Source: a virus. From it: a DNA stretch of 37,669 nucleotides. The DNA lies in IMG/VR virus record IMGVR_UViG_3300017769_000040, positions 1 to 37,669 of that record; one strand, 5' to 3'. This document shows positions 1-37,669 of the stretch, one piece after another. The position numbers and the translations under genes are program-made. The notes under the pieces were generated by a model. It was not told the DNA's origin. It did no database searches and saw only the letters and a program-made list of their open reading frames with translations. Numbering within the stretch: the first letter of the stretch is position 1; every line of letters starts with the position of its first letter.

Positions 1-137
1 AATGAACGACCAAGTATTGAACTAGGTCCACCAGGTCCCTGAATTCCTACAGTTACAACAGAAATACTGCTGCTATCAGTAACAGTTATGCTGTTTACTG
101 GATTAGCGTCTGATACTGTAATGCTACTTATTGCCAT
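1..137 (-). CDS. Virion-associated protein, N-terminal fragment (runs off left edge)
   Basis: An open frame starts with ATG at 137 and stays open to the left edge, so only about 45 residues are visible. They are rich in Ser, Thr and Val and end in a short collagen-like stretch (GIQGPGGP), a composition common in phage fibres and decoration proteins. The ATG overlaps the stop of the upstream gene as TAATG, which supports translational coupling and this start. It is the last visible gene of the head block. The specific function is not recognisable from this fragment. Confidence 0.6.
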   Translation of the reverse strand, partial: MAISSITVSDANPVNSITVTDSSSISVVTVGIQGPGGPSSILGRS

Positions 138-487
138 TATCTGCTAACACTTCCTCTCACTGCAAAAGTACCTTCTAATATTCTTGATATTGTTCCGTCT
201 CCTGCTGTTATTCTTAAATCGTAGACTCCATCTCCTACGGACATACTGGCTGTATCTGTTGCAGATATGTTGAGTACGACTGTGCCTGCAGAACCACCTA
301 ATGTGATTCCGCTACCTGCAGTCAAAGTTTTGATTATTGCGGAGTCGTCTTGATTGGTTCGCAGGTCCATTTCGGCTGCGGAATAGCCTGTCAAATTGAC
401 TAATGCGTCACTAGAGTCTTTTAATGTAAGGGTCTTACCAAATGTTGCCCCTTGTTCTATTACGAAATGATGAAAACCTGCAGTCAT
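137..487 (-). CDS. Putative virion protein, beta-rich (116 aa)
   Basis: The protein opens with a segment (IEQGATFGKTLTLKDSS...NLTGYSA) of the kind seen at the start of many phage structural proteins with an immunoglobulin-like or BppU-type N-terminal domain. The rest alternates short hydrophobic strands with Gly/Thr/Ser turns and ends in IxRxLEGTFAV, suggesting one compact beta domain. There is no signal peptide or membrane segment. It lies between the capsid-side genes and a fibre-like fragment in the late operon and is joined to the latter by a TAATG overlap. A head-decoration or connector role is inference; the family name is not certain. Confidence 0.6.
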   Translation of the reverse strand: MTAGFHHFVIEQGATFGKTLTLKDSSDALVNLTGYSAAEMDLRTNQDDSAIIKTLTAGSGITLGGSAGTVVLNISATDTASMSVGDGVYDLRITAGDGTISRILEGTFAVRGSVSR

Positions 488-564
488 AAAAACAATCCTC
501 TAAAATCTTTATTTGCATGGTGTCTACCATATGGGCATCTGCCTATGTCATCTTATCACTAAAA

Positions 565-930
565 TTACTTACTTGCTTTTTTAGTGGTCTTTTTAGCTGT
601 TGTTTTTTTTGCTTTCTTTTTGGTTTCTTTCTTTTCTTCTTCTGGAGCTTCGCCACCTTCCCATGCTTCATTTACATCAGGAGTAGATGGGTCGTCAGCT
701 ACATAGTGTCCTTTGTCGTTTCTAGCTCTTACAGGATCTCCCTCTTCAACATCAGAAACATCGTCTAGTTTGACTTCCATAGCCCAACCATTTTCTACCC
801 AGTCTTTCATGTGTTTTTCTTTCCATTCTTCTTTGGTGTCAACGATTGAATCTACTGTAAGAAGTTCTACCTCTGTGCCTTCTTCAGTAGTTGCCATTGG
901 TTTTGGTACTAAAATTTTGTATGTTGCCAT
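565..930 (-). CDS. Small virion-region protein with Lys/Ala/Thr-rich histone-like tail (121 aa)
   Basis: Residues 1-85 form an acidic globular part (VELLTVDSIVDTKEEW..., DVSDVEEGDPVRARNDKGHY). The last 30 or so residues are almost only Lys, Thr and Ala with Glu, resembling the C-terminal tail of histone H1-like proteins. The gene sits two genes after the major capsid gene and just past a hairpin terminator/attenuator. Possible roles are a capsid-associated protein whose basic tail touches DNA, or a head-completion protein; the sequence does not decide. It is followed by 77 bases with two small hairpins before the next start. Confidence 0.6.
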   Translation of the reverse strand: MATYKILVPKPMATTEEGTEVELLTVDSIVDTKEEWKEKHMKDWVENGWAMEVKLDDVSDVEEGDPVRARNDKGHYVADDPSTPDVNEAWEGGEAPEEEKKETKKKAKKTTAKKTTKKASK

Positions 931-941
931 TTTTACCTCTT

Positions 942-1000
942 AAAAAATGAGGGGAGCAAGAATATACAGGAGTGGTTTGTTCCTCATGCTCCCCCCAAAG
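942..1000 (-). terminator. Hairpin terminator or attenuator after the capsid genes
   Basis: On the minus strand GGGGAGCA (plus 987-994) pairs with TGCTCCCC (plus 951-958). An inner AGGA/TCCT pairing (981-984 with 968-971) shortens the loop. A TTTTTT run (947-942) follows within three bases. It lies in the gap between the 149-aa and 121-aa genes of one operon, so it more likely lowers expression of downstream genes than ends the operon. Confidence 0.6.
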
Positions 1001-1004
1001 TTAT

Positions 1005-1454
1005 TTACACAGTAGAGCTTGTGTCAGCGTCCGTGTTGTGTCGTGGGTGACTTTTGATCACAGTAACACCATAGGGAGAACCATTTGAGTGTGTACCAGT
1101 ATGATCTGCTACAACTCTTATGTATCTTGCCCCACCAACATAACCAATAGAGGTTACTTGAGGTGTTTCCGCATTATCATCTAAAGTCAAAAAGATTCCA
1201 CTAGAATCAACTGTTCCGTCAGTTACCGAAGTAGCTGCTGTTACAGCAGAGAAAGATGAATTATCAGAGCTTTCCTCTAGTTTGAAATCAATTTTTACAG
1301 AACCAGAAAGAGTGTCTCCTTCTGCTCCTGAGTCAACAACAATAGTTGCTCCTTCAAACCCTTGCAGATCAACCCCTGTGCCATTGGCATCAGCAGTTCT
1401 GACTGCAGGTGCTAGCGATTGCACTACTGAAATATTATTTGCTAAATCTCTCAT
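1005..1454 (-). CDS. Capsid-adjacent protein, possible decoration/head protein (149 aa)
   Basis: Directly downstream of the major capsid gene. It is rich in Thr, Ser, Asp and Gly with a beta-strand pattern (GFEGATIVVDSGAEGD, SVKIDFKLEESSDN, GGARYIRVVADHTGTHSNG). Proteins of this look and position are common in marine siphophages, probably as head decoration or stabilising proteins. The region around VTSIGYVGGARYIRVVADHTG resembles a repeated motif in that group. No catalytic motif, signal peptide or membrane segment is visible. Its place before the attenuator groups it with the capsid gene as a likely abundant product. Confidence 0.6.
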   Translation of the reverse strand: MRDLANNISVVQSLAPAVRTADANGTGVDLQGFEGATIVVDSGAEGDTLSGSVKIDFKLEESSDNSSFSAVTAATSVTDGTVDSSGIFLTLDDNAETPQVTSIGYVGGARYIRVVADHTGTHSNGSPYGVTVIKSHPRHNTDADTSSTV

Positions 1455-1469
1455 AGTTAATTACCTCGC

Positions 1470-2687
1470 TTATGCAGAAATGTTTTGTTTTACGATAGCC
1501 TCAGCCTGAACCACCTGACCACCAACTCTTCTTCTAGCAATGTATCTAACATTACCAGTAGTAGCTTGGGTAAATGGATCTCTTAAGACCGCCATTTGGA
1601 TTCTGTCAATGATCATGTAACCTCTATTGAAGTCTCCAAAAGCAACTGGTTTAGTACCAGAGCCGACATCAGGCATATCCGTAGCCTCAATGTAAGGGAA
1701 ACCTAAAATAGTGTTAGTTACACCACCAGTCAACATCATACCTGCTTGGAAAACATACTGACCTGCAGTATCTTTTAGTTTTCTGATAGCAGCAAGAGTA
1801 CCTCTGTTGAATACAAAAGTACCATTTCTTGAGTATTCACTCTTAATAGAGTGTACTAAAGTTAATAGTCCATCTGCAGTCAAAGCAGTACCATTCCCAG
1901 AGTTTACTGAACTAACACTTGTGTTAGTCAAGATTCCTTCTGGTTTACCAACCGCATTACCAGAAACAAATGCAGCACCTTCTGCTTTTGCGAATTGAGT
2001 CGCAAATTCAGATTGCATTTCTGCTTCCAAGTCAAATACTGAATCTTCTAAATCTTGCTCAGAAATATCTACCATAGCGTAGTATTCGTGTGCAGGAATT
2101 TCTTCCAGACCTACATTATAACCAGTAGTTTCTGAACGAGTTCCAGACTCAGCTACCCACTGTGCAGCGAAAGTAGAAGTTCTTTTAGGAACTTGTACAC
2201 TTCTCTGACCAGTGCTTCTTACTCTTGCTATTGATCTGATAGGAGAGATTTCAGTTACAGTTTTCAGTAACTCTCTTACATACTCAGGTGGAGCAAGATA
2301 TCCACCAGTACTATCATTACTTACAGTTAAAGCTTTTCTTTCAGCATCGTCCAATGCGTCAAAACCTTTTCTGCAATAGTTTTCAAAAGCGATGCAATGC
2401 TCATCAACTTGCTTAGTATCAAAACCAGAGTTTGGTCTTTTGATAATAGTTTCTAAGTTAGCTAACTTTTCATTGACTTGCTCTTGAGCCTTTTCGGATT
2501 GTGCAACTCTTTGATTGTAGTCCTCAAGTGAATTCATTTTTTGTTCAATGTTTTCAATCTTGTCGTCCAACAAAGGATCACTCAAACCTTTTTCAATCTG
2601 CTCTAGCTTTTCGTCATTTGCTTTTTTGAATTCTTCAAAAGCCTTTCCGTACTCACTAAGAGCGTCTTTTATAACTTCTTCAGTCAT
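1470..2687 (-). CDS. Major capsid protein, HK97 fold (405 aa)
   Basis: Forms the icosahedral shell. Residues 1-90 are a charged coiled coil (EEFKKANDEKLEQIEKG..., KIENIEQKMNSLED), matching the scaffolding delta-domain that the prohead protease removes. The HK97-type capsid body starts near residue 118 with the hallmark VSNDSTGGYLAPPEY. It continues through the P-domain-like segments (SPIRSIARVRST, VQVPKRTS, QWVAESG) and ends with the conserved PFTQATTGNVRYIARRRVGGQVV. Length and layout fit HK97/GTA gp5 proteins with a built-in scaffold. The protease gene lies just upstream. The order portal, minor head, protease, capsid confirms the call. Confidence 0.95.
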   Translation of the reverse strand: MTEEVIKDALSEYGKAFEEFKKANDEKLEQIEKGLSDPLLDDKIENIEQKMNSLEDYNQRVAQSEKAQEQVNEKLANLETIIKRPNSGFDTKQVDEHCIAFENYCRKGFDALDDAERKALTVSNDSTGGYLAPPEYVRELLKTVTEISPIRSIARVRSTGQRSVQVPKRTSTFAAQWVAESGTRSETTGYNVGLEEIPAHEYYAMVDISEQDLEDSVFDLEAEMQSEFATQFAKAEGAAFVSGNAVGKPEGILTNTSVSSVNSGNGTALTADGLLTLVHSIKSEYSRNGTFVFNRGTLAAIRKLKDTAGQYVFQAGMMLTGGVTNTILGFPYIEATDMPDVGSGTKPVAFGDFNRGYMIIDRIQMAVLRDPFTQATTGNVRYIARRRVGGQVVQAEAIVKQNISA

Positions 2688-2698
2688 ATTAAAGCTCC

Positions 2699-3763
2699 TT
2701 ATAAAGTTTTTAAAGTTTGGGTTAAATTTTTTATGGCATCTACCAATTCAGTATCTTCTTCAACATCTCGTTGAAAAAATACCTCGTGTACTGCTTTTGC
2801 AGCCACCTTTGCTTCTGAACGAGAAAGATTGAAAGCATCTCGCATTCCGTTTTCCCATTCCCTAATAGTTATATCTTCTGATTTCACCATTTCCACCTGT
2901 GCTTTAGGGTTCATGGGGAAAGTTACTAAAGATACTTCCATTAATTCTACTTCCTCTATGATTCGCTTTCTTGTGCGTTTGTCATAGTGATAACCTTTTT
3001 CATTGGTTCTAAAACCAATTGATAATCCAGATAAAGCTCCCATCTTCATGAGTTCAAAAGCTTCTTTACCTGCTTGTGTGCCTAGAGCTAGTTTACCTTT
3101 CACATAAAGACCCTTTTCATCTTCTCTGATTTCCTCGTAAACTCCAATAGGCATATCTGATTTGTGTTGATAGAGCATCTTCACACCTCTTGGACCTTTC
3201 TTTTTCAAAGATTTTTCAAAAGCTCCTTTTTTTATGATGTCATTGCCTAAATCTGTGTTGTTGAAAACAGAGCCATAGCCCTCAAAAACTCCTTGCTCTT
3301 TTTCTTCATCGTCCATTGGCATTTTGAGTTCTGCTTTGAATTGAATCTGAGTTTCATAATCTTTAGTTTCAGTGCATGAGCAATCATCTTTTTTCTTAGG
3401 CTTCTTTGGCTTTTTCTTGTCATCATCGTCATCGCCATAACCGCTTACATCTCTACCTTCTGCAGCTATGTACGCATCGTGCGACGCACAAGGCATATAT
3501 ACTGTTCTTCCATCTTCTGTGTGTGAATGTGTGCCAGAGCAACCTATTTGTTCTGCTCTTGCTTCCGCTTCGGCTTCTGTCGTAAAGACATCGTCCCTTA
3601 GTTCTCTTTTAGCTTGGTCATTCCCTTTGGAGTCATCGTATGCGTTTGCACAGACAGCGTATCTTTGATCTTGATCATATTCATCAGTCATAGTGCTATC
3701 TCCCATGCATCTGTTTAAATAATCCTCTCTGCTTTCATCCCTACTTGGTTTCGGTATCGGCAT
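2699..3763 (-). CDS. Prohead maturation protease, HK97 family U35, with extra N-terminal region
   Basis: Cleaves the capsid delta-domain during head maturation. The protease domain occupies roughly residues 140-320: FEGYGSVFNNTDLGNDI, then the putative catalytic His in LYQH and Ser in GALSGLSIGF, then EVELMEVSLVTFPMNPKA, all typical of HK97 gp4-like serine proteases. The first 130 residues are additional: a motif with the pattern ESREDYLNRCM...DQRYAVC, seen at the front of several phage head proteins, a Cys/His-containing part (GCSGTHSH, YMPCASH), and a run of Asp then Lys/Pro. This makes the protein about twice the length of a minimal protease. ATG at 3763 is the first in frame. Confidence 0.9.
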   Translation of the reverse strand: MPIPKPSRDESREDYLNRCMGDSTMTDEYDQDQRYAVCANAYDDSKGNDQAKRELRDDVFTTEAEAEARAEQIGCSGTHSHTEDGRTVYMPCASHDAYIAAEGRDVSGYGDDDDDKKKPKKPKKKDDCSCTETKDYETQIQFKAELKMPMDDEEKEQGVFEGYGSVFNNTDLGNDIIKKGAFEKSLKKKGPRGVKMLYQHKSDMPIGVYEEIREDEKGLYVKGKLALGTQAGKEAFELMKMGALSGLSIGFRTNEKGYHYDKRTRKRIIEEVELMEVSLVTFPMNPKAQVEMVKSEDITIREWENGMRDAFNLSRSEAKVAAKAVHEVFFQRDVEEDTELVDAIKNLTQTLKTL

Positions 3764-3787
3764 AATAAATTGTATTATAAATTGTTA

Positions 3788-4609
3788 TTAATTAACAATA
3801 TCATTTTCATCGGCATAGATTATCACACATCTACAGTTAATAACATTTTTGGCTCCGCCTCTTGCATCACCCGCATATGCCATTGGTAATCCGCCAATGA
3901 CAAAATCGTCGTCCATGCCAACTCTCTGTCCACTAGCCTCTGCATGAATAGACCTTGTTCTTGAATCGTTTGTTGCAACCCACTCTTTGACCATTGGGAT
4001 AGCATAATCATCTTTAACCTTTTGATGATAGGAATGATTAGCAAAACTCGCAGCGTTATGGGTTTCTGTTCTTGCTATTAAAGCTCCTCTGCTTTTGATT
4101 ATGGGGAGTATGATTTTATCAATCTCTTTGGCGATTTGCGGTAGCGTTAGATTATTTGCTCGTCCCTCTTTGATTATTTTATCAACTCTCCTTGCTAATC
4201 TATCTGAGACTCCTACAAGAAAAAGCTCTCTTGAACGAAAATACTCATTAGCTAAGTTATCAATATCTACATTTCTATCAAAGACCAATGCCTCCTCTTT
4301 TATTAAATCTTTATATTTAGCTTCATTCATATCGTAAATCATACGGAAGATTCTTTTGAAGTGTTGCAGCATTACAGGAAACAATTCTTCATTGATTGCT
4401 CCTACCAAAACATCTTTTTCAAAAACACCAGTTTCCTGATAAATAAATGTTCGTGTCCTGACAGCTTTCCTTAAAAGACTAGTTAGCTTTCTTAACAAGA
4501 TTCTTTCTAGGTTTCTTCTTATCCTTAATTGTTGTCTAACTTCTTTTGCTCTGTTTATTCTGCCTTGTCGGAAGTTAAAAAGTCTTTTTAGCTCTCTCGC
4601 TAGATTCAT
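3788..4609 (-). CDS. Phage head morphogenesis / minor head protein, SPP1 gp7 - Mu F family (273 aa)
   Basis: Minor head protein that associates with the portal and enters the head. The first 60 residues are strongly basic. The family signature is in the C-terminal half: LIARTETHNAASFANHSY, KEWVATNDSRTRSIHAEASG, GDARGGAKNVINCRCVI. Near residues 105-170 (NVDIDNLANEYFRSRELFLVG... EGRANNLTLPQIAKEI) lies the helical segment usual before it. The ATG at 4609 overlaps, as ATGA, the TGA of the frameshifted short ORF upstream, so its translation may be coupled to that ORF. Confidence 0.88.
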   Translation of the reverse strand: MNLARELKRLFNFRQGRINRAKEVRQQLRIRRNLERILLRKLTSLLRKAVRTRTFIYQETGVFEKDVLVGAINEELFPVMLQHFKRIFRMIYDMNEAKYKDLIKEEALVFDRNVDIDNLANEYFRSRELFLVGVSDRLARRVDKIIKEGRANNLTLPQIAKEIDKIILPIIKSRGALIARTETHNAASFANHSYHQKVKDDYAIPMVKEWVATNDSRTRSIHAEASGQRVGMDDDFVIGGLPMAYAGDARGGAKNVINCRCVIIYADENDIVN

Positions 4610-4691
4610 TGATTATGTTGTCTTAGCATCTGTTGTTTTCTCAACTCAGCTAAAGTCTTTTTGGACTTTTTTTTTGATGAGTCTGCTTCAT
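4606..4691 (-). other. Possible 28-codon gene interrupted at an A9 run (frameshift or sequence error)
   Basis: An ATG at 4691 overlaps the portal stop as ATGA. In frame zero the ORF stops after 13 codons (TAG, 4652-4650). At an A9 run (plus 4675-4667) a shift of -1, or one extra A, opens a second frame that reads KKSKKTLAELRKQQMLRQ and ends at TGA 4608-4606, overlapping the next gene's ATG as ATGA. The joined product would be 28 residues, very basic. Coupling at both ends argues that the shifted frame is real: either programmed slippage on A-AAA-AAA or a homopolymer miscall. Confidence 0.4.
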
Positions 4692-6778
4692 TTAGAACTT
4701 AATGGGTGTCCTTTAGGGAAAAGATCGTTGTCGTGTTTACCGCCTTGATGTCTGCCTGTTCTTAAGGCAAAAAGGAAACTGTTCACACGAGCATATGCCC
4801 AACGATCAGCTCCACCTTGCCTTCTTACTGCAGGTCTAACCGAACTGGGATTCGTATTGAAGGCTCCCACTCCCCTCTTGAAAACTGCCTCTAACATACG
4901 ACTTGTCGCTCTTTTTTTAGGATTGTCGCCATATTTTTCATTATGTTCCTCTACTTTATTTTTGAGTGCTTCTTTAACTTTGGCTGATACTTGTTTTGTA
5001 TCTTCAACCGAGTCAATCCACCAACCTTCTTCAAAAGGTAACTCTAAATCTTCAAGCCACTTTCTACCTTCAAGTTTTTTTGTGAGTTCAAGAATCACAT
5101 CTTTCATGCCTTGTTCGCCAAGAGTTCCTATTACACCCCATTTTAGTTGAGCTACTACTCCGCCTACATTAGACAAGTTAGGTTCTTTAGAACCATCTTT
5201 GAAAGCCTGACCATCTCGGAAATGCCTTGCTGCCCATGCTTCCCTTTCTTTTATCCATGATAGAACTGCAGGAGTTTCAGAGCCATCTCTAGCCCTACCC
5301 CATAAGACAAATGCTTCATTTCCCCTTATATTGCCACCTGCTTTCCATATTTGTTTACCAACACCTTCTTCCTTAGTATTTTTGGCAAACTCATAACTGA
5401 ATTGAGGATAGTTTGAATTTCTTAAGCTAATTTTTTTATTATCACCTGCTTTTGGGAAGTTTGTTAAATCATCGTCCTTAAGAAAATCTTCATATTCTTT
5501 CTCATCATCTTCTTCCAATGGATTTTCAGGTTCTTCTGGGGCTTCGCTACCGAGTGGGAATAAAGTTGCAGATATATAAATATCATCACCGCCATTTACT
5601 GGGGAGAGTCCTATGATCTCCCTTGCCTCGTTCCTTGTCATAATGCCTGCATTTACCGCAGAAGTTATGTTTTCGTAAGTTTTTCTTTTCCTTTCTGCTA
5701 ATGCAGGTATTGCGTCAACGTTATATTGAAAATCAAGAGAATCACTAAACATAGGCACAAGCCACTCGTTGAAGTCTGATTGTATAAGTTTCAGATGCGG
5801 AATGATTGTTTCTTCATACAAAGCTAATCTAGCCTCTGCCACATTTGAGTAAGTTTGATTATCAGGCACACCTACAAGCTGACTTGGCACTCCAAAACAA
5901 AGCGCAATGTCTGTTGCACTCATGTGCTTGAGATTGATAAAGTCCATATCTTTTGGTGATAGACCCATCTCTTTCCAATCAAAATCACCCTCTAGCAGCA
6001 TTGGTCTGCCTGCGTTACCTGTGCCAACGAATCTATTATTCAAATCGGTAAGCAGTTGTTGTCTTTGGCTTTCTGTGAGATTGACTGTGAAGCCCTGATC
6101 ATCTTTTGGTTTGAATATGACAGCACCACTTGGTCTAGCTCCATTATTCAAAAGATTTATGTTGTGCTTTGAAGAAAGATTATGTTGATCTACTTCAACT
6201 GCTGCTGCTTGCAGAGGTGAACACCCATAATAATCGTCAAGAGGATTCCATAGTTTGATATGTTTTAGATCAGAGAATCCTGTGTCTTGGTCAACATCAA
6301 AAACATCTTGCACTCTGCCATTTACTACATATTCATATCTTTGTGGAATAGGTTTACCACCGCCTTTGATTTGTATTCTGTCAGGTCTTAGTAAATGTAG
6401 CTCTCTAGGTGCACCTACATCTGATCCGACTTTTAAGACATAAGCATTCCCACTTAAAAGTAAGAAACCAAAAAGGCTGTTAAAGAACTCTGAGTATGAT
6501 TGTTGTGGGTTAGGTCTGTTCAGGAGATCAATCAATGGGTGTTGGTCTAATACTTGGTCACCTGCTTTTACCATGAAATTTACTGCACCTGCTCCTTTAG
6601 AAATTTCATTGACGCAACGAAAGACTATTGCGTTTTTCATGTAGCCTTCTTTTGCTAGGTCTTGATATTTATAATTTTTAGCATCTCCTGAGCCAACACC
6701 AAAATAACCGACCATGTTTGATTGCATGGATTTTTGCTGCGGTCTAAAAATATTTCTTATGTTATCTATTAATGCCAT
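4688..6778 (-). CDS. Portal protein, HK97 family, with a C-terminal extension of about 250 residues
   Basis: Forms the dodecameric DNA channel at one head vertex and the docking site for terminase and connectors. Residues 1-410 are a typical HK97/GTA portal: VFRCVNEIS, HPLIDLLNRPNP, FFNSLFGFLLLSGNAYV, LWNPLDDYYGCSPLQAA, LKHMSATDIALCFGVPSQLVG, and the C-terminal NAGIMTRNEAREIIGLSPV. An acidic linker follows (residues 412-440). The extension has two blocks: 450-575 (WIKEREAWAARHF, NVGGVVAQLKWGVIGTLGEQG) and 590-696 (KKRATSRMLEAVFKRGVGAF, DRWAYARVNSFLFALRTG, KHDNDLFPKGHPLSSK). Both look like domains recurring in marine phage proteins; the second resembles DUF5824, from memory. Usual portals end near residue 400-450. 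Confidence 0.92.
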   Translation of the reverse strand: MALIDNIRNIFRPQQKSMQSNMVGYFGVGSGDAKNYKYQDLAKEGYMKNAIVFRCVNEISKGAGAVNFMVKAGDQVLDQHPLIDLLNRPNPQQSYSEFFNSLFGFLLLSGNAYVLKVGSDVGAPRELHLLRPDRIQIKGGGKPIPQRYEYVVNGRVQDVFDVDQDTGFSDLKHIKLWNPLDDYYGCSPLQAAAVEVDQHNLSSKHNINLLNNGARPSGAVIFKPKDDQGFTVNLTESQRQQLLTDLNNRFVGTGNAGRPMLLEGDFDWKEMGLSPKDMDFINLKHMSATDIALCFGVPSQLVGVPDNQTYSNVAEARLALYEETIIPHLKLIQSDFNEWLVPMFSDSLDFQYNVDAIPALAERKRKTYENITSAVNAGIMTRNEAREIIGLSPVNGGDDIYISATLFPLGSEAPEEPENPLEEDDEKEYEDFLKDDDLTNFPKAGDNKKISLRNSNYPQFSYEFAKNTKEEGVGKQIWKAGGNIRGNEAFVLWGRARDGSETPAVLSWIKEREAWAARHFRDGQAFKDGSKEPNLSNVGGVVAQLKWGVIGTLGEQGMKDVILELTKKLEGRKWLEDLELPFEEGWWIDSVEDTKQVSAKVKEALKNKVEEHNEKYGDNPKKRATSRMLEAVFKRGVGAFNTNPSSVRPAVRRQGGADRWAYARVNSFLFALRTGRHQGGKHDNDLFPKGHPLSSK

Positions 6779-6787
6779 GATTACCTC

Positions 6788-8074
6788 TTAGCTTATCCTC
6801 CAATTTATCTCCCCCCTTGATTTGCTTAGTTCCGTTAAACCCCAAACTAAAGCATCTAATCTGTCTGGCGAAGGTTTCAATTGTCCTGTGAAAGTGCACA
6901 TTTGAGATTCTAATTCAGGAAAGACTCCCATGTGATGTACTCTTTCTTGCTCGTACAATGAGGCGATTGGCTCTGCTCTTACGATCTTCCCTCTGGTAGC
7001 TTGTACTGACCTATATGGAATATTAACATCAAAGTTACGCAAAAGTCTTTCCACAAGGTCACCGCCATTGTTTGTTTCTGCTACTATTTTATCAGCATTC
7101 CAATCATAAAACAGATTTATAGCTTTTCTTGCCCAATTGTCAGGTGTCATTTTCCCACTTGCATCTTCTAAAACATAAAATTGTTTTTTGCTATCTTTGC
7201 CAACTACCACGATGCCTGTTTCGTCTGAGTTTTCATTTGCAGTTACAGCAGGGTCAATGGCTACGATTATATCTGTAAGTTCTTGTTCTTTATTTTCACT
7301 TATCCTTGATTTTTCAATCATTGAAAGATTCCATAATGCACCATCAATTGATTCAATGACCTCTGCAAATAATTCCTGCCTACCTAAAGTCGTGCCTTCA
7401 TATCTTTCTTTGAGCATCTGCAAAGCAGACTCAGCTAAGTTTTCTTCATTCTCAAAAGTGCTGCCTCTTGTTACATGACAATCCTCTCTTTCAATCAAAT
7501 CTTTTATAAGTTTGGTGGGCTTTGGTGTGGTAGTGATTACACATTGAGGGTTTTTACCTAAACGCAGACCAAACATGAGCTGATCAAATGCTTCTGGATA
7601 TCGCCATGCAGCCAATTCATCACACCAAGCTCTATGAAACTGCGGTCCACGAAGTCTGTCTGGCTCTTGTGCTGCATATCCTGATATTTTTGAGCCATTG
7701 TGCAATCTAATTTCAGCTGTTGATGACGAGTAACCTTTATAATCTCTCGTTTTTGCATAGCACTCTTTTGGGATAATTGATATCAGACCGCTGTGTCCGC
7801 CAAAGCAGACTCTTCTTAAATCTCCATGAGTCGGAGCCACAACCGCACAATTCACATTAGGGTTTCTTAAAGCATACAAAGCGATGTCTTGTGCACCAGT
7901 TCTTGTCTTGCCCCAACCACGACCAGCTAGGATGAGCCATATATAAAATTGTTCCTCGGGAGAAACTTGTTTTGCTCTAGCTGTCTTTAGCCAATCAGTG
8001 TACAGAGCTATCGTCTGCTTGTTGCCTATCTCTTGCAACTGAGTCAAGCAATTCCATAGCTTCTCTGAAGGCAT
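6788..8074 (-). CDS. terL: Terminase large subunit (ATPase-nuclease)
   Basis: Packages DNA into the prohead and cuts it. The ATPase half shows Walker A AGRGWGKTRTG, a Walker B/acidic region RAWCDELAAW, and the coupling motif VITTTPKPT. The nuclease half shows IVAIDPAVT, DKIVAETNNGGD and PSPDRLDALVWGL, the three acidic sites of the RNase H-like domain. It closely follows GTA/HK97-type TerL. The frame opens at 8140 (TTG) inside the small subunit gene. In-frame ATGs are at 8095 and 8074, and TTGs at 8047 and 8038. I use 8074; all leave an overlap of 44-146 bases with terS, so the start is uncertain. Confidence 0.93.
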   Translation of the reverse strand: MPSEKLWNCLTQLQEIGNKQTIALYTDWLKTARAKQVSPEEQFYIWLILAGRGWGKTRTGAQDIALYALRNPNVNCAVVAPTHGDLRRVCFGGHSGLISIIPKECYAKTRDYKGYSSSTAEIRLHNGSKISGYAAQEPDRLRGPQFHRAWCDELAAWRYPEAFDQLMFGLRLGKNPQCVITTTPKPTKLIKDLIEREDCHVTRGSTFENEENLAESALQMLKERYEGTTLGRQELFAEVIESIDGALWNLSMIEKSRISENKEQELTDIIVAIDPAVTANENSDETGIVVVGKDSKKQFYVLEDASGKMTPDNWARKAINLFYDWNADKIVAETNNGGDLVERLLRNFDVNIPYRSVQATRGKIVRAEPIASLYEQERVHHMGVFPELESQMCTFTGQLKPSPDRLDALVWGLTELSKSRGEINWRIS

Positions 8075-8564
8075 TTTCTTCTGAGATGTTTGCATTAAGT
8101 TCCACTTTTTCTGTTGATTCTCCCAATGCCAGTTTGGCAAGTTTCTGAGCTGCTATTGCTGCATTGGCTAGTGCGTTTATTTGTGATGGTATAAAACTCT
8201 TTTTGCCATTGTTTATATCGTCTGTATTTTTTCTTAAGTTCTGACCAACTGTAGCCATAAGTGCCTTTGCTAAGTTGATAGAAGTGTTATCAAATTTCTT
8301 AGATTCTTCAGATAAGTTCTTTGCTCTTTCTTGGTCTAGTTTTTGAGTGTATTCCATTTGAAACTTTTCTCGTTCAACTTTCCAACTTTCTTTATTAGCT
8401 ACCCTGTATAAAGTTGATTTGGCGACCTTATGTTTTTTTGCTAATTCGTCTAAAGAGTAAGTGATTCTTGCCCCTGTATCATCAGACAAACCTTGAACAA
8501 ATTCATTCCTTATCTTTAGTTTGAGATGGTCTGTAAGTTTTTGAGATGTGCTTTTTTTACTCAT
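7995..8564 (-). CDS. terS: Terminase small subunit
   Basis: DNA-recognition subunit of the packaging motor. Residues 35-60 form a helix-turn-helix (YSLDELAKKHKVAKSTLYRVAN) of the kind at the front of phage small terminases. A long charged helix (residues 62-95) follows and then an Ala-rich oligomerisation region (INALANAAIAAQKLAKLALG). It is the first gene of the leftward late operon, with a predicted promoter and a 15-bp palindrome immediately upstream. Its 3' end overlaps the start of terL. Confidence 0.85.
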   Translation of the reverse strand: MSKKSTSQKLTDHLKLKIRNEFVQGLSDDTGARITYSLDELAKKHKVAKSTLYRVANKESWKVEREKFQMEYTQKLDQERAKNLSEESKKFDNTSINLAKALMATVGQNLRKNTDDINNGKKSFIPSQINALANAAIAAQKLAKLALGESTEKVELNANISEENAFREAMELLDSVARDRQQADDSSVH

Positions 8565-8579
8565 AAATTCTCAGAATTT
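8565..8579. promoter_or_regulatory. Palindromic operator candidate at the late transcription start
   Basis: AAATTCT-C-AGAATTT is a 7-bp perfect inverted repeat around one base. It lies between the predicted late -10 box and the terS ATG and would cover the transcription start. Its position suggests an operator for a repressor of late genes; the sequence is AT-rich, so chance is possible. Confidence 0.4.
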
Positions 8580-8584
8580 CCCAT

Positions 8585-8613
8585 AATATAATTCATAGTG
8601 CTGTCTATGTAAA
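8585..8613 (-). promoter_or_regulatory. Predicted leftward late promoter (terS operon)
   Basis: On the minus strand TTTACA (8613-8608), a 17-base spacer, then TATATT (8590-8585) gives a good sigma-70-type promoter. The predicted start, near 8578, leaves a very short leader before the terS ATG at 8564. It is the only candidate promoter upstream of the whole head block. Confidence 0.55.
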
Positions 8614-8635
8614 ACAAACTAATTTAATATTTATT

Positions 8636-8691
8636 CCGAAAAGGGTTGCTCTTTTTCTAAAAATAAGCGAGAATATAATTATATAAATTGA
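8636..8691 (+). promoter_or_regulatory. Early promoter motif, copy A
   Basis: The layout is CCGAAAAGGGTTG at 8636-8648, a CTTT-type -35 region, AAGCGAGAA, then a perfect TATAAT at 8674-8679 and ATAAATTGA at 8683-8691. The same arrangement, with equal spacing from the CC to the -10, recurs at 10855 and 21383. It drives the rightward early genes from 8704 and is divergent from the late promoter. Confidence 0.65.
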
Positions 8692-8703
8692 AGGTACTAT
8701 AAA

Positions 8704-8844
8704 ATGAAAGCTAAATTGATAACCCTTGAAGTCCGTTTCTGGAACTTCTTAGATCGTTTTAACTTAATTATAGGCATGCTTGTGTTTGCAGGTGGCTGCC
8801 ATACTTTCAATTATCTTTTAACTTTAATTAACGAGGTATTTTAA
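8704..8844 (+). CDS. Small single-pass membrane protein (46 aa)
   Basis: The ORF starts at ATG 8704, eight bases after a GAAGG ribosome-binding site in the first early transcript. It ends in TAA overlapping the next ATG (TAATG). The sequence has a charged N-terminus with aromatic residues (EVRFWNFLDRF) and then a hydrophobic segment (NLIIGMLVFAGGC... FNYLLTLI), giving one transmembrane helix with no cleavage site. As the first early gene it could act on the host membrane, for instance in superinfection exclusion, but no family is recognised. Confidence 0.6.
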   Translation: MKAKLITLEVRFWNFLDRFNLIIGMLVFAGGCHTFNYLLTLINEVF

Positions 8845-9122
8845 TGAGTATTTTAAATAAAAATGATGATGTGATGATTGAGGATAACTCTACATTGGAC
8901 TATTTCTATATAAAAGAGATGCGTCAAATTACAGAGTTCAATGCTAAAGGTAATCACTACTATCTGGAATTTATTATTTGGGAAGAAATGAAGTCTAAAT
9001 TAGATGGTTCTATTTCTAAGCATTACACCAAAGCAATAAAAAATTGGGATGGTAAAGAATCAACTAAATATGATGTTCTTAGCTCTTTGACTAACGAGCT
9101 TGAAGATAGGAGGTTAGCGTAA
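8844..9122 (+). CDS. Unknown early protein (92 aa)
   Basis: Not recognised. It is acidic with mixed charge and no Cys, signal peptide or membrane helix; the middle (NHYYLEFIIWEEMKS) suggests a small alpha/beta fold. Both junctions are coupled: TAATG with the upstream membrane protein and TAATG at 9120-9124 with the zinc-ribbon gene downstream. Its place in the first early operon suggests a host take-over or regulatory role, which is inference only. Confidence 0.6.
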   Translation: MSILNKNDDVMIEDNSTLDYFYIKEMRQITEFNAKGNHYYLEFIIWEEMKSKLDGSISKHYTKAIKNWDGKESTKYDVLSSLTNELEDRRLA

Positions 9123-9391
9123 TGGCAGGAGTACATGGTTCAGGGATTTGTCCTAATTGTAATAACCAAGATGCAGATGCATTTTGGGATAGCAGGAATG
9201 GAAATAAAATCTCTTGTAAAGAATGTGGTTATGATTCTGATTGGAATATGAGTGAGTCGGACAAGATGAAGATTCAGCTCAGGAAATTATCCAATAAAGG
9301 ATTATTTGAAGTTCATCATTTCATATCTGAAATGCTTGAGTATAGATTGGAGCAAGAAAAAAGGATTATTCAAAAAAGGGAGGAAGCATGA
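9122..9391 (+). CDS. Zinc-ribbon protein (89 aa)
   Basis: Two CxxC knuckles, CPNC near residues 10-13 and CKEC near residues 32-35, form a classic zinc ribbon (GICPNCNNQDADAFW... KISCKECGYDSDW). A helical, charged C-terminal half follows (EVHHFISEMLEYRLEQEKR). Such small ribbons in early phage operons usually bind nucleic acid or a host polymerase component. It overlaps both neighbours (TAATG upstream, ATGA downstream). The exact role is not known. Confidence 0.65.
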   Translation: MAGVHGSGICPNCNNQDADAFWDSRNGNKISCKECGYDSDWNMSESDKMKIQLRKLSNKGLFEVHHFISEMLEYRLEQEKRIIQKREEA

Positions 9392-9522
9392 ATGCAGATA
9401 AAAAAATGCCTGACTCATTTTATGAGTGGTTAAATAAATGCCCTGTAAATTGGTTTCGTATAAAAGTGAATGAAGAGACTATTCATTATTCTTTTGAAAC
9501 ACCTGAAGAGGAGGAAGAATGA
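9388..9522 (+). CDS. Small unknown protein (44 aa)
   Basis: ATG at 9388 overlaps the upstream stop as ATGA, and its own stop overlaps the next ATG (9519) as ATGA. The product has a Trp/Phe-containing core (FYEWLNKC, NWFRIKV) and a C-terminus of Glu residues. The poly-Glu codons also supply the GAGGAGG ribosome-binding site of the next gene. Double coupling is the main evidence that it is a gene; no family is recognised. Confidence 0.55.
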   Translation: MNADKKMPDSFYEWLNKCPVNWFRIKVNEETIHYSFETPEEEEE

Positions 9523-9710
9523 TTGTCCAGTTTTATAATGCTTATCAGATGCGTAGAGTGCCTTGTGGTGTTAGACGCTTTGTTGTCAAAAGGGTTGGTC
9601 ATAAATGGGTACAGTTGAAAGAAACTAATAGCCCAAGATGGACTAGAATCAAAAGGAAAGTTTGGAATGAGATTATGGAGTGTCCGACTTTCAAAATAAT
9701 ACAGGAGTAA
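9519..9710 (+). CDS. Small basic protein (63 aa)
   Basis: A strongly basic, Trp-containing short protein (MRRVPCGVRRFVVKRVGHKW, RWTRIKRKVW). It is preceded by a near-perfect ribosome-binding site (GAGGAGG) inside the end of the previous gene. The composition suggests nucleic-acid or RNA-polymerase binding, but no known family is evident. Start and stop are both coupled to the neighbours. Confidence 0.55.
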   Translation: MIVQFYNAYQMRRVPCGVRRFVVKRVGHKWVQLKETNSPRWTRIKRKVWNEIMECPTFKIIQE

Positions 9711-9712
9711 CA

Positions 9713-10849
9713 ATGGATAAATTAGTTTTAGAAAAATTACTACACCTTTATAAGTTAGTACCGCAAAAACCAAATGGTAATTTGTATGATGGGAATGTCA
9801 TGGAAATCTTACCCAAAGGTCTTACTCAATTACAAATCAAGTCAGATAGCTCATGGAATAAGTTTTTGTCTAATATTTCTGTGCCAAGAAGTATGAAACA
9901 AGATGTACCTGTTTTTGTAAAACCAGAAATCGCCAGAAAAAAACTTAAAGAGTTTTCAGATGAGATTCAAAGGGCAGGAAAGTTTTATTATGATTCAAGC
10001 TATTACGAACACATAATTTCAGAAGAAGATTTTAGTAAGCTCTGTCAAGAAGTTCCACAAGTTTTGCCTTATGAATCTACTTTTTTGCAAGTCGCTGCCC
10101 CTCACGCAACTTATGATGGCATGACTTATAATATTCTTATTAAAGAAGTCACAGAAGATTCTACTGCAATAAGGAATGCAAAGAGTCACGGACACTTCAA
10201 CGAAATGAACAAGTATTTCTCTTTAACTTGTTTCACTTATTTTCATAACATGAAAGTTTTTAACTTCAATCCTATAACAATGCATTACTGTTTAGGTGTT
10301 CATGGTTCAGTACAAAAAGATGAAAATGCCATAACGAATATTGATGACTATGCGGAGAAAACAGTAGATGTTCCATTTACTTTTTGGATTGATCATGAGT
10401 GTTACGAAAATAAAGATTGGCAAGATTTTTATGATGATTCAGAAGATGAAAATGGAGTCTTATCAAACCCAATGTTAAATACTGAGGTATCAATTTATGG
10501 TGGTATGTTGCAAATGCTTTTCGTCTTGTTGGCTTATCCTCAACTTTGCAAACAGGAAGAAGTAAGAGGGAAGAAACCTATGGTCTTTGGTAGTATGACT
10601 CCCTTTAAGGATTCCGAGCTGAGAAGAAAGCCGACTTGGGAGCATAAAACTTTAGTGGTTAATCTCACCAAGGAAGAAAAGCAGATCATAGACGAGGCTA
10701 GAGAAAGCGGAGTGCAAGGCAAAAGATTCCATGCAGTCAGAAGTCATGTAAGAAGATTGGCTTCAGGAAAAATGACGATAGTTAAATCGCACTTCAGAGG
10801 AGATAAATCTTTAGGTGTCATTCAAAAAGACTATAAAATAAAACAATAA
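9713..10849 (+). CDS. Unknown protein with a possible distant AcrVA2-like organisation (378 aa)
   Basis: The frame is open from 9680, but ATG 9713 has an AGGAG site six bases upstream and follows the previous stop, so it is preferred. The C-terminus carries a compact His/Arg motif (RFHAVRSHVRR, SGK, then VKSHFRGDKSLGVIQKDY). Near residues 100-120 is FSKLCQEVPQVLP followed by STFLQVA. From memory the type V-A anti-CRISPR AcrVA2 has a matching order: a C-x-E-x-P segment before a FLxLP strand, a hydrophobic helix, then RRGHWHGYW near the end. That resemblance is weak and unaligned, so the call is tentative. It ends just before promoter copy B. Confidence 0.5.
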   Translation: MDKLVLEKLLHLYKLVPQKPNGNLYDGNVMEILPKGLTQLQIKSDSSWNKFLSNISVPRSMKQDVPVFVKPEIARKKLKEFSDEIQRAGKFYYDSSYYEHIISEEDFSKLCQEVPQVLPYESTFLQVAAPHATYDGMTYNILIKEVTEDSTAIRNAKSHGHFNEMNKYFSLTCFTYFHNMKVFNFNPITMHYCLGVHGSVQKDENAITNIDDYAEKTVDVPFTFWIDHECYENKDWQDFYDDSEDENGVLSNPMLNTEVSIYGGMLQMLFVLLAYPQLCKQEEVRGKKPMVFGSMTPFKDSELRRKPTWEHKTLVVNLTKEEKQIIDEARESGVQGKRFHAVRSHVRRLASGKMTIVKSHFRGDKSLGVIQKDYKIKQ

Positions 10850-10854
10850 ATATT

Positions 10855-10908
10855 CCGAAAAGGGTTGTGCTTTGTTAGAAAGTAAGGAAGAATAGAATCA
10901 TAAATTGA
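10855..10908 (+). promoter_or_regulatory. Early promoter motif, copy B
   Basis: CCGAAAAGGGTTG (10855-10867), TTTGTT, TAAGGAAGAA, a -10 of TAGAAT (10893-10898) and ATAAATTGA (10900-10908). TATTCCGAAAAGGGTTG is a 17-base exact match to copy A. It precedes the replication operon, which begins at 10929. Confidence 0.65.
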
Positions 10909-10928
10909 GCCGAAAGGCAGGAGATAAA

Positions 10929-11375
10929 ATGAAAAATAAAACTTACAAAGGACTAAAAAAATACTCCCCAGAGTATGACAGCGTTATGAATAAACACCTT
11001 GAAATAATTGAGGATGTTTATAACTACGATGCTCCAAAAGATGAAAAGAACTATGTAGAAGATACTTGTATGACAGTCAAGTATGGCTCCTATCCAAAAT
11101 ACAGTATAAAGCTACCAAACGAGATGACAGGTTTGAGATTAGTTGATTACATGGATGGAGATCAGGCAGCTTATGACAACACTGATTATCTTAATATGCT
11201 TGAGGAACTTGACCTCTATCATGATGATTCAATAGCAGATTATCCAAGACATGGAGATACTTTGAGAATCTTTTATCATGATCTTGAAAAGGCACAAGCT
11301 GCATTGTTTTTTCTTAAAAAACTTTGCAACCTTGAAAAAAGTCGCAATAAATTAGTGAAAGGGGGGGTCGCATAA
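10929..11375 (+). CDS. Unknown early protein (148 aa)
   Basis: First gene after promoter copy B. The open frame begins at 10905, but ATG 10929 has a good site (CAGGAGA) five bases upstream and is used here. The protein is acidic, rich in Tyr and Asp (DVYNYDAP, DYMDGDQAAYDNTDYLNMLEELDLYHDDS), with a C-terminal helix (DLEKAQAALFFLKKLCNLEKS). No motif, membrane segment or known family is seen. It is coupled by TAATG to the next short gene and sits at the front of the replication operon. Confidence 0.6.
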   Translation: MKNKTYKGLKKYSPEYDSVMNKHLEIIEDVYNYDAPKDEKNYVEDTCMTVKYGSYPKYSIKLPNEMTGLRLVDYMDGDQAAYDNTDYLNMLEELDLYHDDSIADYPRHGDTLRIFYHDLEKAQAALFFLKKLCNLEKSRNKLVKGGVA

Positions 11376-11518
11376 TGTTAGATAAATACAGAATTAAAAA
11401 TACCACCAGAGAAGTCTCTGTGTGGTATATCAAAGATGGGGTGGCTTTTGTCACAGAAGAAGAAACAGGAAAAAGTTATAATATTTCCGCAGACAAAATA
11501 CAGGAGTTTTACAAATGA
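11375..11518 (+). CDS. Small unknown protein (47 aa)
   Basis: ATG at 11375 overlaps the upstream TAA (TAATG), and its TGA overlaps the ATG of the replication gene (ATGA, 11515). The sequence reads as a small beta sheet with a final helix (EVSVWYIKDGVAFVTEEE, NISADKIQEF). The last codons provide the CAGGAG ribosome-binding site for the next gene. It is supported by position and coupling only; function unknown. Confidence 0.55.
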   Translation: MLDKYRIKNTTREVSVWYIKDGVAFVTEEETGKSYNISADKIQEFYK

Positions 11519-12135
11519 GCATTGAACACTTAAACAAGGCTTTGAAGGTTGAAGGCTTGAAGCCTAATGCCAAATTTATACTTATTATCTTAGCTAATTA
11601 TGCCGATGAGAAAGGAACTTGTTATCCATCGTATCGTCACATTGCCAATATCGTTGGCTTAAAAGATACCAAAGGAGTACAGCGTACCATTAAATCTCTA
11701 GCTGATATGGGCTTACTCAAGATCAATAACAGAAAAAATGATAGTGGTGGAAACACAAGCAATCTTTATGAACTCACTATGGGTCTAGAAACCCCTACCC
11801 CCTTATCAGCCCCTTCCCTCAGGGTTACAGAACCCTCCAATACTAAAGAAGATACAAAAGAATATATATCATCATTCCAAGAGTTTTGGAAAATATATCC
11901 AAGAAAGATTGGAAAGAAACAAGCTAGTAAGATATTTGGAAAATATGACGAAAAACATTATGCGAAGATCATTCATGGAGTTAAACTTTTCGCACAAGAA
12001 AATAAAACTACAGAAGAAAGATTCATACCACACCCTTCAACATGGTTGAACCAAGAGCGTTGGATGGATTGGTTTGAAGAAACTAATGGACAATATGTTT
12101 TAAAAATAAATAAATTGAATAACCTTGCAGGTTAG
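11515..12135 (+). CDS. Winged-helix replication initiator/helicase-loader-like protein (206 aa)
   Basis: Residues 1-90 form a winged helix of the HTH_36/replication-protein type (LKPNAKFILIILANYADEKG, CYPSYRHIANIVG, VQRTIKSLADMGLLKI). After a Pro/Thr linker, residues 118-195 carry the segment frequent in phage O/DnaD-like replication proteins (FQEFWKIYPRKIGKKQASKIF, FIPHPSTWLNQERW). It is directly upstream of the primase-helicase, so a role in origin recognition or helicase recruitment is likely. The replication origin may lie in or near this gene, but no iterons were seen. Confidence 0.75.
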   Translation: MSIEHLNKALKVEGLKPNAKFILIILANYADEKGTCYPSYRHIANIVGLKDTKGVQRTIKSLADMGLLKINNRKNDSGGNTSNLYELTMGLETPTPLSAPSLRVTEPSNTKEDTKEYISSFQEFWKIYPRKIGKKQASKIFGKYDEKHYAKIIHGVKLFAQENKTTEERFIPHPSTWLNQERWMDWFEETNGQYVLKINKLNNLAG

Positions 12136-12144
12136 GAGTGGAAA

Positions 12145-13839
12145 ATGAATGAAAGACCAGAAGATCATGGGATCAAGCTGAGAAAGTTTGATCATGGAAC
12201 TCAAAAAGTAAAATGTCCTAAATGTCAGCCACCGCATAAGATGTCTGATAACCCATTGAGCGTAACCATCAATGAAGAAGGCACAGTATGGTTTTGCCAT
12301 CATTGTGACTGGAAAGGTAGTTATTTTACTAACAGTAACAAGATGTATATTCCAAAAGAAAAGGTATATCAAAAACCAGATGTTCCCAATAGTAATGCCA
12401 AAAATACTACTTACGAATATTTCAAGAATCGTGGCATTGGGGCTACTGTTGTAGATGAATTCAAAATATTTGAGGACAAAGGTTGGTATGGGTTCCAGTA
12501 CTTTGATGAGCATGAGCAAGTCTTAAATATTAAATACAGAAACAATGGAAAAAACTTTAGGCAAACACAGGGGGCTAAACCTTTTTTGTATAACTACAAC
12601 AAAGTAAAAGAAGCTGACGAGATAGTATTTGTTGAAGGAGAAATGGATGTGTTGAGCTGTGCAGAGATAGGTATGTTGGCTACAACTTTGCCTAATGGTG
12701 CACCTAAAGAAGCTAAGTTTAATGATAAAGATGCTAGATTCAATGCTTTGGAAAACTGTCCTTTAAATGCTAAGAAAGTTGTCCTTTTCACTGATACAGA
12801 TACCGCAGGAAAAGCCTTACATAAAGAGTTGCTACATCGTTTTGGCAAAGATGTTTGTTGGTATGTAAATGTGCCTGATGATTGTAAAGATGCTAACGAT
12901 GTTTTGGTAAAACATGGAGCAGCAAAACTAAAGAAAATCATAGATGATGCAATACCTTATCCGATTGATGGTCTTTATTCTGCCAACGATTACTATTCAC
13001 AGATTCAAGATTTGTACGATGGTAATTATGAAAAGCCAATTGAAATAGGATTAAAAGGATTAGACGAAATCTACAAAATAATGACTGGTACTTTTCATTG
13101 TATTACTGGCATACCTAATCATGGAAAATCTATATTTTTAGATCAAATATTATTGAATCTAGCTATCAATCATGATTGGAAGTTTGCAATCTTTTCTCCT
13201 GAACATTCAACCTCAATGCACATAAGACGATTGATACAGATGTATTGTCGTAAGCCATTTGATGAAGGCTTTGAAGAAAGGCTTGATAAAAAAGAATTAA
13301 ATCAGGCTTTGGAGTTTATCCAGAATCACTTCTACTTCATAGAAACAAGGGACAGTACTCCAACTGTAAACAACATATTAGATATCACTAAATCGTCAAT
13401 ATTTAAGCATGGGATAAATGGTTTAGTGATTGACCCTTACAACGAAGTTGATGCTAAAAGAGAGGGCAATGCAAGAGAAGATGAGCATATTAGAGATTTC
13501 ATATCTTTATGTAAAAGGTTTTCAAGGATTTACGAGATCGTTACATGGGTTGTGGCACACCCTACCAAATTGCCTAAAGGCAATGATGGTGGTTATACCC
13601 CACCAACAGCTTATGACATAAGTGGAGCAGCACATTGGCACAATCAGGCTGATGCAGTTCTTACTATACACAGGGATTTTGATGAAAACACCACAAGTGT
13701 AATAACTAGGAAAATTAGAGAACAGGATTTATATGGAAAGATTGGTGAAGCTAAATTTATGTATAACTTCAAAACAAGGAACTTTGACCCTTATACAAAA
13801 ATGGTTGTTGGTGATTGGGAAGAAAATGTCACTTGGTAA
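12145..13839 (+). CDS. Bifunctional DNA primase-helicase (564 aa)
   Basis: Primes and unwinds DNA at the phage fork. A zinc-binding module (C24, C27, C51, C54: KCPKC and FCHHC) is followed by a TOPRIM primase core (VFVEGEMDVL near 162-170, acidic LFTDTDTAG near 214-222). From about residue 300 comes a RecA-like DnaB/T7 gp4 helicase domain with Walker A GIPNHGKS (322-329) and later motifs (GLVIDPYNEVD, WVVAHPTKLP, DISGAAHWHNQADAVLTIHR). AGGAG precedes ATG 12145. The 3' end overlaps the convergent kinase gene by 11 bases, with no terminator between them. Confidence 0.92.
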   Translation: MNERPEDHGIKLRKFDHGTQKVKCPKCQPPHKMSDNPLSVTINEEGTVWFCHHCDWKGSYFTNSNKMYIPKEKVYQKPDVPNSNAKNTTYEYFKNRGIGATVVDEFKIFEDKGWYGFQYFDEHEQVLNIKYRNNGKNFRQTQGAKPFLYNYNKVKEADEIVFVEGEMDVLSCAEIGMLATTLPNGAPKEAKFNDKDARFNALENCPLNAKKVVLFTDTDTAGKALHKELLHRFGKDVCWYVNVPDDCKDANDVLVKHGAAKLKKIIDDAIPYPIDGLYSANDYYSQIQDLYDGNYEKPIEIGLKGLDEIYKIMTGTFHCITGIPNHGKSIFLDQILLNLAINHDWKFAIFSPEHSTSMHIRRLIQMYCRKPFDEGFEERLDKKELNQALEFIQNHFYFIETRDSTPTVNNILDITKSSIFKHGINGLVIDPYNEVDAKREGNAREDEHIRDFISLCKRFSRIYEIVTWVVAHPTKLPKGNDGGYTPPTAYDISGAAHWHNQADAVLTIHRDFDENTTSVITRKIREQDLYGKIGEAKFMYNFKTRNFDPYTKMVVGDWEENVTW

Positions 13840-14359
13840 ATTCAAATATATCGTTAGCTAGACTCTTTGATTCTTCTAAATCTCTTAGGGAAACTAACTC
13901 AATTATATTAGAAAGTTCTTTGTCCTCTTTTATGTTTTGTATTTTTGTGAGTCTGCCTTTCTTGAATTTTTCTGTTTGTTTGTCGCCTCTTTGTTCGTGT
14001 CTTTTATCTAATGTTGCAGCATCTCCTTCAAGAATTAAAATGCGGATATCGTAATCCTGATTTAGAAGTTTTAAGTTATTTGCAGTAAAAAGACGATCAC
14101 CTTCAAAGACAATGTTCTTATCACCCATTGCAACATAGGCTTCAAAGTCTTTTTGAACTGCCATAGATAATTTGTCTGTGCCTGCAAAGACTTCTCCTAA
14201 ATCGTATATACCTAATACGCTAGTTTCGCTTTCTGTATCGTGATAACCCCTCAATAAACCCTTTTGAAATTTTTTATTAGGCTTCAACAAAGACAAATAA
14301 TTCCTCATAAGGGTAGTTTTGCCAGAAGCAGGAACACCGCCAATTGCTACACATTTCAT
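13829..14359 (-). CDS. P-loop kinase of the DNA hypermodification module (176 aa)
   Basis: Walker A GGVPASGKTT (residues 7-16) opens a small nucleoside/polynucleotide kinase-like fold. Further conserved-looking segments are GIYDLGEVFAGTDKLSMAVQ, a strand ending NIVFEGDRLF, and a lid with Lys/Arg (DKRHEQRGDKQTEKFKKGR). In phage systems that make hypermodified thymine a kinase phosphorylates 5-hydroxymethyluracil in DNA; this protein, coupled by ATGA to the transferase gene, is the natural candidate here. That substrate is inferred from context. It is the last gene of the module. Confidence 0.8.
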   Translation of the reverse strand: MKCVAIGGVPASGKTTLMRNYLSLLKPNKKFQKGLLRGYHDTESETSVLGIYDLGEVFAGTDKLSMAVQKDFEAYVAMGDKNIVFEGDRLFTANNLKLLNQDYDIRILILEGDAATLDKRHEQRGDKQTEKFKKGRLTKIQNIKEDKELSNIIELVSLRDLEESKSLANDIFEFTK

Positions 14360-15330
14360 AATGTTTTGTAGTTTAAAGTGCCAGTATCTAAAAATACAGA
14401 AAATAAATCTTTTCTTATTTTTTTGCTTTCAGCTAACTTTGGGTGCAGTGTCTCCTCTCTACCATCCCAAAAGACTTGCCAATCAATCCCATTCCATTCA
14501 TCTTGTTCTACTTTCTTTATCTCCTCTGCCTGTCTATCTAAATAATATCCCAAATATCTACCATCTCTGTTTCGGAAGATTTTTTTGAAACTACAAAGCA
14601 AAGTTTCCATCATGTAAAAGTCTAGAGTTTTGCCATATTCTGCGTCCATTCTTTTTTGTATGAGTTTTGCTTCAATTTCAAGGTGTCTTATGCAGCTTTG
14701 ATCAAGTTTTTGGTTTACCCAATCATCTAAACCTAATGCATAACAAAGACCATTCCTATGTGATTTACTTCCGCTGTAATCAGACAATTTCAGGTCATTT
14801 GGATTGCATAGAAAACCTGCACAGTCCTTTAGTGTCTGCATGTAATACCAAGTGCTATATCTCCCAAATTTGTGCATATTCAAAGATATGAGTTGCCAGA
14901 CATACTCAAAAGACTTGTTCTCTAAACTTTTGAATTTTGCTCTTTGTGTGCCCTCTTGATTGTTATGCTTAATCCACTTCTTGTAAGAGGCAAACTGTTG
15001 TGGCAGATGTCCTTTGTTCCACTTGGTGTCTGTCTGATATCTTAGTCTTTGATAGTTTTGATCGTTCCATCTTTGCAACCTACCTTGATCAACCAACTCA
15101 AAGTCAGGGAACTCATTCCAAATTACCCAAGCAGTAGGTAAATGGTATGTCGTACCATAAAGCCAACAAACCCAATACTTTTGTTCTAGATTATGCTCGT
15201 ATCTATCAAAAAGATAATTTAATAACCACAATGCAGGGTCACAGTCCTTTTGCTCTAGCGACCAATCAGACCACTGCAAAAAAGCCTCTGTCCTATTTTC
15301 CTTTAAGCGTAAGTCAGTGAACATTTTCAA
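14356..15330 (-). CDS. Amino acid:DNA transferase / aGPT-PPlase-family base hypermodification enzyme (324 aa)
   Basis: The family was predicted as alpha-glutamyl/putrescinyl thymine pyrophosphorylases and linked to attaching an amine to a phosphorylated or pyrophosphorylated hydroxymethyl-pyrimidine in phage DNA. Recognisable parts are DPALWLLNYLFDRYEHN, YWVCWLYGTTYHLPTAWVIW, FPDFELVD, then RLRYQTDTKWNKGHLPQQF and a helical core (GRYSTWYYMQTLKDC, SHRNGLCYALGLDDW). The hallmark of the helical 5-hmdU kinase domain (WTxDPIL) is absent. Genes for a dioxygenase and a kinase in the same operon agree with the role. The clade within the family is uncertain. Its start at 15330 overlaps the GNAT end by 17 bases; ATG 15324 is also possible. 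Confidence 0.72.
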   Translation of the reverse strand: MKMFTDLRLKENRTEAFLQWSDWSLEQKDCDPALWLLNYLFDRYEHNLEQKYWVCWLYGTTYHLPTAWVIWNEFPDFELVDQGRLQRWNDQNYQRLRYQTDTKWNKGHLPQQFASYKKWIKHNNQEGTQRAKFKSLENKSFEYVWQLISLNMHKFGRYSTWYYMQTLKDCAGFLCNPNDLKLSDYSGSKSHRNGLCYALGLDDWVNQKLDQSCIRHLEIEAKLIQKRMDAEYGKTLDFYMMETLLCSFKKIFRNRDGRYLGYYLDRQAEEIKKVEQDEWNGIDWQVFWDGREETLHPKLAESKKIRKDLFSVFLDTGTLNYKTL

Positions 15331-15940
15331 AAAGGTATCTTCTAAGCCAAAACTCTTGAACTTTATTTATGGCTTCAAATGTTGCCATTAGTTTCTTCTC
15401 AGAAAGCGAAAGAAGCTCAAGATCCTCCTTTTTTAATTTCTCGCAAACCTTTTGTTCAGGTCTTACCAATGAAGGGTTAGTTTTTGCTTTATTCCTTAAT
15501 TCAATCTGTTTCTTCACGCTGCTCATTAAGGGTTGATCTGATCTTAAACTGCCTTGTTTATCAACAGACCAAAATACCAAGCCATTTTTAGCATGAAAGC
15601 CTATTGAATCAGGAGTGCAAGATAGTTTGATTCTTTGCATGCCTCTTTCAGACCAATATAAAACGAAATCAGACCATATCTTTCTGCCATATCCTTTGCC
15701 CTCTTGTCCTTGTACAGTAACGATCTCGTAAAGGTTTATATACTTTGTCCTTTCAGATGTAGTGGCGAAAATAAACGCAACTGGGATTTCATCAATCAAA
15801 AGAGTGAAAGGTGGATTCTTTTCATAATTTTTAAATCTTTTCCACAGGCTATGACTCGCTTTTAAAAAAGAAGTATTTTTACCTTTAGGCAACTCACTTA
15901 GAGTTTTTAAAACATAATCTTCATTCGCAAAAATATTCAT
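15314..15940 (-). CDS. GNAT-family acyltransferase of the hypermodification module (208 aa)
   Basis: The acetyl-CoA binding motif is EIVTVQGQEGKGYGRKIW (Q-x-x-G-x-G type), preceded by a strand-rich half (FTLLIDEIPVAFIFAT) and followed by a second strand (QRIKLSCTPDSIGFHAKNGLVFW), as in GNAT folds. A charged helical tail follows. The frame extends to 16015, but ATG 15940 overlaps the amidotransferase stop as ATGA and is preferred. In DNA-modification operons GNAT enzymes are thought to acylate the amine added to the base; here the substrate is inferred from context only. Confidence 0.75.
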   Translation of the reverse strand: MNIFANEDYVLKTLSELPKGKNTSFLKASHSLWKRFKNYEKNPPFTLLIDEIPVAFIFATTSERTKYINLYEIVTVQGQEGKGYGRKIWSDFVLYWSERGMQRIKLSCTPDSIGFHAKNGLVFWSVDKQGSLRSDQPLMSSVKKQIELRNKAKTNPSLVRPEQKVCEKLKKEDLELLSLSEKKLMATFEAINKVQEFWLRRYLFENVH

Positions 15941-16587
15941 GCTTGTAAATCTTCTAAAGAATCTCTTATTTTTGTAACCTTTAAAACAGTCTTTTCTGCA
16001 CAGTAATCTAAACAAGGTTCTGTCTTTTCATAGTCTGCTATACCACATCTTTCTAAAATATTTTTAGTTGAGCCGACTATCAATGTTTCTTCTAGTTTTG
16101 AGAAATATAAAGGTCGCTGCTCGTTCCTAAAAAAATTCAATGTGGGGCTTTTTTTGTTTGTTAATACCACGCAACTCATAGAGCCTTCTATGTTCAATGG
16201 ATGTATGCCTTTGAGCCAATGTAAAAGAAGTATCTCGCTATCGCACTTGGAACTAAACTTCATGTTGTACTTAGCTTCCCACTCACTTGGATCACTTTGA
16301 TCCACAACTCCATTATGTGCTAATGAAGTAGTCCCTTTATAAACAGGTTGATTGTAAAGTAAGTCTGATGTGCTGTACCTGCAATGAGCTATCAAGTTTT
16401 TGGTTCTAAAATCAGGTAGATCAAAAAGGTCAGCAGAATAAGGCACGATTTCATGTTTCAATTTTCCGTCCTCAATCCAACTTAGACCAGTAGCATGTTT
16501 ACCCCTTATCATGGATTTGAGGAGTATTTCTTTTACTAAAGATTTATCAATAAAGTTTTTAGATTGTAAGCCAACAACAGCACACAT
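15937..16587 (-). CDS. Class-II glutamine amidotransferase (Ntn-type), stand-alone (216 aa)
   Basis: Hydrolyses glutamine to supply ammonia, or transfers an amide. All class-II motifs are visible: catalytic Cys2 (MCAVVG), RGKHATGLSW, IAHCRYST, LAHNGVVD and CDSEILLLHW. The frame could start at GTG 16590, but ATG 16587 puts Cys at position 2, exposed after Met removal, as this enzyme class requires. No synthetase domain is fused, so the acceptor must be another protein. Coupling is TGATG with the dioxygenase gene and ATGA with the GNAT gene. The natural reading is a nitrogen donor or amide-processing step in base hypermodification. Confidence 0.85.
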   Translation of the reverse strand: MCAVVGLQSKNFIDKSLVKEILLKSMIRGKHATGLSWIEDGKLKHEIVPYSADLFDLPDFRTKNLIAHCRYSTSDLLYNQPVYKGTTSLAHNGVVDQSDPSEWEAKYNMKFSSKCDSEILLLHWLKGIHPLNIEGSMSCVVLTNKKSPTLNFFRNEQRPLYFSKLEETLIVGSTKNILERCGIADYEKTEPCLDYCAEKTVLKVTKIRDSLEDLQA

Positions 16588-17504
16588 CACAGACTCAAAC
16601 TGTCGCCTCTGTTTCTTGTTTGTGCTTTGAAAAGTTCCTCTTCAGCAGACTGACAGTGATGCATTTTTTCTCTGTAATAGCAGACAATTGACACTCTTTC
16701 ATATGCTAGTTTGGCTTTTATTTCTGTATTGGCGTGATATTCATGTACATTGAAAAAGCACACATCACCGCTTCTCACATCAAAAGCAACTCGGTATCTA
16801 GGTATAACAGTATATCCACCTTCGTATTTCCCTGCCTCTAATACAGCTAAGTTTCCTAAACCCTCTTTGTAATCTCCTGCATCTACATGCAAGGCGGTCC
16901 TAAAGTTTTTGTTTACTGTGATGGTCGTAAACACAGTATCTTTAATCAAGAAGTCTGCATTTGTTTGATCTGCCATGATTTTTTGTGCTTCATATTTTTC
17001 AGGACATGATTCTTTAAAAAGCTCGTTAATTTTATGTATGTAGGGATAGGCTTTTTTGAACTTATTAAAGTTTTTTTCATACCATGCAGTCTGTCTGCAA
17101 AAAGGGAATCTAGCATTCCTATCAAAAAAACCAACAATGCCTGAGTTCACTGTATTAGCTCTTGAAGTATTACTGAGTGTTCCGTCCTTTTTAATGCCTC
17201 TAAATCTTATTTTACTTAAATCCCCTATTTCCCAGTCGCTTTGGGTTTCATTACTGATAATACCGCCTGCACTACCACGATTGTTTGTGGGTGCTGCTGC
17301 ATCTCTTAAAGCTACATAAGCATCTTTACAAAGGTTAGTAGGTATTTTGTTTTTCCTAAAGAAGAATAAAGGCTCTCCATTTTCGCCATATGCATCACAA
17401 TCATCTCTGATTACAACATCATAATCAGATTCATCAATCCATTCTCCTTTCCTTTTGGCTACTTCTTCTTTTGTATAGTGTGGTTCTAAATTAAAAACCT
17501 TCAT
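16587..17504 (-). CDS. TET/JBP-family 2-oxoglutarate/Fe(II) dioxygenase (305 aa)
   Basis: Oxidises the methyl group of thymine or 5-methylcytosine in DNA. The catalytic core shows iron ligands H206 and D208 (RTALHVDAGD), a middle strand (AVLEAGKYEGGYTVIPRY, then VAFDVRSGDVCFF), the distal His H257 in YHANT and the 2-oxoglutarate Arg R270 in ERVSIVCYY. The last two match LHATT and TRISLVFY of human TET2, with similar His-to-Arg spacing. RGSAGG and FFDRNARFPFCRQTAW upstream also fit the family. TTG 17522 is an alternative start; ATG 17504 is the first ATG. No cytosine methyltransferase is seen, so thymine is the likelier substrate (inference). Confidence 0.87.
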   Translation of the reverse strand: MKVFNLEPHYTKEEVAKRKGEWIDESDYDVVIRDDCDAYGENGEPLFFFRKNKIPTNLCKDAYVALRDAAAPTNNRGSAGGIISNETQSDWEIGDLSKIRFRGIKKDGTLSNTSRANTVNSGIVGFFDRNARFPFCRQTAWYEKNFNKFKKAYPYIHKINELFKESCPEKYEAQKIMADQTNADFLIKDTVFTTITVNKNFRTALHVDAGDYKEGLGNLAVLEAGKYEGGYTVIPRYRVAFDVRSGDVCFFNVHEYHANTEIKAKLAYERVSIVCYYREKMHHCQSAEEELFKAQTRNRGDSLSL

Positions 17505-18117
17505 TTTTCGCTGTCTTTTCAACTGCTTCGTAAACAGTCTCAGTTAAATTTTCTTTAGACCATTTTTCTCTAAGGAAAGCTACCATGTCTTGAAACTTTG
17601 GCTCTGTTTCTTGATTCAAAAATATATTTACCATTCTCACATTACTGGTCTGTAAGTCATCAAATTGTGAGGTGTCAATATCGGTTACAATCTCCTCTGG
17701 CTCTGTGAACTCAATCATATCAGATGTCATTTTCTCAATTTCTTCAAACGAAAACCCTGTCTGATCAAGGTCATAATTGTGATCAGCAAGTTTGCCAAAC
17801 TCCTCAGCAAGAAGGTCATTATCCCACTCTGAGAAATCTTGGCTTTTGTTATCCATAATCCTGAAAGCAGTTTTTTGAGCCTCACTAAGTCCTTCTGCTT
17901 TGTGCACAGGTACTTGTTCAAACCCTAACAACTTGGCAGCCTTCAGTCTCGTATGTCCTGCTAGGATTACCATATCTTCATCAACGATTATAGGAACTCG
18001 CCAACCAACCTCTTTTATGCTCATAGCTACTTTTTCAATAGACTCTTTATTGTTTCTAGGGTTGTTGGGGTATTCTTGCAAATCCTCAACCTTCATCATT
18101 TTTGTGTTGTATGCCAT
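17491..18117 (-). CDS. ParB N-terminal-domain protein of the hypermodification module (208 aa)
   Basis: Residues 8-95 are a ParB/Srx-like domain: DLQEYPNNPRNNKESIEKVAMSI, then VPIIVDEDMVILAGHTRLKAAKLLG, where GHTRLKAA is the nucleotide-binding motif. The rest is acidic and helical (DNKSQDFSEWDNDLLAEEFG... FLREKWSKENLTETVYEAVEKT) and lacks ParB's HTH and dimerisation domains. Such stand-alone ParB domains recur beside phage DNA-modification genes, where they are suspected to guide or regulate the modifying enzymes; their reaction is not settled. Its end overlaps the dioxygenase start by 14 bases. Confidence 0.85.
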   Translation of the reverse strand: MAYNTKMMKVEDLQEYPNNPRNNKESIEKVAMSIKEVGWRVPIIVDEDMVILAGHTRLKAAKLLGFEQVPVHKAEGLSEAQKTAFRIMDNKSQDFSEWDNDLLAEEFGKLADHNYDLDQTGFSFEEIEKMTSDMIEFTEPEEIVTDIDTSQFDDLQTSNVRMVNIFLNQETEPKFQDMVAFLREKWSKENLTETVYEAVEKTAKNEGF

Positions 18118-18118
18118 A

Positions 18119-18325
18119 TTAATCTAAATAAAAATCGTTAGGTGTTACTAAGCCATCAGTGGCTTGGTATATTATATTTAATTCCTTTTTTCTTGGATAT
18201 CTTTGTTCTAAAAGATATTTAGCTAAAGTTCCTTGCGGAAACTTGTGACCAGTTTTTGACTCAGCACTTCTGATAAACAGGTTTTGTGTAAGTTTATTTG
18301 CTCTCAAATATTCTTTTAATTTCAT
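18119..18325 (-). CDS. Cro/CI-like helix-turn-helix regulator (68 aa)
   Basis: A compact HTH protein with the plan of Cro-type repressors: LKEYLRANKLTQNLFIRSAE for the first helices, a variable recognition region (FPQGTLAKYLLEQRYP), then a C-terminal IIYQATDGLVTPNDFYL, a signature of the Cro/CI family. It is the first gene of the leftward modification operon. Upstream are two overlapping divergent promoters with a palindrome, so autoregulation plus control of the rightward recombination operon is likely. No integrase was found, so a true lysogeny switch is unproven. Confidence 0.75.
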   Translation of the reverse strand: MKLKEYLRANKLTQNLFIRSAESKTGHKFPQGTLAKYLLEQRYPRKKELNIIYQATDGLVTPNDFYLD

Positions 18326-18357
18326 TTCTTATCTACAAAAAAAGGGTTAGAATTACT

Positions 18358-18405
18358 TTGTATTATTCCTTTTTGGGATTATACTAGACACACACTAAGT
18401 GTCAA
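18358..18405. promoter_or_regulatory. Overlapping face-to-face promoters (genetic switch)
   Basis: Minus strand: TTGACA (18405-18400), a 16-base spacer, TATAAT (18383-18378), a perfect sigma-70 consensus in both boxes, for the HTH-modification operon. Plus strand: TTGTAT (18358-18363), a 16-base spacer, TATACT (18380-18385), for the exonuclease operon. The two -10 boxes share four bases, so polymerase should occupy only one promoter at a time. Confidence 0.75.
18387..18403. promoter_or_regulatory. Operator candidate inside the switch
   Basis: ACACT-A-AGTGT (18392-18402) is a 5-bp palindrome around one base; the wider GACAC...GTGTC (18387-18391 and 18399-18403) also pairs. It touches the leftward -35 box and the start region of the rightward promoter, so a bound HTH dimer would affect both. 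A short one-base-centred palindrome suits a small Cro-like dimer. Confidence 0.5.
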
Positions 18406-18428
18406 TTGAACTAAAATGAGGTATTAAA

Positions 18429-19217
18429 ATGATAAATAATTCTTTTGAAGCACATGGTATAGACCACCTTTCAGCTTCATCTATAAACACTTATATTGAC
18501 GACCCCAGTATGTGGGTTATGCGATATCTTTTTGGCTACAAGTCTGCAGGCAATCCTGCTATGTGGAGAGGAACTGCAATAGATTATGCAATAGGCTCAT
18601 ACTTTGGATTTACTTCTGCAAATACAGACAGTATCAGCGATGCACTTGAGCTTTCCAAGAAACACTTCAAACAACTTTATGAAGATCAAAAGAGATTCCT
18701 TCCTGAACATAAGGTGGATTTAGATAAATATGTAAAAGAGCTAAAGAGCCTTAACAAATTTACTAACTCTGCTGTAAGTTTCTATCACAGCTTAGGCAAA
18801 CCTACTGACTATCAAAAAGAAGTAAATTTACAATTAGAAGATTTACCTGTCCCTATTCGTGGATATATTGATCTTCAATACAAGGACACTATTAGAGATA
18901 TCAAAACGACTGCAAGATATCCTAATGATGTGTCTTCCAATCATGCAAGACAGATGTCTATTTATGCAAAGGCGGAAGATTGTTTATCAATATTGGACTA
19001 TGTTTATGTGACCACGACTAAGCAAGAAGTGGTTTCAAAGCCTGTCACTAATGTTGATGAGCATATAAAGGTGGTTGAGAGAGTAGCATTATCAATAATG
19101 AAGCTCCTTGCCTATTCAAATGATAAATATGAAATAGCATCTTTATTTCATCCAAACTTTGACGACTGGAAGTGGAGCGAAGATGAAATAAAGTTTGCTA
19201 AAACTATATGGAGTTAA
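18429..19217 (+). CDS. PD-(D/E)XK exonuclease, RecB/Cas4-like (262 aa)
   Basis: Recombination exonuclease that would resect double-stranded ends for the annealing protein encoded next. N-terminal HLSASSINTYIDDPSMWVMRYL and MWRGTAIDYAIGSYF are typical of the RecB-type PDDEXK group. The catalytic core is GYIDLQYKDTIRDIKTTARYP, with the Asp and the D-x-K pair, followed by the conserved QMSIYAKAE helix. No four-Cys iron-sulfur cluster is present, unlike Cas4. It is the first gene of the rightward operon; GAGG lies upstream of the ATG. The pairing exonuclease plus single-strand annealing protein is a standard phage recombination unit. Confidence 0.82.
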   Translation: MINNSFEAHGIDHLSASSINTYIDDPSMWVMRYLFGYKSAGNPAMWRGTAIDYAIGSYFGFTSANTDSISDALELSKKHFKQLYEDQKRFLPEHKVDLDKYVKELKSLNKFTNSAVSFYHSLGKPTDYQKEVNLQLEDLPVPIRGYIDLQYKDTIRDIKTTARYPNDVSSNHARQMSIYAKAEDCLSILDYVYVTTTKQEVVSKPVTNVDEHIKVVERVALSIMKLLAYSNDKYEIASLFHPNFDDWKWSEDEIKFAKTIWS

Positions 19218-19218
19218 A

Positions 19219-19875
19219 ATGAAAGACTATTTAATTGAATGTATAAATGAGATTGCCAATCTTCCTGACGAAGATAAGGTAAACATTAGGGGAAAACTTT
19301 ACACGACTGTTGATAAGCGTGTTCAGGTTTTCAGAAAGTACTTTGGCAGCTATGGAAGGATTACCACTAATGTAATCTTCAATGACTTAGAGCGTGTAGT
19401 AGTTGAAGCGACAATAGCGGTATTCATGAATAATGATTGGGTTATCGTCGGCAATGACTTTGCTGAGGAGTTCAGAAGTCAGGGACCAGTAAATAAAACA
19501 TCTGCCCTTGAAAACTGTTGCACCTCTGCTATTGGAAGGGCTTTAGCGTCATGCGGTTTAGGTGGTGGCGAGTATGCTTCTTCTTTTGAAGTTGATAATG
19601 CCATCAACACTAAACCTTCTGCTCCTAATTTAAATGAGGGCTATACTTTTAGAAGCCCTAAAGGTTCAGTATTAGAGCATAGTGTAGATGAAACACAGTT
19701 CTTAAAAGTGTGTAGAACTTACATAGGCGACCCTACTGCTGATCAAAGCAAGGAACTCTTTCTTAAAAACAAAGAGGACATAATCACTGCTAAAGATAAG
19801 GCTACTAAAAAAGCTGATATTGAAGCATATGGAAAACTCTTAGAGCTTTACCAAGAAGAAGATGAAAGCGAGTAG
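19219..19875 (+). CDS. Single-strand annealing protein, Erf/Rad52-like (218 aa)
   Basis: The core (residues 20-130) shows GKLYTTVDKRVQVFRKYFG, a strand pair (GRITTNVIF, RVVVEATIAVF), then SQGPVNKTSALENCCTSAIG followed by RALASCGLGGGEYASS. The SAIGRALA region is characteristic of Erf-type annealing proteins. The variable C-terminal half contains a helical segment (DQSKELFLKNKEDIITAKDKA). The frame opens at 19195, but ATG 19219 follows the exonuclease stop with GGAG upstream and is preferred. It would anneal strands resected by the neighbouring exonuclease. The Erf label rather than Sak or RecT is moderately certain. Confidence 0.65.
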   Translation: MKDYLIECINEIANLPDEDKVNIRGKLYTTVDKRVQVFRKYFGSYGRITTNVIFNDLERVVVEATIAVFMNNDWVIVGNDFAEEFRSQGPVNKTSALENCCTSAIGRALASCGLGGGEYASSFEVDNAINTKPSAPNLNEGYTFRSPKGSVLEHSVDETQFLKVCRTYIGDPTADQSKELFLKNKEDIITAKDKATKKADIEAYGKLLELYQEEDESE

Positions 19876-20137
19876 TCTTACCGATTATGTATTTCTATGT
19901 ATGCGTGATGGCTCTTGGTGGACTTTTTGGGAACTTCAATCTGTTATCAAGGAGAAAACAAATAAGTTTTATGGAGAGCCAAGCATATCTGCTGCTATTA
20001 GGAATATTCGTAAATCGCAATACAGGTCTAGATATAAAATACCTATGAGCGTAGATGACCCTATTGAAAGCAAAAGAAAGGAAGGCACTAAAGCCAATTT
20101 ATACAGACTCAACACCAACGGAGGTATGAATGAGTGA
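19862..20137 (+). CDS. Small winged-helix-like protein (91 aa)
   Basis: DYVFLCMRDGSWWTFWELQSVIKEK followed by EPSISAAIRNIRKSQYRSRYKI and a short basic beta part (GTKANLYRL) fits a small winged helix DNA-binding domain; such proteins often accompany phage recombination genes. It overlaps the annealing-protein gene by 14 bases and the following gene by 8, so it is translated in the same operon. Its binding target is unknown. Confidence 0.6.
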   Translation: MKASSLTDYVFLCMRDGSWWTFWELQSVIKEKTNKFYGEPSISAAIRNIRKSQYRSRYKIPMSVDDPIESKRKEGTKANLYRLNTNGGMNE

Positions 20138-20513
20138 TTTTGAAATGAAAAATAATAGTGGGAGTCTTTTCCATGAAACTAAAGTAACTGTTCCAAGAAA
20201 AGGCAAATTCAAACTAAACGATAAGGAGATATATGGAGCTATCCTTAAATACGAAGATAACAATGGTAATGAGAAATATGAACTCGTGGCTTCATTAGGT
20301 TTACTTCATTACAATCCGCCTGAAACAAAGCGAACTCCAACTACTCCTGACATTGGGGGAAAAATAACTTGGAAGGATAAAGTGTATAAGTGCGGTGGTT
20401 ATGCCAATCAAACTTCTAAAGGAGTTGATTACACTAGCCTTAGATTTACTGAGATTGACGAGGAAGGAAACCTTATCATTCCTGATAAAGAAGGCGATAA
20501 GGCAGCGTTTTAA
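20130..20513 (+). CDS. Unknown protein of the recombination operon (127 aa)
   Basis: A beta-rich, soluble protein (ETKVTVPRKGKFKLNDKEIYG, YELVASLGLLHYN, GKITWKDKVYKCGGYANQT, VDYTSLRFTEIDEEGNLII). The GGYANQT-KGVDYTSLRF pattern resembles small OB-like proteins common in phage replication regions, so single-stranded DNA binding is one possibility; the resemblance is not strong enough to name a family. The stop overlaps the next start (TAATG at 20513). Confidence 0.55.
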   Translation: MSDFEMKNNSGSLFHETKVTVPRKGKFKLNDKEIYGAILKYEDNNGNEKYELVASLGLLHYNPPETKRTPTTPDIGGKITWKDKVYKCGGYANQTSKGVDYTSLRFTEIDEEGNLIIPDKEGDKAAF

Positions 20514-20851
20514 TGGACGAGCAAAACGAGTTATGGATAGATAAAATCCGCAAATATGCAAAGTCTATTGAAAACTCTGAGTTCCAAGTTTTTAAAGCAG
20601 AGGCAGACATAAAGCGGTTAAAGGCTAGACTTATGCTTCAAGCTACTGCCGAAGGGTGTAGGTCTGTCGCCTCTCAAGAAACTTATGCTGAAAACGATGA
20701 TAGTCTTTACGAGGCAAGAATACATCTTGCTAAAGTGAAGGGTATGTTATCAGGATTAAAAGTTCAATTAGACTCGGTAAAAATAGGTTTTGAGGAGTGG
20801 CGAACTAAAATGGTTAATGCAAGAGAGGAGCAAAAAAGATATGGCTCTTAG
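20513..20851 (+). CDS. Coiled-coil protein (112 aa)
   Basis: Almost wholly helical with heptad-like spacing (EFQVFKAEADIKRLKARLML, then LYEARIHLAKVKGMLSGLKVQLDSV). No enzyme motif or membrane segment is seen. It is coupled by TAATG to the gene upstream. It lies among recombination genes and may be an accessory subunit, but no family is recognised. Confidence 0.55.
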   Translation: MDEQNELWIDKIRKYAKSIENSEFQVFKAEADIKRLKARLMLQATAEGCRSVASQETYAENDDSLYEARIHLAKVKGMLSGLKVQLDSVKIGFEEWRTKMVNAREEQKRYGS

Positions 20852-20862
20852 AAAAAGAAAAT

Positions 20863-21105
20863 ATGGCTAATTACAAATATAAAAAAGAAGATTTTAAATC
20901 AAGCACTTATAGTTTGAAGGACTATGAATTGCATTTGATCTGTGAAGCATTAGATTTTGCTGATAAAAATAATATATTCACTGGCGAAGATGAATACATC
21001 GCTGACGATTTAAAATGTGATCTCGCAAGTTCAAAAGCTAGATCAGAGCAATTACTTAATTTTTTGAAAAATGATTTTCTAAAAAATGAAAGGAAGAAAT
21101 CCTAA
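20863..21105 (+). CDS. Small unknown protein (80 aa)
   Basis: A charged, helical protein (SLKDYELHLICEALDFADKNN, IADDLKCDLASSKARSEQLL) with a Lys-rich end. Not recognised. It lies 11 bases after the coiled-coil gene and overlaps the Ref-like gene by 20 bases, so it is part of the recombination operon. Confidence 0.5.
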   Translation: MANYKYKKEDFKSSTYSLKDYELHLICEALDFADKNNIFTGEDEYIADDLKCDLASSKARSEQLLNFLKNDFLKNERKKS

Positions 21106-21388
21106 CAAAGCAGAAAAAGAGCATATGGGCAAAGTGCAGCAATTGGGTTGTATCGTATGTCGTAATCTTGGCTTTTTAGGAACACCTGCAGAAATCCACC
21201 ATGTTTTTGGTAAAACTAAAAAACACACACATATGATGGTCTTGCCCTTATGTCCTTCGCATCATCGTTATGGTGGTTATGAGGAGCCTATAAGCAGACA
21301 CCCATACAAAGCTAGGTTTGAAGCTGCTTATGGCACAGAAGAAAACCTTCTAAAACAGGTTGAAAATTTATTAAAAAATTGTCCATAA
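21086..21388 (+). CDS. Ref-like HNH recombination nuclease (100 aa)
   Basis: The motif set C-x-x-C (GCIVCRN), EIHHVFG, HTHMMVLPLCPSHHR, then an Arg/His-containing loop, matches the HNH domain of the P1 Ref family, which cuts DNA at RecA-bound sites and boosts recombination. The position next to exonuclease and annealing genes agrees. The protein is smaller than P1 Ref because the disordered basic N-terminus is nearly absent. The start is ATG 21086; ATG 21125 (MGKVQQ) is possible. Confidence 0.75.
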   Translation: MKGRNPNKAEKEHMGKVQQLGCIVCRNLGFLGTPAEIHHVFGKTKKHTHMMVLPLCPSHHRYGGYEEPISRHPYKARFEAAYGTEENLLKQVENLLKNCP

Positions 21389-21442
21389 TTCTGTTGTCTT
21401 TAGTTATCTCTAAGGAAGAATATAATTAATCTAATAAATTGA
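21383..21442 (+). promoter_or_regulatory. Early promoter motif, copy C
   Basis: TTGTCTTTAG, TAAGGAAGAA, a perfect TATAAT (21421-21426), then ATAAATTGA (21434-21442) running into GGAG of the next ribosome-binding site. It lacks the CCGAAAAGGG block of copies A and B but keeps the same distances. It starts a separate transcript for the antirestriction genes. Confidence 0.65.
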
Positions 21443-21452
21443 AGGAGATAAA

Positions 21453-21695
21453 ATGAAAAATCTAAAACTAATACTAGAAAACCCTAATACTCAAACTGAG
21501 ATAGTTCTTGGTTTCGTTGCTGATGAGGACGAAGCTAACGAGGTTGTTGATTGCATTGAGGAAAAGTGGTTTTCTTTAATTGATTCTAACCTTGATAAGC
21601 CAGTTGACACGCTAACTGATGACCCTGTTTTACTAAACTGGGAAGGAAGCGACATCTACTATATCAATCCACATAACGAACACTTTTACCTTTAA
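21453..21695 (+). CDS. Small acidic unknown protein (80 aa)
   Basis: First gene after promoter copy C, with an AAGGAG site. Acidic, with a beta-alpha pattern (KLILENPNTQTEIVLGFVADE, EANEVVDCIEEKWF, GSDIYYINPHNEHFYL). It lacks Cys motifs and membrane helices. An acidic small protein just ahead of an ArdC gene could be a DNA mimic, but nothing beyond charge and position supports that. Confidence 0.55.
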   Translation: MKNLKLILENPNTQTEIVLGFVADEDEANEVVDCIEEKWFSLIDSNLDKPVDTLTDDPVLLNWEGSDIYYINPHNEHFYL

Positions 21696-21705
21696 GGAGC
21701 ATAAA

Positions 21706-22581
21706 ATGAAGAAAGACGAAGTATTTAAAAGGATAAGAGAGAAAATCTTAGAGCTGATGAAGAAAGAGGGTACAGACTGGACTAAGTCTTGGATTGCTAC
21801 TGCAACTCCTCTTAACTTCTTAAGCAAAAAAGACTACAGAGGCATCAATAACTTTTGGCTTTCTGTACAAGGCTTTGACTCAAATGAGTGGGGTACTTTC
21901 AAACAATGGCAGTCTAAAGGCTACCGCATCAAGAAAGGTTCTTCCGCTACTCCGATAATCTTTTCTGAGATGAGAGAAAAAACTCTAGACAGATTGTCCG
22001 ATGATGAAAAAGCTAGATACGAAGAAACAGGTGTAATGCCTAAGTTTTGGTTACTAAGAAGCTACAATGTTTTTAACGCTGACCAGATAGAGGCTTATGT
22101 AAGTGAAAATACTAAGGTTGATCATAAAGAAACTATCAGTTCTAAAGACTTAGAGGCAGTAATAAGGTTTATTGCTGCCACTAAAGCAGAGATCAAACAC
22201 GAAGGCGATAGAGCTTACTATCATCAAATATTAGATGAAATAACTATGCCTGTTAAAGAGAAATTCTTTTCTGATGAAGATTACTACTCTGTCTTATTGC
22301 ATGAGCTAACTCACTGGACTATGCACGAAGATAGAACCAACAGACAAGATAAAGACCTAAGTTATGCACAAGAAGAATTAGTAGCAGAGCTTGGTTCGGC
22401 TTTTCTTTGCAGATTGTTGAATGTTTCAAAAACAGTTAGACCAGATCACGCTAAGTATCTAAATAACTGGATTGAAGCGATTGAGGATAGCGAGAAAGCA
22501 ATGGTTCAAGCGTTTTCGGATGCACAAAAGGCGGTTGATTACTTAACCAAACTACAAACTAAAATGGAGAAGGCTGCATAA
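21706..22581 (+). CDS. ardC: ArdC-type antirestriction protein with zincin peptidase domain (291 aa)
   Basis: Protects incoming DNA from restriction. The N-terminal half is the ArdC single-strand DNA-binding domain (DWTKSWIA, DYRGINNFWLS, WGTFKQWQSKGYRIKKGSSATPI, FWLLRSYNVFNADQIE). The C-terminal half is a zincin metallopeptidase with H199-E200-x-x-H203 (LLHELTHWT) and the downstream Glu region (YAQEELVAELGSAF). Length is normal for ArdC. GGAG precedes the ATG. An intrinsic terminator overlaps the stop codon. With the base-modification operon it would give two anti-restriction layers. Confidence 0.88.
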   Translation: MKKDEVFKRIREKILELMKKEGTDWTKSWIATATPLNFLSKKDYRGINNFWLSVQGFDSNEWGTFKQWQSKGYRIKKGSSATPIIFSEMREKTLDRLSDDEKARYEETGVMPKFWLLRSYNVFNADQIEAYVSENTKVDHKETISSKDLEAVIRFIAATKAEIKHEGDRAYYHQILDEITMPVKEKFFSDEDYYSVLLHELTHWTMHEDRTNRQDKDLSYAQEELVAELGSAFLCRLLNVSKTVRPDHAKYLNNWIEAIEDSEKAMVQAFSDAQKAVDYLTKLQTKMEKAA

Positions 22582-22593
22582 GCCTTCTCTTTT
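22567..22593 (+). terminator. Intrinsic terminator overlapping the end of the ArdC gene
   Basis: GAGAAGGCT (22567-22575), loop GCATA, AGCCTTCTC (22581-22589), then TTTT. The nine-pair stem includes the last codons and stop. The short T run suggests partial read-through into the three small genes downstream. Confidence 0.65.
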
Positions 22594-22606
22594 ATTGAGG
22601 AGAAAA

Positions 22607-22765
22607 ATGAAATACTGGAGATCAATAATACAAAAGTTAGATGCCAAGTATGATATATCTTACGAAACACCTGTTAAGGACTTGCCAGAAATTATGTCAG
22701 AAGAAGATTGGAAACTTTACTCAATGGCTCTAAAATACCCTAACGGAAGAATAGAGGGGGTGTAA
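22607..22765 (+). CDS. Small unknown protein (52 aa)
   Basis: ATG 22607 with GAGGAG upstream. It reads a helical, charged product (WRSIIQKLDAKYDI, LPEIMSEEDWKLYSMALKYP) and ends in TAA overlapping the next ATG (TAATG at 22765). Coupling and ribosome-binding site support it; function unknown. It is the first gene after the ArdC terminator. Confidence 0.55.
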   Translation: MKYWRSIIQKLDAKYDISYETPVKDLPEIMSEEDWKLYSMALKYPNGRIEGV

Positions 22766-22974
22766 TGGAAACTTTACTAGCATTCACAAGGGAACTTCAT
22801 AACAGCGTTGATAAAGTAACTTTAGATAAGTTTGTTGATTCTTATCTAGACCTTTACGAGATGCTAAAGGATTTTGAGGGCAAAGAAAATATTCATTCTT
22901 TAATTATGGATTTACTTCATGAAGAAATACAAATTAGAAGGGATGAAGAATTACAAGGGAGATTAGGAGTATGA
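22765..22974 (+). CDS. Small helical unknown protein (69 aa)
   Basis: A four-helix-like, acidic product (LLAFTRELHNSVDKVTLDKF, DLYEMLKDFEGKENIHSLIM, LHEEIQIRRDEELQ). No motif is recognised. It is coupled by TAATG upstream and ATGA downstream (22971). Confidence 0.5.
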   Translation: METLLAFTRELHNSVDKVTLDKFVDSYLDLYEMLKDFEGKENIHSLIMDLLHEEIQIRRDEELQGRLGV

Positions 22975-23159
22975 CTCAATATAGACACTTAGTCCAAGCA
23001 AGGCGAGAGCTATTAAAAAAAGAAAAGCAAGGCAATGAGGTTTACCAGTTGCTTTGGGATAAAAAAGGCTCTCATACTTATTATATGAATGGAAAGATAG
23101 TAACTGAAAAAGACAATCAAATTACTGTCAAATATCAAAAATCTAGGTTAGAATTTTAG
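22971..23159 (+). CDS. Small basic unknown protein (62 aa)
   Basis: Last gene of the rightward block. The N-terminus is basic and helical (HLVQARRELLKKEKQGNEV) and the rest is a short beta part (SHTYYMNGKIVTEKDNQITVKY). It overlaps the upstream stop as ATGA, with GGGAGATTAGGAG before it. A strong terminator follows. Function unknown. Confidence 0.5.
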   Translation: MTQYRHLVQARRELLKKEKQGNEVYQLLWDKKGSHTYYMNGKIVTEKDNQITVKYQKSRLEF

Positions 23160-23179
23160 AAGGAAAAAGACCTCATCTA

Positions 23180-23195
23180 GTGATATAATTATCAC
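23180..23195. promoter_or_regulatory. Short palindrome GTGATA-TAAT-TATCAC
   Basis: A perfect 6-bp inverted repeat with a four-base centre in the gap between the convergent early and late transcripts, upstream of the strong terminator. It contains a TATAAT string but has no good -35 box. It may be an RNA hairpin or a protein site; the role is unknown. Confidence 0.3.
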
Positions 23196-23228
23196 GAAAA
23201 TATTTTTTCATATTTTTTTCCTAGTTTA

Positions 23229-23257
23229 AGAGCGGTAGAAATACCGCTCTTTTTTTA
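23229..23257 (+). terminator. Strong intrinsic terminator between convergent early and late blocks
   Basis: AGAGCGGTA (23229-23237), a GAAA tetraloop, TACCGCTCT (23242-23250), then TTTTTT. The nine-pair GC-rich stem with a stable GNRA loop is the clearest terminator in the window. For the opposite strand the T run is missing, so it mainly stops rightward transcription. Confidence 0.85.
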
Positions 23258-23473
23258 TTTTGCTTCGCTTGAGTATTTGATGTTTAGACCCGCAAGAGTA
23301 CAAAGTCTATTTTTTTCATCTAAGCCTTTCTGAGTAATCTTGAAATGACCTTTATCTTCTTCAACAAAATTATCTTTCAAAACATCTACCAAATCATCCT
23401 CAGTCAGTTCTTCTGCGAACATTACAGAAAGTAATGCTCCTAATCTTCTATTCTGTGTCTTAGATAGTGCCAC
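23255..23473 (-). CDS. Unknown protein at the end of the late operon (about 72 aa)
   Basis: The frame is open from GTG 23488; a second GTG at 23473 overlaps the lysozyme stop as TAGTG and is taken as the start. The product is helical with a winged-helix-like pattern (RRLGALLSVMFAEELTEDDLVDVL, then HFKITQKGLDEKNRLCTLAG). Not recognised. It is the last late gene, ending at the terminator stem. Small DNA-binding or lysis-accessory roles are both possible. Confidence 0.45.
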   Translation of the reverse strand: MALSKTQNRRLGALLSVMFAEELTEDDLVDVLKDNFVEEDKGHFKITQKGLDEKNRLCTLAGLNIKYSSEAK

Positions 23474-23916
23474 TAAACATGAAACCACTCCTCGCCTTCA
23501 AATAACAGAGCTTCTGCCTCTCTTCTTCGGACTAAGCCTTGCAGAACTTCTCCACCTGCTTTATTCCATCTTTTCATTTCTGATGAAACATCTTCGTACC
23601 TTGCTTGGTTTAAGACAGTTAGCATCGTAGAATTTTTTAGATTGGTTGGACCCAAGTTATAAGTCCAAGCAACCAAAGCATCAAATTGACATTGTGACAG
23701 ACCAACTTTTACCAAAGTTTCTACATATTCTTCATACTCTAATAGCTCAGTTTCAAGCATCGCTTCTGCTTCCTCTTGTGTAATCTTTAAACCTTCAGCT
23801 ACACCTTTTGTATGTCCATAGCCGATAGTCCAAACACCGACACTATCTTGATACGCTTCTAATTTGCAACCTTCAAATTTTTTTATGAGAGCAATACCCT
23901 CTTTAGAAATCTTCAT
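23473..23916 (-). CDS. Endolysin, T4-type lysozyme (GH24, 147 aa)
   Basis: Cuts peptidoglycan at lysis. The GH24 catalytic triad is visible as E15, D24 and T30 (LIKKFEGCKLEAYQDSVGVW, then TIGYGHT), with the same spacing as E11, D20 and T26 of T4 lysozyme. The C-terminal half has the usual FDALVAWTYNLG and LVRRREAEALLF. The frame is open to 24057, but ATG 23916 lies four bases after the nuclease stop with GGGGAGAA upstream, giving a family-typical length. It has no signal sequence, so it needs a holin. Confidence 0.92.
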   Translation of the reverse strand: MKISKEGIALIKKFEGCKLEAYQDSVGVWTIGYGHTKGVAEGLKITQEEAEAMLETELLEYEEYVETLVKVGLSQCQFDALVAWTYNLGPTNLKNSTMLTVLNQARYEDVSSEMKRWNKAGGEVLQGLVRRREAEALLFEGEEWFHV

Positions 23917-23917
23917 A

Positions 23918-24307
23918 TTATTCTCCCCAAGTTCCATCTTCTTGCACTTTTGCTTTTTTTGTTCCGCCCCAGTATTCAACTGCGTGCCCTTCTTTTTTGA
24001 GAAGTTCGCAAATATCTTCTCCTTCTTCTGTGTGAGGGATTCCCAAAATCCTGCCATATTTACCGCTCCCTAATGATAATAATTGTAATTTTTCTCCGCA
24101 TAATTCTATCAATCTATCTTTTGCTTTTAGACCAAGAGCCTTTTCTGCTAAATTTCTTGTCCTGCTTTCTGGTGTATCAATGCCTGCCAATCTAACTCTT
24201 TGCTTTGATAAAATGACATCAAAACCTAAATCAATATTTACATCAATGGTGTCGCCATCAATAACTCTGTCTAAAGTACAGTTGTAATAATATGGTTTAT
24301 TGCTCAT
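23918..24307 (-). CDS. Staphylococcal-nuclease-like endonuclease (129 aa)
   Basis: The SNase fold and active site are visible: D19 (VIDGDT), R39 and E47 (RVRLAGIDTPE) and R86 (GKYGRILG), matching D21, R35, E43 and R87 of the staphylococcal enzyme. No signal peptide is present. It lies between the spanins and the endolysin in the late operon, an unusual site for a nuclease. Possible roles are late degradation of host DNA, trimming of unpackaged DNA, or liquefying the lysate; the sequence does not choose. Confidence 0.85.
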   Translation of the reverse strand: MSNKPYYYNCTLDRVIDGDTIDVNIDLGFDVILSKQRVRLAGIDTPESRTRNLAEKALGLKAKDRLIELCGEKLQLLSLGSGKYGRILGIPHTEEGEDICELLKKEGHAVEYWGGTKKAKVQEDGTWGE

Positions 24308-24680
24308 TTTTATTACTGCTTGTTACCATTCTATAGTACACAACGACCTCTTTGAGTTCTTTTATGTATCTTTTCAGCTCCTGCATATTGTAAGCCATAA
24401 CTTCGTAATCTGGTATAGACATCGCAACAAATACAACTCTGCCTTCTTCTCGCTCAACAGTTTCTAGAAAGCTATCCATGTTTTTATCCGAAACAACATA
24501 CCAATAAGGAGCATTCAATTTCAACTCTCTTGGTAAGATAGGTTGAGCAATCTGCCTTTCAACTGGCTTTGATATTACATCTACTTGTTTAGGGATTAGA
24601 CTGCAACTGTAAGCCATCATCAAGACTATCAATATTCCTACTGTCTTGCTCAATGCTTTCAAATACTTCTTTTGTTCCAT
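24297..24680 (-). CDS. Outer-membrane spanin candidate, lipoprotein-like (127 aa)
   Basis: N-terminal basic segment, hydrophobic helix (VGILIVLMMAYSC) and Cys26 in AYSC give a signal sequence with an imperfect lipobox, as for an Rz1-type o-spanin. A Pro-containing linker follows (RQIAQPILPRELKLNAPYWY), then a helical domain (YNMQELKRYIKELKEV). It is longer than lambda Rz1. Its first 92 bases lie inside the i-spanin gene in another frame, the usual spanin arrangement. Confidence 0.6.
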   Translation of the reverse strand: MEQKKYLKALSKTVGILIVLMMAYSCSLIPKQVDVISKPVERQIAQPILPRELKLNAPYWYVVSDKNMDSFLETVEREEGRVVFVAMSIPDYEVMAYNMQELKRYIKELKEVVVYYRMVTSSNKNEQ

Positions 24681-24981
24681 TGTTTACTCTGGTTTCTATA
24701 AGATTAGGTTTTGCTGCTGCAAGTTTGCTGAGATTGTGTCTTTTAAAGATATCAAGATATCTACTCATTTCAGCTTCTATTTCTTGGTTTTTGGCTTGTA
24801 AGTTTAAAAGCCCTTGTGTTTGCATCTGGAAATCAGATTGCAAGGTTTCAATTGTAGCTCTTTGCTCTTGATCTCTGAGGTCAAAGGCTTGATTCAATGA
24901 ACTAAGTTTTTGATTTTGAAAATAAAGAAAACCAGTCATTGCGACCAGAATTACAATAATGCCAAGAAATATCTTGCTCAT
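24589..24981 (-). CDS. Inner-membrane spanin, Rz-like (130 aa)
   Basis: One N-terminal transmembrane helix (IFLGIIVILVAMTGFLYF) and then a long periplasmic coiled coil (QEQRATIETLQSDFQMQTQG, QEIEAEMSRYLDIF). The end, SKLAAAKPNLIETRVNNGTK followed by EVFESIE, is the same segment that marks i-spanins of marine T4-like and T7-like phages. With the overlapping lipoprotein it would fuse inner and outer membranes at the last step of lysis. Confidence 0.8.
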   Translation of the reverse strand: MSKIFLGIIVILVAMTGFLYFQNQKLSSLNQAFDLRDQEQRATIETLQSDFQMQTQGLLNLQAKNQEIEAEMSRYLDIFKRHNLSKLAAAKPNLIETRVNNGTKEVFESIEQDSRNIDSLDDGLQLQSNP

Positions 24982-24999
24982 AGTTCATTATTCTAGTTT

Positions 25000-26145
25000 T
25001 TATCCGCTTCCTTGTCTAATAACAATCGTAGACGCACTTCCACCATTGACCTTAACCTGATTGGCTACCCCATCTTGTTCTAAAATAACAGTATAAGAAT
25101 TGTTGCCATCAATAGTAATGTTGGCATTTGAACTTACTTCTCTTTTCATGCTTATTGATTGACCAGAAACAACAGTAGTAATTTGAGTACTGCTATCCTG
25201 CCCTACTGCTGTGCCTTTTATGTCTATTGCTGTAGCAACTTGTCTTATTTCATCTTCCTCTTCTATGGCATCTAATTCGTTGATAATATCTAGCAAATCC
25301 TCAAGGAAATTTACATTCAAAGCATCATAATCTAGCTCAGTAAATTCTAGTTCTTCTCCCTCAAGCTCATCTTCTGCTAATGCGTCATATTCAAGTTCAT
25401 CAAAATCTAATATGTCGCTTTGGCGTGAGTCAATAGCTTCCTCTTCACTTTCTTTTCTTTTGGGTGGGGAAACAATCAACATATTGTCAATAAAGTCTAA
25501 TGACAAATCTAAAATTACAGGGTCAGATGGTGGGCTTTCAAATGTTGTTGTTGTCGTTGCCTGATATGGCTTGTTAAGAATTACCTCTCCCAATGCTGTT
25601 GTGACTACTATTTCTCCTGATGATGTTCCATCAGGGTTTGGCAAAAGAATAAATAAACTTTCTCCTGTGTCTGCCTCTACTGTGACTGTGAAATCTGTAC
25701 CCCTGATTCCGACAGTCGCACTATTCGTCCTGAGAACCATATTTTTTTTGGGAACCGAACCTAATAAACCTGTTGTGAATCTTGCTGTACCTTTTACAAA
25801 ATTAAGGGCAAGTTTAGAATTGTCTGGGTTTGGGTCAAAGACAAACTCATCAATAATAACCTCTGAATGCTCTGTAATTTTGATAGTGGTATCGTCAACA
25901 AAACGAATACCCATACGACCTGATTCAGTCTGTGCTTTGTCATAAGATTGTATGCCAAAGTCAGTTATGACCTCATAGGGTTTTTCTCTTTCTATCTGTG
26001 CAAAACCAGAAACTTCTTCTACAGAACCAATATCAGCAACTTGTGGCTGTGCCTTGATCGTTTTGGATGATACAGAAAGTACCATTATCGCCGCTAGAAA
26101 TAACCCTGAGCCAATCGTTGTCCAATGTACTTGCTTGTGTAACAT
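25000..26145 (-). CDS. Secreted FecR-domain protein with acidic repeat and curlin-like end (381 aa)
   Basis: Signal peptide (HWTTIGSGLFLAAIMVLSVSS, likely cut near IKA-QP). FecR domain at about residues 38-190: EEVSGFAQIER, DDTTIKITEHSEVIIDEFVF, KGTARFTTGLLG, then LRTNSATVGIRGTDFTV. Next comes an acidic region near 230-300 with two related units (DELEYDAL and TELDYDAL). The C-terminal 60 residues read like curlin repeats (NITIDGNNSYTVILEQDGV, ANQVKVNG). Unusually, the first 113 bases lie inside the upstream curlin-like gene. FecR domains usually sense or fold beta-rich exported material; here it may guard or anchor the secreted repeat protein. Confidence 0.8.
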   Translation of the reverse strand: MLHKQVHWTTIGSGLFLAAIMVLSVSSKTIKAQPQVADIGSVEEVSGFAQIEREKPYEVITDFGIQSYDKAQTESGRMGIRFVDDTTIKITEHSEVIIDEFVFDPNPDNSKLALNFVKGTARFTTGLLGSVPKKNMVLRTNSATVGIRGTDFTVTVEADTGESLFILLPNPDGTSSGEIVVTTALGEVILNKPYQATTTTTFESPPSDPVILDLSLDFIDNMLIVSPPKRKESEEEAIDSRQSDILDFDELEYDALAEDELEGEELEFTELDYDALNVNFLEDLLDIINELDAIEEEDEIRQVATAIDIKGTAVGQDSSTQITTVVSGQSISMKREVSSNANITIDGNNSYTVILEQDGVANQVKVNGGSASTIVIRQGSG

Positions 26146-26734
26146 TTAAAGTTCTTGAGTTGCCTGTGTGGTCTAAATAGAAATATCCACCTTGATAACC
26201 GTCACCATTGTAATTGATTGCATTGGAATCGCCATCTATATCCATGTAGTTAGTGGCAAGATCAACGTCAATATCCACATCAATGGTATTGCTATCTCCC
26301 TGTATTATCCAATCTAGGTCTAAAGTTGATGCCATTGCTACTGTTGCTTGGTCTAATGACATATCATTTAGGTTACCTGTCACATCAATATTTAAGTTAG
26401 ATGTATCTGCTCCATAGGTATTGGTCGGATCAACCTGTATATCAAATACATTGCTATCGCCATCAAACTCAAAGAATCCTGTAAAAGAATCTGACGTAAT
26501 ATCCCCTTTAAATAGGTTGCTGTCACCTATTTGGTTGATGTCAATGGTCATAGTATTTCCATCTAAATCTAAAGGGGTCATAGAACCTGCCGTCGCAGAT
26601 TGTCCACCAATTAAGTTACCAGAACCCAATTGCTCTATATCTAAGTTTAATGTGCCACCTAATTGATCTATTGAAACTTCGTTATCAACTGCAAACAAAG
26701 AAAAAGAAAAAAGAAAAACTATTGCTCTAATCAT
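26033..26734 (-). CDS. Secreted curlin-repeat-like protein (233 aa)
   Basis: Short signal peptide (MIRAIVFLFSFSLFA). The mature part consists of spaced strands with the pattern G(D/S)(S/G)N followed by alternating hydrophobics: QLGSGNLI, QIGDSNLF, FDGDSNVFDIQV, IQGDSNTIDVDI, IDGDSNAINY, HTGNSRTLNV. This resembles the curlin repeat of CsgA/CsgB (Q and N at fixed places), though Asp is far richer here. Two Cys residues near the C-terminus (FCIIQ, TSC) could pair. The neighbours are CsgG and CsgF, so it is the likely cargo. It overlaps CsgG by 8 bases. Confidence 0.75.
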   Translation of the reverse strand: MIRAIVFLFSFSLFAVDNEVSIDQLGGTLNLDIEQLGSGNLIGGQSATAGSMTPLDLDGNTMTIDINQIGDSNLFKGDITSDSFTGFFEFDGDSNVFDIQVDPTNTYGADTSNLNIDVTGNLNDMSLDQATVAMASTLDLDWIIQGDSNTIDVDIDVDLATNYMDIDGDSNAINYNGDGYQGGYFYLDHTGNSRTLNVTQASTLDNDWLRVISSGDNGTFCIIQNDQGTATSC

Positions 26735-27575
26735 CCTGTTTAAAACTCCAAAGATTTTTTTTAGCTCCCTTCTCTATAATCTTGAGAACCGCAAATTCTA
26801 TGGCGGATTGCAATGCAATAGTTACAGATTCATTTTCCACATTTCCACCTTCAATTTCAACTAATTCTGTATCATTTTTGACGAATCTAAACACATCACC
26901 TGTTTGCCCATGACTCAAAATCGTTTTTGTAGTTGTCACCTGTAATAATATACGTCCAGAAAGCACAGAAACGAGCCGTAAGCTCAAAGTAACTGTATCT
27001 TGCCTATATTGCCTACTTATCCCAATTCCGAGCAATCTAGCCCCGTTACCGCCTGATCTGACATTTGACTCATAGCCTACAATTGCCCCTTCAAACAACA
27101 TACCTGCAAACAACAATGGTTTAAGTTTTTGTTCGTCTTTAAAATCTTGTCTGGAACTTCTTATGATTTGTCTTTCTTTCGTAAGGTTATCTAATCCAAC
27201 TCTTTCAACAACTGTAAAAAATTTACCGTTAGCTGTGTCCTTTAATGCTTTTATTAGAAGATTATGTGGAGCTTGTGTAACTGCAGTAGAAAATGACGCA
27301 TAGGTACTGTTAGATCTTCTCTGTCCTGTTTGATCTAAAAAACCAGTAGGGTAAACAGCAACGACAAGTTTTTCTTTTGGTGGTGTTTGATATGCCAATT
27401 CATAATTGATGACATCATTTAAATGCGGATATCTTGATATCTTGAAGTTTTCTAATTTGTTGGTGGGTAATGCTCCGCAATTAGAAAGTAAAACTATTGA
27501 TAGGAAAAGTAATGACAGTAACATGACCTTCCTCATCTGTAATAGTAAGCGTAATCGTTTCATCGTCTGACTCAT
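26727..27575 (-). CDS. csgG: CsgG-family outer-membrane secretion channel (lipoprotein)
   Basis: Nonameric pore that exports curli subunits. Strong segment-by-segment agreement with E. coli CsgG: LVVAVYPTGFLDQTGQ, FSTAVTQAPHNLLIKALKD, VVERVGLDNLTKERQIIRSS, GAIVGYESNVRSGGNGARLL, TTTKTILSHGQTGDVFRFV, then AIEFAVLKIIEKG. A signal peptide leads to LLSNC, a lipoprotein site. By hand alignment the constriction residues Tyr51, Asn55 and Phe56 correspond to Ser, Ser and Phe, so the pore may be wider or more polar. ATGs at 27575, 27563, 27536 and 27524 are possible starts, all inside the end of csgF. The segment after GLW of E. coli is shortened. Confidence 0.93.
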   Translation of the reverse strand: MSQTMKRLRLLLQMRKVMLLSLLFLSIVLLSNCGALPTNKLENFKISRYPHLNDVINYELAYQTPPKEKLVVAVYPTGFLDQTGQRRSNSTYASFSTAVTQAPHNLLIKALKDTANGKFFTVVERVGLDNLTKERQIIRSSRQDFKDEQKLKPLLFAGMLFEGAIVGYESNVRSGGNGARLLGIGISRQYRQDTVTLSLRLVSVLSGRILLQVTTTKTILSHGQTGDVFRFVKNDTELVEIEGGNVENESVTIALQSAIEFAVLKIIEKGAKKNLWSFKQDD

Positions 27576-27993
27576 ATTCTATGGTGTTACCTTCTAACTC
27601 TATAGAACCCTCTTTTGAGGCAGTTTCTCCGAAGAGATTTTCTACTAGTTGCCTTGATAATTGTGCATACACTCTGGATTCTAGGTTACGAATGAACCTA
27701 GATAGTGTCGTGTTATTTTCTTCTCTTTCTAATTCTTCTGCTAATGCTTTGATTTCTTCCAGTAATGTTTTCTTCCTAGTGTGTTCTTGATTTTCTATGG
27801 TCAGATAATGTTGTGATGTGTTGATACCAGAAAAAGATGGCGATTTGAATTTAAAAATCATCTCATCTCCATGAAGATTTTGAACTAAACCAATAAAAAA
27901 AATTAGTATCATAAAACCCATGAAACTTCCTAAAGCTATCCAATGTTTTACAATATCTATTTCTTCATGCTTTTTAATCTTTTCTTTGGTCAT
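27481..27993 (-). CDS. csgF: CsgF-like curli assembly factor (170 aa)
   Basis: In E. coli the mature N-terminus of CsgF inserts into the CsgG barrel and the rest nucleates fibres. Here the segment after the hydrophobic N-terminus, MIFKFKSPSFSG, lines up with MTFQFRNPNFGG at the E. coli mature end. Next come a helix (LLEEIKALAEELEREENNTT), RNLESRVYAQLSRQLVENLF, then strands (SIELEGNTIEYESDDETITL, VTVITFPI), the CsgF domain order. A hydrophobic helix (residues 18-40) serves as signal or anchor. ATG 27993 is preferred over GTG 28020. It overlaps the holin-like gene by 20 bases and csgG by up to 95. Confidence 0.82.
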   Translation of the reverse strand: MTKEKIKKHEEIDIVKHWIALGSFMGFMILIFFIGLVQNLHGDEMIFKFKSPSFSGINTSQHYLTIENQEHTRKKTLLEEIKALAEELEREENNTTLSRFIRNLESRVYAQLSRQLVENLFGETASKEGSIELEGNTIEYESDDETITLTITDEEGHVTVITFPINSFTF

Positions 27994-28324
27994 CTCTTTC
28001 TGCCTTTGCAATCTTTTCACGTTGAACTAAGTTAGGTACACCTAACATTGTTTTTAGCAATGTATCTTGTCTGATAATTTCATTATCTACACTTCTCACT
28101 CTATCAATAAGCGATACCAATATACCATGTTGGGCATCTAATTTTGACTGCAACCTATCTTCCATAGCTTTCAATTGTTCGTTCACCTTATCATCAACCA
28201 CATCTATTTTAGACTCCATACCATCTATAATTCTATTGATAAGTTTCCAAACAAATATTCCCAAACCTAAAGCAGCAGCAACAGGGAAACCCAGTTCTGT
28301 AATTAGTCTTACTATATCGTCCAT
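27974..28324 (-). CDS. Holin-like membrane protein, BhlA/UviB type (116 aa)
   Basis: One N-terminal transmembrane helix (FPVAAALGLGIFVWKLI) and then an amphipathic/coiled-coil region (SKIDVVDDKVNEQLKAMEDR, AQHGILVSLIDRVRS) and a charged tail, the layout of BhlA/UviB-like holins. The late operon has endolysin and spanins downstream but no other holin candidate. The function is inferred from topology and place; the helix could also serve a tail or curli-cassette role. Confidence 0.6.
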   Translation of the reverse strand: MDDIVRLITELGFPVAAALGLGIFVWKLINRIIDGMESKIDVVDDKVNEQLKAMEDRLQSKLDAQHGILVSLIDRVRSVDNEIIRQDTLLKTMLGVPNLVQREKIAKAERDDQRKD

Positions 28325-28578
28325 TATGTTGGCTTGGTTGGATAAACAATATCGTTAATCGTACTTGAATTTGTGTAACTTGCAGGCATATCTCTGAGGG
28401 CTTGCCTGTATGTTGCCCACTCCGTTTTTTTTGTATCAGACAGAGGAGAATCAGCAGCTTGTGTCCAATCACATTCTGCTAATAATTCATTGCGTCTTTC
28501 TCTTACATATTCAACGACATTTAAATCATTGTGACTGCTATAAGTCTCTCCACCTGTTTTGTAAGAAAAATGACTCAT
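28324..28578 (-). CDS. Phage tail assembly chaperone-like small protein (84 aa)
   Basis: The motif RERRNELLAECDWTQAADSP followed by LSDTKKTEWATYRQALRDMP is the signature of the small phage tail-fibre assembly proteins (Phage_tail_APC group), found right after tail tip or fibre genes in many marine phages. It overlaps the tip gene as ATGA at 28575-28578 and shares one base with the holin-like gene. Whether it is a chaperone or a virion part is not settled. Confidence 0.7.
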   Translation of the reverse strand: MSHFSYKTGGETYSSHNDLNVVEYVRERRNELLAECDWTQAADSPLSDTKKTEWATYRQALRDMPASYTNSSTINDIVYPTKPT

Positions 28579-31439
28579 GTAGATAAACCTACTATTTCTA
28601 TATAAAACGGACCTAGACCTTTTTGTCCGCTTGCATTGTTGCTTAGACTCCTAGCTGCTCCAAACAACCTTAAATATCTTGTGCTATTAGAAGGAATGTC
28701 CTCTAACAAAGCTAAAACCCTTGTTCCTAAAGCTGCTGTCCCTGTGGCTGTGAAAGACCTAAAAGCAACTATGCTGTCTAAATCAGTTGAGCTGTCCCCT
28801 AATGCAAGAACACCTCGGATCTCTGATGAACTAGAAGATGAACCTACTGGATTGTAACCACACCAGATAGCGTATTTTTTGGTTGCCGCTCCTGAATGAA
28901 TGGGAAAATTTATTGTTATGTTAGCCACTGTGTCCATAGTGTGCGTAGTTGAGCCATCATTGTATTGACGAGGGTTTGAGTCATTATCAAAATTAGTTAA
29001 ATCAAAATTAAACTCAGTGATAGAGTTATCTTGAGATATAGTACCGCCTGTAGCCCCCCCTGTTCCACTTTTTCCTCTTGAACCTAAAGATATGGTTGCT
29101 AAAGCAATCTCGCTTTCCGTTATTGTTAAAGAATCTATTTTTGCTGCTTGTATTGCATCATCTTCAATATCTGTCGTATCTACTCTTGTGAAATTTGCGT
29201 TTCCTGCAGACACAAAACCAGATGAATGCGTACCACCATGATTGATTGCTCTTACCCAAAAATAATATGTTGTACCAAAAGATAAACCATCTTGAATACC
29301 AAAATCTGCTTTACTGATAGCACTTGGTTCTCCAAAAACTGTTTGCACTAAATTAGTATCATCCGTTGGTGTTGTACTGTTTGTTTTTCTATATATTTTG
29401 ACTGCTCTCAAATCGCTGTTAGATGGATTAGTCCATTGCACTCTTATACCAAAAGCATTGCCTGTAGTAACAGAGGCACTGGTAGGACTGTTTGGAGCAT
29501 CAGTTGGTTGCGTAATAGTAATGTTACTAAAGTCTGTTGCACTTGAATAAACATTGTCAAAAGTAAAATGTCTTACCCTGACATTATAAGTTTGACCTAC
29601 AGTTACATTGGGTATGACTGCTATCGTTTGACCCTTGCCTGATATTTGAGATGTGTAGGTAGAATCTGAACTTAGTTTGTATTGAACTTCTGTTCCTTGT
29701 ATGGCTTCGTTTGAGGCATTTGACCAAACAACTTTTATATTTACTTTAGTAGTTGTGCCATCAATAGTTGCTGTTTGATTTATAGAACTTGCTGTTGGAG
29801 CTGTCACAGACAAAGTACCTGATGTTAAATCACTTCCCTCTGCCTGTATGGTTGAATATTCATTGGTAGCGAAATCATAAACACTTGTGCTTATTTCCTT
29901 GAGGTCAAGTTGGCAGGCAAGAATAGGGTTATCTTCACCTTCAACAACCATTGTAACTGCAAGGACTTCAAATAGTTTGTTACTGAAAGATAATCTTTCA
30001 TTAGTGACTTGCACATAATCTGATGGTTGTAATTGTAAAAATTTGAGATTGGTTGTTACTCTTATTGTCGTGGTTTCTCTTTGGTGTAGTAGTCCTATTT
30101 TTCCTAACCTTTGAGCCATTGTATCGCTTGTGGTGAATGGTAGTTGTAACTCCATTGTTTTTACGAAATTTGCGGTTGACTCACCACTTGGAGTATCTGC
30201 ATTCAAAAATGTAGAATTCTGTAAAACAGGTGTATCTGTACCAATAAATTTTTGTGTTGAATCAGCAAAAAGTACTTTAACAGTATTGTAGAGTTGTCCT
30301 TGTGCATTTTTGGTTGTAACAGAAACAGGAGAAATACAATCATCATCAGTTATAGTAAGACTTGCTGTTTGATTTGCTCCTGCAAAGACATTGAACTTAC
30401 CATTTGAGTAAGTCATTTTACCTGCCATAGAAGAAGTTATACCATTGATTATATCCTCTCTAGTTCCTGCAAAGTTTGTGAATCCATTGCAGGTATATCT
30501 TTGCTCAGTTGAACTGCCATCCGCAAGAGTTACAGTCTGTTCACAAGTATTGGCAGCTGCTGCAAAACCACCTGCATTTGTAGTGTCATTTATTTCTGTT
30601 GATGTTGCTCCAACACCATAGGTTGTATCTGTCAAAAGATCTCTAAGAATTAAAGCAGGATTATTACCTATGACCTTATTTGTACTATCTGTAAAAGCTG
30701 TTTCAGAAGTTCTTGGGTCAAAAAGTTTTTTACCTCTCACTTGAAAACTGATATTTGGAAAGTTAGGCAGTTTTTCTGAATCATATGCCATTTGCATATA
30801 AACATAAGAGCAACCTAAAAATTTATGATTGTTTGGAACAGATGTTGAATTTATCTGTGCTTGTGCAAAACCATCAACAGCAGTTTGACTGCCATCATGG
30901 AAAGTAAACCTTATCAATGCTCCTGAACCAAAGTTTTCAGTGTTATCAGTGTTTGTAAATTCTGTAGAAGTAACAGTGTGGACAGTTTCCCCATTTATCG
31001 TTGATGTTGATGTATTAGTTCCTAGAACTATTGTTTTATCGTTTATGAAAACTTTAATTAAACTATCTACTTGATGTCCAGATAAAACGCAAAATAAATG
31101 CAGAATAGAGTTTGATTGGGTCACGCCAGTAGTCTCTATTTGAGTGTAAACACCACCGACTCTACACTCACCATAAATGAGTTGTCTTGGAGCATTGGCA
31201 TCTTTGACACTTACTTTAGTTCCTAAATTATTTCCAAGTCCAGATGGCAAGTCCTCTGCCAACATTTCGTTCAAACCTGCAGTTACAAAGGTCGTGGTAA
31301 ATGCAGCCAACACGGCACCACCAACACCACCAACACCGAAGAAAGCAAATCCTGCAGGAAGCATTGCAGTACCACCTGTACCAACAACAATACCTGCTAT
31401 GACTGCAGCAATAACAGCTGCTTTAACTGCTCTAGCCAT
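28575..31439 (-). CDS. Tail tip / host-specificity protein, J-like with fibronectin III domains (954 aa)
   Basis: Central tail-tip protein that contacts the receptor. The N-terminus has an unusual hydrophobic Gly/Ala stretch (residues 8-60). Next comes the J-like core: NAPRQLIYGECRVGGVYTQI, FPNISFQVRGKKLFDPR, NNPALILRDLLTDTTYGVG, RYTCNGFTNFAGTREDIING, then LRVT-like and LQPSDYVQVTNERL. From about residue 535 two fibronectin type III modules follow (TTKVNIKVVWSN, GQTYNVRVRHF; IRVQWTNPSNSDLRAVKIYR, GTTYYFWVRAIN), then a C-terminal beta-rich receptor-facing part. Position after the DUF6950/NlpC-like gene matches lambda K-I-J and GTA gp14-gp15 order. Confidence 0.88.
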   Translation of the reverse strand: MARAVKAAVIAAVIAGIVVGTGGTAMLPAGFAFFGVGGVGGAVLAAFTTTFVTAGLNEMLAEDLPSGLGNNLGTKVSVKDANAPRQLIYGECRVGGVYTQIETTGVTQSNSILHLFCVLSGHQVDSLIKVFINDKTIVLGTNTSTSTINGETVHTVTSTEFTNTDNTENFGSGALIRFTFHDGSQTAVDGFAQAQINSTSVPNNHKFLGCSYVYMQMAYDSEKLPNFPNISFQVRGKKLFDPRTSETAFTDSTNKVIGNNPALILRDLLTDTTYGVGATSTEINDTTNAGGFAAAANTCEQTVTLADGSSTEQRYTCNGFTNFAGTREDIINGITSSMAGKMTYSNGKFNVFAGANQTASLTITDDDCISPVSVTTKNAQGQLYNTVKVLFADSTQKFIGTDTPVLQNSTFLNADTPSGESTANFVKTMELQLPFTTSDTMAQRLGKIGLLHQRETTTIRVTTNLKFLQLQPSDYVQVTNERLSFSNKLFEVLAVTMVVEGEDNPILACQLDLKEISTSVYDFATNEYSTIQAEGSDLTSGTLSVTAPTASSINQTATIDGTTTKVNIKVVWSNASNEAIQGTEVQYKLSSDSTYTSQISGKGQTIAVIPNVTVGQTYNVRVRHFTFDNVYSSATDFSNITITQPTDAPNSPTSASVTTGNAFGIRVQWTNPSNSDLRAVKIYRKTNSTTPTDDTNLVQTVFGEPSAISKADFGIQDGLSFGTTYYFWVRAINHGGTHSSGFVSAGNANFTRVDTTDIEDDAIQAAKIDSLTITESEIALATISLGSRGKSGTGGATGGTISQDNSITEFNFDLTNFDNDSNPRQYNDGSTTHTMDTVANITINFPIHSGAATKKYAIWCGYNPVGSSSSSSEIRGVLALGDSSTDLDSIVAFRSFTATGTAALGTRVLALLEDIPSNSTRYLRLFGAARSLSNNASGQKGLGPFYIEIVGLST

Positions 31440-31857
31440 CTATTCTCCAAACCTTTTTTGCAACATGATTATCCCTGTAGGTGTAGCCATAATCCGTGAT
31501 ACAAACAATAAGATTGCCTGTACATATTCCCATTAACTCTTCAAAATTATTTTCACTATCCTCTAAAAGAACAATATCCCCTGCAGTGATAAATGCTTTA
31601 TCAATAGTTGAAAGACCTGCTTTTTTCAAATATTTACTGGCTACTTTATTTAAGGTTTTTCCGTTGTCTTTTATGAACATGAGAGCTTCTTTTTTATTTG
31701 ACCAACTCTTTTCTAAAATTTTTTTTCCTGTCATAGCCTCTATTGAGTCAATGACTAATATGCAACAATCCCATTTTCCCCACTTAAAAACATGATCATC
31801 TTTTTTTTTAAGGAAATTAAATAACAGCATTTCCCACTGTGGTAGTTTCTTTATCAT
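31432..31857 (-). CDS. DUF6950 / NlpC-P60-like tail peptidase (141 aa)
   Basis: Tail-tip enzyme thought to open peptidoglycan at injection. FKWGKWDCCILVIDSIEAMTG carries the Cys of the NlpC/P60-type site in the form usual for the DUF6950 group of marine phages and GTAs. A second conserved region is AFITAGDIVLLEDSE, and the end is YRDNHVAKKVWRI, with the likely His. It has the length of lambda K-type C-terminal domains. It is coupled with ATGA to the gene before and overlaps the tip gene by 8 bases. Confidence 0.78.
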   Translation of the reverse strand: MIKKLPQWEMLLFNFLKKKDDHVFKWGKWDCCILVIDSIEAMTGKKILEKSWSNKKEALMFIKDNGKTLNKVASKYLKKAGLSTIDKAFITAGDIVLLEDSENNFEELMGICTGNLIVCITDYGYTYRDNHVAKKVWRIDG

Positions 31858-32507
31858 CTCATTACAGTGCCACCACCACCACCTTCTTGTGAGCCACCAC
31901 CGCCACCGCCGCCGACTGGTACACGACCACTAGTAGAACTTGATCTTCCCCAAAGAATCTCTTGATCTTGTAGCTTTTGTACTCTGTTAAAAGCTGTATC
32001 TGTTGCCCCTGAAACAAATTTTTGTGATTCTTTGTTATAACGCAGCATAGATGCTTTTCTTAAATCTATAAGTCTATTCTCTGCATTGACAACTATTGTT
32101 GACCCAGTGGGGTCATCATTTATATTCATGGTAGTCATTCTTCCTGTGAAGGCATTCATAACTCCTTTGACTTCATTTGTACCACCATCTAAAAAACCTA
32201 AGTAAACAATAAGTTTTCTATTCTGATAATTTTCAGAAAGGGCATACCCTAAAACTGTTTCGTCCATTCCTGATATTGTTACAGTTACACCATTTGTTTT
32301 GAGTTGCTGACTTTCTTCAAAACCGCTTACAGATAATAATGAGCCTGCTCCAGTGTAAGTCTCACTGGATATAGAGATGTCATCTGTACCTGACCAAACC
32401 AAAACATTACCAGAATCAAAAAATGCTTTCACTGCAATGAAAGGATAGACATTACTTTCTGATAAAGCATTTACAATAGAAGAATCAAGACCTTGTCTTG
32501 TAGCCAT
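31854..32507 (-). CDS. Minor tail / tip-attachment protein with Gly-rich C-terminus (217 aa)
   Basis: Beta-rich protein of the GTA gp13/lambda L-like position (ESNVYPFIAVKAFFDSGNVL, VWSGTDDISISSETYTGAGS, VTISGMDETVLGYAL, FTGRMTTMNINDDPTGSTIV, VNAENRLIDLRKASMLRY). These segments are typical of phage proteins that link distal tail protein and tip. The last 25 residues are mostly Gly, with runs of seven and five, and are probably flexible. It follows the distal tail gene with no gap. The exact family (DUF2163-like) is tentative. Confidence 0.7.
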   Translation of the reverse strand: MATRQGLDSSIVNALSESNVYPFIAVKAFFDSGNVLVWSGTDDISISSETYTGAGSLLSVSGFEESQQLKTNGVTVTISGMDETVLGYALSENYQNRKLIVYLGFLDGGTNEVKGVMNAFTGRMTTMNINDDPTGSTIVVNAENRLIDLRKASMLRYNKESQKFVSGATDTAFNRVQKLQDQEILWGRSSSTSGRVPVGGGGGGGSQEGGGGGTVMR

Positions 32508-33380
32508 TTAGATTGACTCCTGACAGCTAAAAGAAATTCTGTATATAGAGTTTCTATCTGCCGACCAACTTATTTCATTTTCAATTAATCTGAAGATTCC
32601 TTTTGGTGATGCAAACTTGACCAGATTATTTGTAGTAAGAGTTGACCTTAATTTTGGTTCAATGCCTACTGCAAATTTATTTGCGCCACCACCAACTGCT
32701 GTTTGTGTAGCAGCCTCCGTAACTAATACAAGTTGAACTGGTTGACTATCTGTTGCAGTACCACCTAAAACACCTAAATAGTCTCCTACAGCTATTGTCC
32801 CTGCAGCAGAATTGCTTGAAGCTATCAGTGATAAGCCTTGTGCACCTTTTATATTTTGTTGGACTTTACAACCAGATGTTCCAGTTTCACTTGTGAGAAT
32901 AGAATCTACGACCACAACTGTGTTACTTGTTACAGTAGTTATTTTATGTGTTCCGTTGTTTGCCTCATTGTTTGCTCCTGTAACTACTATGTAATCTCCA
33001 ACAATTGCATTTGCAAAAGTAGATGCTCCTGCAGTAATAGTGCTACCAGAAAATGTTAAAGCAACATTTGTGTTTGATGTATTCACATTAGCTTTCAAAT
33101 CATCTGCATCATAAGTGCCTGTATTAGTTAAAGCATCAGGGTCTGCAAATTTAAAAACATTGGTACTGCCTTTCAACCTTGATAAGAAAGACTGCCAATT
33201 AACAGCAGTTGATCTATTCATTGGGGGTAAGGTTACATTTGCACTCCAAAAAACATTATCAAACTCTTGAGTTTTTTGTTGACCAGTAAAAGGACTTATT
33301 GTTTGTCCTACAGCTCTATTCAAGGTAAATGAACTTGATATAAAGTTTGGAGTAGTTGGCATAGTAATTTCTTTGCTCAT
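32508..33380 (-). CDS. Distal tail protein, DUF2460/GTA gp12-like, with inserted beta domain (290 aa)
   Basis: The N-terminus (FISSSFTLNRAVGQTISPFT, FDNVFWSANVTLPPMNRSTA, WQSFLSRLKGSTNVFKF) and the C-terminus (FRLIENEISWSADRNSIYRI, then SFSCQESI) are those of Dit/GTA gp12-type proteins, which cap the tail tube. Between them, residues 100-220 are a Thr/Ala/Gly-rich beta insertion (ITAGASTFANAIVGDYIVVT, ANNGTHKITTV), perhaps an adhesive or carbohydrate-binding module. It starts with an ATGA overlap at the tape-measure stop. Confidence 0.7.
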   Translation of the reverse strand: MSKEITMPTTPNFISSSFTLNRAVGQTISPFTGQQKTQEFDNVFWSANVTLPPMNRSTAVNWQSFLSRLKGSTNVFKFADPDALTNTGTYDADDLKANVNTSNTNVALTFSGSTITAGASTFANAIVGDYIVVTGANNEANNGTHKITTVTSNTVVVVDSILTSETGTSGCKVQQNIKGAQGLSLIASSNSAAGTIAVGDYLGVLGGTATDSQPVQLVLVTEAATQTAVGGGANKFAVGIEPKLRSTLTTNNLVKFASPKGIFRLIENEISWSADRNSIYRISFSCQESI

Positions 33381-35050
33381 CTCATACCTCGTCTAAATGT
33401 ACCACCTCTTATATTGGCTTCTAAAACAGCAGCTTTAGAAACATCTGCAATTTGTGGCAACATTTTTGTTACTTCTGCTTTGACTGTTGGGACTATACCT
33501 GTAGCAAAATTCACAGATTGATTTACTACAATAGGAGCCATCCCCGCAGAATTCGTTCTCATACTGCCCATATCAGCATTAAGGGTAAGCGGAGTCCTTA
33601 CTAAAGTTTGATCATCAGCAAAGTCAAAAGGTCTTGAAGATGCTCCTAATGGACCGCCCCCAACACCAGTACCACCACTGAAAATACTACTGATGATAGG
33701 TTGGATCACAGCAAGATTCAAAAATGTAGCAATTATTTCTGAAACAATTGCTTTTGAAAAATCTGCTAGAGATTGCATTGCGTTTTTGCCATCAAGGATA
33801 GCGTCAGCAAAATCTCTTGCGAGGGTTTGTCCTGCTTCTGCTATGACTGTGTCCAGTTCTTCAAATGCAGTCGCTAATTCATTAACCTCAGTTTTTGCTT
33901 TCTCTGCACTAGGTGGTGTTATGCTTCCTGTTCCCGTATTTGTATCACCTGCCTCACCTGTTCCTGCATTGTTTGGGGTAAAAAATTTATCCAATCCAGC
34001 TCTTGCGTCTAAAATTGCTTTTTCTAAATCTGCCAAGGTTTGAAGGTCTTGCATGATTTGTTCTTCTGTTTTACCACCAAAACCAAGTCCACCTAAAACC
34101 TTTCCGAAGAACCCACCTTTTTCTGCTTTTTGATCAAAGAATATTTCTAACTCTTTGAACTCTTTTTTTATTTTATTAAACAATCCGACAGCTCCATCAA
34201 AACTTACATTGATGATATTCATAATTCCAGAAATCAAATTCACTAAACCGCCAAGCACTGCCCCTAAAATATCTGCCAAACCGATACTTGCATCTACTGA
34301 ATCTTGCAAACCTTTTGAAAGATTAGTCAGGGCTTCATTTAGCCCTGCTTGACCTATTTGATTCGCAAAGATTGATATTTTATCTTGTAAGTTAGAAACA
34401 GAGCCTGAAAGAGTATCAAGTCTTTCCTGTAATGCAGTTGGAAATCTTGTTGCTCCTAAATCAAGAAGAAACTGACCAATAGCATCACCTGTTCTTTCAA
34501 TGGTTTGTGTTTGACCTTCAAAGGTAACTTCAATTTCATCTCCCATCAATTTGGCTTTGATACCAAACTGTTTCAACATTTCCATTTCACCAGTGGTTGC
34601 GTTAAAAGTAGCTTGTGCAAGTTGAGTAATATCCTTACCCATACCTGCTGCTAAATTACCGAAGGCAGTTAAGTTTTCATTGTTTGGTTCTATCCCTGCC
34701 TGAAAGAATCTTATAAAAGCCTCAGTGACATTGGCTAACTGAAAAGGGGTAGTTGCAGTAAACTCTTCTACTGTTTTGAAAGCTAACCGAGCATTTTCTG
34801 CACTCCCTGTTACTGCTCTTAGTGTAGCCTCTAAATCTTCAAACTGTCTTGATGTATTAGTAATGCCCCTAAAAAGTGAAACACCACCAACTGCTGCTAA
34901 AAGTTTTGTAAAACCACCCAGAGGGACTAGTGCTGCTTTTGCCTGTTTGCCTGTTTCACCTAATCTTCTGTTAGTTTCTTGCAGACCTTTACGCAGTTCT
35001 TTGGTCTCTGCTCTTATCTCTACTATTAATTGGTCAACTGTTGTAGCCAT
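33377..35050 (-). CDS. Tail tape measure protein (557 aa)
   Basis: Sets tail length and is ejected before the DNA. The N-terminal 300 residues have the tape-measure signature: KGLQETNRRLGETGKQAKAA, SRQFEDLEATLRAVTGSAEN, TPFQLANVTEAFIRFFQAG, AGMGKDITQLAQATFNATTG, EMEMLKQFGIKAKLMGD. Hydrophobic Gly/Leu-rich helices follow (DILGAVLGGLVNLISGIMNI) and then a basic C-terminus. At about 1.5 angstrom per residue the length suggests a tail near 80 nm, a rough rule only. It follows the frameshifted chaperone pair, as expected. Confidence 0.9.
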   Translation of the reverse strand: MATTVDQLIVEIRAETKELRKGLQETNRRLGETGKQAKAALVPLGGFTKLLAAVGGVSLFRGITNTSRQFEDLEATLRAVTGSAENARLAFKTVEEFTATTPFQLANVTEAFIRFFQAGIEPNNENLTAFGNLAAGMGKDITQLAQATFNATTGEMEMLKQFGIKAKLMGDEIEVTFEGQTQTIERTGDAIGQFLLDLGATRFPTALQERLDTLSGSVSNLQDKISIFANQIGQAGLNEALTNLSKGLQDSVDASIGLADILGAVLGGLVNLISGIMNIINVSFDGAVGLFNKIKKEFKELEIFFDQKAEKGGFFGKVLGGLGFGGKTEEQIMQDLQTLADLEKAILDARAGLDKFFTPNNAGTGEAGDTNTGTGSITPPSAEKAKTEVNELATAFEELDTVIAEAGQTLARDFADAILDGKNAMQSLADFSKAIVSEIIATFLNLAVIQPIISSIFSGGTGVGGGPLGASSRPFDFADDQTLVRTPLTLNADMGSMRTNSAGMAPIVVNQSVNFATGIVPTVKAEVTKMLPQIADVSKAAVLEANIRGGTFRRGMR

Positions 35051-35594
35051 TAGTCAGGGTATAACTCCATTAAGTCTTGTAATTCATCTATATCCAATGG
35101 CTCTTCTTTTGAACTTGCATTGAATTCCATAAAGCCATCAATGGCTTCATAAGTTTCATGTGGGGAAAGATTCCAGAATTCACTGGGTTGGATTCCTGCC
35201 ATGCCAACGAGTATTTGAAAGTACCTTGTGATTGGCAACTCATCAGCGACTAATCCTCGTTTTTTTTTGTGTCGTCCTCGTCTGAGTTTGTTCTGGTTAA
35301 AGTATCGGTAAGCATTTGTGCTACTGCTCTTGTGCTTTCAATAATACCGATATCTTCTACGATGGCTTTGACATCTTTCTCTGAAACATCATTACCACCA
35401 CCTCTCAAGCCTTTATGCAAAACAGTTAAAATGCTTGATAGAGAAACATTGGAATTAGCCATCTCTGTACATAGCTTAATTATTCCCATGCCTGTTGATT
35501 GTTCAATTGCAACAATTGAATCTAAAGTGAGTCTTGCTGTATATTCTTTTTGATCTAAAAAGACCTTAATCTGACCCTTGTTTAGATTGCTCAT
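35050..35594 (-). CDS. Tail assembly chaperone long form made by -1 frameshift (about 181 aa)
   Basis: The downstream frame (GMAGIQPSEFWNLSPHETYE, then AIDGFMEF, similar to GTA rcc01693-type proteins) has no ATG where expected; its only early start is TTG 35238. The frame is open without a stop back to the slippery run A-AAA-AAC (35265-35259) in the upstream gene, and a -1 shift there joins the two. This is the classic G/G-T arrangement preceding the tape measure gene. The long form would be about 111 residues of the short form plus 70 from the new frame. Confidence 0.78.
35250..35594 (-). CDS. Tail assembly chaperone short form, GTA gp10-like (114 aa)
   Basis: Domain KVFLDQKEYTARLTLDSIVA followed by IEQSTGMGIIKL, then ILTVLHKGLRGGGNDVS, is that of the GTA gp10/phage tail tube-associated chaperone family. 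In frame zero it ends four codons past the A9 run (KKNED then TAG). It overlaps the 80-aa gene upstream by 29 bases. The short and long forms together are thought to coat the tape measure protein during tail assembly. Confidence 0.82.
   Translation of the reverse strand: MSNLNKGQIKVFLDQKEYTARLTLDSIVAIEQSTGMGIIKLCTEMANSNVSLSSILTVLHKGLRGGGNDVSEKDVKAIVEDIGIIESTRAVAQMLTDTLTRTNSDEDDTKKNED
35259..35265 (-). other. Programmed -1 frameshift site A-AAA-AAC
   Basis: Frame-zero codons are ACA AAA AAA AAC, so the heptamer fits X-XXY-YYZ. It sits in an A9 run, twelve bases before the frame-zero stop, and the -1 frame is open into the second chaperone domain. No strong downstream hairpin was found by eye. 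Confidence 0.75.
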
Positions 35595-35808
35595 TAGCTT
35601 TCTCCTTGATTCCTTTTGGAATATCTAAAGTTAAATAAATAAGATCATCTCTTTCATCAATAGTTGAATCTAAAACTTTGAAAGTTTTTCCATCAACCTC
35701 AATTTCAGAAATATCTTTACCTAATTTATTAGGGGCAGAAAGGACACCTTCATCAAGACTTGCCTGTATAGTGTCCTTGCCCTTTTTAATCTCTACAGTC
35801 TTAAACAT
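35566..35808 (-). CDS. Small tail-region protein (80 aa)
   Basis: Beta-rich first half (TVEIKKGKDTIQASLDEGVL, ISEIEVDGKTFKVLDSTIDE) and a charged helix at the end (IPKGIKEKANEQSKQ). The frame opens at 35838, but ATG 35808 directly follows the tail tube stop and gives less overlap. It lies between tail tube and chaperone, where small accessory tail proteins are frequent. No family is recognised. Confidence 0.55.
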   Translation of the reverse strand: MFKTVEIKKGKDTIQASLDEGVLSAPNKLGKDISEIEVDGKTFKVLDSTIDERDDLIYLTLDIPKGIKEKANEQSKQGSD

Positions 35809-35809
35809 C

Positions 35810-36214
35810 TTATGCTGCTGAGAATGTGATTGCCCCACTAGATTCTAGCGTGACAGAGTAAGTAGCTTCACCATTGTACTCACCTGCAAACTCAAGAGAA
35901 GTTACTTGAAAACTTCCTGTATAAGTTCCCAGATCAGGAATGATAAAATCGTAAGTGTTAAATACAGATTCCCCAACTGATGTTCTTAGTTGTTGCTCAG
36001 ATGTGCTGTCTGTGAAAACACCAGACCCAGTTATTGTCATGGATTGTATTCCACCTTGAGCCAAAAGAGTTCTTTTGTTTGAAGAATCCTTATTAGTAAT
36101 ATCAACCATTTCATCATTCAAAGTAATTGAAGATGATCGCAAACCACCAATAGTGACTTTACTACCGCTTACTGTAGCTTTGATGAGAACTGCTGAACCT
36201 TTCTGTGCTGCCAT
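35810..36214 (-). CDS. Major tail tube protein, TP901-1/GTA gp9-like (134 aa)
   Basis: Stacks in rings to form the tail tube. The strands and typical phrases are GSAVLIKATVSGSKVTIGGL, then SSSITLNDEMVDITNKDSSN, GGIQSMTITGSGVFTDS, DLGTYTGSFQVTSLEFAGEY followed by NGEATYSVTLESSG; the last is a hallmark of tail tube proteins. Length fits the GTA gp9/TP901-1 group. It is located right after the DUF3168 tail-completion gene, as in HK97-type genomes. Confidence 0.88.
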   Translation of the reverse strand: MAAQKGSAVLIKATVSGSKVTIGGLRSSSITLNDEMVDITNKDSSNKRTLLAQGGIQSMTITGSGVFTDSTSEQQLRTSVGESVFNTYDFIIPDLGTYTGSFQVTSLEFAGEYNGEATYSVTLESSGAITFSAA

Positions 36215-36227
36215 AATTTATCTCCTA

Positions 36228-36635
36228 TTATGAAGTTCCTAAAATTATTGCACGGAATCGCATGACACCATGTCTGGTAATCCCATCTGGGTCCCTAATT
36301 ATATCACTAAATTCAAACCTAAAATTAACAAGATTAAATCCTGTGACACTTAAACTACTATCATGCAGTAAAGTGTGAATTCTGTCCATAATATTTTTGG
36401 TTTCCTTTGCCCCTGCATACTGGGACCAAACATGAATATTAATAGTGAACTCACCACCATCTACATCTTTTGTTCCGTAATCAATTGCTGTTTCTTCTCC
36501 TATCTGCACAAATGGATAGGACGCTGTTTCAACCACCTCATCATAGACACCTGCACCAAGTGTAGTTGTAAGGTTGCTGTCATTATTCAAGGTAGAATAA
36601 AGAGTGGTTTGTAAGGCAAATTGTCCAATACTCAT
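36228..36635 (-). CDS. Tail completion protein, DUF3168 / GTA gp8 (135 aa)
   Basis: Links the connector to the tail tube. Typical segments are FALQTTLYSTLNNDSNLTTT, then GVYDEVVETASYPFVQIGEE, FTINIHVWSQYAGAKETKNI, MDRIHTLLHDSSLSVTGFNL, GVMRFRAII. Length and position (between HK97 gp10-like and tail tube genes) are normal. The ATG overlaps the upstream stop as ATGA at 36632-36635. Confidence 0.88.
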   Translation of the reverse strand: MSIGQFALQTTLYSTLNNDSNLTTTLGAGVYDEVVETASYPFVQIGEETAIDYGTKDVDGGEFTINIHVWSQYAGAKETKNIMDRIHTLLHDSSLSVTGFNLVNFRFEFSDIIRDPDGITRHGVMRFRAIILGTS

Positions 36636-37057
36636 TTGTCTATTATGCCCTCTCTCACAAATATCTCTTTTATTTTCTTTGCGTTCCTATCTAATGATGG
36701 TTGCATGAATGGTCTTGCTGCCATGTTTCTAGTACCGAACTCTAAATGTTTTGAATAAGGAGCAGCAGAAATAATCTGACCAATGACTGTTTCCCCTTCT
36801 GTCGTAACTTTTGTTGATACATTACTTACAAGAAAACCAGTATCAGTTGCAGGATATTCTCCTGCTGCAGATGCAATAGAACCATCACCTCTATCTCTAC
36901 CAGTCTTTACACCTCTTGCTATCCCATCAACAACTGTATTTCTGACAACCATTGCAGATTTATGGACAGCAACTTTTGCGTCACCTTTTTGATAATCTCT
37001 TATCCTTTGTTTGTTTCTGTTTTGAATAGCTTTGAGATTCTTAAATTTACCTGTCAA
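36632..37057 (-). CDS. HK97 gp10-like neck/tail component (141 aa)
   Basis: Basic N-terminal helix (NLKAIQNRNKQRIRDYQKGD) and the family core: SAMVVRNTVVDGIARG, ATDTGFLVSNVSTKVTTEGE, GQIISAAPYSKHLEFGTRNM, then AARPFMQPSLDRNAKKI. APYSKHLEFGTRNMAARPFM is the diagnostic phrase of HK97_gp10_like proteins, which act at the head-tail neck. Coupled with ATGA overlaps on both sides. Confidence 0.9.
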   Translation of the reverse strand: MTGKFKNLKAIQNRNKQRIRDYQKGDAKVAVHKSAMVVRNTVVDGIARGVKTGRDRGDGSIASAAGEYPATDTGFLVSNVSTKVTTEGETVIGQIISAAPYSKHLEFGTRNMAARPFMQPSLDRNAKKIKEIFVREGIIDK

Positions 37058-37377
37058 TTTGCTACCCCTTCTTCGCAGATTAACATTAAATATCTATCTC
37101 TTTCGTCTATGTTTCTGATACCTCTTATGTTGAAGTTTCTTGTTCCGTACTGTATGCGGTAATTTGTGCCTATATCACTGCGAAAACGGATCGTGATGTG
37201 ATGGGTTTGTGATTCTTGAACTTTACCCTGTCTGACCCCCTCTTTGTTGCTGACGGGCTTTATATTCGCCCAAAGCAAAGCAAGGGTTGTAAAGGTTTTT
37301 GCAGCTCCGCCCCCTGTATCTGTCGTATGGGAGGGCGATTGTAACTTGACTTGATGTCGCATCATGCCAATGCTCAT
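37054..37377 (-). CDS. Head-tail adaptor / head closure protein, SPP1 gp16 / GTA gp7-like (107 aa)
   Basis: Second connector ring below the portal. The family pattern is clear: MMRHQVKLQSPSHTTDTGGG, FTTLALLWANIKPVSNKE, SQTHHITIRFRSDIGTNYRI, then GTRNFNIRGIRNIDERDRYL and MLICEEG. It follows the gp6-like connector by one base and is coupled to the gp10-like gene (ATGA). Normal length. Confidence 0.9.
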   Translation of the reverse strand: MSIGMMRHQVKLQSPSHTTDTGGGAAKTFTTLALLWANIKPVSNKEGVRQGKVQESQTHHITIRFRSDIGTNYRIQYGTRNFNIRGIRNIDERDRYLMLICEEGVAN

Positions 37378-37378
37378 C

Positions 37379-37669
37379 TTAACCTACCGATAGGAGAGTA
37401 TTAGAATACAAACCCTTCATAACTACATATGGGGCATAAAGTTTTTGCATTGATGGTGGGTAAGCCTGAGCCGAATACATATCGCCCCTGTGTTCATACA
37501 AGTGTGCTATGTGTTGCAACATCCCCAACCTTATTGGCTCTGGAATAGCATAAGGAGAGGTATATCCTGAGACATACACAATCTTGATGGCATTTGCTAC
37601 TCGTAGAGCAGTTGGGAATGTTTCTCCGTTCCTTAAAACAACTCTTGATGGTTCTCTTACATTGTCTAA
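37379..37669 (-). CDS. Head-tail connector, HK97 gp6 / GTA gp6-like, C-terminal fragment (start off right edge)
   Basis: The frame is open from the right edge with no start. The visible 96 residues read VVLRNGETFPTALRVANAIK, IVYVSGYTSPYAIPEPIRLG, MLQHIAHLYEHRGD, the usual C-terminal half of gp6-type connectors (about 190-200 residues when complete). So roughly 90-100 residues are missing. It belongs functionally after the capsid genes at the left end. Confidence 0.82.
   Translation of the reverse strand, partial: LDNVREPSRVVLRNGETFPTALRVANAIKIVYVSGYTSPYAIPEPIRLGMLQHIAHLYEHRGDMYSAQAYPPSMQKLYAPYVVMKGLYSNTLLSVG

Follow-up and report, generated by a model that had tools for sequence, protein, structure and literature searches.

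A TET/JBP-centred operon of a marine virus, predicted to hypermodify a pyrimidine, most likely thymine, in phage DNA, and its exchangeable tailoring cassette

Organisation and conservation of the operon

The stretch of DNA analysed here (the window, 37,669 nt in full) is a nearly complete siphovirus genome of about 38 kb from a marine bacterial virus, whose terminase and capsid match, at less than 60% identity, those of phages of mixed hosts. Two scans of genome contigs with the amino acid:DNA transferase (ADDT) revealed no host or prophage relatives. Seven ORFs running from 18325 to 13829 on the minus strand form an operon (Table 1). The preliminary description had listed these genes in the same order and as mostly overlapping; all the ORFs were confirmed, and overlaps of 14, 1, 4, 11 and 4 nt were found at five of the six junctions, the HTH and ParB genes being separated by a 1-nt gap. 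The start codons of four genes were refined, to ATG at 17504 (TET/JBP), 16587 (GATase), 15940 (GNAT) and 15324 (ADDT). The divergent intergenic region upstream of the HTH gene is presumed to be the operon promoter.

Table 1. Genes and other features of the operon region in the window
Feature	Coordinates	Strand	Evidence and remarks
Small HTH-like protein, 68 aa, operon gene 1	18119..18325	-	ORF; dN/dS 0.16
ParB N-terminal-domain protein, 208 aa	17491..18117	-	PF02195 (ParB_N) 2.1e-8; dN/dS 0.03
TET/JBP 2-oxoglutarate/Fe(II) dioxygenase, 305 aa from ATG	16587..17504	-	Tet_JBP PF12851 6.1e-25
Stand-alone class-II (Ntn) glutamine amidotransferase/glutaminase domain (GATase), 216 aa	15937..16587	-	GATase_6 PF13522 5.1e-9
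'Long' GNAT N-acyltransferase, 208 aa	15314..15940	-	Exchangeable tailoring cassette; PF00583 in family
ADDT (amino acid:DNA transferase, aGPT-PPlase-type), 322 aa from ATG	14356..15324	-	PF18724 9e-17, over cut-off
P-loop kinase, 176 aa, Ploopntkinase3 family	13829..14359	-	Walker A GVPASGKTT; dN/dS 0.05
Recombinant exchange segment	14581..16200	-	GATase 3' end, whole GNAT, ADDT 5' two thirds; flanks ~88-99% identical to sister genome
Divergent intergenic region, 103 bp	18326..18428	.	Between operon (-) and PD-(D/E)XK exonuclease gene (+); gene coordinates

The order ParB-TET-GATase-GNAT-ADDT-kinase is repeated in dozens of viral contigs, which are fragments of uncertified completeness. Among the 40 ADDT loci with room upstream, TET was found in 39 and GATase in all, while the kinase directly follows ADDT in 72 of 72 testable loci; the HTH gene keeps the first position in close relatives (e.g., L008, L009, L012 and L018). 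The dN/dS values calculated against a sister genome for six operon genes were in the range of 0.02–0.16, and the genes are thus under purifying selection. Given this recurrent gene order and the low dN/dS values, the operon is not a chance assembly.

Predicted functions of the encoded proteins

Each family named in the preliminary description for which a profile exists (ParB, TET/JBP, GATase, GNAT, ADDT and P-loop kinase) was recovered by profile or fold, and the dioxygenase and the transferase, for which placement in unrelated families had been considered, fall within Tet_JBP and ADDT with the E-values given in Table 1. The HTH-like protein, a probable regulator, had no family match in profile searches. 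The ParB protein, which matches phrog_620 (1.2e-50) and phrog_498 (DNA methyltransferase with ParB; 3e-44), is a probable DNA-binding or targeting partner.

The TET/JBP protein contains the HxD...H iron triad and a downstream Arg, matching the double-stranded beta-helix profile, and its profile search extends to human TET2 structures (2.4e-5). The residues singled out previously, H206, D208, H257 and R270 (numbered from the ATG), are invariant across 16 homologues. The predicted activity is oxidation of the 5-methyl group of a DNA pyrimidine. The PHROG labels 'queuine tRNA-ribosyltransferase' for this protein and 'terminase small subunit' for the kinase were discarded as annotation noise.

In the GATase, the Cys2 nucleophile and the motifs RYST, HNG and DSE were identified, Cys being residue 2 because the ATG at 16587 lies one codon inside a GTG. 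A start-adjacent Cys is present in 53 of 54 distinct homologues, the remaining one being truncated by a contig end, and RYST and HNG in all 54. No partner synthetase was found in the window operon, and such a stand-alone GATase is unusual; some relatives carry an amidoligase partner. The ammonia released by GATase may be passed to ADDT. Neither ADDT nor GATase had a solved relative in a PDB sequence search.

ADDT matches phrog_3271 (1e-47), and its homologues occur in hundreds of phages, including those of Salmonella (myoviruses), Vibrio and Mycobacterium. The window kinase alone gave a P-loop AAA_33 match under the Pfam cut-off (2e-4), while its family matches PF18751 (Ploopntkinase3; best member 2.1e-13), and EGDRL and other motifs are invariant among relatives. 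It is a predicted 5-hydroxymethylpyrimidine DNA kinase; 5hmdU DNA kinase activity has been experimentally established in the thymidine hypermodification pathway (PMC6449724, PMC7653180). The window GNAT alone likewise scored just under the cut-off (Acetyltransf_1, 8e-4), while PF00583 was recovered in 15 of 16 family members (best 6e-7). Its AF2 model (pLDDT 95) was matched by Foldseek with probability 1.0 to RimI/Ard1/SpeG/GCN5-type acetyltransferases, and on this model the protein has the GNAT fold.

An exchange cassette between GATase and ADDT

Beyond what had been described before, the central part of the operon proved to be an exchange cassette, to which many relatives add an amidoligase of the GS/GCS fold. 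In the sister genome L086, about 95% identical to the window, an amidoligase and a different, short GNAT replace the long GNAT. Sliding identity between the two genomes is 92–99% down to position 16201 and 88–97% from 14580 on; inside the segment it falls to 75%, homology is then absent over GNAT, and identity is 58–77% for 15330–14581. Across relatives, the slot between GATase and ADDT holds the long GNAT, the amidoligase with the short GNAT (as in L008), or the amidoligase with a low-molecular-weight phosphatase. Trees with good support show at least five cassette swaps. No earlier description of cassette exchange between near-identical genomes was found in the literature.

The amidoligase, a gene of relatives that is not in the window, matched PF12224 in 11 of 16 members (best 3.3e-7); the best Foldseek matches of its AF2 model (pLDDT 92.5) were glutathione and glutamine synthetases, with probability up to 0.98 and E-values >1e-3. 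Together these place it in Amidoligase_2, as a GS/GCS-fold carboxylate-amine ligase. In 49 loci of the window type, GATase and its catalytic Cys are kept and the amidoligase is absent.

The swapping of the middle genes suggests that near-identical sister viruses vary the final decoration of their DNA. In the pair L033/L035, different cassettes stand beside near-identical ADDT and kinase genes (98% DNA identity), a pattern which suggests that an intermediate is shared between cassettes. ADDT specificity could nevertheless differ between cassettes, since most of ADDT is also divergent in the window–L086 pair.

The substrate base

The earlier proposal of a 5-substituted pyrimidine stands, but its two candidate starting bases no longer appear equal: thymine is favoured over 5-methylcytosine. 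A search for cytosine C5-methyltransferases (PF00145) gave no match in the window, in about 50 viral contigs of relatives or in four isolate records, while the positive control, phage Melnitz, gave a match at 2e-56 beside its TET and kinase genes. No dUMP-hydroxymethylase/thymidylate synthase-type gene (PF00303) over the cut-off was present in the window and about 50 related contigs, and Thy1 and DNA_pol_A were absent from the window and 14 related contigs. A thymidylate synthase candidate at 8844–9122 (16 bits; 13 bits for the match at 8910–9110) was sub-threshold, had no phrog hit and was judged to be due to chance. The failure to find either gene type in the window or its relatives makes thymine the likely substrate, as does the comparison with Melnitz, a methyltransferase-TET-kinase relative whose methyltransferase gene has stayed adjacent. 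Oxidation of host-made 5-methylcytosine would also be compatible with the lack of a C5-methyltransferase gene.

The relative L089 retains the ParB-TET-...-kinase arrangement, carries an FAD oxidoreductase and has an ADDT similar to the one in Pseudomonas phages M6, YuA and PaMx11, which ties the TET frame to thymidine-hypermodification enzymes; M6 DNA contains 5-aminoethyl-dU (PMC6449724).

Proposed pathway and alternative readings

We propose, with a probability of about 0.72, that the operon makes a hypermodified pyrimidine in finished phage DNA, most likely a thymine derivative, and that the cassette varies the finish. The ParB-like protein would help to recruit the enzymes to phage DNA, where TET/JBP would hydroxylate the thymine methyl group to give 5-hydroxymethyluracil. 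The P-loop kinase would then phosphorylate, and so activate, the hydroxymethyl group, ADDT would displace the phosphate with an amine, and GNAT would acylate the installed amine. The comparative evidence favours these four chemical steps after replication, which had been suggested before. GATase would release ammonia from glutamine; its acceptor is our guess, either ADDT, yielding a 5-aminomethyl base, or the carboxylate of an installed amino acid. Depending on the cassette, related phages would probably attach different final groups to a shared intermediate, and the product would protect the DNA from host nucleases.

The second option for ammonia is a sub-version of the proposed pathway and does not exclude it: ADDT would install an amino acid, GATase, with the amidoligase where present, would amidate its free carboxylate, GNAT would acetylate its amine, and no ammonia would go to ADDT. 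Characterised thymidine ADDTs reportedly use amino acids (Lee et al. in 2022), which is consistent with this chemistry, as are the adjacency of GATase to a GS/GCS-fold amidoligase in cassettes with that gene and the comparable pair annotated in phage LUZ24. Glutaminase-domain ligases in carboxymethylcytosine hypermodification (PMC12783734) point the same way. However, the 49 loci that keep the GATase Cys contain no known ligase to use ammonia for amidation, because the amidoligase is absent, and we regard this version as tentative, below even odds. Slightly more doubtful is a combined scenario in which the TET-started thymine pathway passes glutaminase ammonia to ADDT to form 5-aminomethyluracil and the swapped cassettes vary the DNA surface in a serotype-like manner within one population.

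An unlikely alternative to thymine modification is that the phage TET oxidises host-made 5-methylcytosine, with kinase, ADDT and GNAT building on 5hmC. A TET/kinase pair does exist in a cytosine context: a single stretch of Melnitz encodes a C5-methyltransferase, TET and a homologous kinase, the last two separated by a 427-aa protein of unassigned family. A phage TET was also reportedly shown to act in cytosine hypermodification by Burke et al. in 2021, which we count towards this alternative. Cytosine-based hypermodification with a ParBc-domain context and ligases was described in 2025 (PMC12783734). Against it stand the failure to find a C5-methyltransferase in the window and in about 50 contigs of relatives, the presence here of ADDT, which the searched part of Melnitz lacks, and the combination of the TET frame with an M6/YuA-type ADDT in L089. 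Finally, a non-DNA target (a metabolite, tRNA or cell-surface polymer) is very improbable: GATase, amidoligase and GNAT alone do occur in phage pathways of unclear target (LUZ24), but an operon that unites TET/JBP, ADDT, ParB and a kinase of the hypermodification type indicates DNA, as do the ADDT homologues of hundreds of phages, Salmonella myoviruses among them, the characterised thymidine-hypermodified phage ViI being itself a Salmonella phage (PMC6449724).

Comparison with known systems

If the proposed thymine pathway is correct, a new thymine derivative would be made without altering nucleotide pools, by a TET/JBP enzyme acting on thymine itself. Elsewhere in this family, thymine oxidation is known from the JBP of kinetoplastids. 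That near-identical genomes have repeatedly exchanged their finishing enzymes suggests that modification-sensing defences of hosts select for varied DNA chemistry, and the matched pairs window/L086 and L033/L035 could be used to work out the contribution of each cassette. The enzymes could become tools to write amines, amides and acyl groups onto DNA.

TET/JBP-centred base modification systems were reportedly predicted by comparative genomics by Iyer et al. in 2013. The window operon resembles these systems and that of Burke et al. in using TET/JBP for the first oxidation step of phage DNA modification, but the cytosine systems have a C5-methyltransferase nearby, as in Melnitz, and none was found in the window group. 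Systems combining TET, ADDT and kinase have already been predicted or annotated; in Rhodococcus equi phage Tonitrus, a putative thymidine hypermodification (THM) system of five genes is annotated with a ParB-like domain, a TET-like protein, aGPT-Pplase2 and a 5-hmU DNA kinase, while GATase and GNAT are unlisted and the fifth gene is hypothetical (PMC11955845). What is new here is the exchange of cassettes in the slot that separates GATase from ADDT.

The THM pathways of M6, ViI and phiW-14 likewise employ a kinase and an ADDT-family transferase, recognised by PF18724, on a 5-hydroxymethylpyrimidine intermediate. In these phages, however, 5hmdU is reportedly built into DNA first and phosphorylated afterwards (PMC6449724), whereas no thymidylate synthase-type gene was found in the window and its TET/JBP is predicted to form the hydroxymethyl group once the DNA is complete; GATase, and in relatives the amidoligase, are further additions. 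Since no PF00303 match exceeded the cut-off, the operon is a THM variant and not a plain member. The CmoX/CmoY carboxymethylcytosine pathway shares the ParBc context and glutaminase-domain ligases proposed to use glutamine-derived ammonia, but relies on a cytosine C5-carboxymethyltransferase and an AMP-forming ligase, and the accessible part of its description mentions no TET, ADDT or kinase (PMC12783734).

L079 was rejected as a case of a TET-free pathway: no TET gene lies within 10 kb, but the contig covers just part of a larger phage. Among cultured relatives, HTVC112P has the arrangement ParB-TET-FkbM, and Cr30 carries a thymidylate-synthase-family gene and is therefore unsuited to telling the TET route apart from the nucleotide route. 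TAGT-like glycosyltransferases are encoded near some relatives (L076 and Cr30), so the relatives do not all share one chemistry.

Genome and Operon Organisation

The virus record, 37,669 bases long and of siphovirus-type gene content, was interpreted as a circularly permuted genome close to full length, although no repeat is common to its two ends; some gene roles in the genome map were assigned by eye. The seven-gene operon of the preliminary description is the sole minus-strand block amid the plus-strand early genes. All seven ORFs were confirmed, with refined start codons, and neighbouring genes overlap at five of the six junctions (14, 1, 4, 11, and 4 nt). Profile searches recovered the families proposed there, namely ParB_N, Tet_JBP, GATase_6 (class-II glutamine amidotransferase, GATase), GNAT, amino acid:DNA transferase (ADDT), and P-loop kinase; the GNAT and kinase matches were sub-threshold for the window protein alone and firm across relatives, and the predicted model of the window GNAT has an N-acetyltransferase fold. 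The iron triad and 2-oxoglutarate arginine assigned to the dioxygenase are invariant in 16 homologues, and the TET profile reached human TET2 (2.4e-5). Since the HTH-like protein had no family match in profile searches, its role as a regulator is a guess. Comparison with the sister genome L086 indicated purifying selection on the six operon genes compared (dN/dS 0.02–0.16). We infer a marine phage because, among cultured phages, Pelagibacter phage HTVC112P has the closest TET; this inference does not draw on sample metadata.

Features of the window and of related viral contigs
Feature	Contig	Position	Strand
HTH-like, ParB, TET, GATase, GNAT, ADDT, kinase	Window	18325–13829	−
Terminase, portal, prohead protease, capsid	Window	left end	−
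Head–tail connection, tape measure, tail genes	Window	reading on from right end	−
Early genes	Window		+
Primase-helicase	Window	12145–13839	+
ArdC-type protein	Window	21706–22581	+
CsgG (2.9e-49); CsgF (1.7e-18); late region	Window	26727–27575; 27481–28020	−
Repeat-rich protein without family match; FecR-domain protein	Window	25000–26145; 26033–26734	−
Third cassette type (amidoligase, low-molecular-weight phosphatase-like)	L024	1142–1567	
Third cassette type	L076	4442–4861, 4861–5640	
ParB-TET, larger GATase-like gene	L093	3319–6805	
ParB-TET, larger GATase-like gene	L095	2779–5862	
ParB-TET, FkbM-type methyltransferase	L002 (HTVC112P)	6973–9195	
Methyltransferase, TET, 427-aa protein, kinase	L098 (Melnitz-3)	4010–8090	

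Conservation and Cassette Exchange

Scanning viral contigs with ADDT yielded 103 relatives, of which 80 loci were retained. Among the 40 loci with at least 4.5 kb available upstream, GATase was present in 40, TET and GNAT in 39 each, and ParB in 33, while the kinase occurred in all 72 ADDT loci with downstream room. Gene order is fixed in nearly all ADDT loci; in L076 TET follows the kinase, and this locus additionally carries a TET-associated glycosyltransferase. Another TET-GATase arrangement occurs in contigs L093 and L095, where the larger GATase-like gene lies about 0.9–1.1 kb beyond ParB-TET and no ADDT or kinase was found.

The genes between GATase and ADDT vary. The long GNAT is present in 49 loci lacking gene X, whereas in 23 loci (some overlapping on one contig) GATase precedes gene X (~290 aa) and a distinct GNAT of shorter length; one locus, L081, combines gene X with a divergent long-type GNAT, and two combine it with a low-molecular-weight phosphatase-like gene (L024, PF01451, 1.3e-15; L076, by eye). 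Gene X belongs to Amidoligase_2 (best match 3.3e-7), with a predicted GS/GCS-type fold. The window and L086 share ~89–96% identity over most of ~20 kb; along window positions 16200–14581 identity is 75%, absent across GNAT, then 58–77%, before returning to about 90%. The same swap separates L033 and L035, whose ADDT and kinase are 97–99% identical, and two further pairs (L038/L039 and L015/L040) have the same breakpoints at lower identity. By a quick method, the cassette label changes seven times on trees of TET+GATase and ADDT+kinase, well-supported branches forcing at least six and at least five changes, respectively. These breakpoints and forced changes indicate recurrent exchange of the finishing enzymes at a single slot, apparently through recombination within the genes on either side.

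TET/JBP-based systems were reportedly predicted earlier by Iyer et al. in 2013. In phage Tonitrus, ParB, TET-like, aGPT-Pplase2, and kinase genes were annotated as a thymidine-hypermodification system (PMC11955845). Relative to that kind of system, the window's type is a variant with added GATase and GNAT or amidoligase, is widespread in viral contigs, and shows recurrent cassette exchange. No earlier description of the exchange was found in the literature searched, which did not extend to the most relevant papers.

Probable Modified Base and Proposed Pathway

Searches of the window and about 50 related viral contigs, several of them short fragments, gave no match over cut-off to PF00145 (C5-cytosine methyltransferase) or PF00303 (thymidylate synthase/dUMP hydroxymethylase). 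As a positive control, the PF00145 search did detect the methyltransferase of phage Melnitz, which lies next to TET and kinase. The related locus L089 keeps HTH-ParB-TET and kinase, and between them carries an FAD oxidoreductase and an ADDT matching those of Pseudomonas M6/YuA/PaMx11-type phages; M6 DNA contains 5-(2-aminoethyl)dU, made via phosphorylated 5hmdU (PMC6449724). Together, these data favour oxidation of thymine in finished DNA, although 5mC made by the host may be the TET substrate. The window encodes a primase-helicase, and no DNA polymerase of family A, the family searched for, was found in it or in 14 relatives, suggesting that the host polymerase copies the phage DNA and that modification is post-replicative. 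A candidate cytosine version of the pathway is present in Methylophilales phage Melnitz-3, where a C5-methyltransferase, TET, a 427-aa protein of no known family, and a homologous kinase are consecutive.

With thymine as substrate, the best reading is that TET would oxidise it to 5hmU, the kinase would convert this to phospho-hmU, ADDT would yield an amine-bearing U, and GNAT would acylate the product. The GATase catalytic Cys is kept with or without amidoligase; for loci of the window's class, another acceptor of GATase-derived ammonia would therefore be needed, ADDT being the most economical choice. A parallel is known in tRNA, where MnmEG is described as making nm5U or cmnm5U from ammonium or glycine (PMC3936742). 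Because a nearly identical ADDT accompanies both cassettes in L033/L035, a common intermediate finished differently by each cassette is suggested; against this counts the window/L086 pair, in which most of ADDT was exchanged along with the cassette.

Other Genes and Relatives

The window also encodes CsgG and CsgF, curli secretion-channel proteins, followed by repeat-rich and FecR-domain proteins. An ArdC-type anti-restriction protein with a zincin-like metallopeptidase domain is likely a second anti-restriction function. In the cultured phage HTVC112P, ParB-TET is followed by an FkbM-type methyltransferase replacing kinase/ADDT, possibly performing O-methylation of a hydroxymethyl base. The lab-grown Caulobacter phage Cr30 (L100) carries TET, ADDT (1.3e-52), a protein with weak TAGT similarity, kinase, and a member of the thymidylate synthase family, and probably has unusual bases; its TET is labelled 'SNF2 DNA repair protein' in public records and its kinase 'terminase small subunit' in one.

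Follow-up and report, generated by a model that had tools for sequence, protein, structure and literature searches.

Introduction

Promoters that work in both directions from shared -10 boxes are widespread (PMC12825309). Those of E. coli have a symmetric shared -10 element and give divergent transcripts; improving one -35 box can suppress the opposite direction, competition between polymerases was found only where activity in one direction was strong (Warman et al. 2026; PMC12825309), and at acrR/acrA the autorepressor AcrR represses transcription both ways from the promoter of its own gene (PMC12825309). The promoter described here, predicted from sequence, has the same layout, but it belongs to a phage, its candidate operator is fused to the -10 palindrome and recurs at other promoters, and one of its -35 boxes is a perfect consensus.

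The lambdoid Cro proteins (434 Cro, lambda Cro) are small, single-domain helix-turn-helix (HTH) proteins with palindromic operators over divergent promoters, and they turn down early genes, including those for replication. The protein studied here would act in a similar way, yet its operator is single rather than triple and lies inside a shared -10, extra sites are present at separate early promoters, and no cI partner was seen. An integrase (PF00589) was absent from the 11 records searched, so that nothing points to a lysogeny switch, although these records may be incomplete.

Other described regulators share part of this arrangement. The repressor of mycobacteriophages L5 and L1 is likewise one phage protein with many asymmetric sites throughout the genome (PMC1934351), but these phages are temperate and their operator and protein differ. 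The controller (C) proteins of restriction-modification systems are also small HTH proteins encoded first in an operon with DNA-modifying enzymes, the expression of which they time; here there is no restriction enzyme and an activation arm is only hypothetical. A literature search for the present phage group returned nothing specific to it. In this group of uncultivated phages, which encode elaborate pathways of DNA modification, the locus offers a concrete regulatory map (candidate operator sequence, sites and target genes). It is also a clear example of a bidirectional promoter that has been conserved and in which the -10 common to both directions appears to belong to an operator.

Gene content of the locus

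The window, by which we mean the whole 37.7-kb IMG/VR virus record that was analysed, derives from a tailed phage: the genes for the tape measure, a J-like fibre, the portal and the terminase are oriented leftward, and the early genes are split among separate operons. No DNA-level relatives of it were found among named phages, and a search for tRNAs in the window found none. An intergenic gap of 103 bp (18326-18428) separates the gene of a 68-residue Cro/CI-type HTH protein (18119-18325, minus strand), the probable regulator, from that of a RecB/Cas4-like PD-(D/E)XK nuclease (18429-19217, plus strand; Pfam PDDEXK_1, 1.3e-7). The HTH gene is the first of a leftward operon, followed by a ParB-like gene (17491-18117, minus strand; Pfam ParB_N, phrog_620), which is found downstream of it in most relatives, and by DNA-modification genes (13829-17522, minus strand) encoding a TET/JBP dioxygenase, a glutamine amidotransferase, a GNAT-like protein, an amino acid:DNA transferase (ADDT) and a P-loop kinase. 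The rightward operon comprises the PD-(D/E)XK nuclease, unknown genes, a Ref-like RecA-dependent nuclease (21086-21388, plus strand; Pfam RecA_dep_nuc, 1.9e-16) and, in the same early block, an ArdC-like anti-restriction protein (21706-22581; ArdcN and zincin-like metallopeptidase). In many relatives the ArdC gene has its own promoter with the ATTCC motif described below.

Modification genes behind the HTH gene also occur in relatives, with varied chemistry: TET/ADDT, a TET-associated glycosyltransferase (TAGT; operons of the G023/G029 type) or a C5 methyltransferase (G030). A preliminary description of the locus had read the leftward operon as one of DNA modification, expressed late and opposed to recombination. 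Because the leftward operons of relatives carry modification genes too, the modification theme was right and the opposition to recombination is unsupported; late expression was not borne out by the present analysis.

In the window, the TET/JBP dioxygenase and ADDT genes (16587-17522 and 14356-15330) lie alongside the kinase, amidotransferase and GNAT genes. In relatives, two HTH-linked operons (L118, 8789-10664; L116, 9374-11244) encode a cytidylyltransferase, a ParB-like protein and TAGT, and tblastn with the window protein detected no TET in them. The C5-cytosine methyltransferase family PF00145 was absent from the window and from seven other TET-bearing relatives searched; only G030, which is without TET, carries it. 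The substrate of the TET enzyme may be thymine, as for JBP, or 5-methylcytosine made by the host.

The HTH protein

The AlphaFold model of the 68-residue protein (pLDDT 91) has five helices in a lambda-repressor-like HTH arrangement, as in Cro/CI-type proteins. Its closest solved fold is the N-terminal domain of TP901-1 CI, a phage repressor (Z 9.4 over 65 residues, at 14% identity, which is too low for a claim of kinship), with P22 c2 (7.5) and 434 Cro (6.6) also among the best matches. The full TP901-1 CI carries an additional C-terminal domain and works in a lysogeny switch. Pfam HTH_26 or HTH_3 matched 6 of 14 alignment members, the window protein (P0001) itself being unmatched; NCBIfam gave no match, and a sequence search of the PDB with the HTH profile gave insignificant matches only. 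A single weak match (38%) was found among named phages. Bacterial relatives are distant and mostly alphaproteobacterial; they are too weak a basis for naming a host. The analysis supports the preliminary description in taking the first leftward gene for a Cro/CI-like HTH protein and likely regulator.

Divergent promoters sharing a -10 region

The leftward promoter, predicted to drive the HTH and modification operon (18378-18405, minus strand), consists of TTGACA (18405-18400), a 16-nt spacer and TATAAT (18383-18378), a 12/12 match to consensus. Such a match is expected about 0.07 times in the window, where this is the only one, and none arose in 60 second-order Markov simulations. The rightward promoter, predicted to drive the nuclease operon (18357-18385, plus strand), has its TATACT at 18380-18385. 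The two -10 boxes therefore overlap by 4 bp (18380-18383; common sequence TATA/ATTATA), so that divergent -10 elements share a symmetric sequence, as in known bidirectional promoters.

We compared this arrangement with that of 61 anchored HTH promoters. A rightward TATANT over the leftward TATAAT was kept in 55 of them, the overlapping hexamer being TATAAT in 26, TATACT in 25, TATAGT and TATATT in 2 each, and another sequence in 6. By this comparison the overlap of the -10 boxes exceeds chance. A leftward score of 12/12 was reached by the window alone, most others scoring 9-10; the relatives' leftward -10 is near-invariant and their -35 variable. The perfect leftward -35 was present also in a 97% relative (L002), and in these alignments it is lineage-specific. 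Because boxes and hexamers are conserved in relatives, both promoters are likely real, the seemingly weaker rightward one being the better conserved.

All box sequences and coordinates given in the preliminary description, including the overlap and the perfect leftward consensus, were found in place. Its rightward promoter stands as regards the conserved TATACT, while its -35 (TTGTAT, 18358-18363, 16-nt spacer) is better read as TTTGTA (18357-18362, 17-nt spacer), the first two T of which are invariant in all 13 promoters with sequence there.

A conserved candidate operator in the rightward spacer

The palindrome ACACTAAGTGT (18392-18402), which had been proposed as the operator, is probably incidental. 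The window contains 47 palindromes of this kind (5-bp arms, 1-nt loop), and in the aligned HTH upstream regions of relatives it is absent save in the 97% relative. With its frequency at chance level and no conservation, it was rejected as the operator.

Another element is conserved instead. The 15-bp ATTCCTTTTTGGGAT (18365-18379, plus strand), an imperfect ATTCC-N5-GGAAT palindrome, lies in the spacer of the rightward promoter, is directly followed by TATACT, and spans the edge of the leftward -10 and the leftward start site. When 19 viral loci with HTH relatives were fetched and their HTH upstream regions aligned, TATAATTCC-N5-GGAAT was shared beyond the 97% relative and the flanks diverged. 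In a column-by-column comparison of 15 diverged promoters, the conserved positions were those of both half-sites, the leftward TATAAT box and the final T of the rightward -10; the rightward -35 showed two invariant T in the 17-nt register. The site and the rightward TATANT are found again next to HTH homologues of dozens of phages from metagenomes. In a wider homologue search (80 loci kept), the operator preceded the gene in 41 of 46 homologues with a PQGT recognition helix, 36 of these with the -10 attached, and in none of 31 distant homologues; these genomes share ancestry, and such counts overstate independence. A site at the protein's own promoter, kept across homologues, is what one finds for Cro-like early repressors, and the 68-residue protein probably binds this short palindrome built into the two-way promoter.

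The sequence of the own-promoter site varies with the recognition helix in the homologues compared. Those with an SQGG helix mostly have GGATT where others have GGAAT or TGAAT: in a hand tally, a GGATT right half was present in 13 of 16 SQ-type and 1 of 48 PQ-type promoters (Fisher 6e-10, ignoring ancestry). The homologues thereby provide naturally varied pairs of recognition helix and operator.

Near-copies at other early promoters

Near-copies of the site, ATTCCRAAAARGGTT, lie just upstream of the -35 box at other early promoters. The window has two, both ATTCCGAAAAGGGTT: one (8633-8647, plus strand) overlaps the -35 of a rightward early promoter preceding the ORF at 8704, and the other (10852-10866, plus strand) is at the promoter of the replication operon (10929; RepO-like, 11515; primase/helicase, 12145). 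Both sit inside a 68-nt repeat that precedes rightward early operons. In relatives the motif is strand-directed, with 0 or 1 control match per genome. Its 69 sites (51 non-redundant) have -10-like boxes peaking 20-22 nt downstream, which places them at about -48 to -34 with their last TT as the start of the -35; they are intergenic save one weak coding-region match, and nearly all lie 32-85 nt before an ATG, the usual distance being 50-85 nt. The genes behind them encode the RepO-like replication initiator, ArdC, an ORF like that at 21453 of the window, PDDEXK nucleases and small early proteins; in G017 the nuclease gene itself is preceded by such a site. These targets suggest that the HTH protein turns down modification, recombination and replication genes jointly.

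Could the ATTCC motif be bound by another factor, a host regulator or a second phage protein, the HTH gene being merely one of its targets? Binding of the HTH protein to the motif is deduced indirectly, and the other-promoter sites are asymmetric, with GGGTT instead of GGAAT, and keep ATTCC even in phages with an SQ helix. In the latter, the own-promoter site reads AA/ATCC..GGATT and the other sites ATTCC..GGGGT. It is accordingly not certain that one protein binds both site types. The assignment of sites to the two motif classes rests on a shared core, CC-N5-GG with AT-rich flanks. Against another factor, changes in the HTH recognition helix go with changes in the own-promoter site, proteins of this fold usually regulate their own genes, and motif and HTH gene co-occur. 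A scan of the viral collection with the motif only returned 33 stretches; 11 of the 27 records searched carry the HTH gene, including 8 of the 11 that are at least 15 kb long, the three others (G016, G034 and G036) being fragments without the HTH region. The own-promoter site of the window also matched a matrix built from the motif sites (p=0.001); this cross-test was significant for the window and several relatives, and not for relatives with a TGAAT half-site. Another factor thus seems highly improbable. The idea of a helix-dependent change at every site did not hold, as early promoters of the SQ clade retain a left-hand ATTCC.

Joint repression as the favoured reading

We consider it probable that the HTH protein represses, in the manner of Cro, its own modification operon together with the divergent nuclease operon and most early operons, its binding and sign being what we infer from these sites. 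The gap would be a bidirectional sigma70-type promoter with a built-in operator. Just after infection the host polymerase would use the promoters of all these operons, the strong leftward -35 of the window phage favouring the leftward direction at the shared -10. As the HTH protein accumulates, a dimer on ATTCCTTTTTGGGAT would shut off both directions, and the protein would also occupy the near-copies at the promoters of the replication initiator/primase, ArdC and small early genes, so that all of these would be turned down together in the fashion of lambda Cro. The preliminary remark that so strong a leftward promoter would need repression is supported.

The same description had proposed that modification and recombination exclude each other because their promoters overlap, the HTH protein tipping the balance at ACACTAAGTGT. 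The -10 overlap is indeed real and conserved, and at bidirectional promoters strong activity one way can suppress the other (PMC12825309). Yet overlap as such excludes simultaneous polymerases without separating the two operons in time, and competition needs a strongly active direction (PMC12825309). The perfect leftward -35 is not general, ACACTAAGTGT is unconserved, and two relatives (G017 and G029) have separated promoters. The consensus -35 could bias the unrepressed state leftward, yet the conserved operator covers both promoters and its occupation would lower both operons together. With near-copies also at promoters for replication, anti-restriction and other early functions, the predicted regulon extends beyond two operons, which points to a general early regulator. 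We therefore find such a toggle very hard to credit.

A closer competitor is a dual regulator that represses at the shared -10 and activates the other early operons from about -41 (class II), giving an immediate-early to delayed-early programme like that of GIL01 gp6 or of controller proteins. The palindrome from which GIL01 gp6 activates has its centre at -43.5 (PMC6182141). Small HTH proteins of the same fold, e.g. C.AhdI, act as both activators and repressors. The spacing of the upstream sites from the -10 is rigid; they overlap the -35 and are centred near -41, the classic position of a class II activator, which counts against common repression. At PQ-clade early promoters the centre is near -41.5, over the -35; several SQ-clade sites, and the site of the HTH promoter, are nearer to -20 or to the start. 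In four SQ-clade phages (G037-G040) the early-promoter sites, including that of the G037 nuclease promoter, lie between a TTGCAC-like -35 and TATACT, as does the operator in the rightward promoter of the window. In G017 and G029, by contrast, the rightward operon has its site at about -41, and the overlapping -10 has decayed to TATAAG (last T lost), so that the nuclease operon has either register, depending on the phage. Because the site keeps its targets and changes its register, steric occlusion is favoured; a single type of site found in two registers is easier to reconcile with repression than with activation. Furthermore, in the motif promoters the -35 (TTTACT/TTGCTC) is selected and the -10 good and often extended, so that they may work unaided, and ArdC would be expected to be immediate-early.

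As a main reading, class II activation was ranked below repression after the sister-clade sites between -35 and -10 were found. With the two registers and the quality of the -35 and -10 boxes, common early repression is favoured and the dual regulator appears unlikely. It is similarly doubtful that one 68-residue protein runs a phage-wide early regulon, repressing at the operator fused to the shared -10 and activating from the offset copy at -41, so that its concentration alone times modification, recombination, anti-restriction and replication.

The promoter before ORF 21453 of the window (21390-21452) has the -35/-10 layout seen at 8633 and 10852, without the ATTCC operator; the homologous promoters of G002 and G004 do carry it. 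At the HTH promoter of G004 and G005, two operator copies lie 27 bp apart, each beside a -10-like box (L051, 9680-9721, corresponding to G004 29680-29721).
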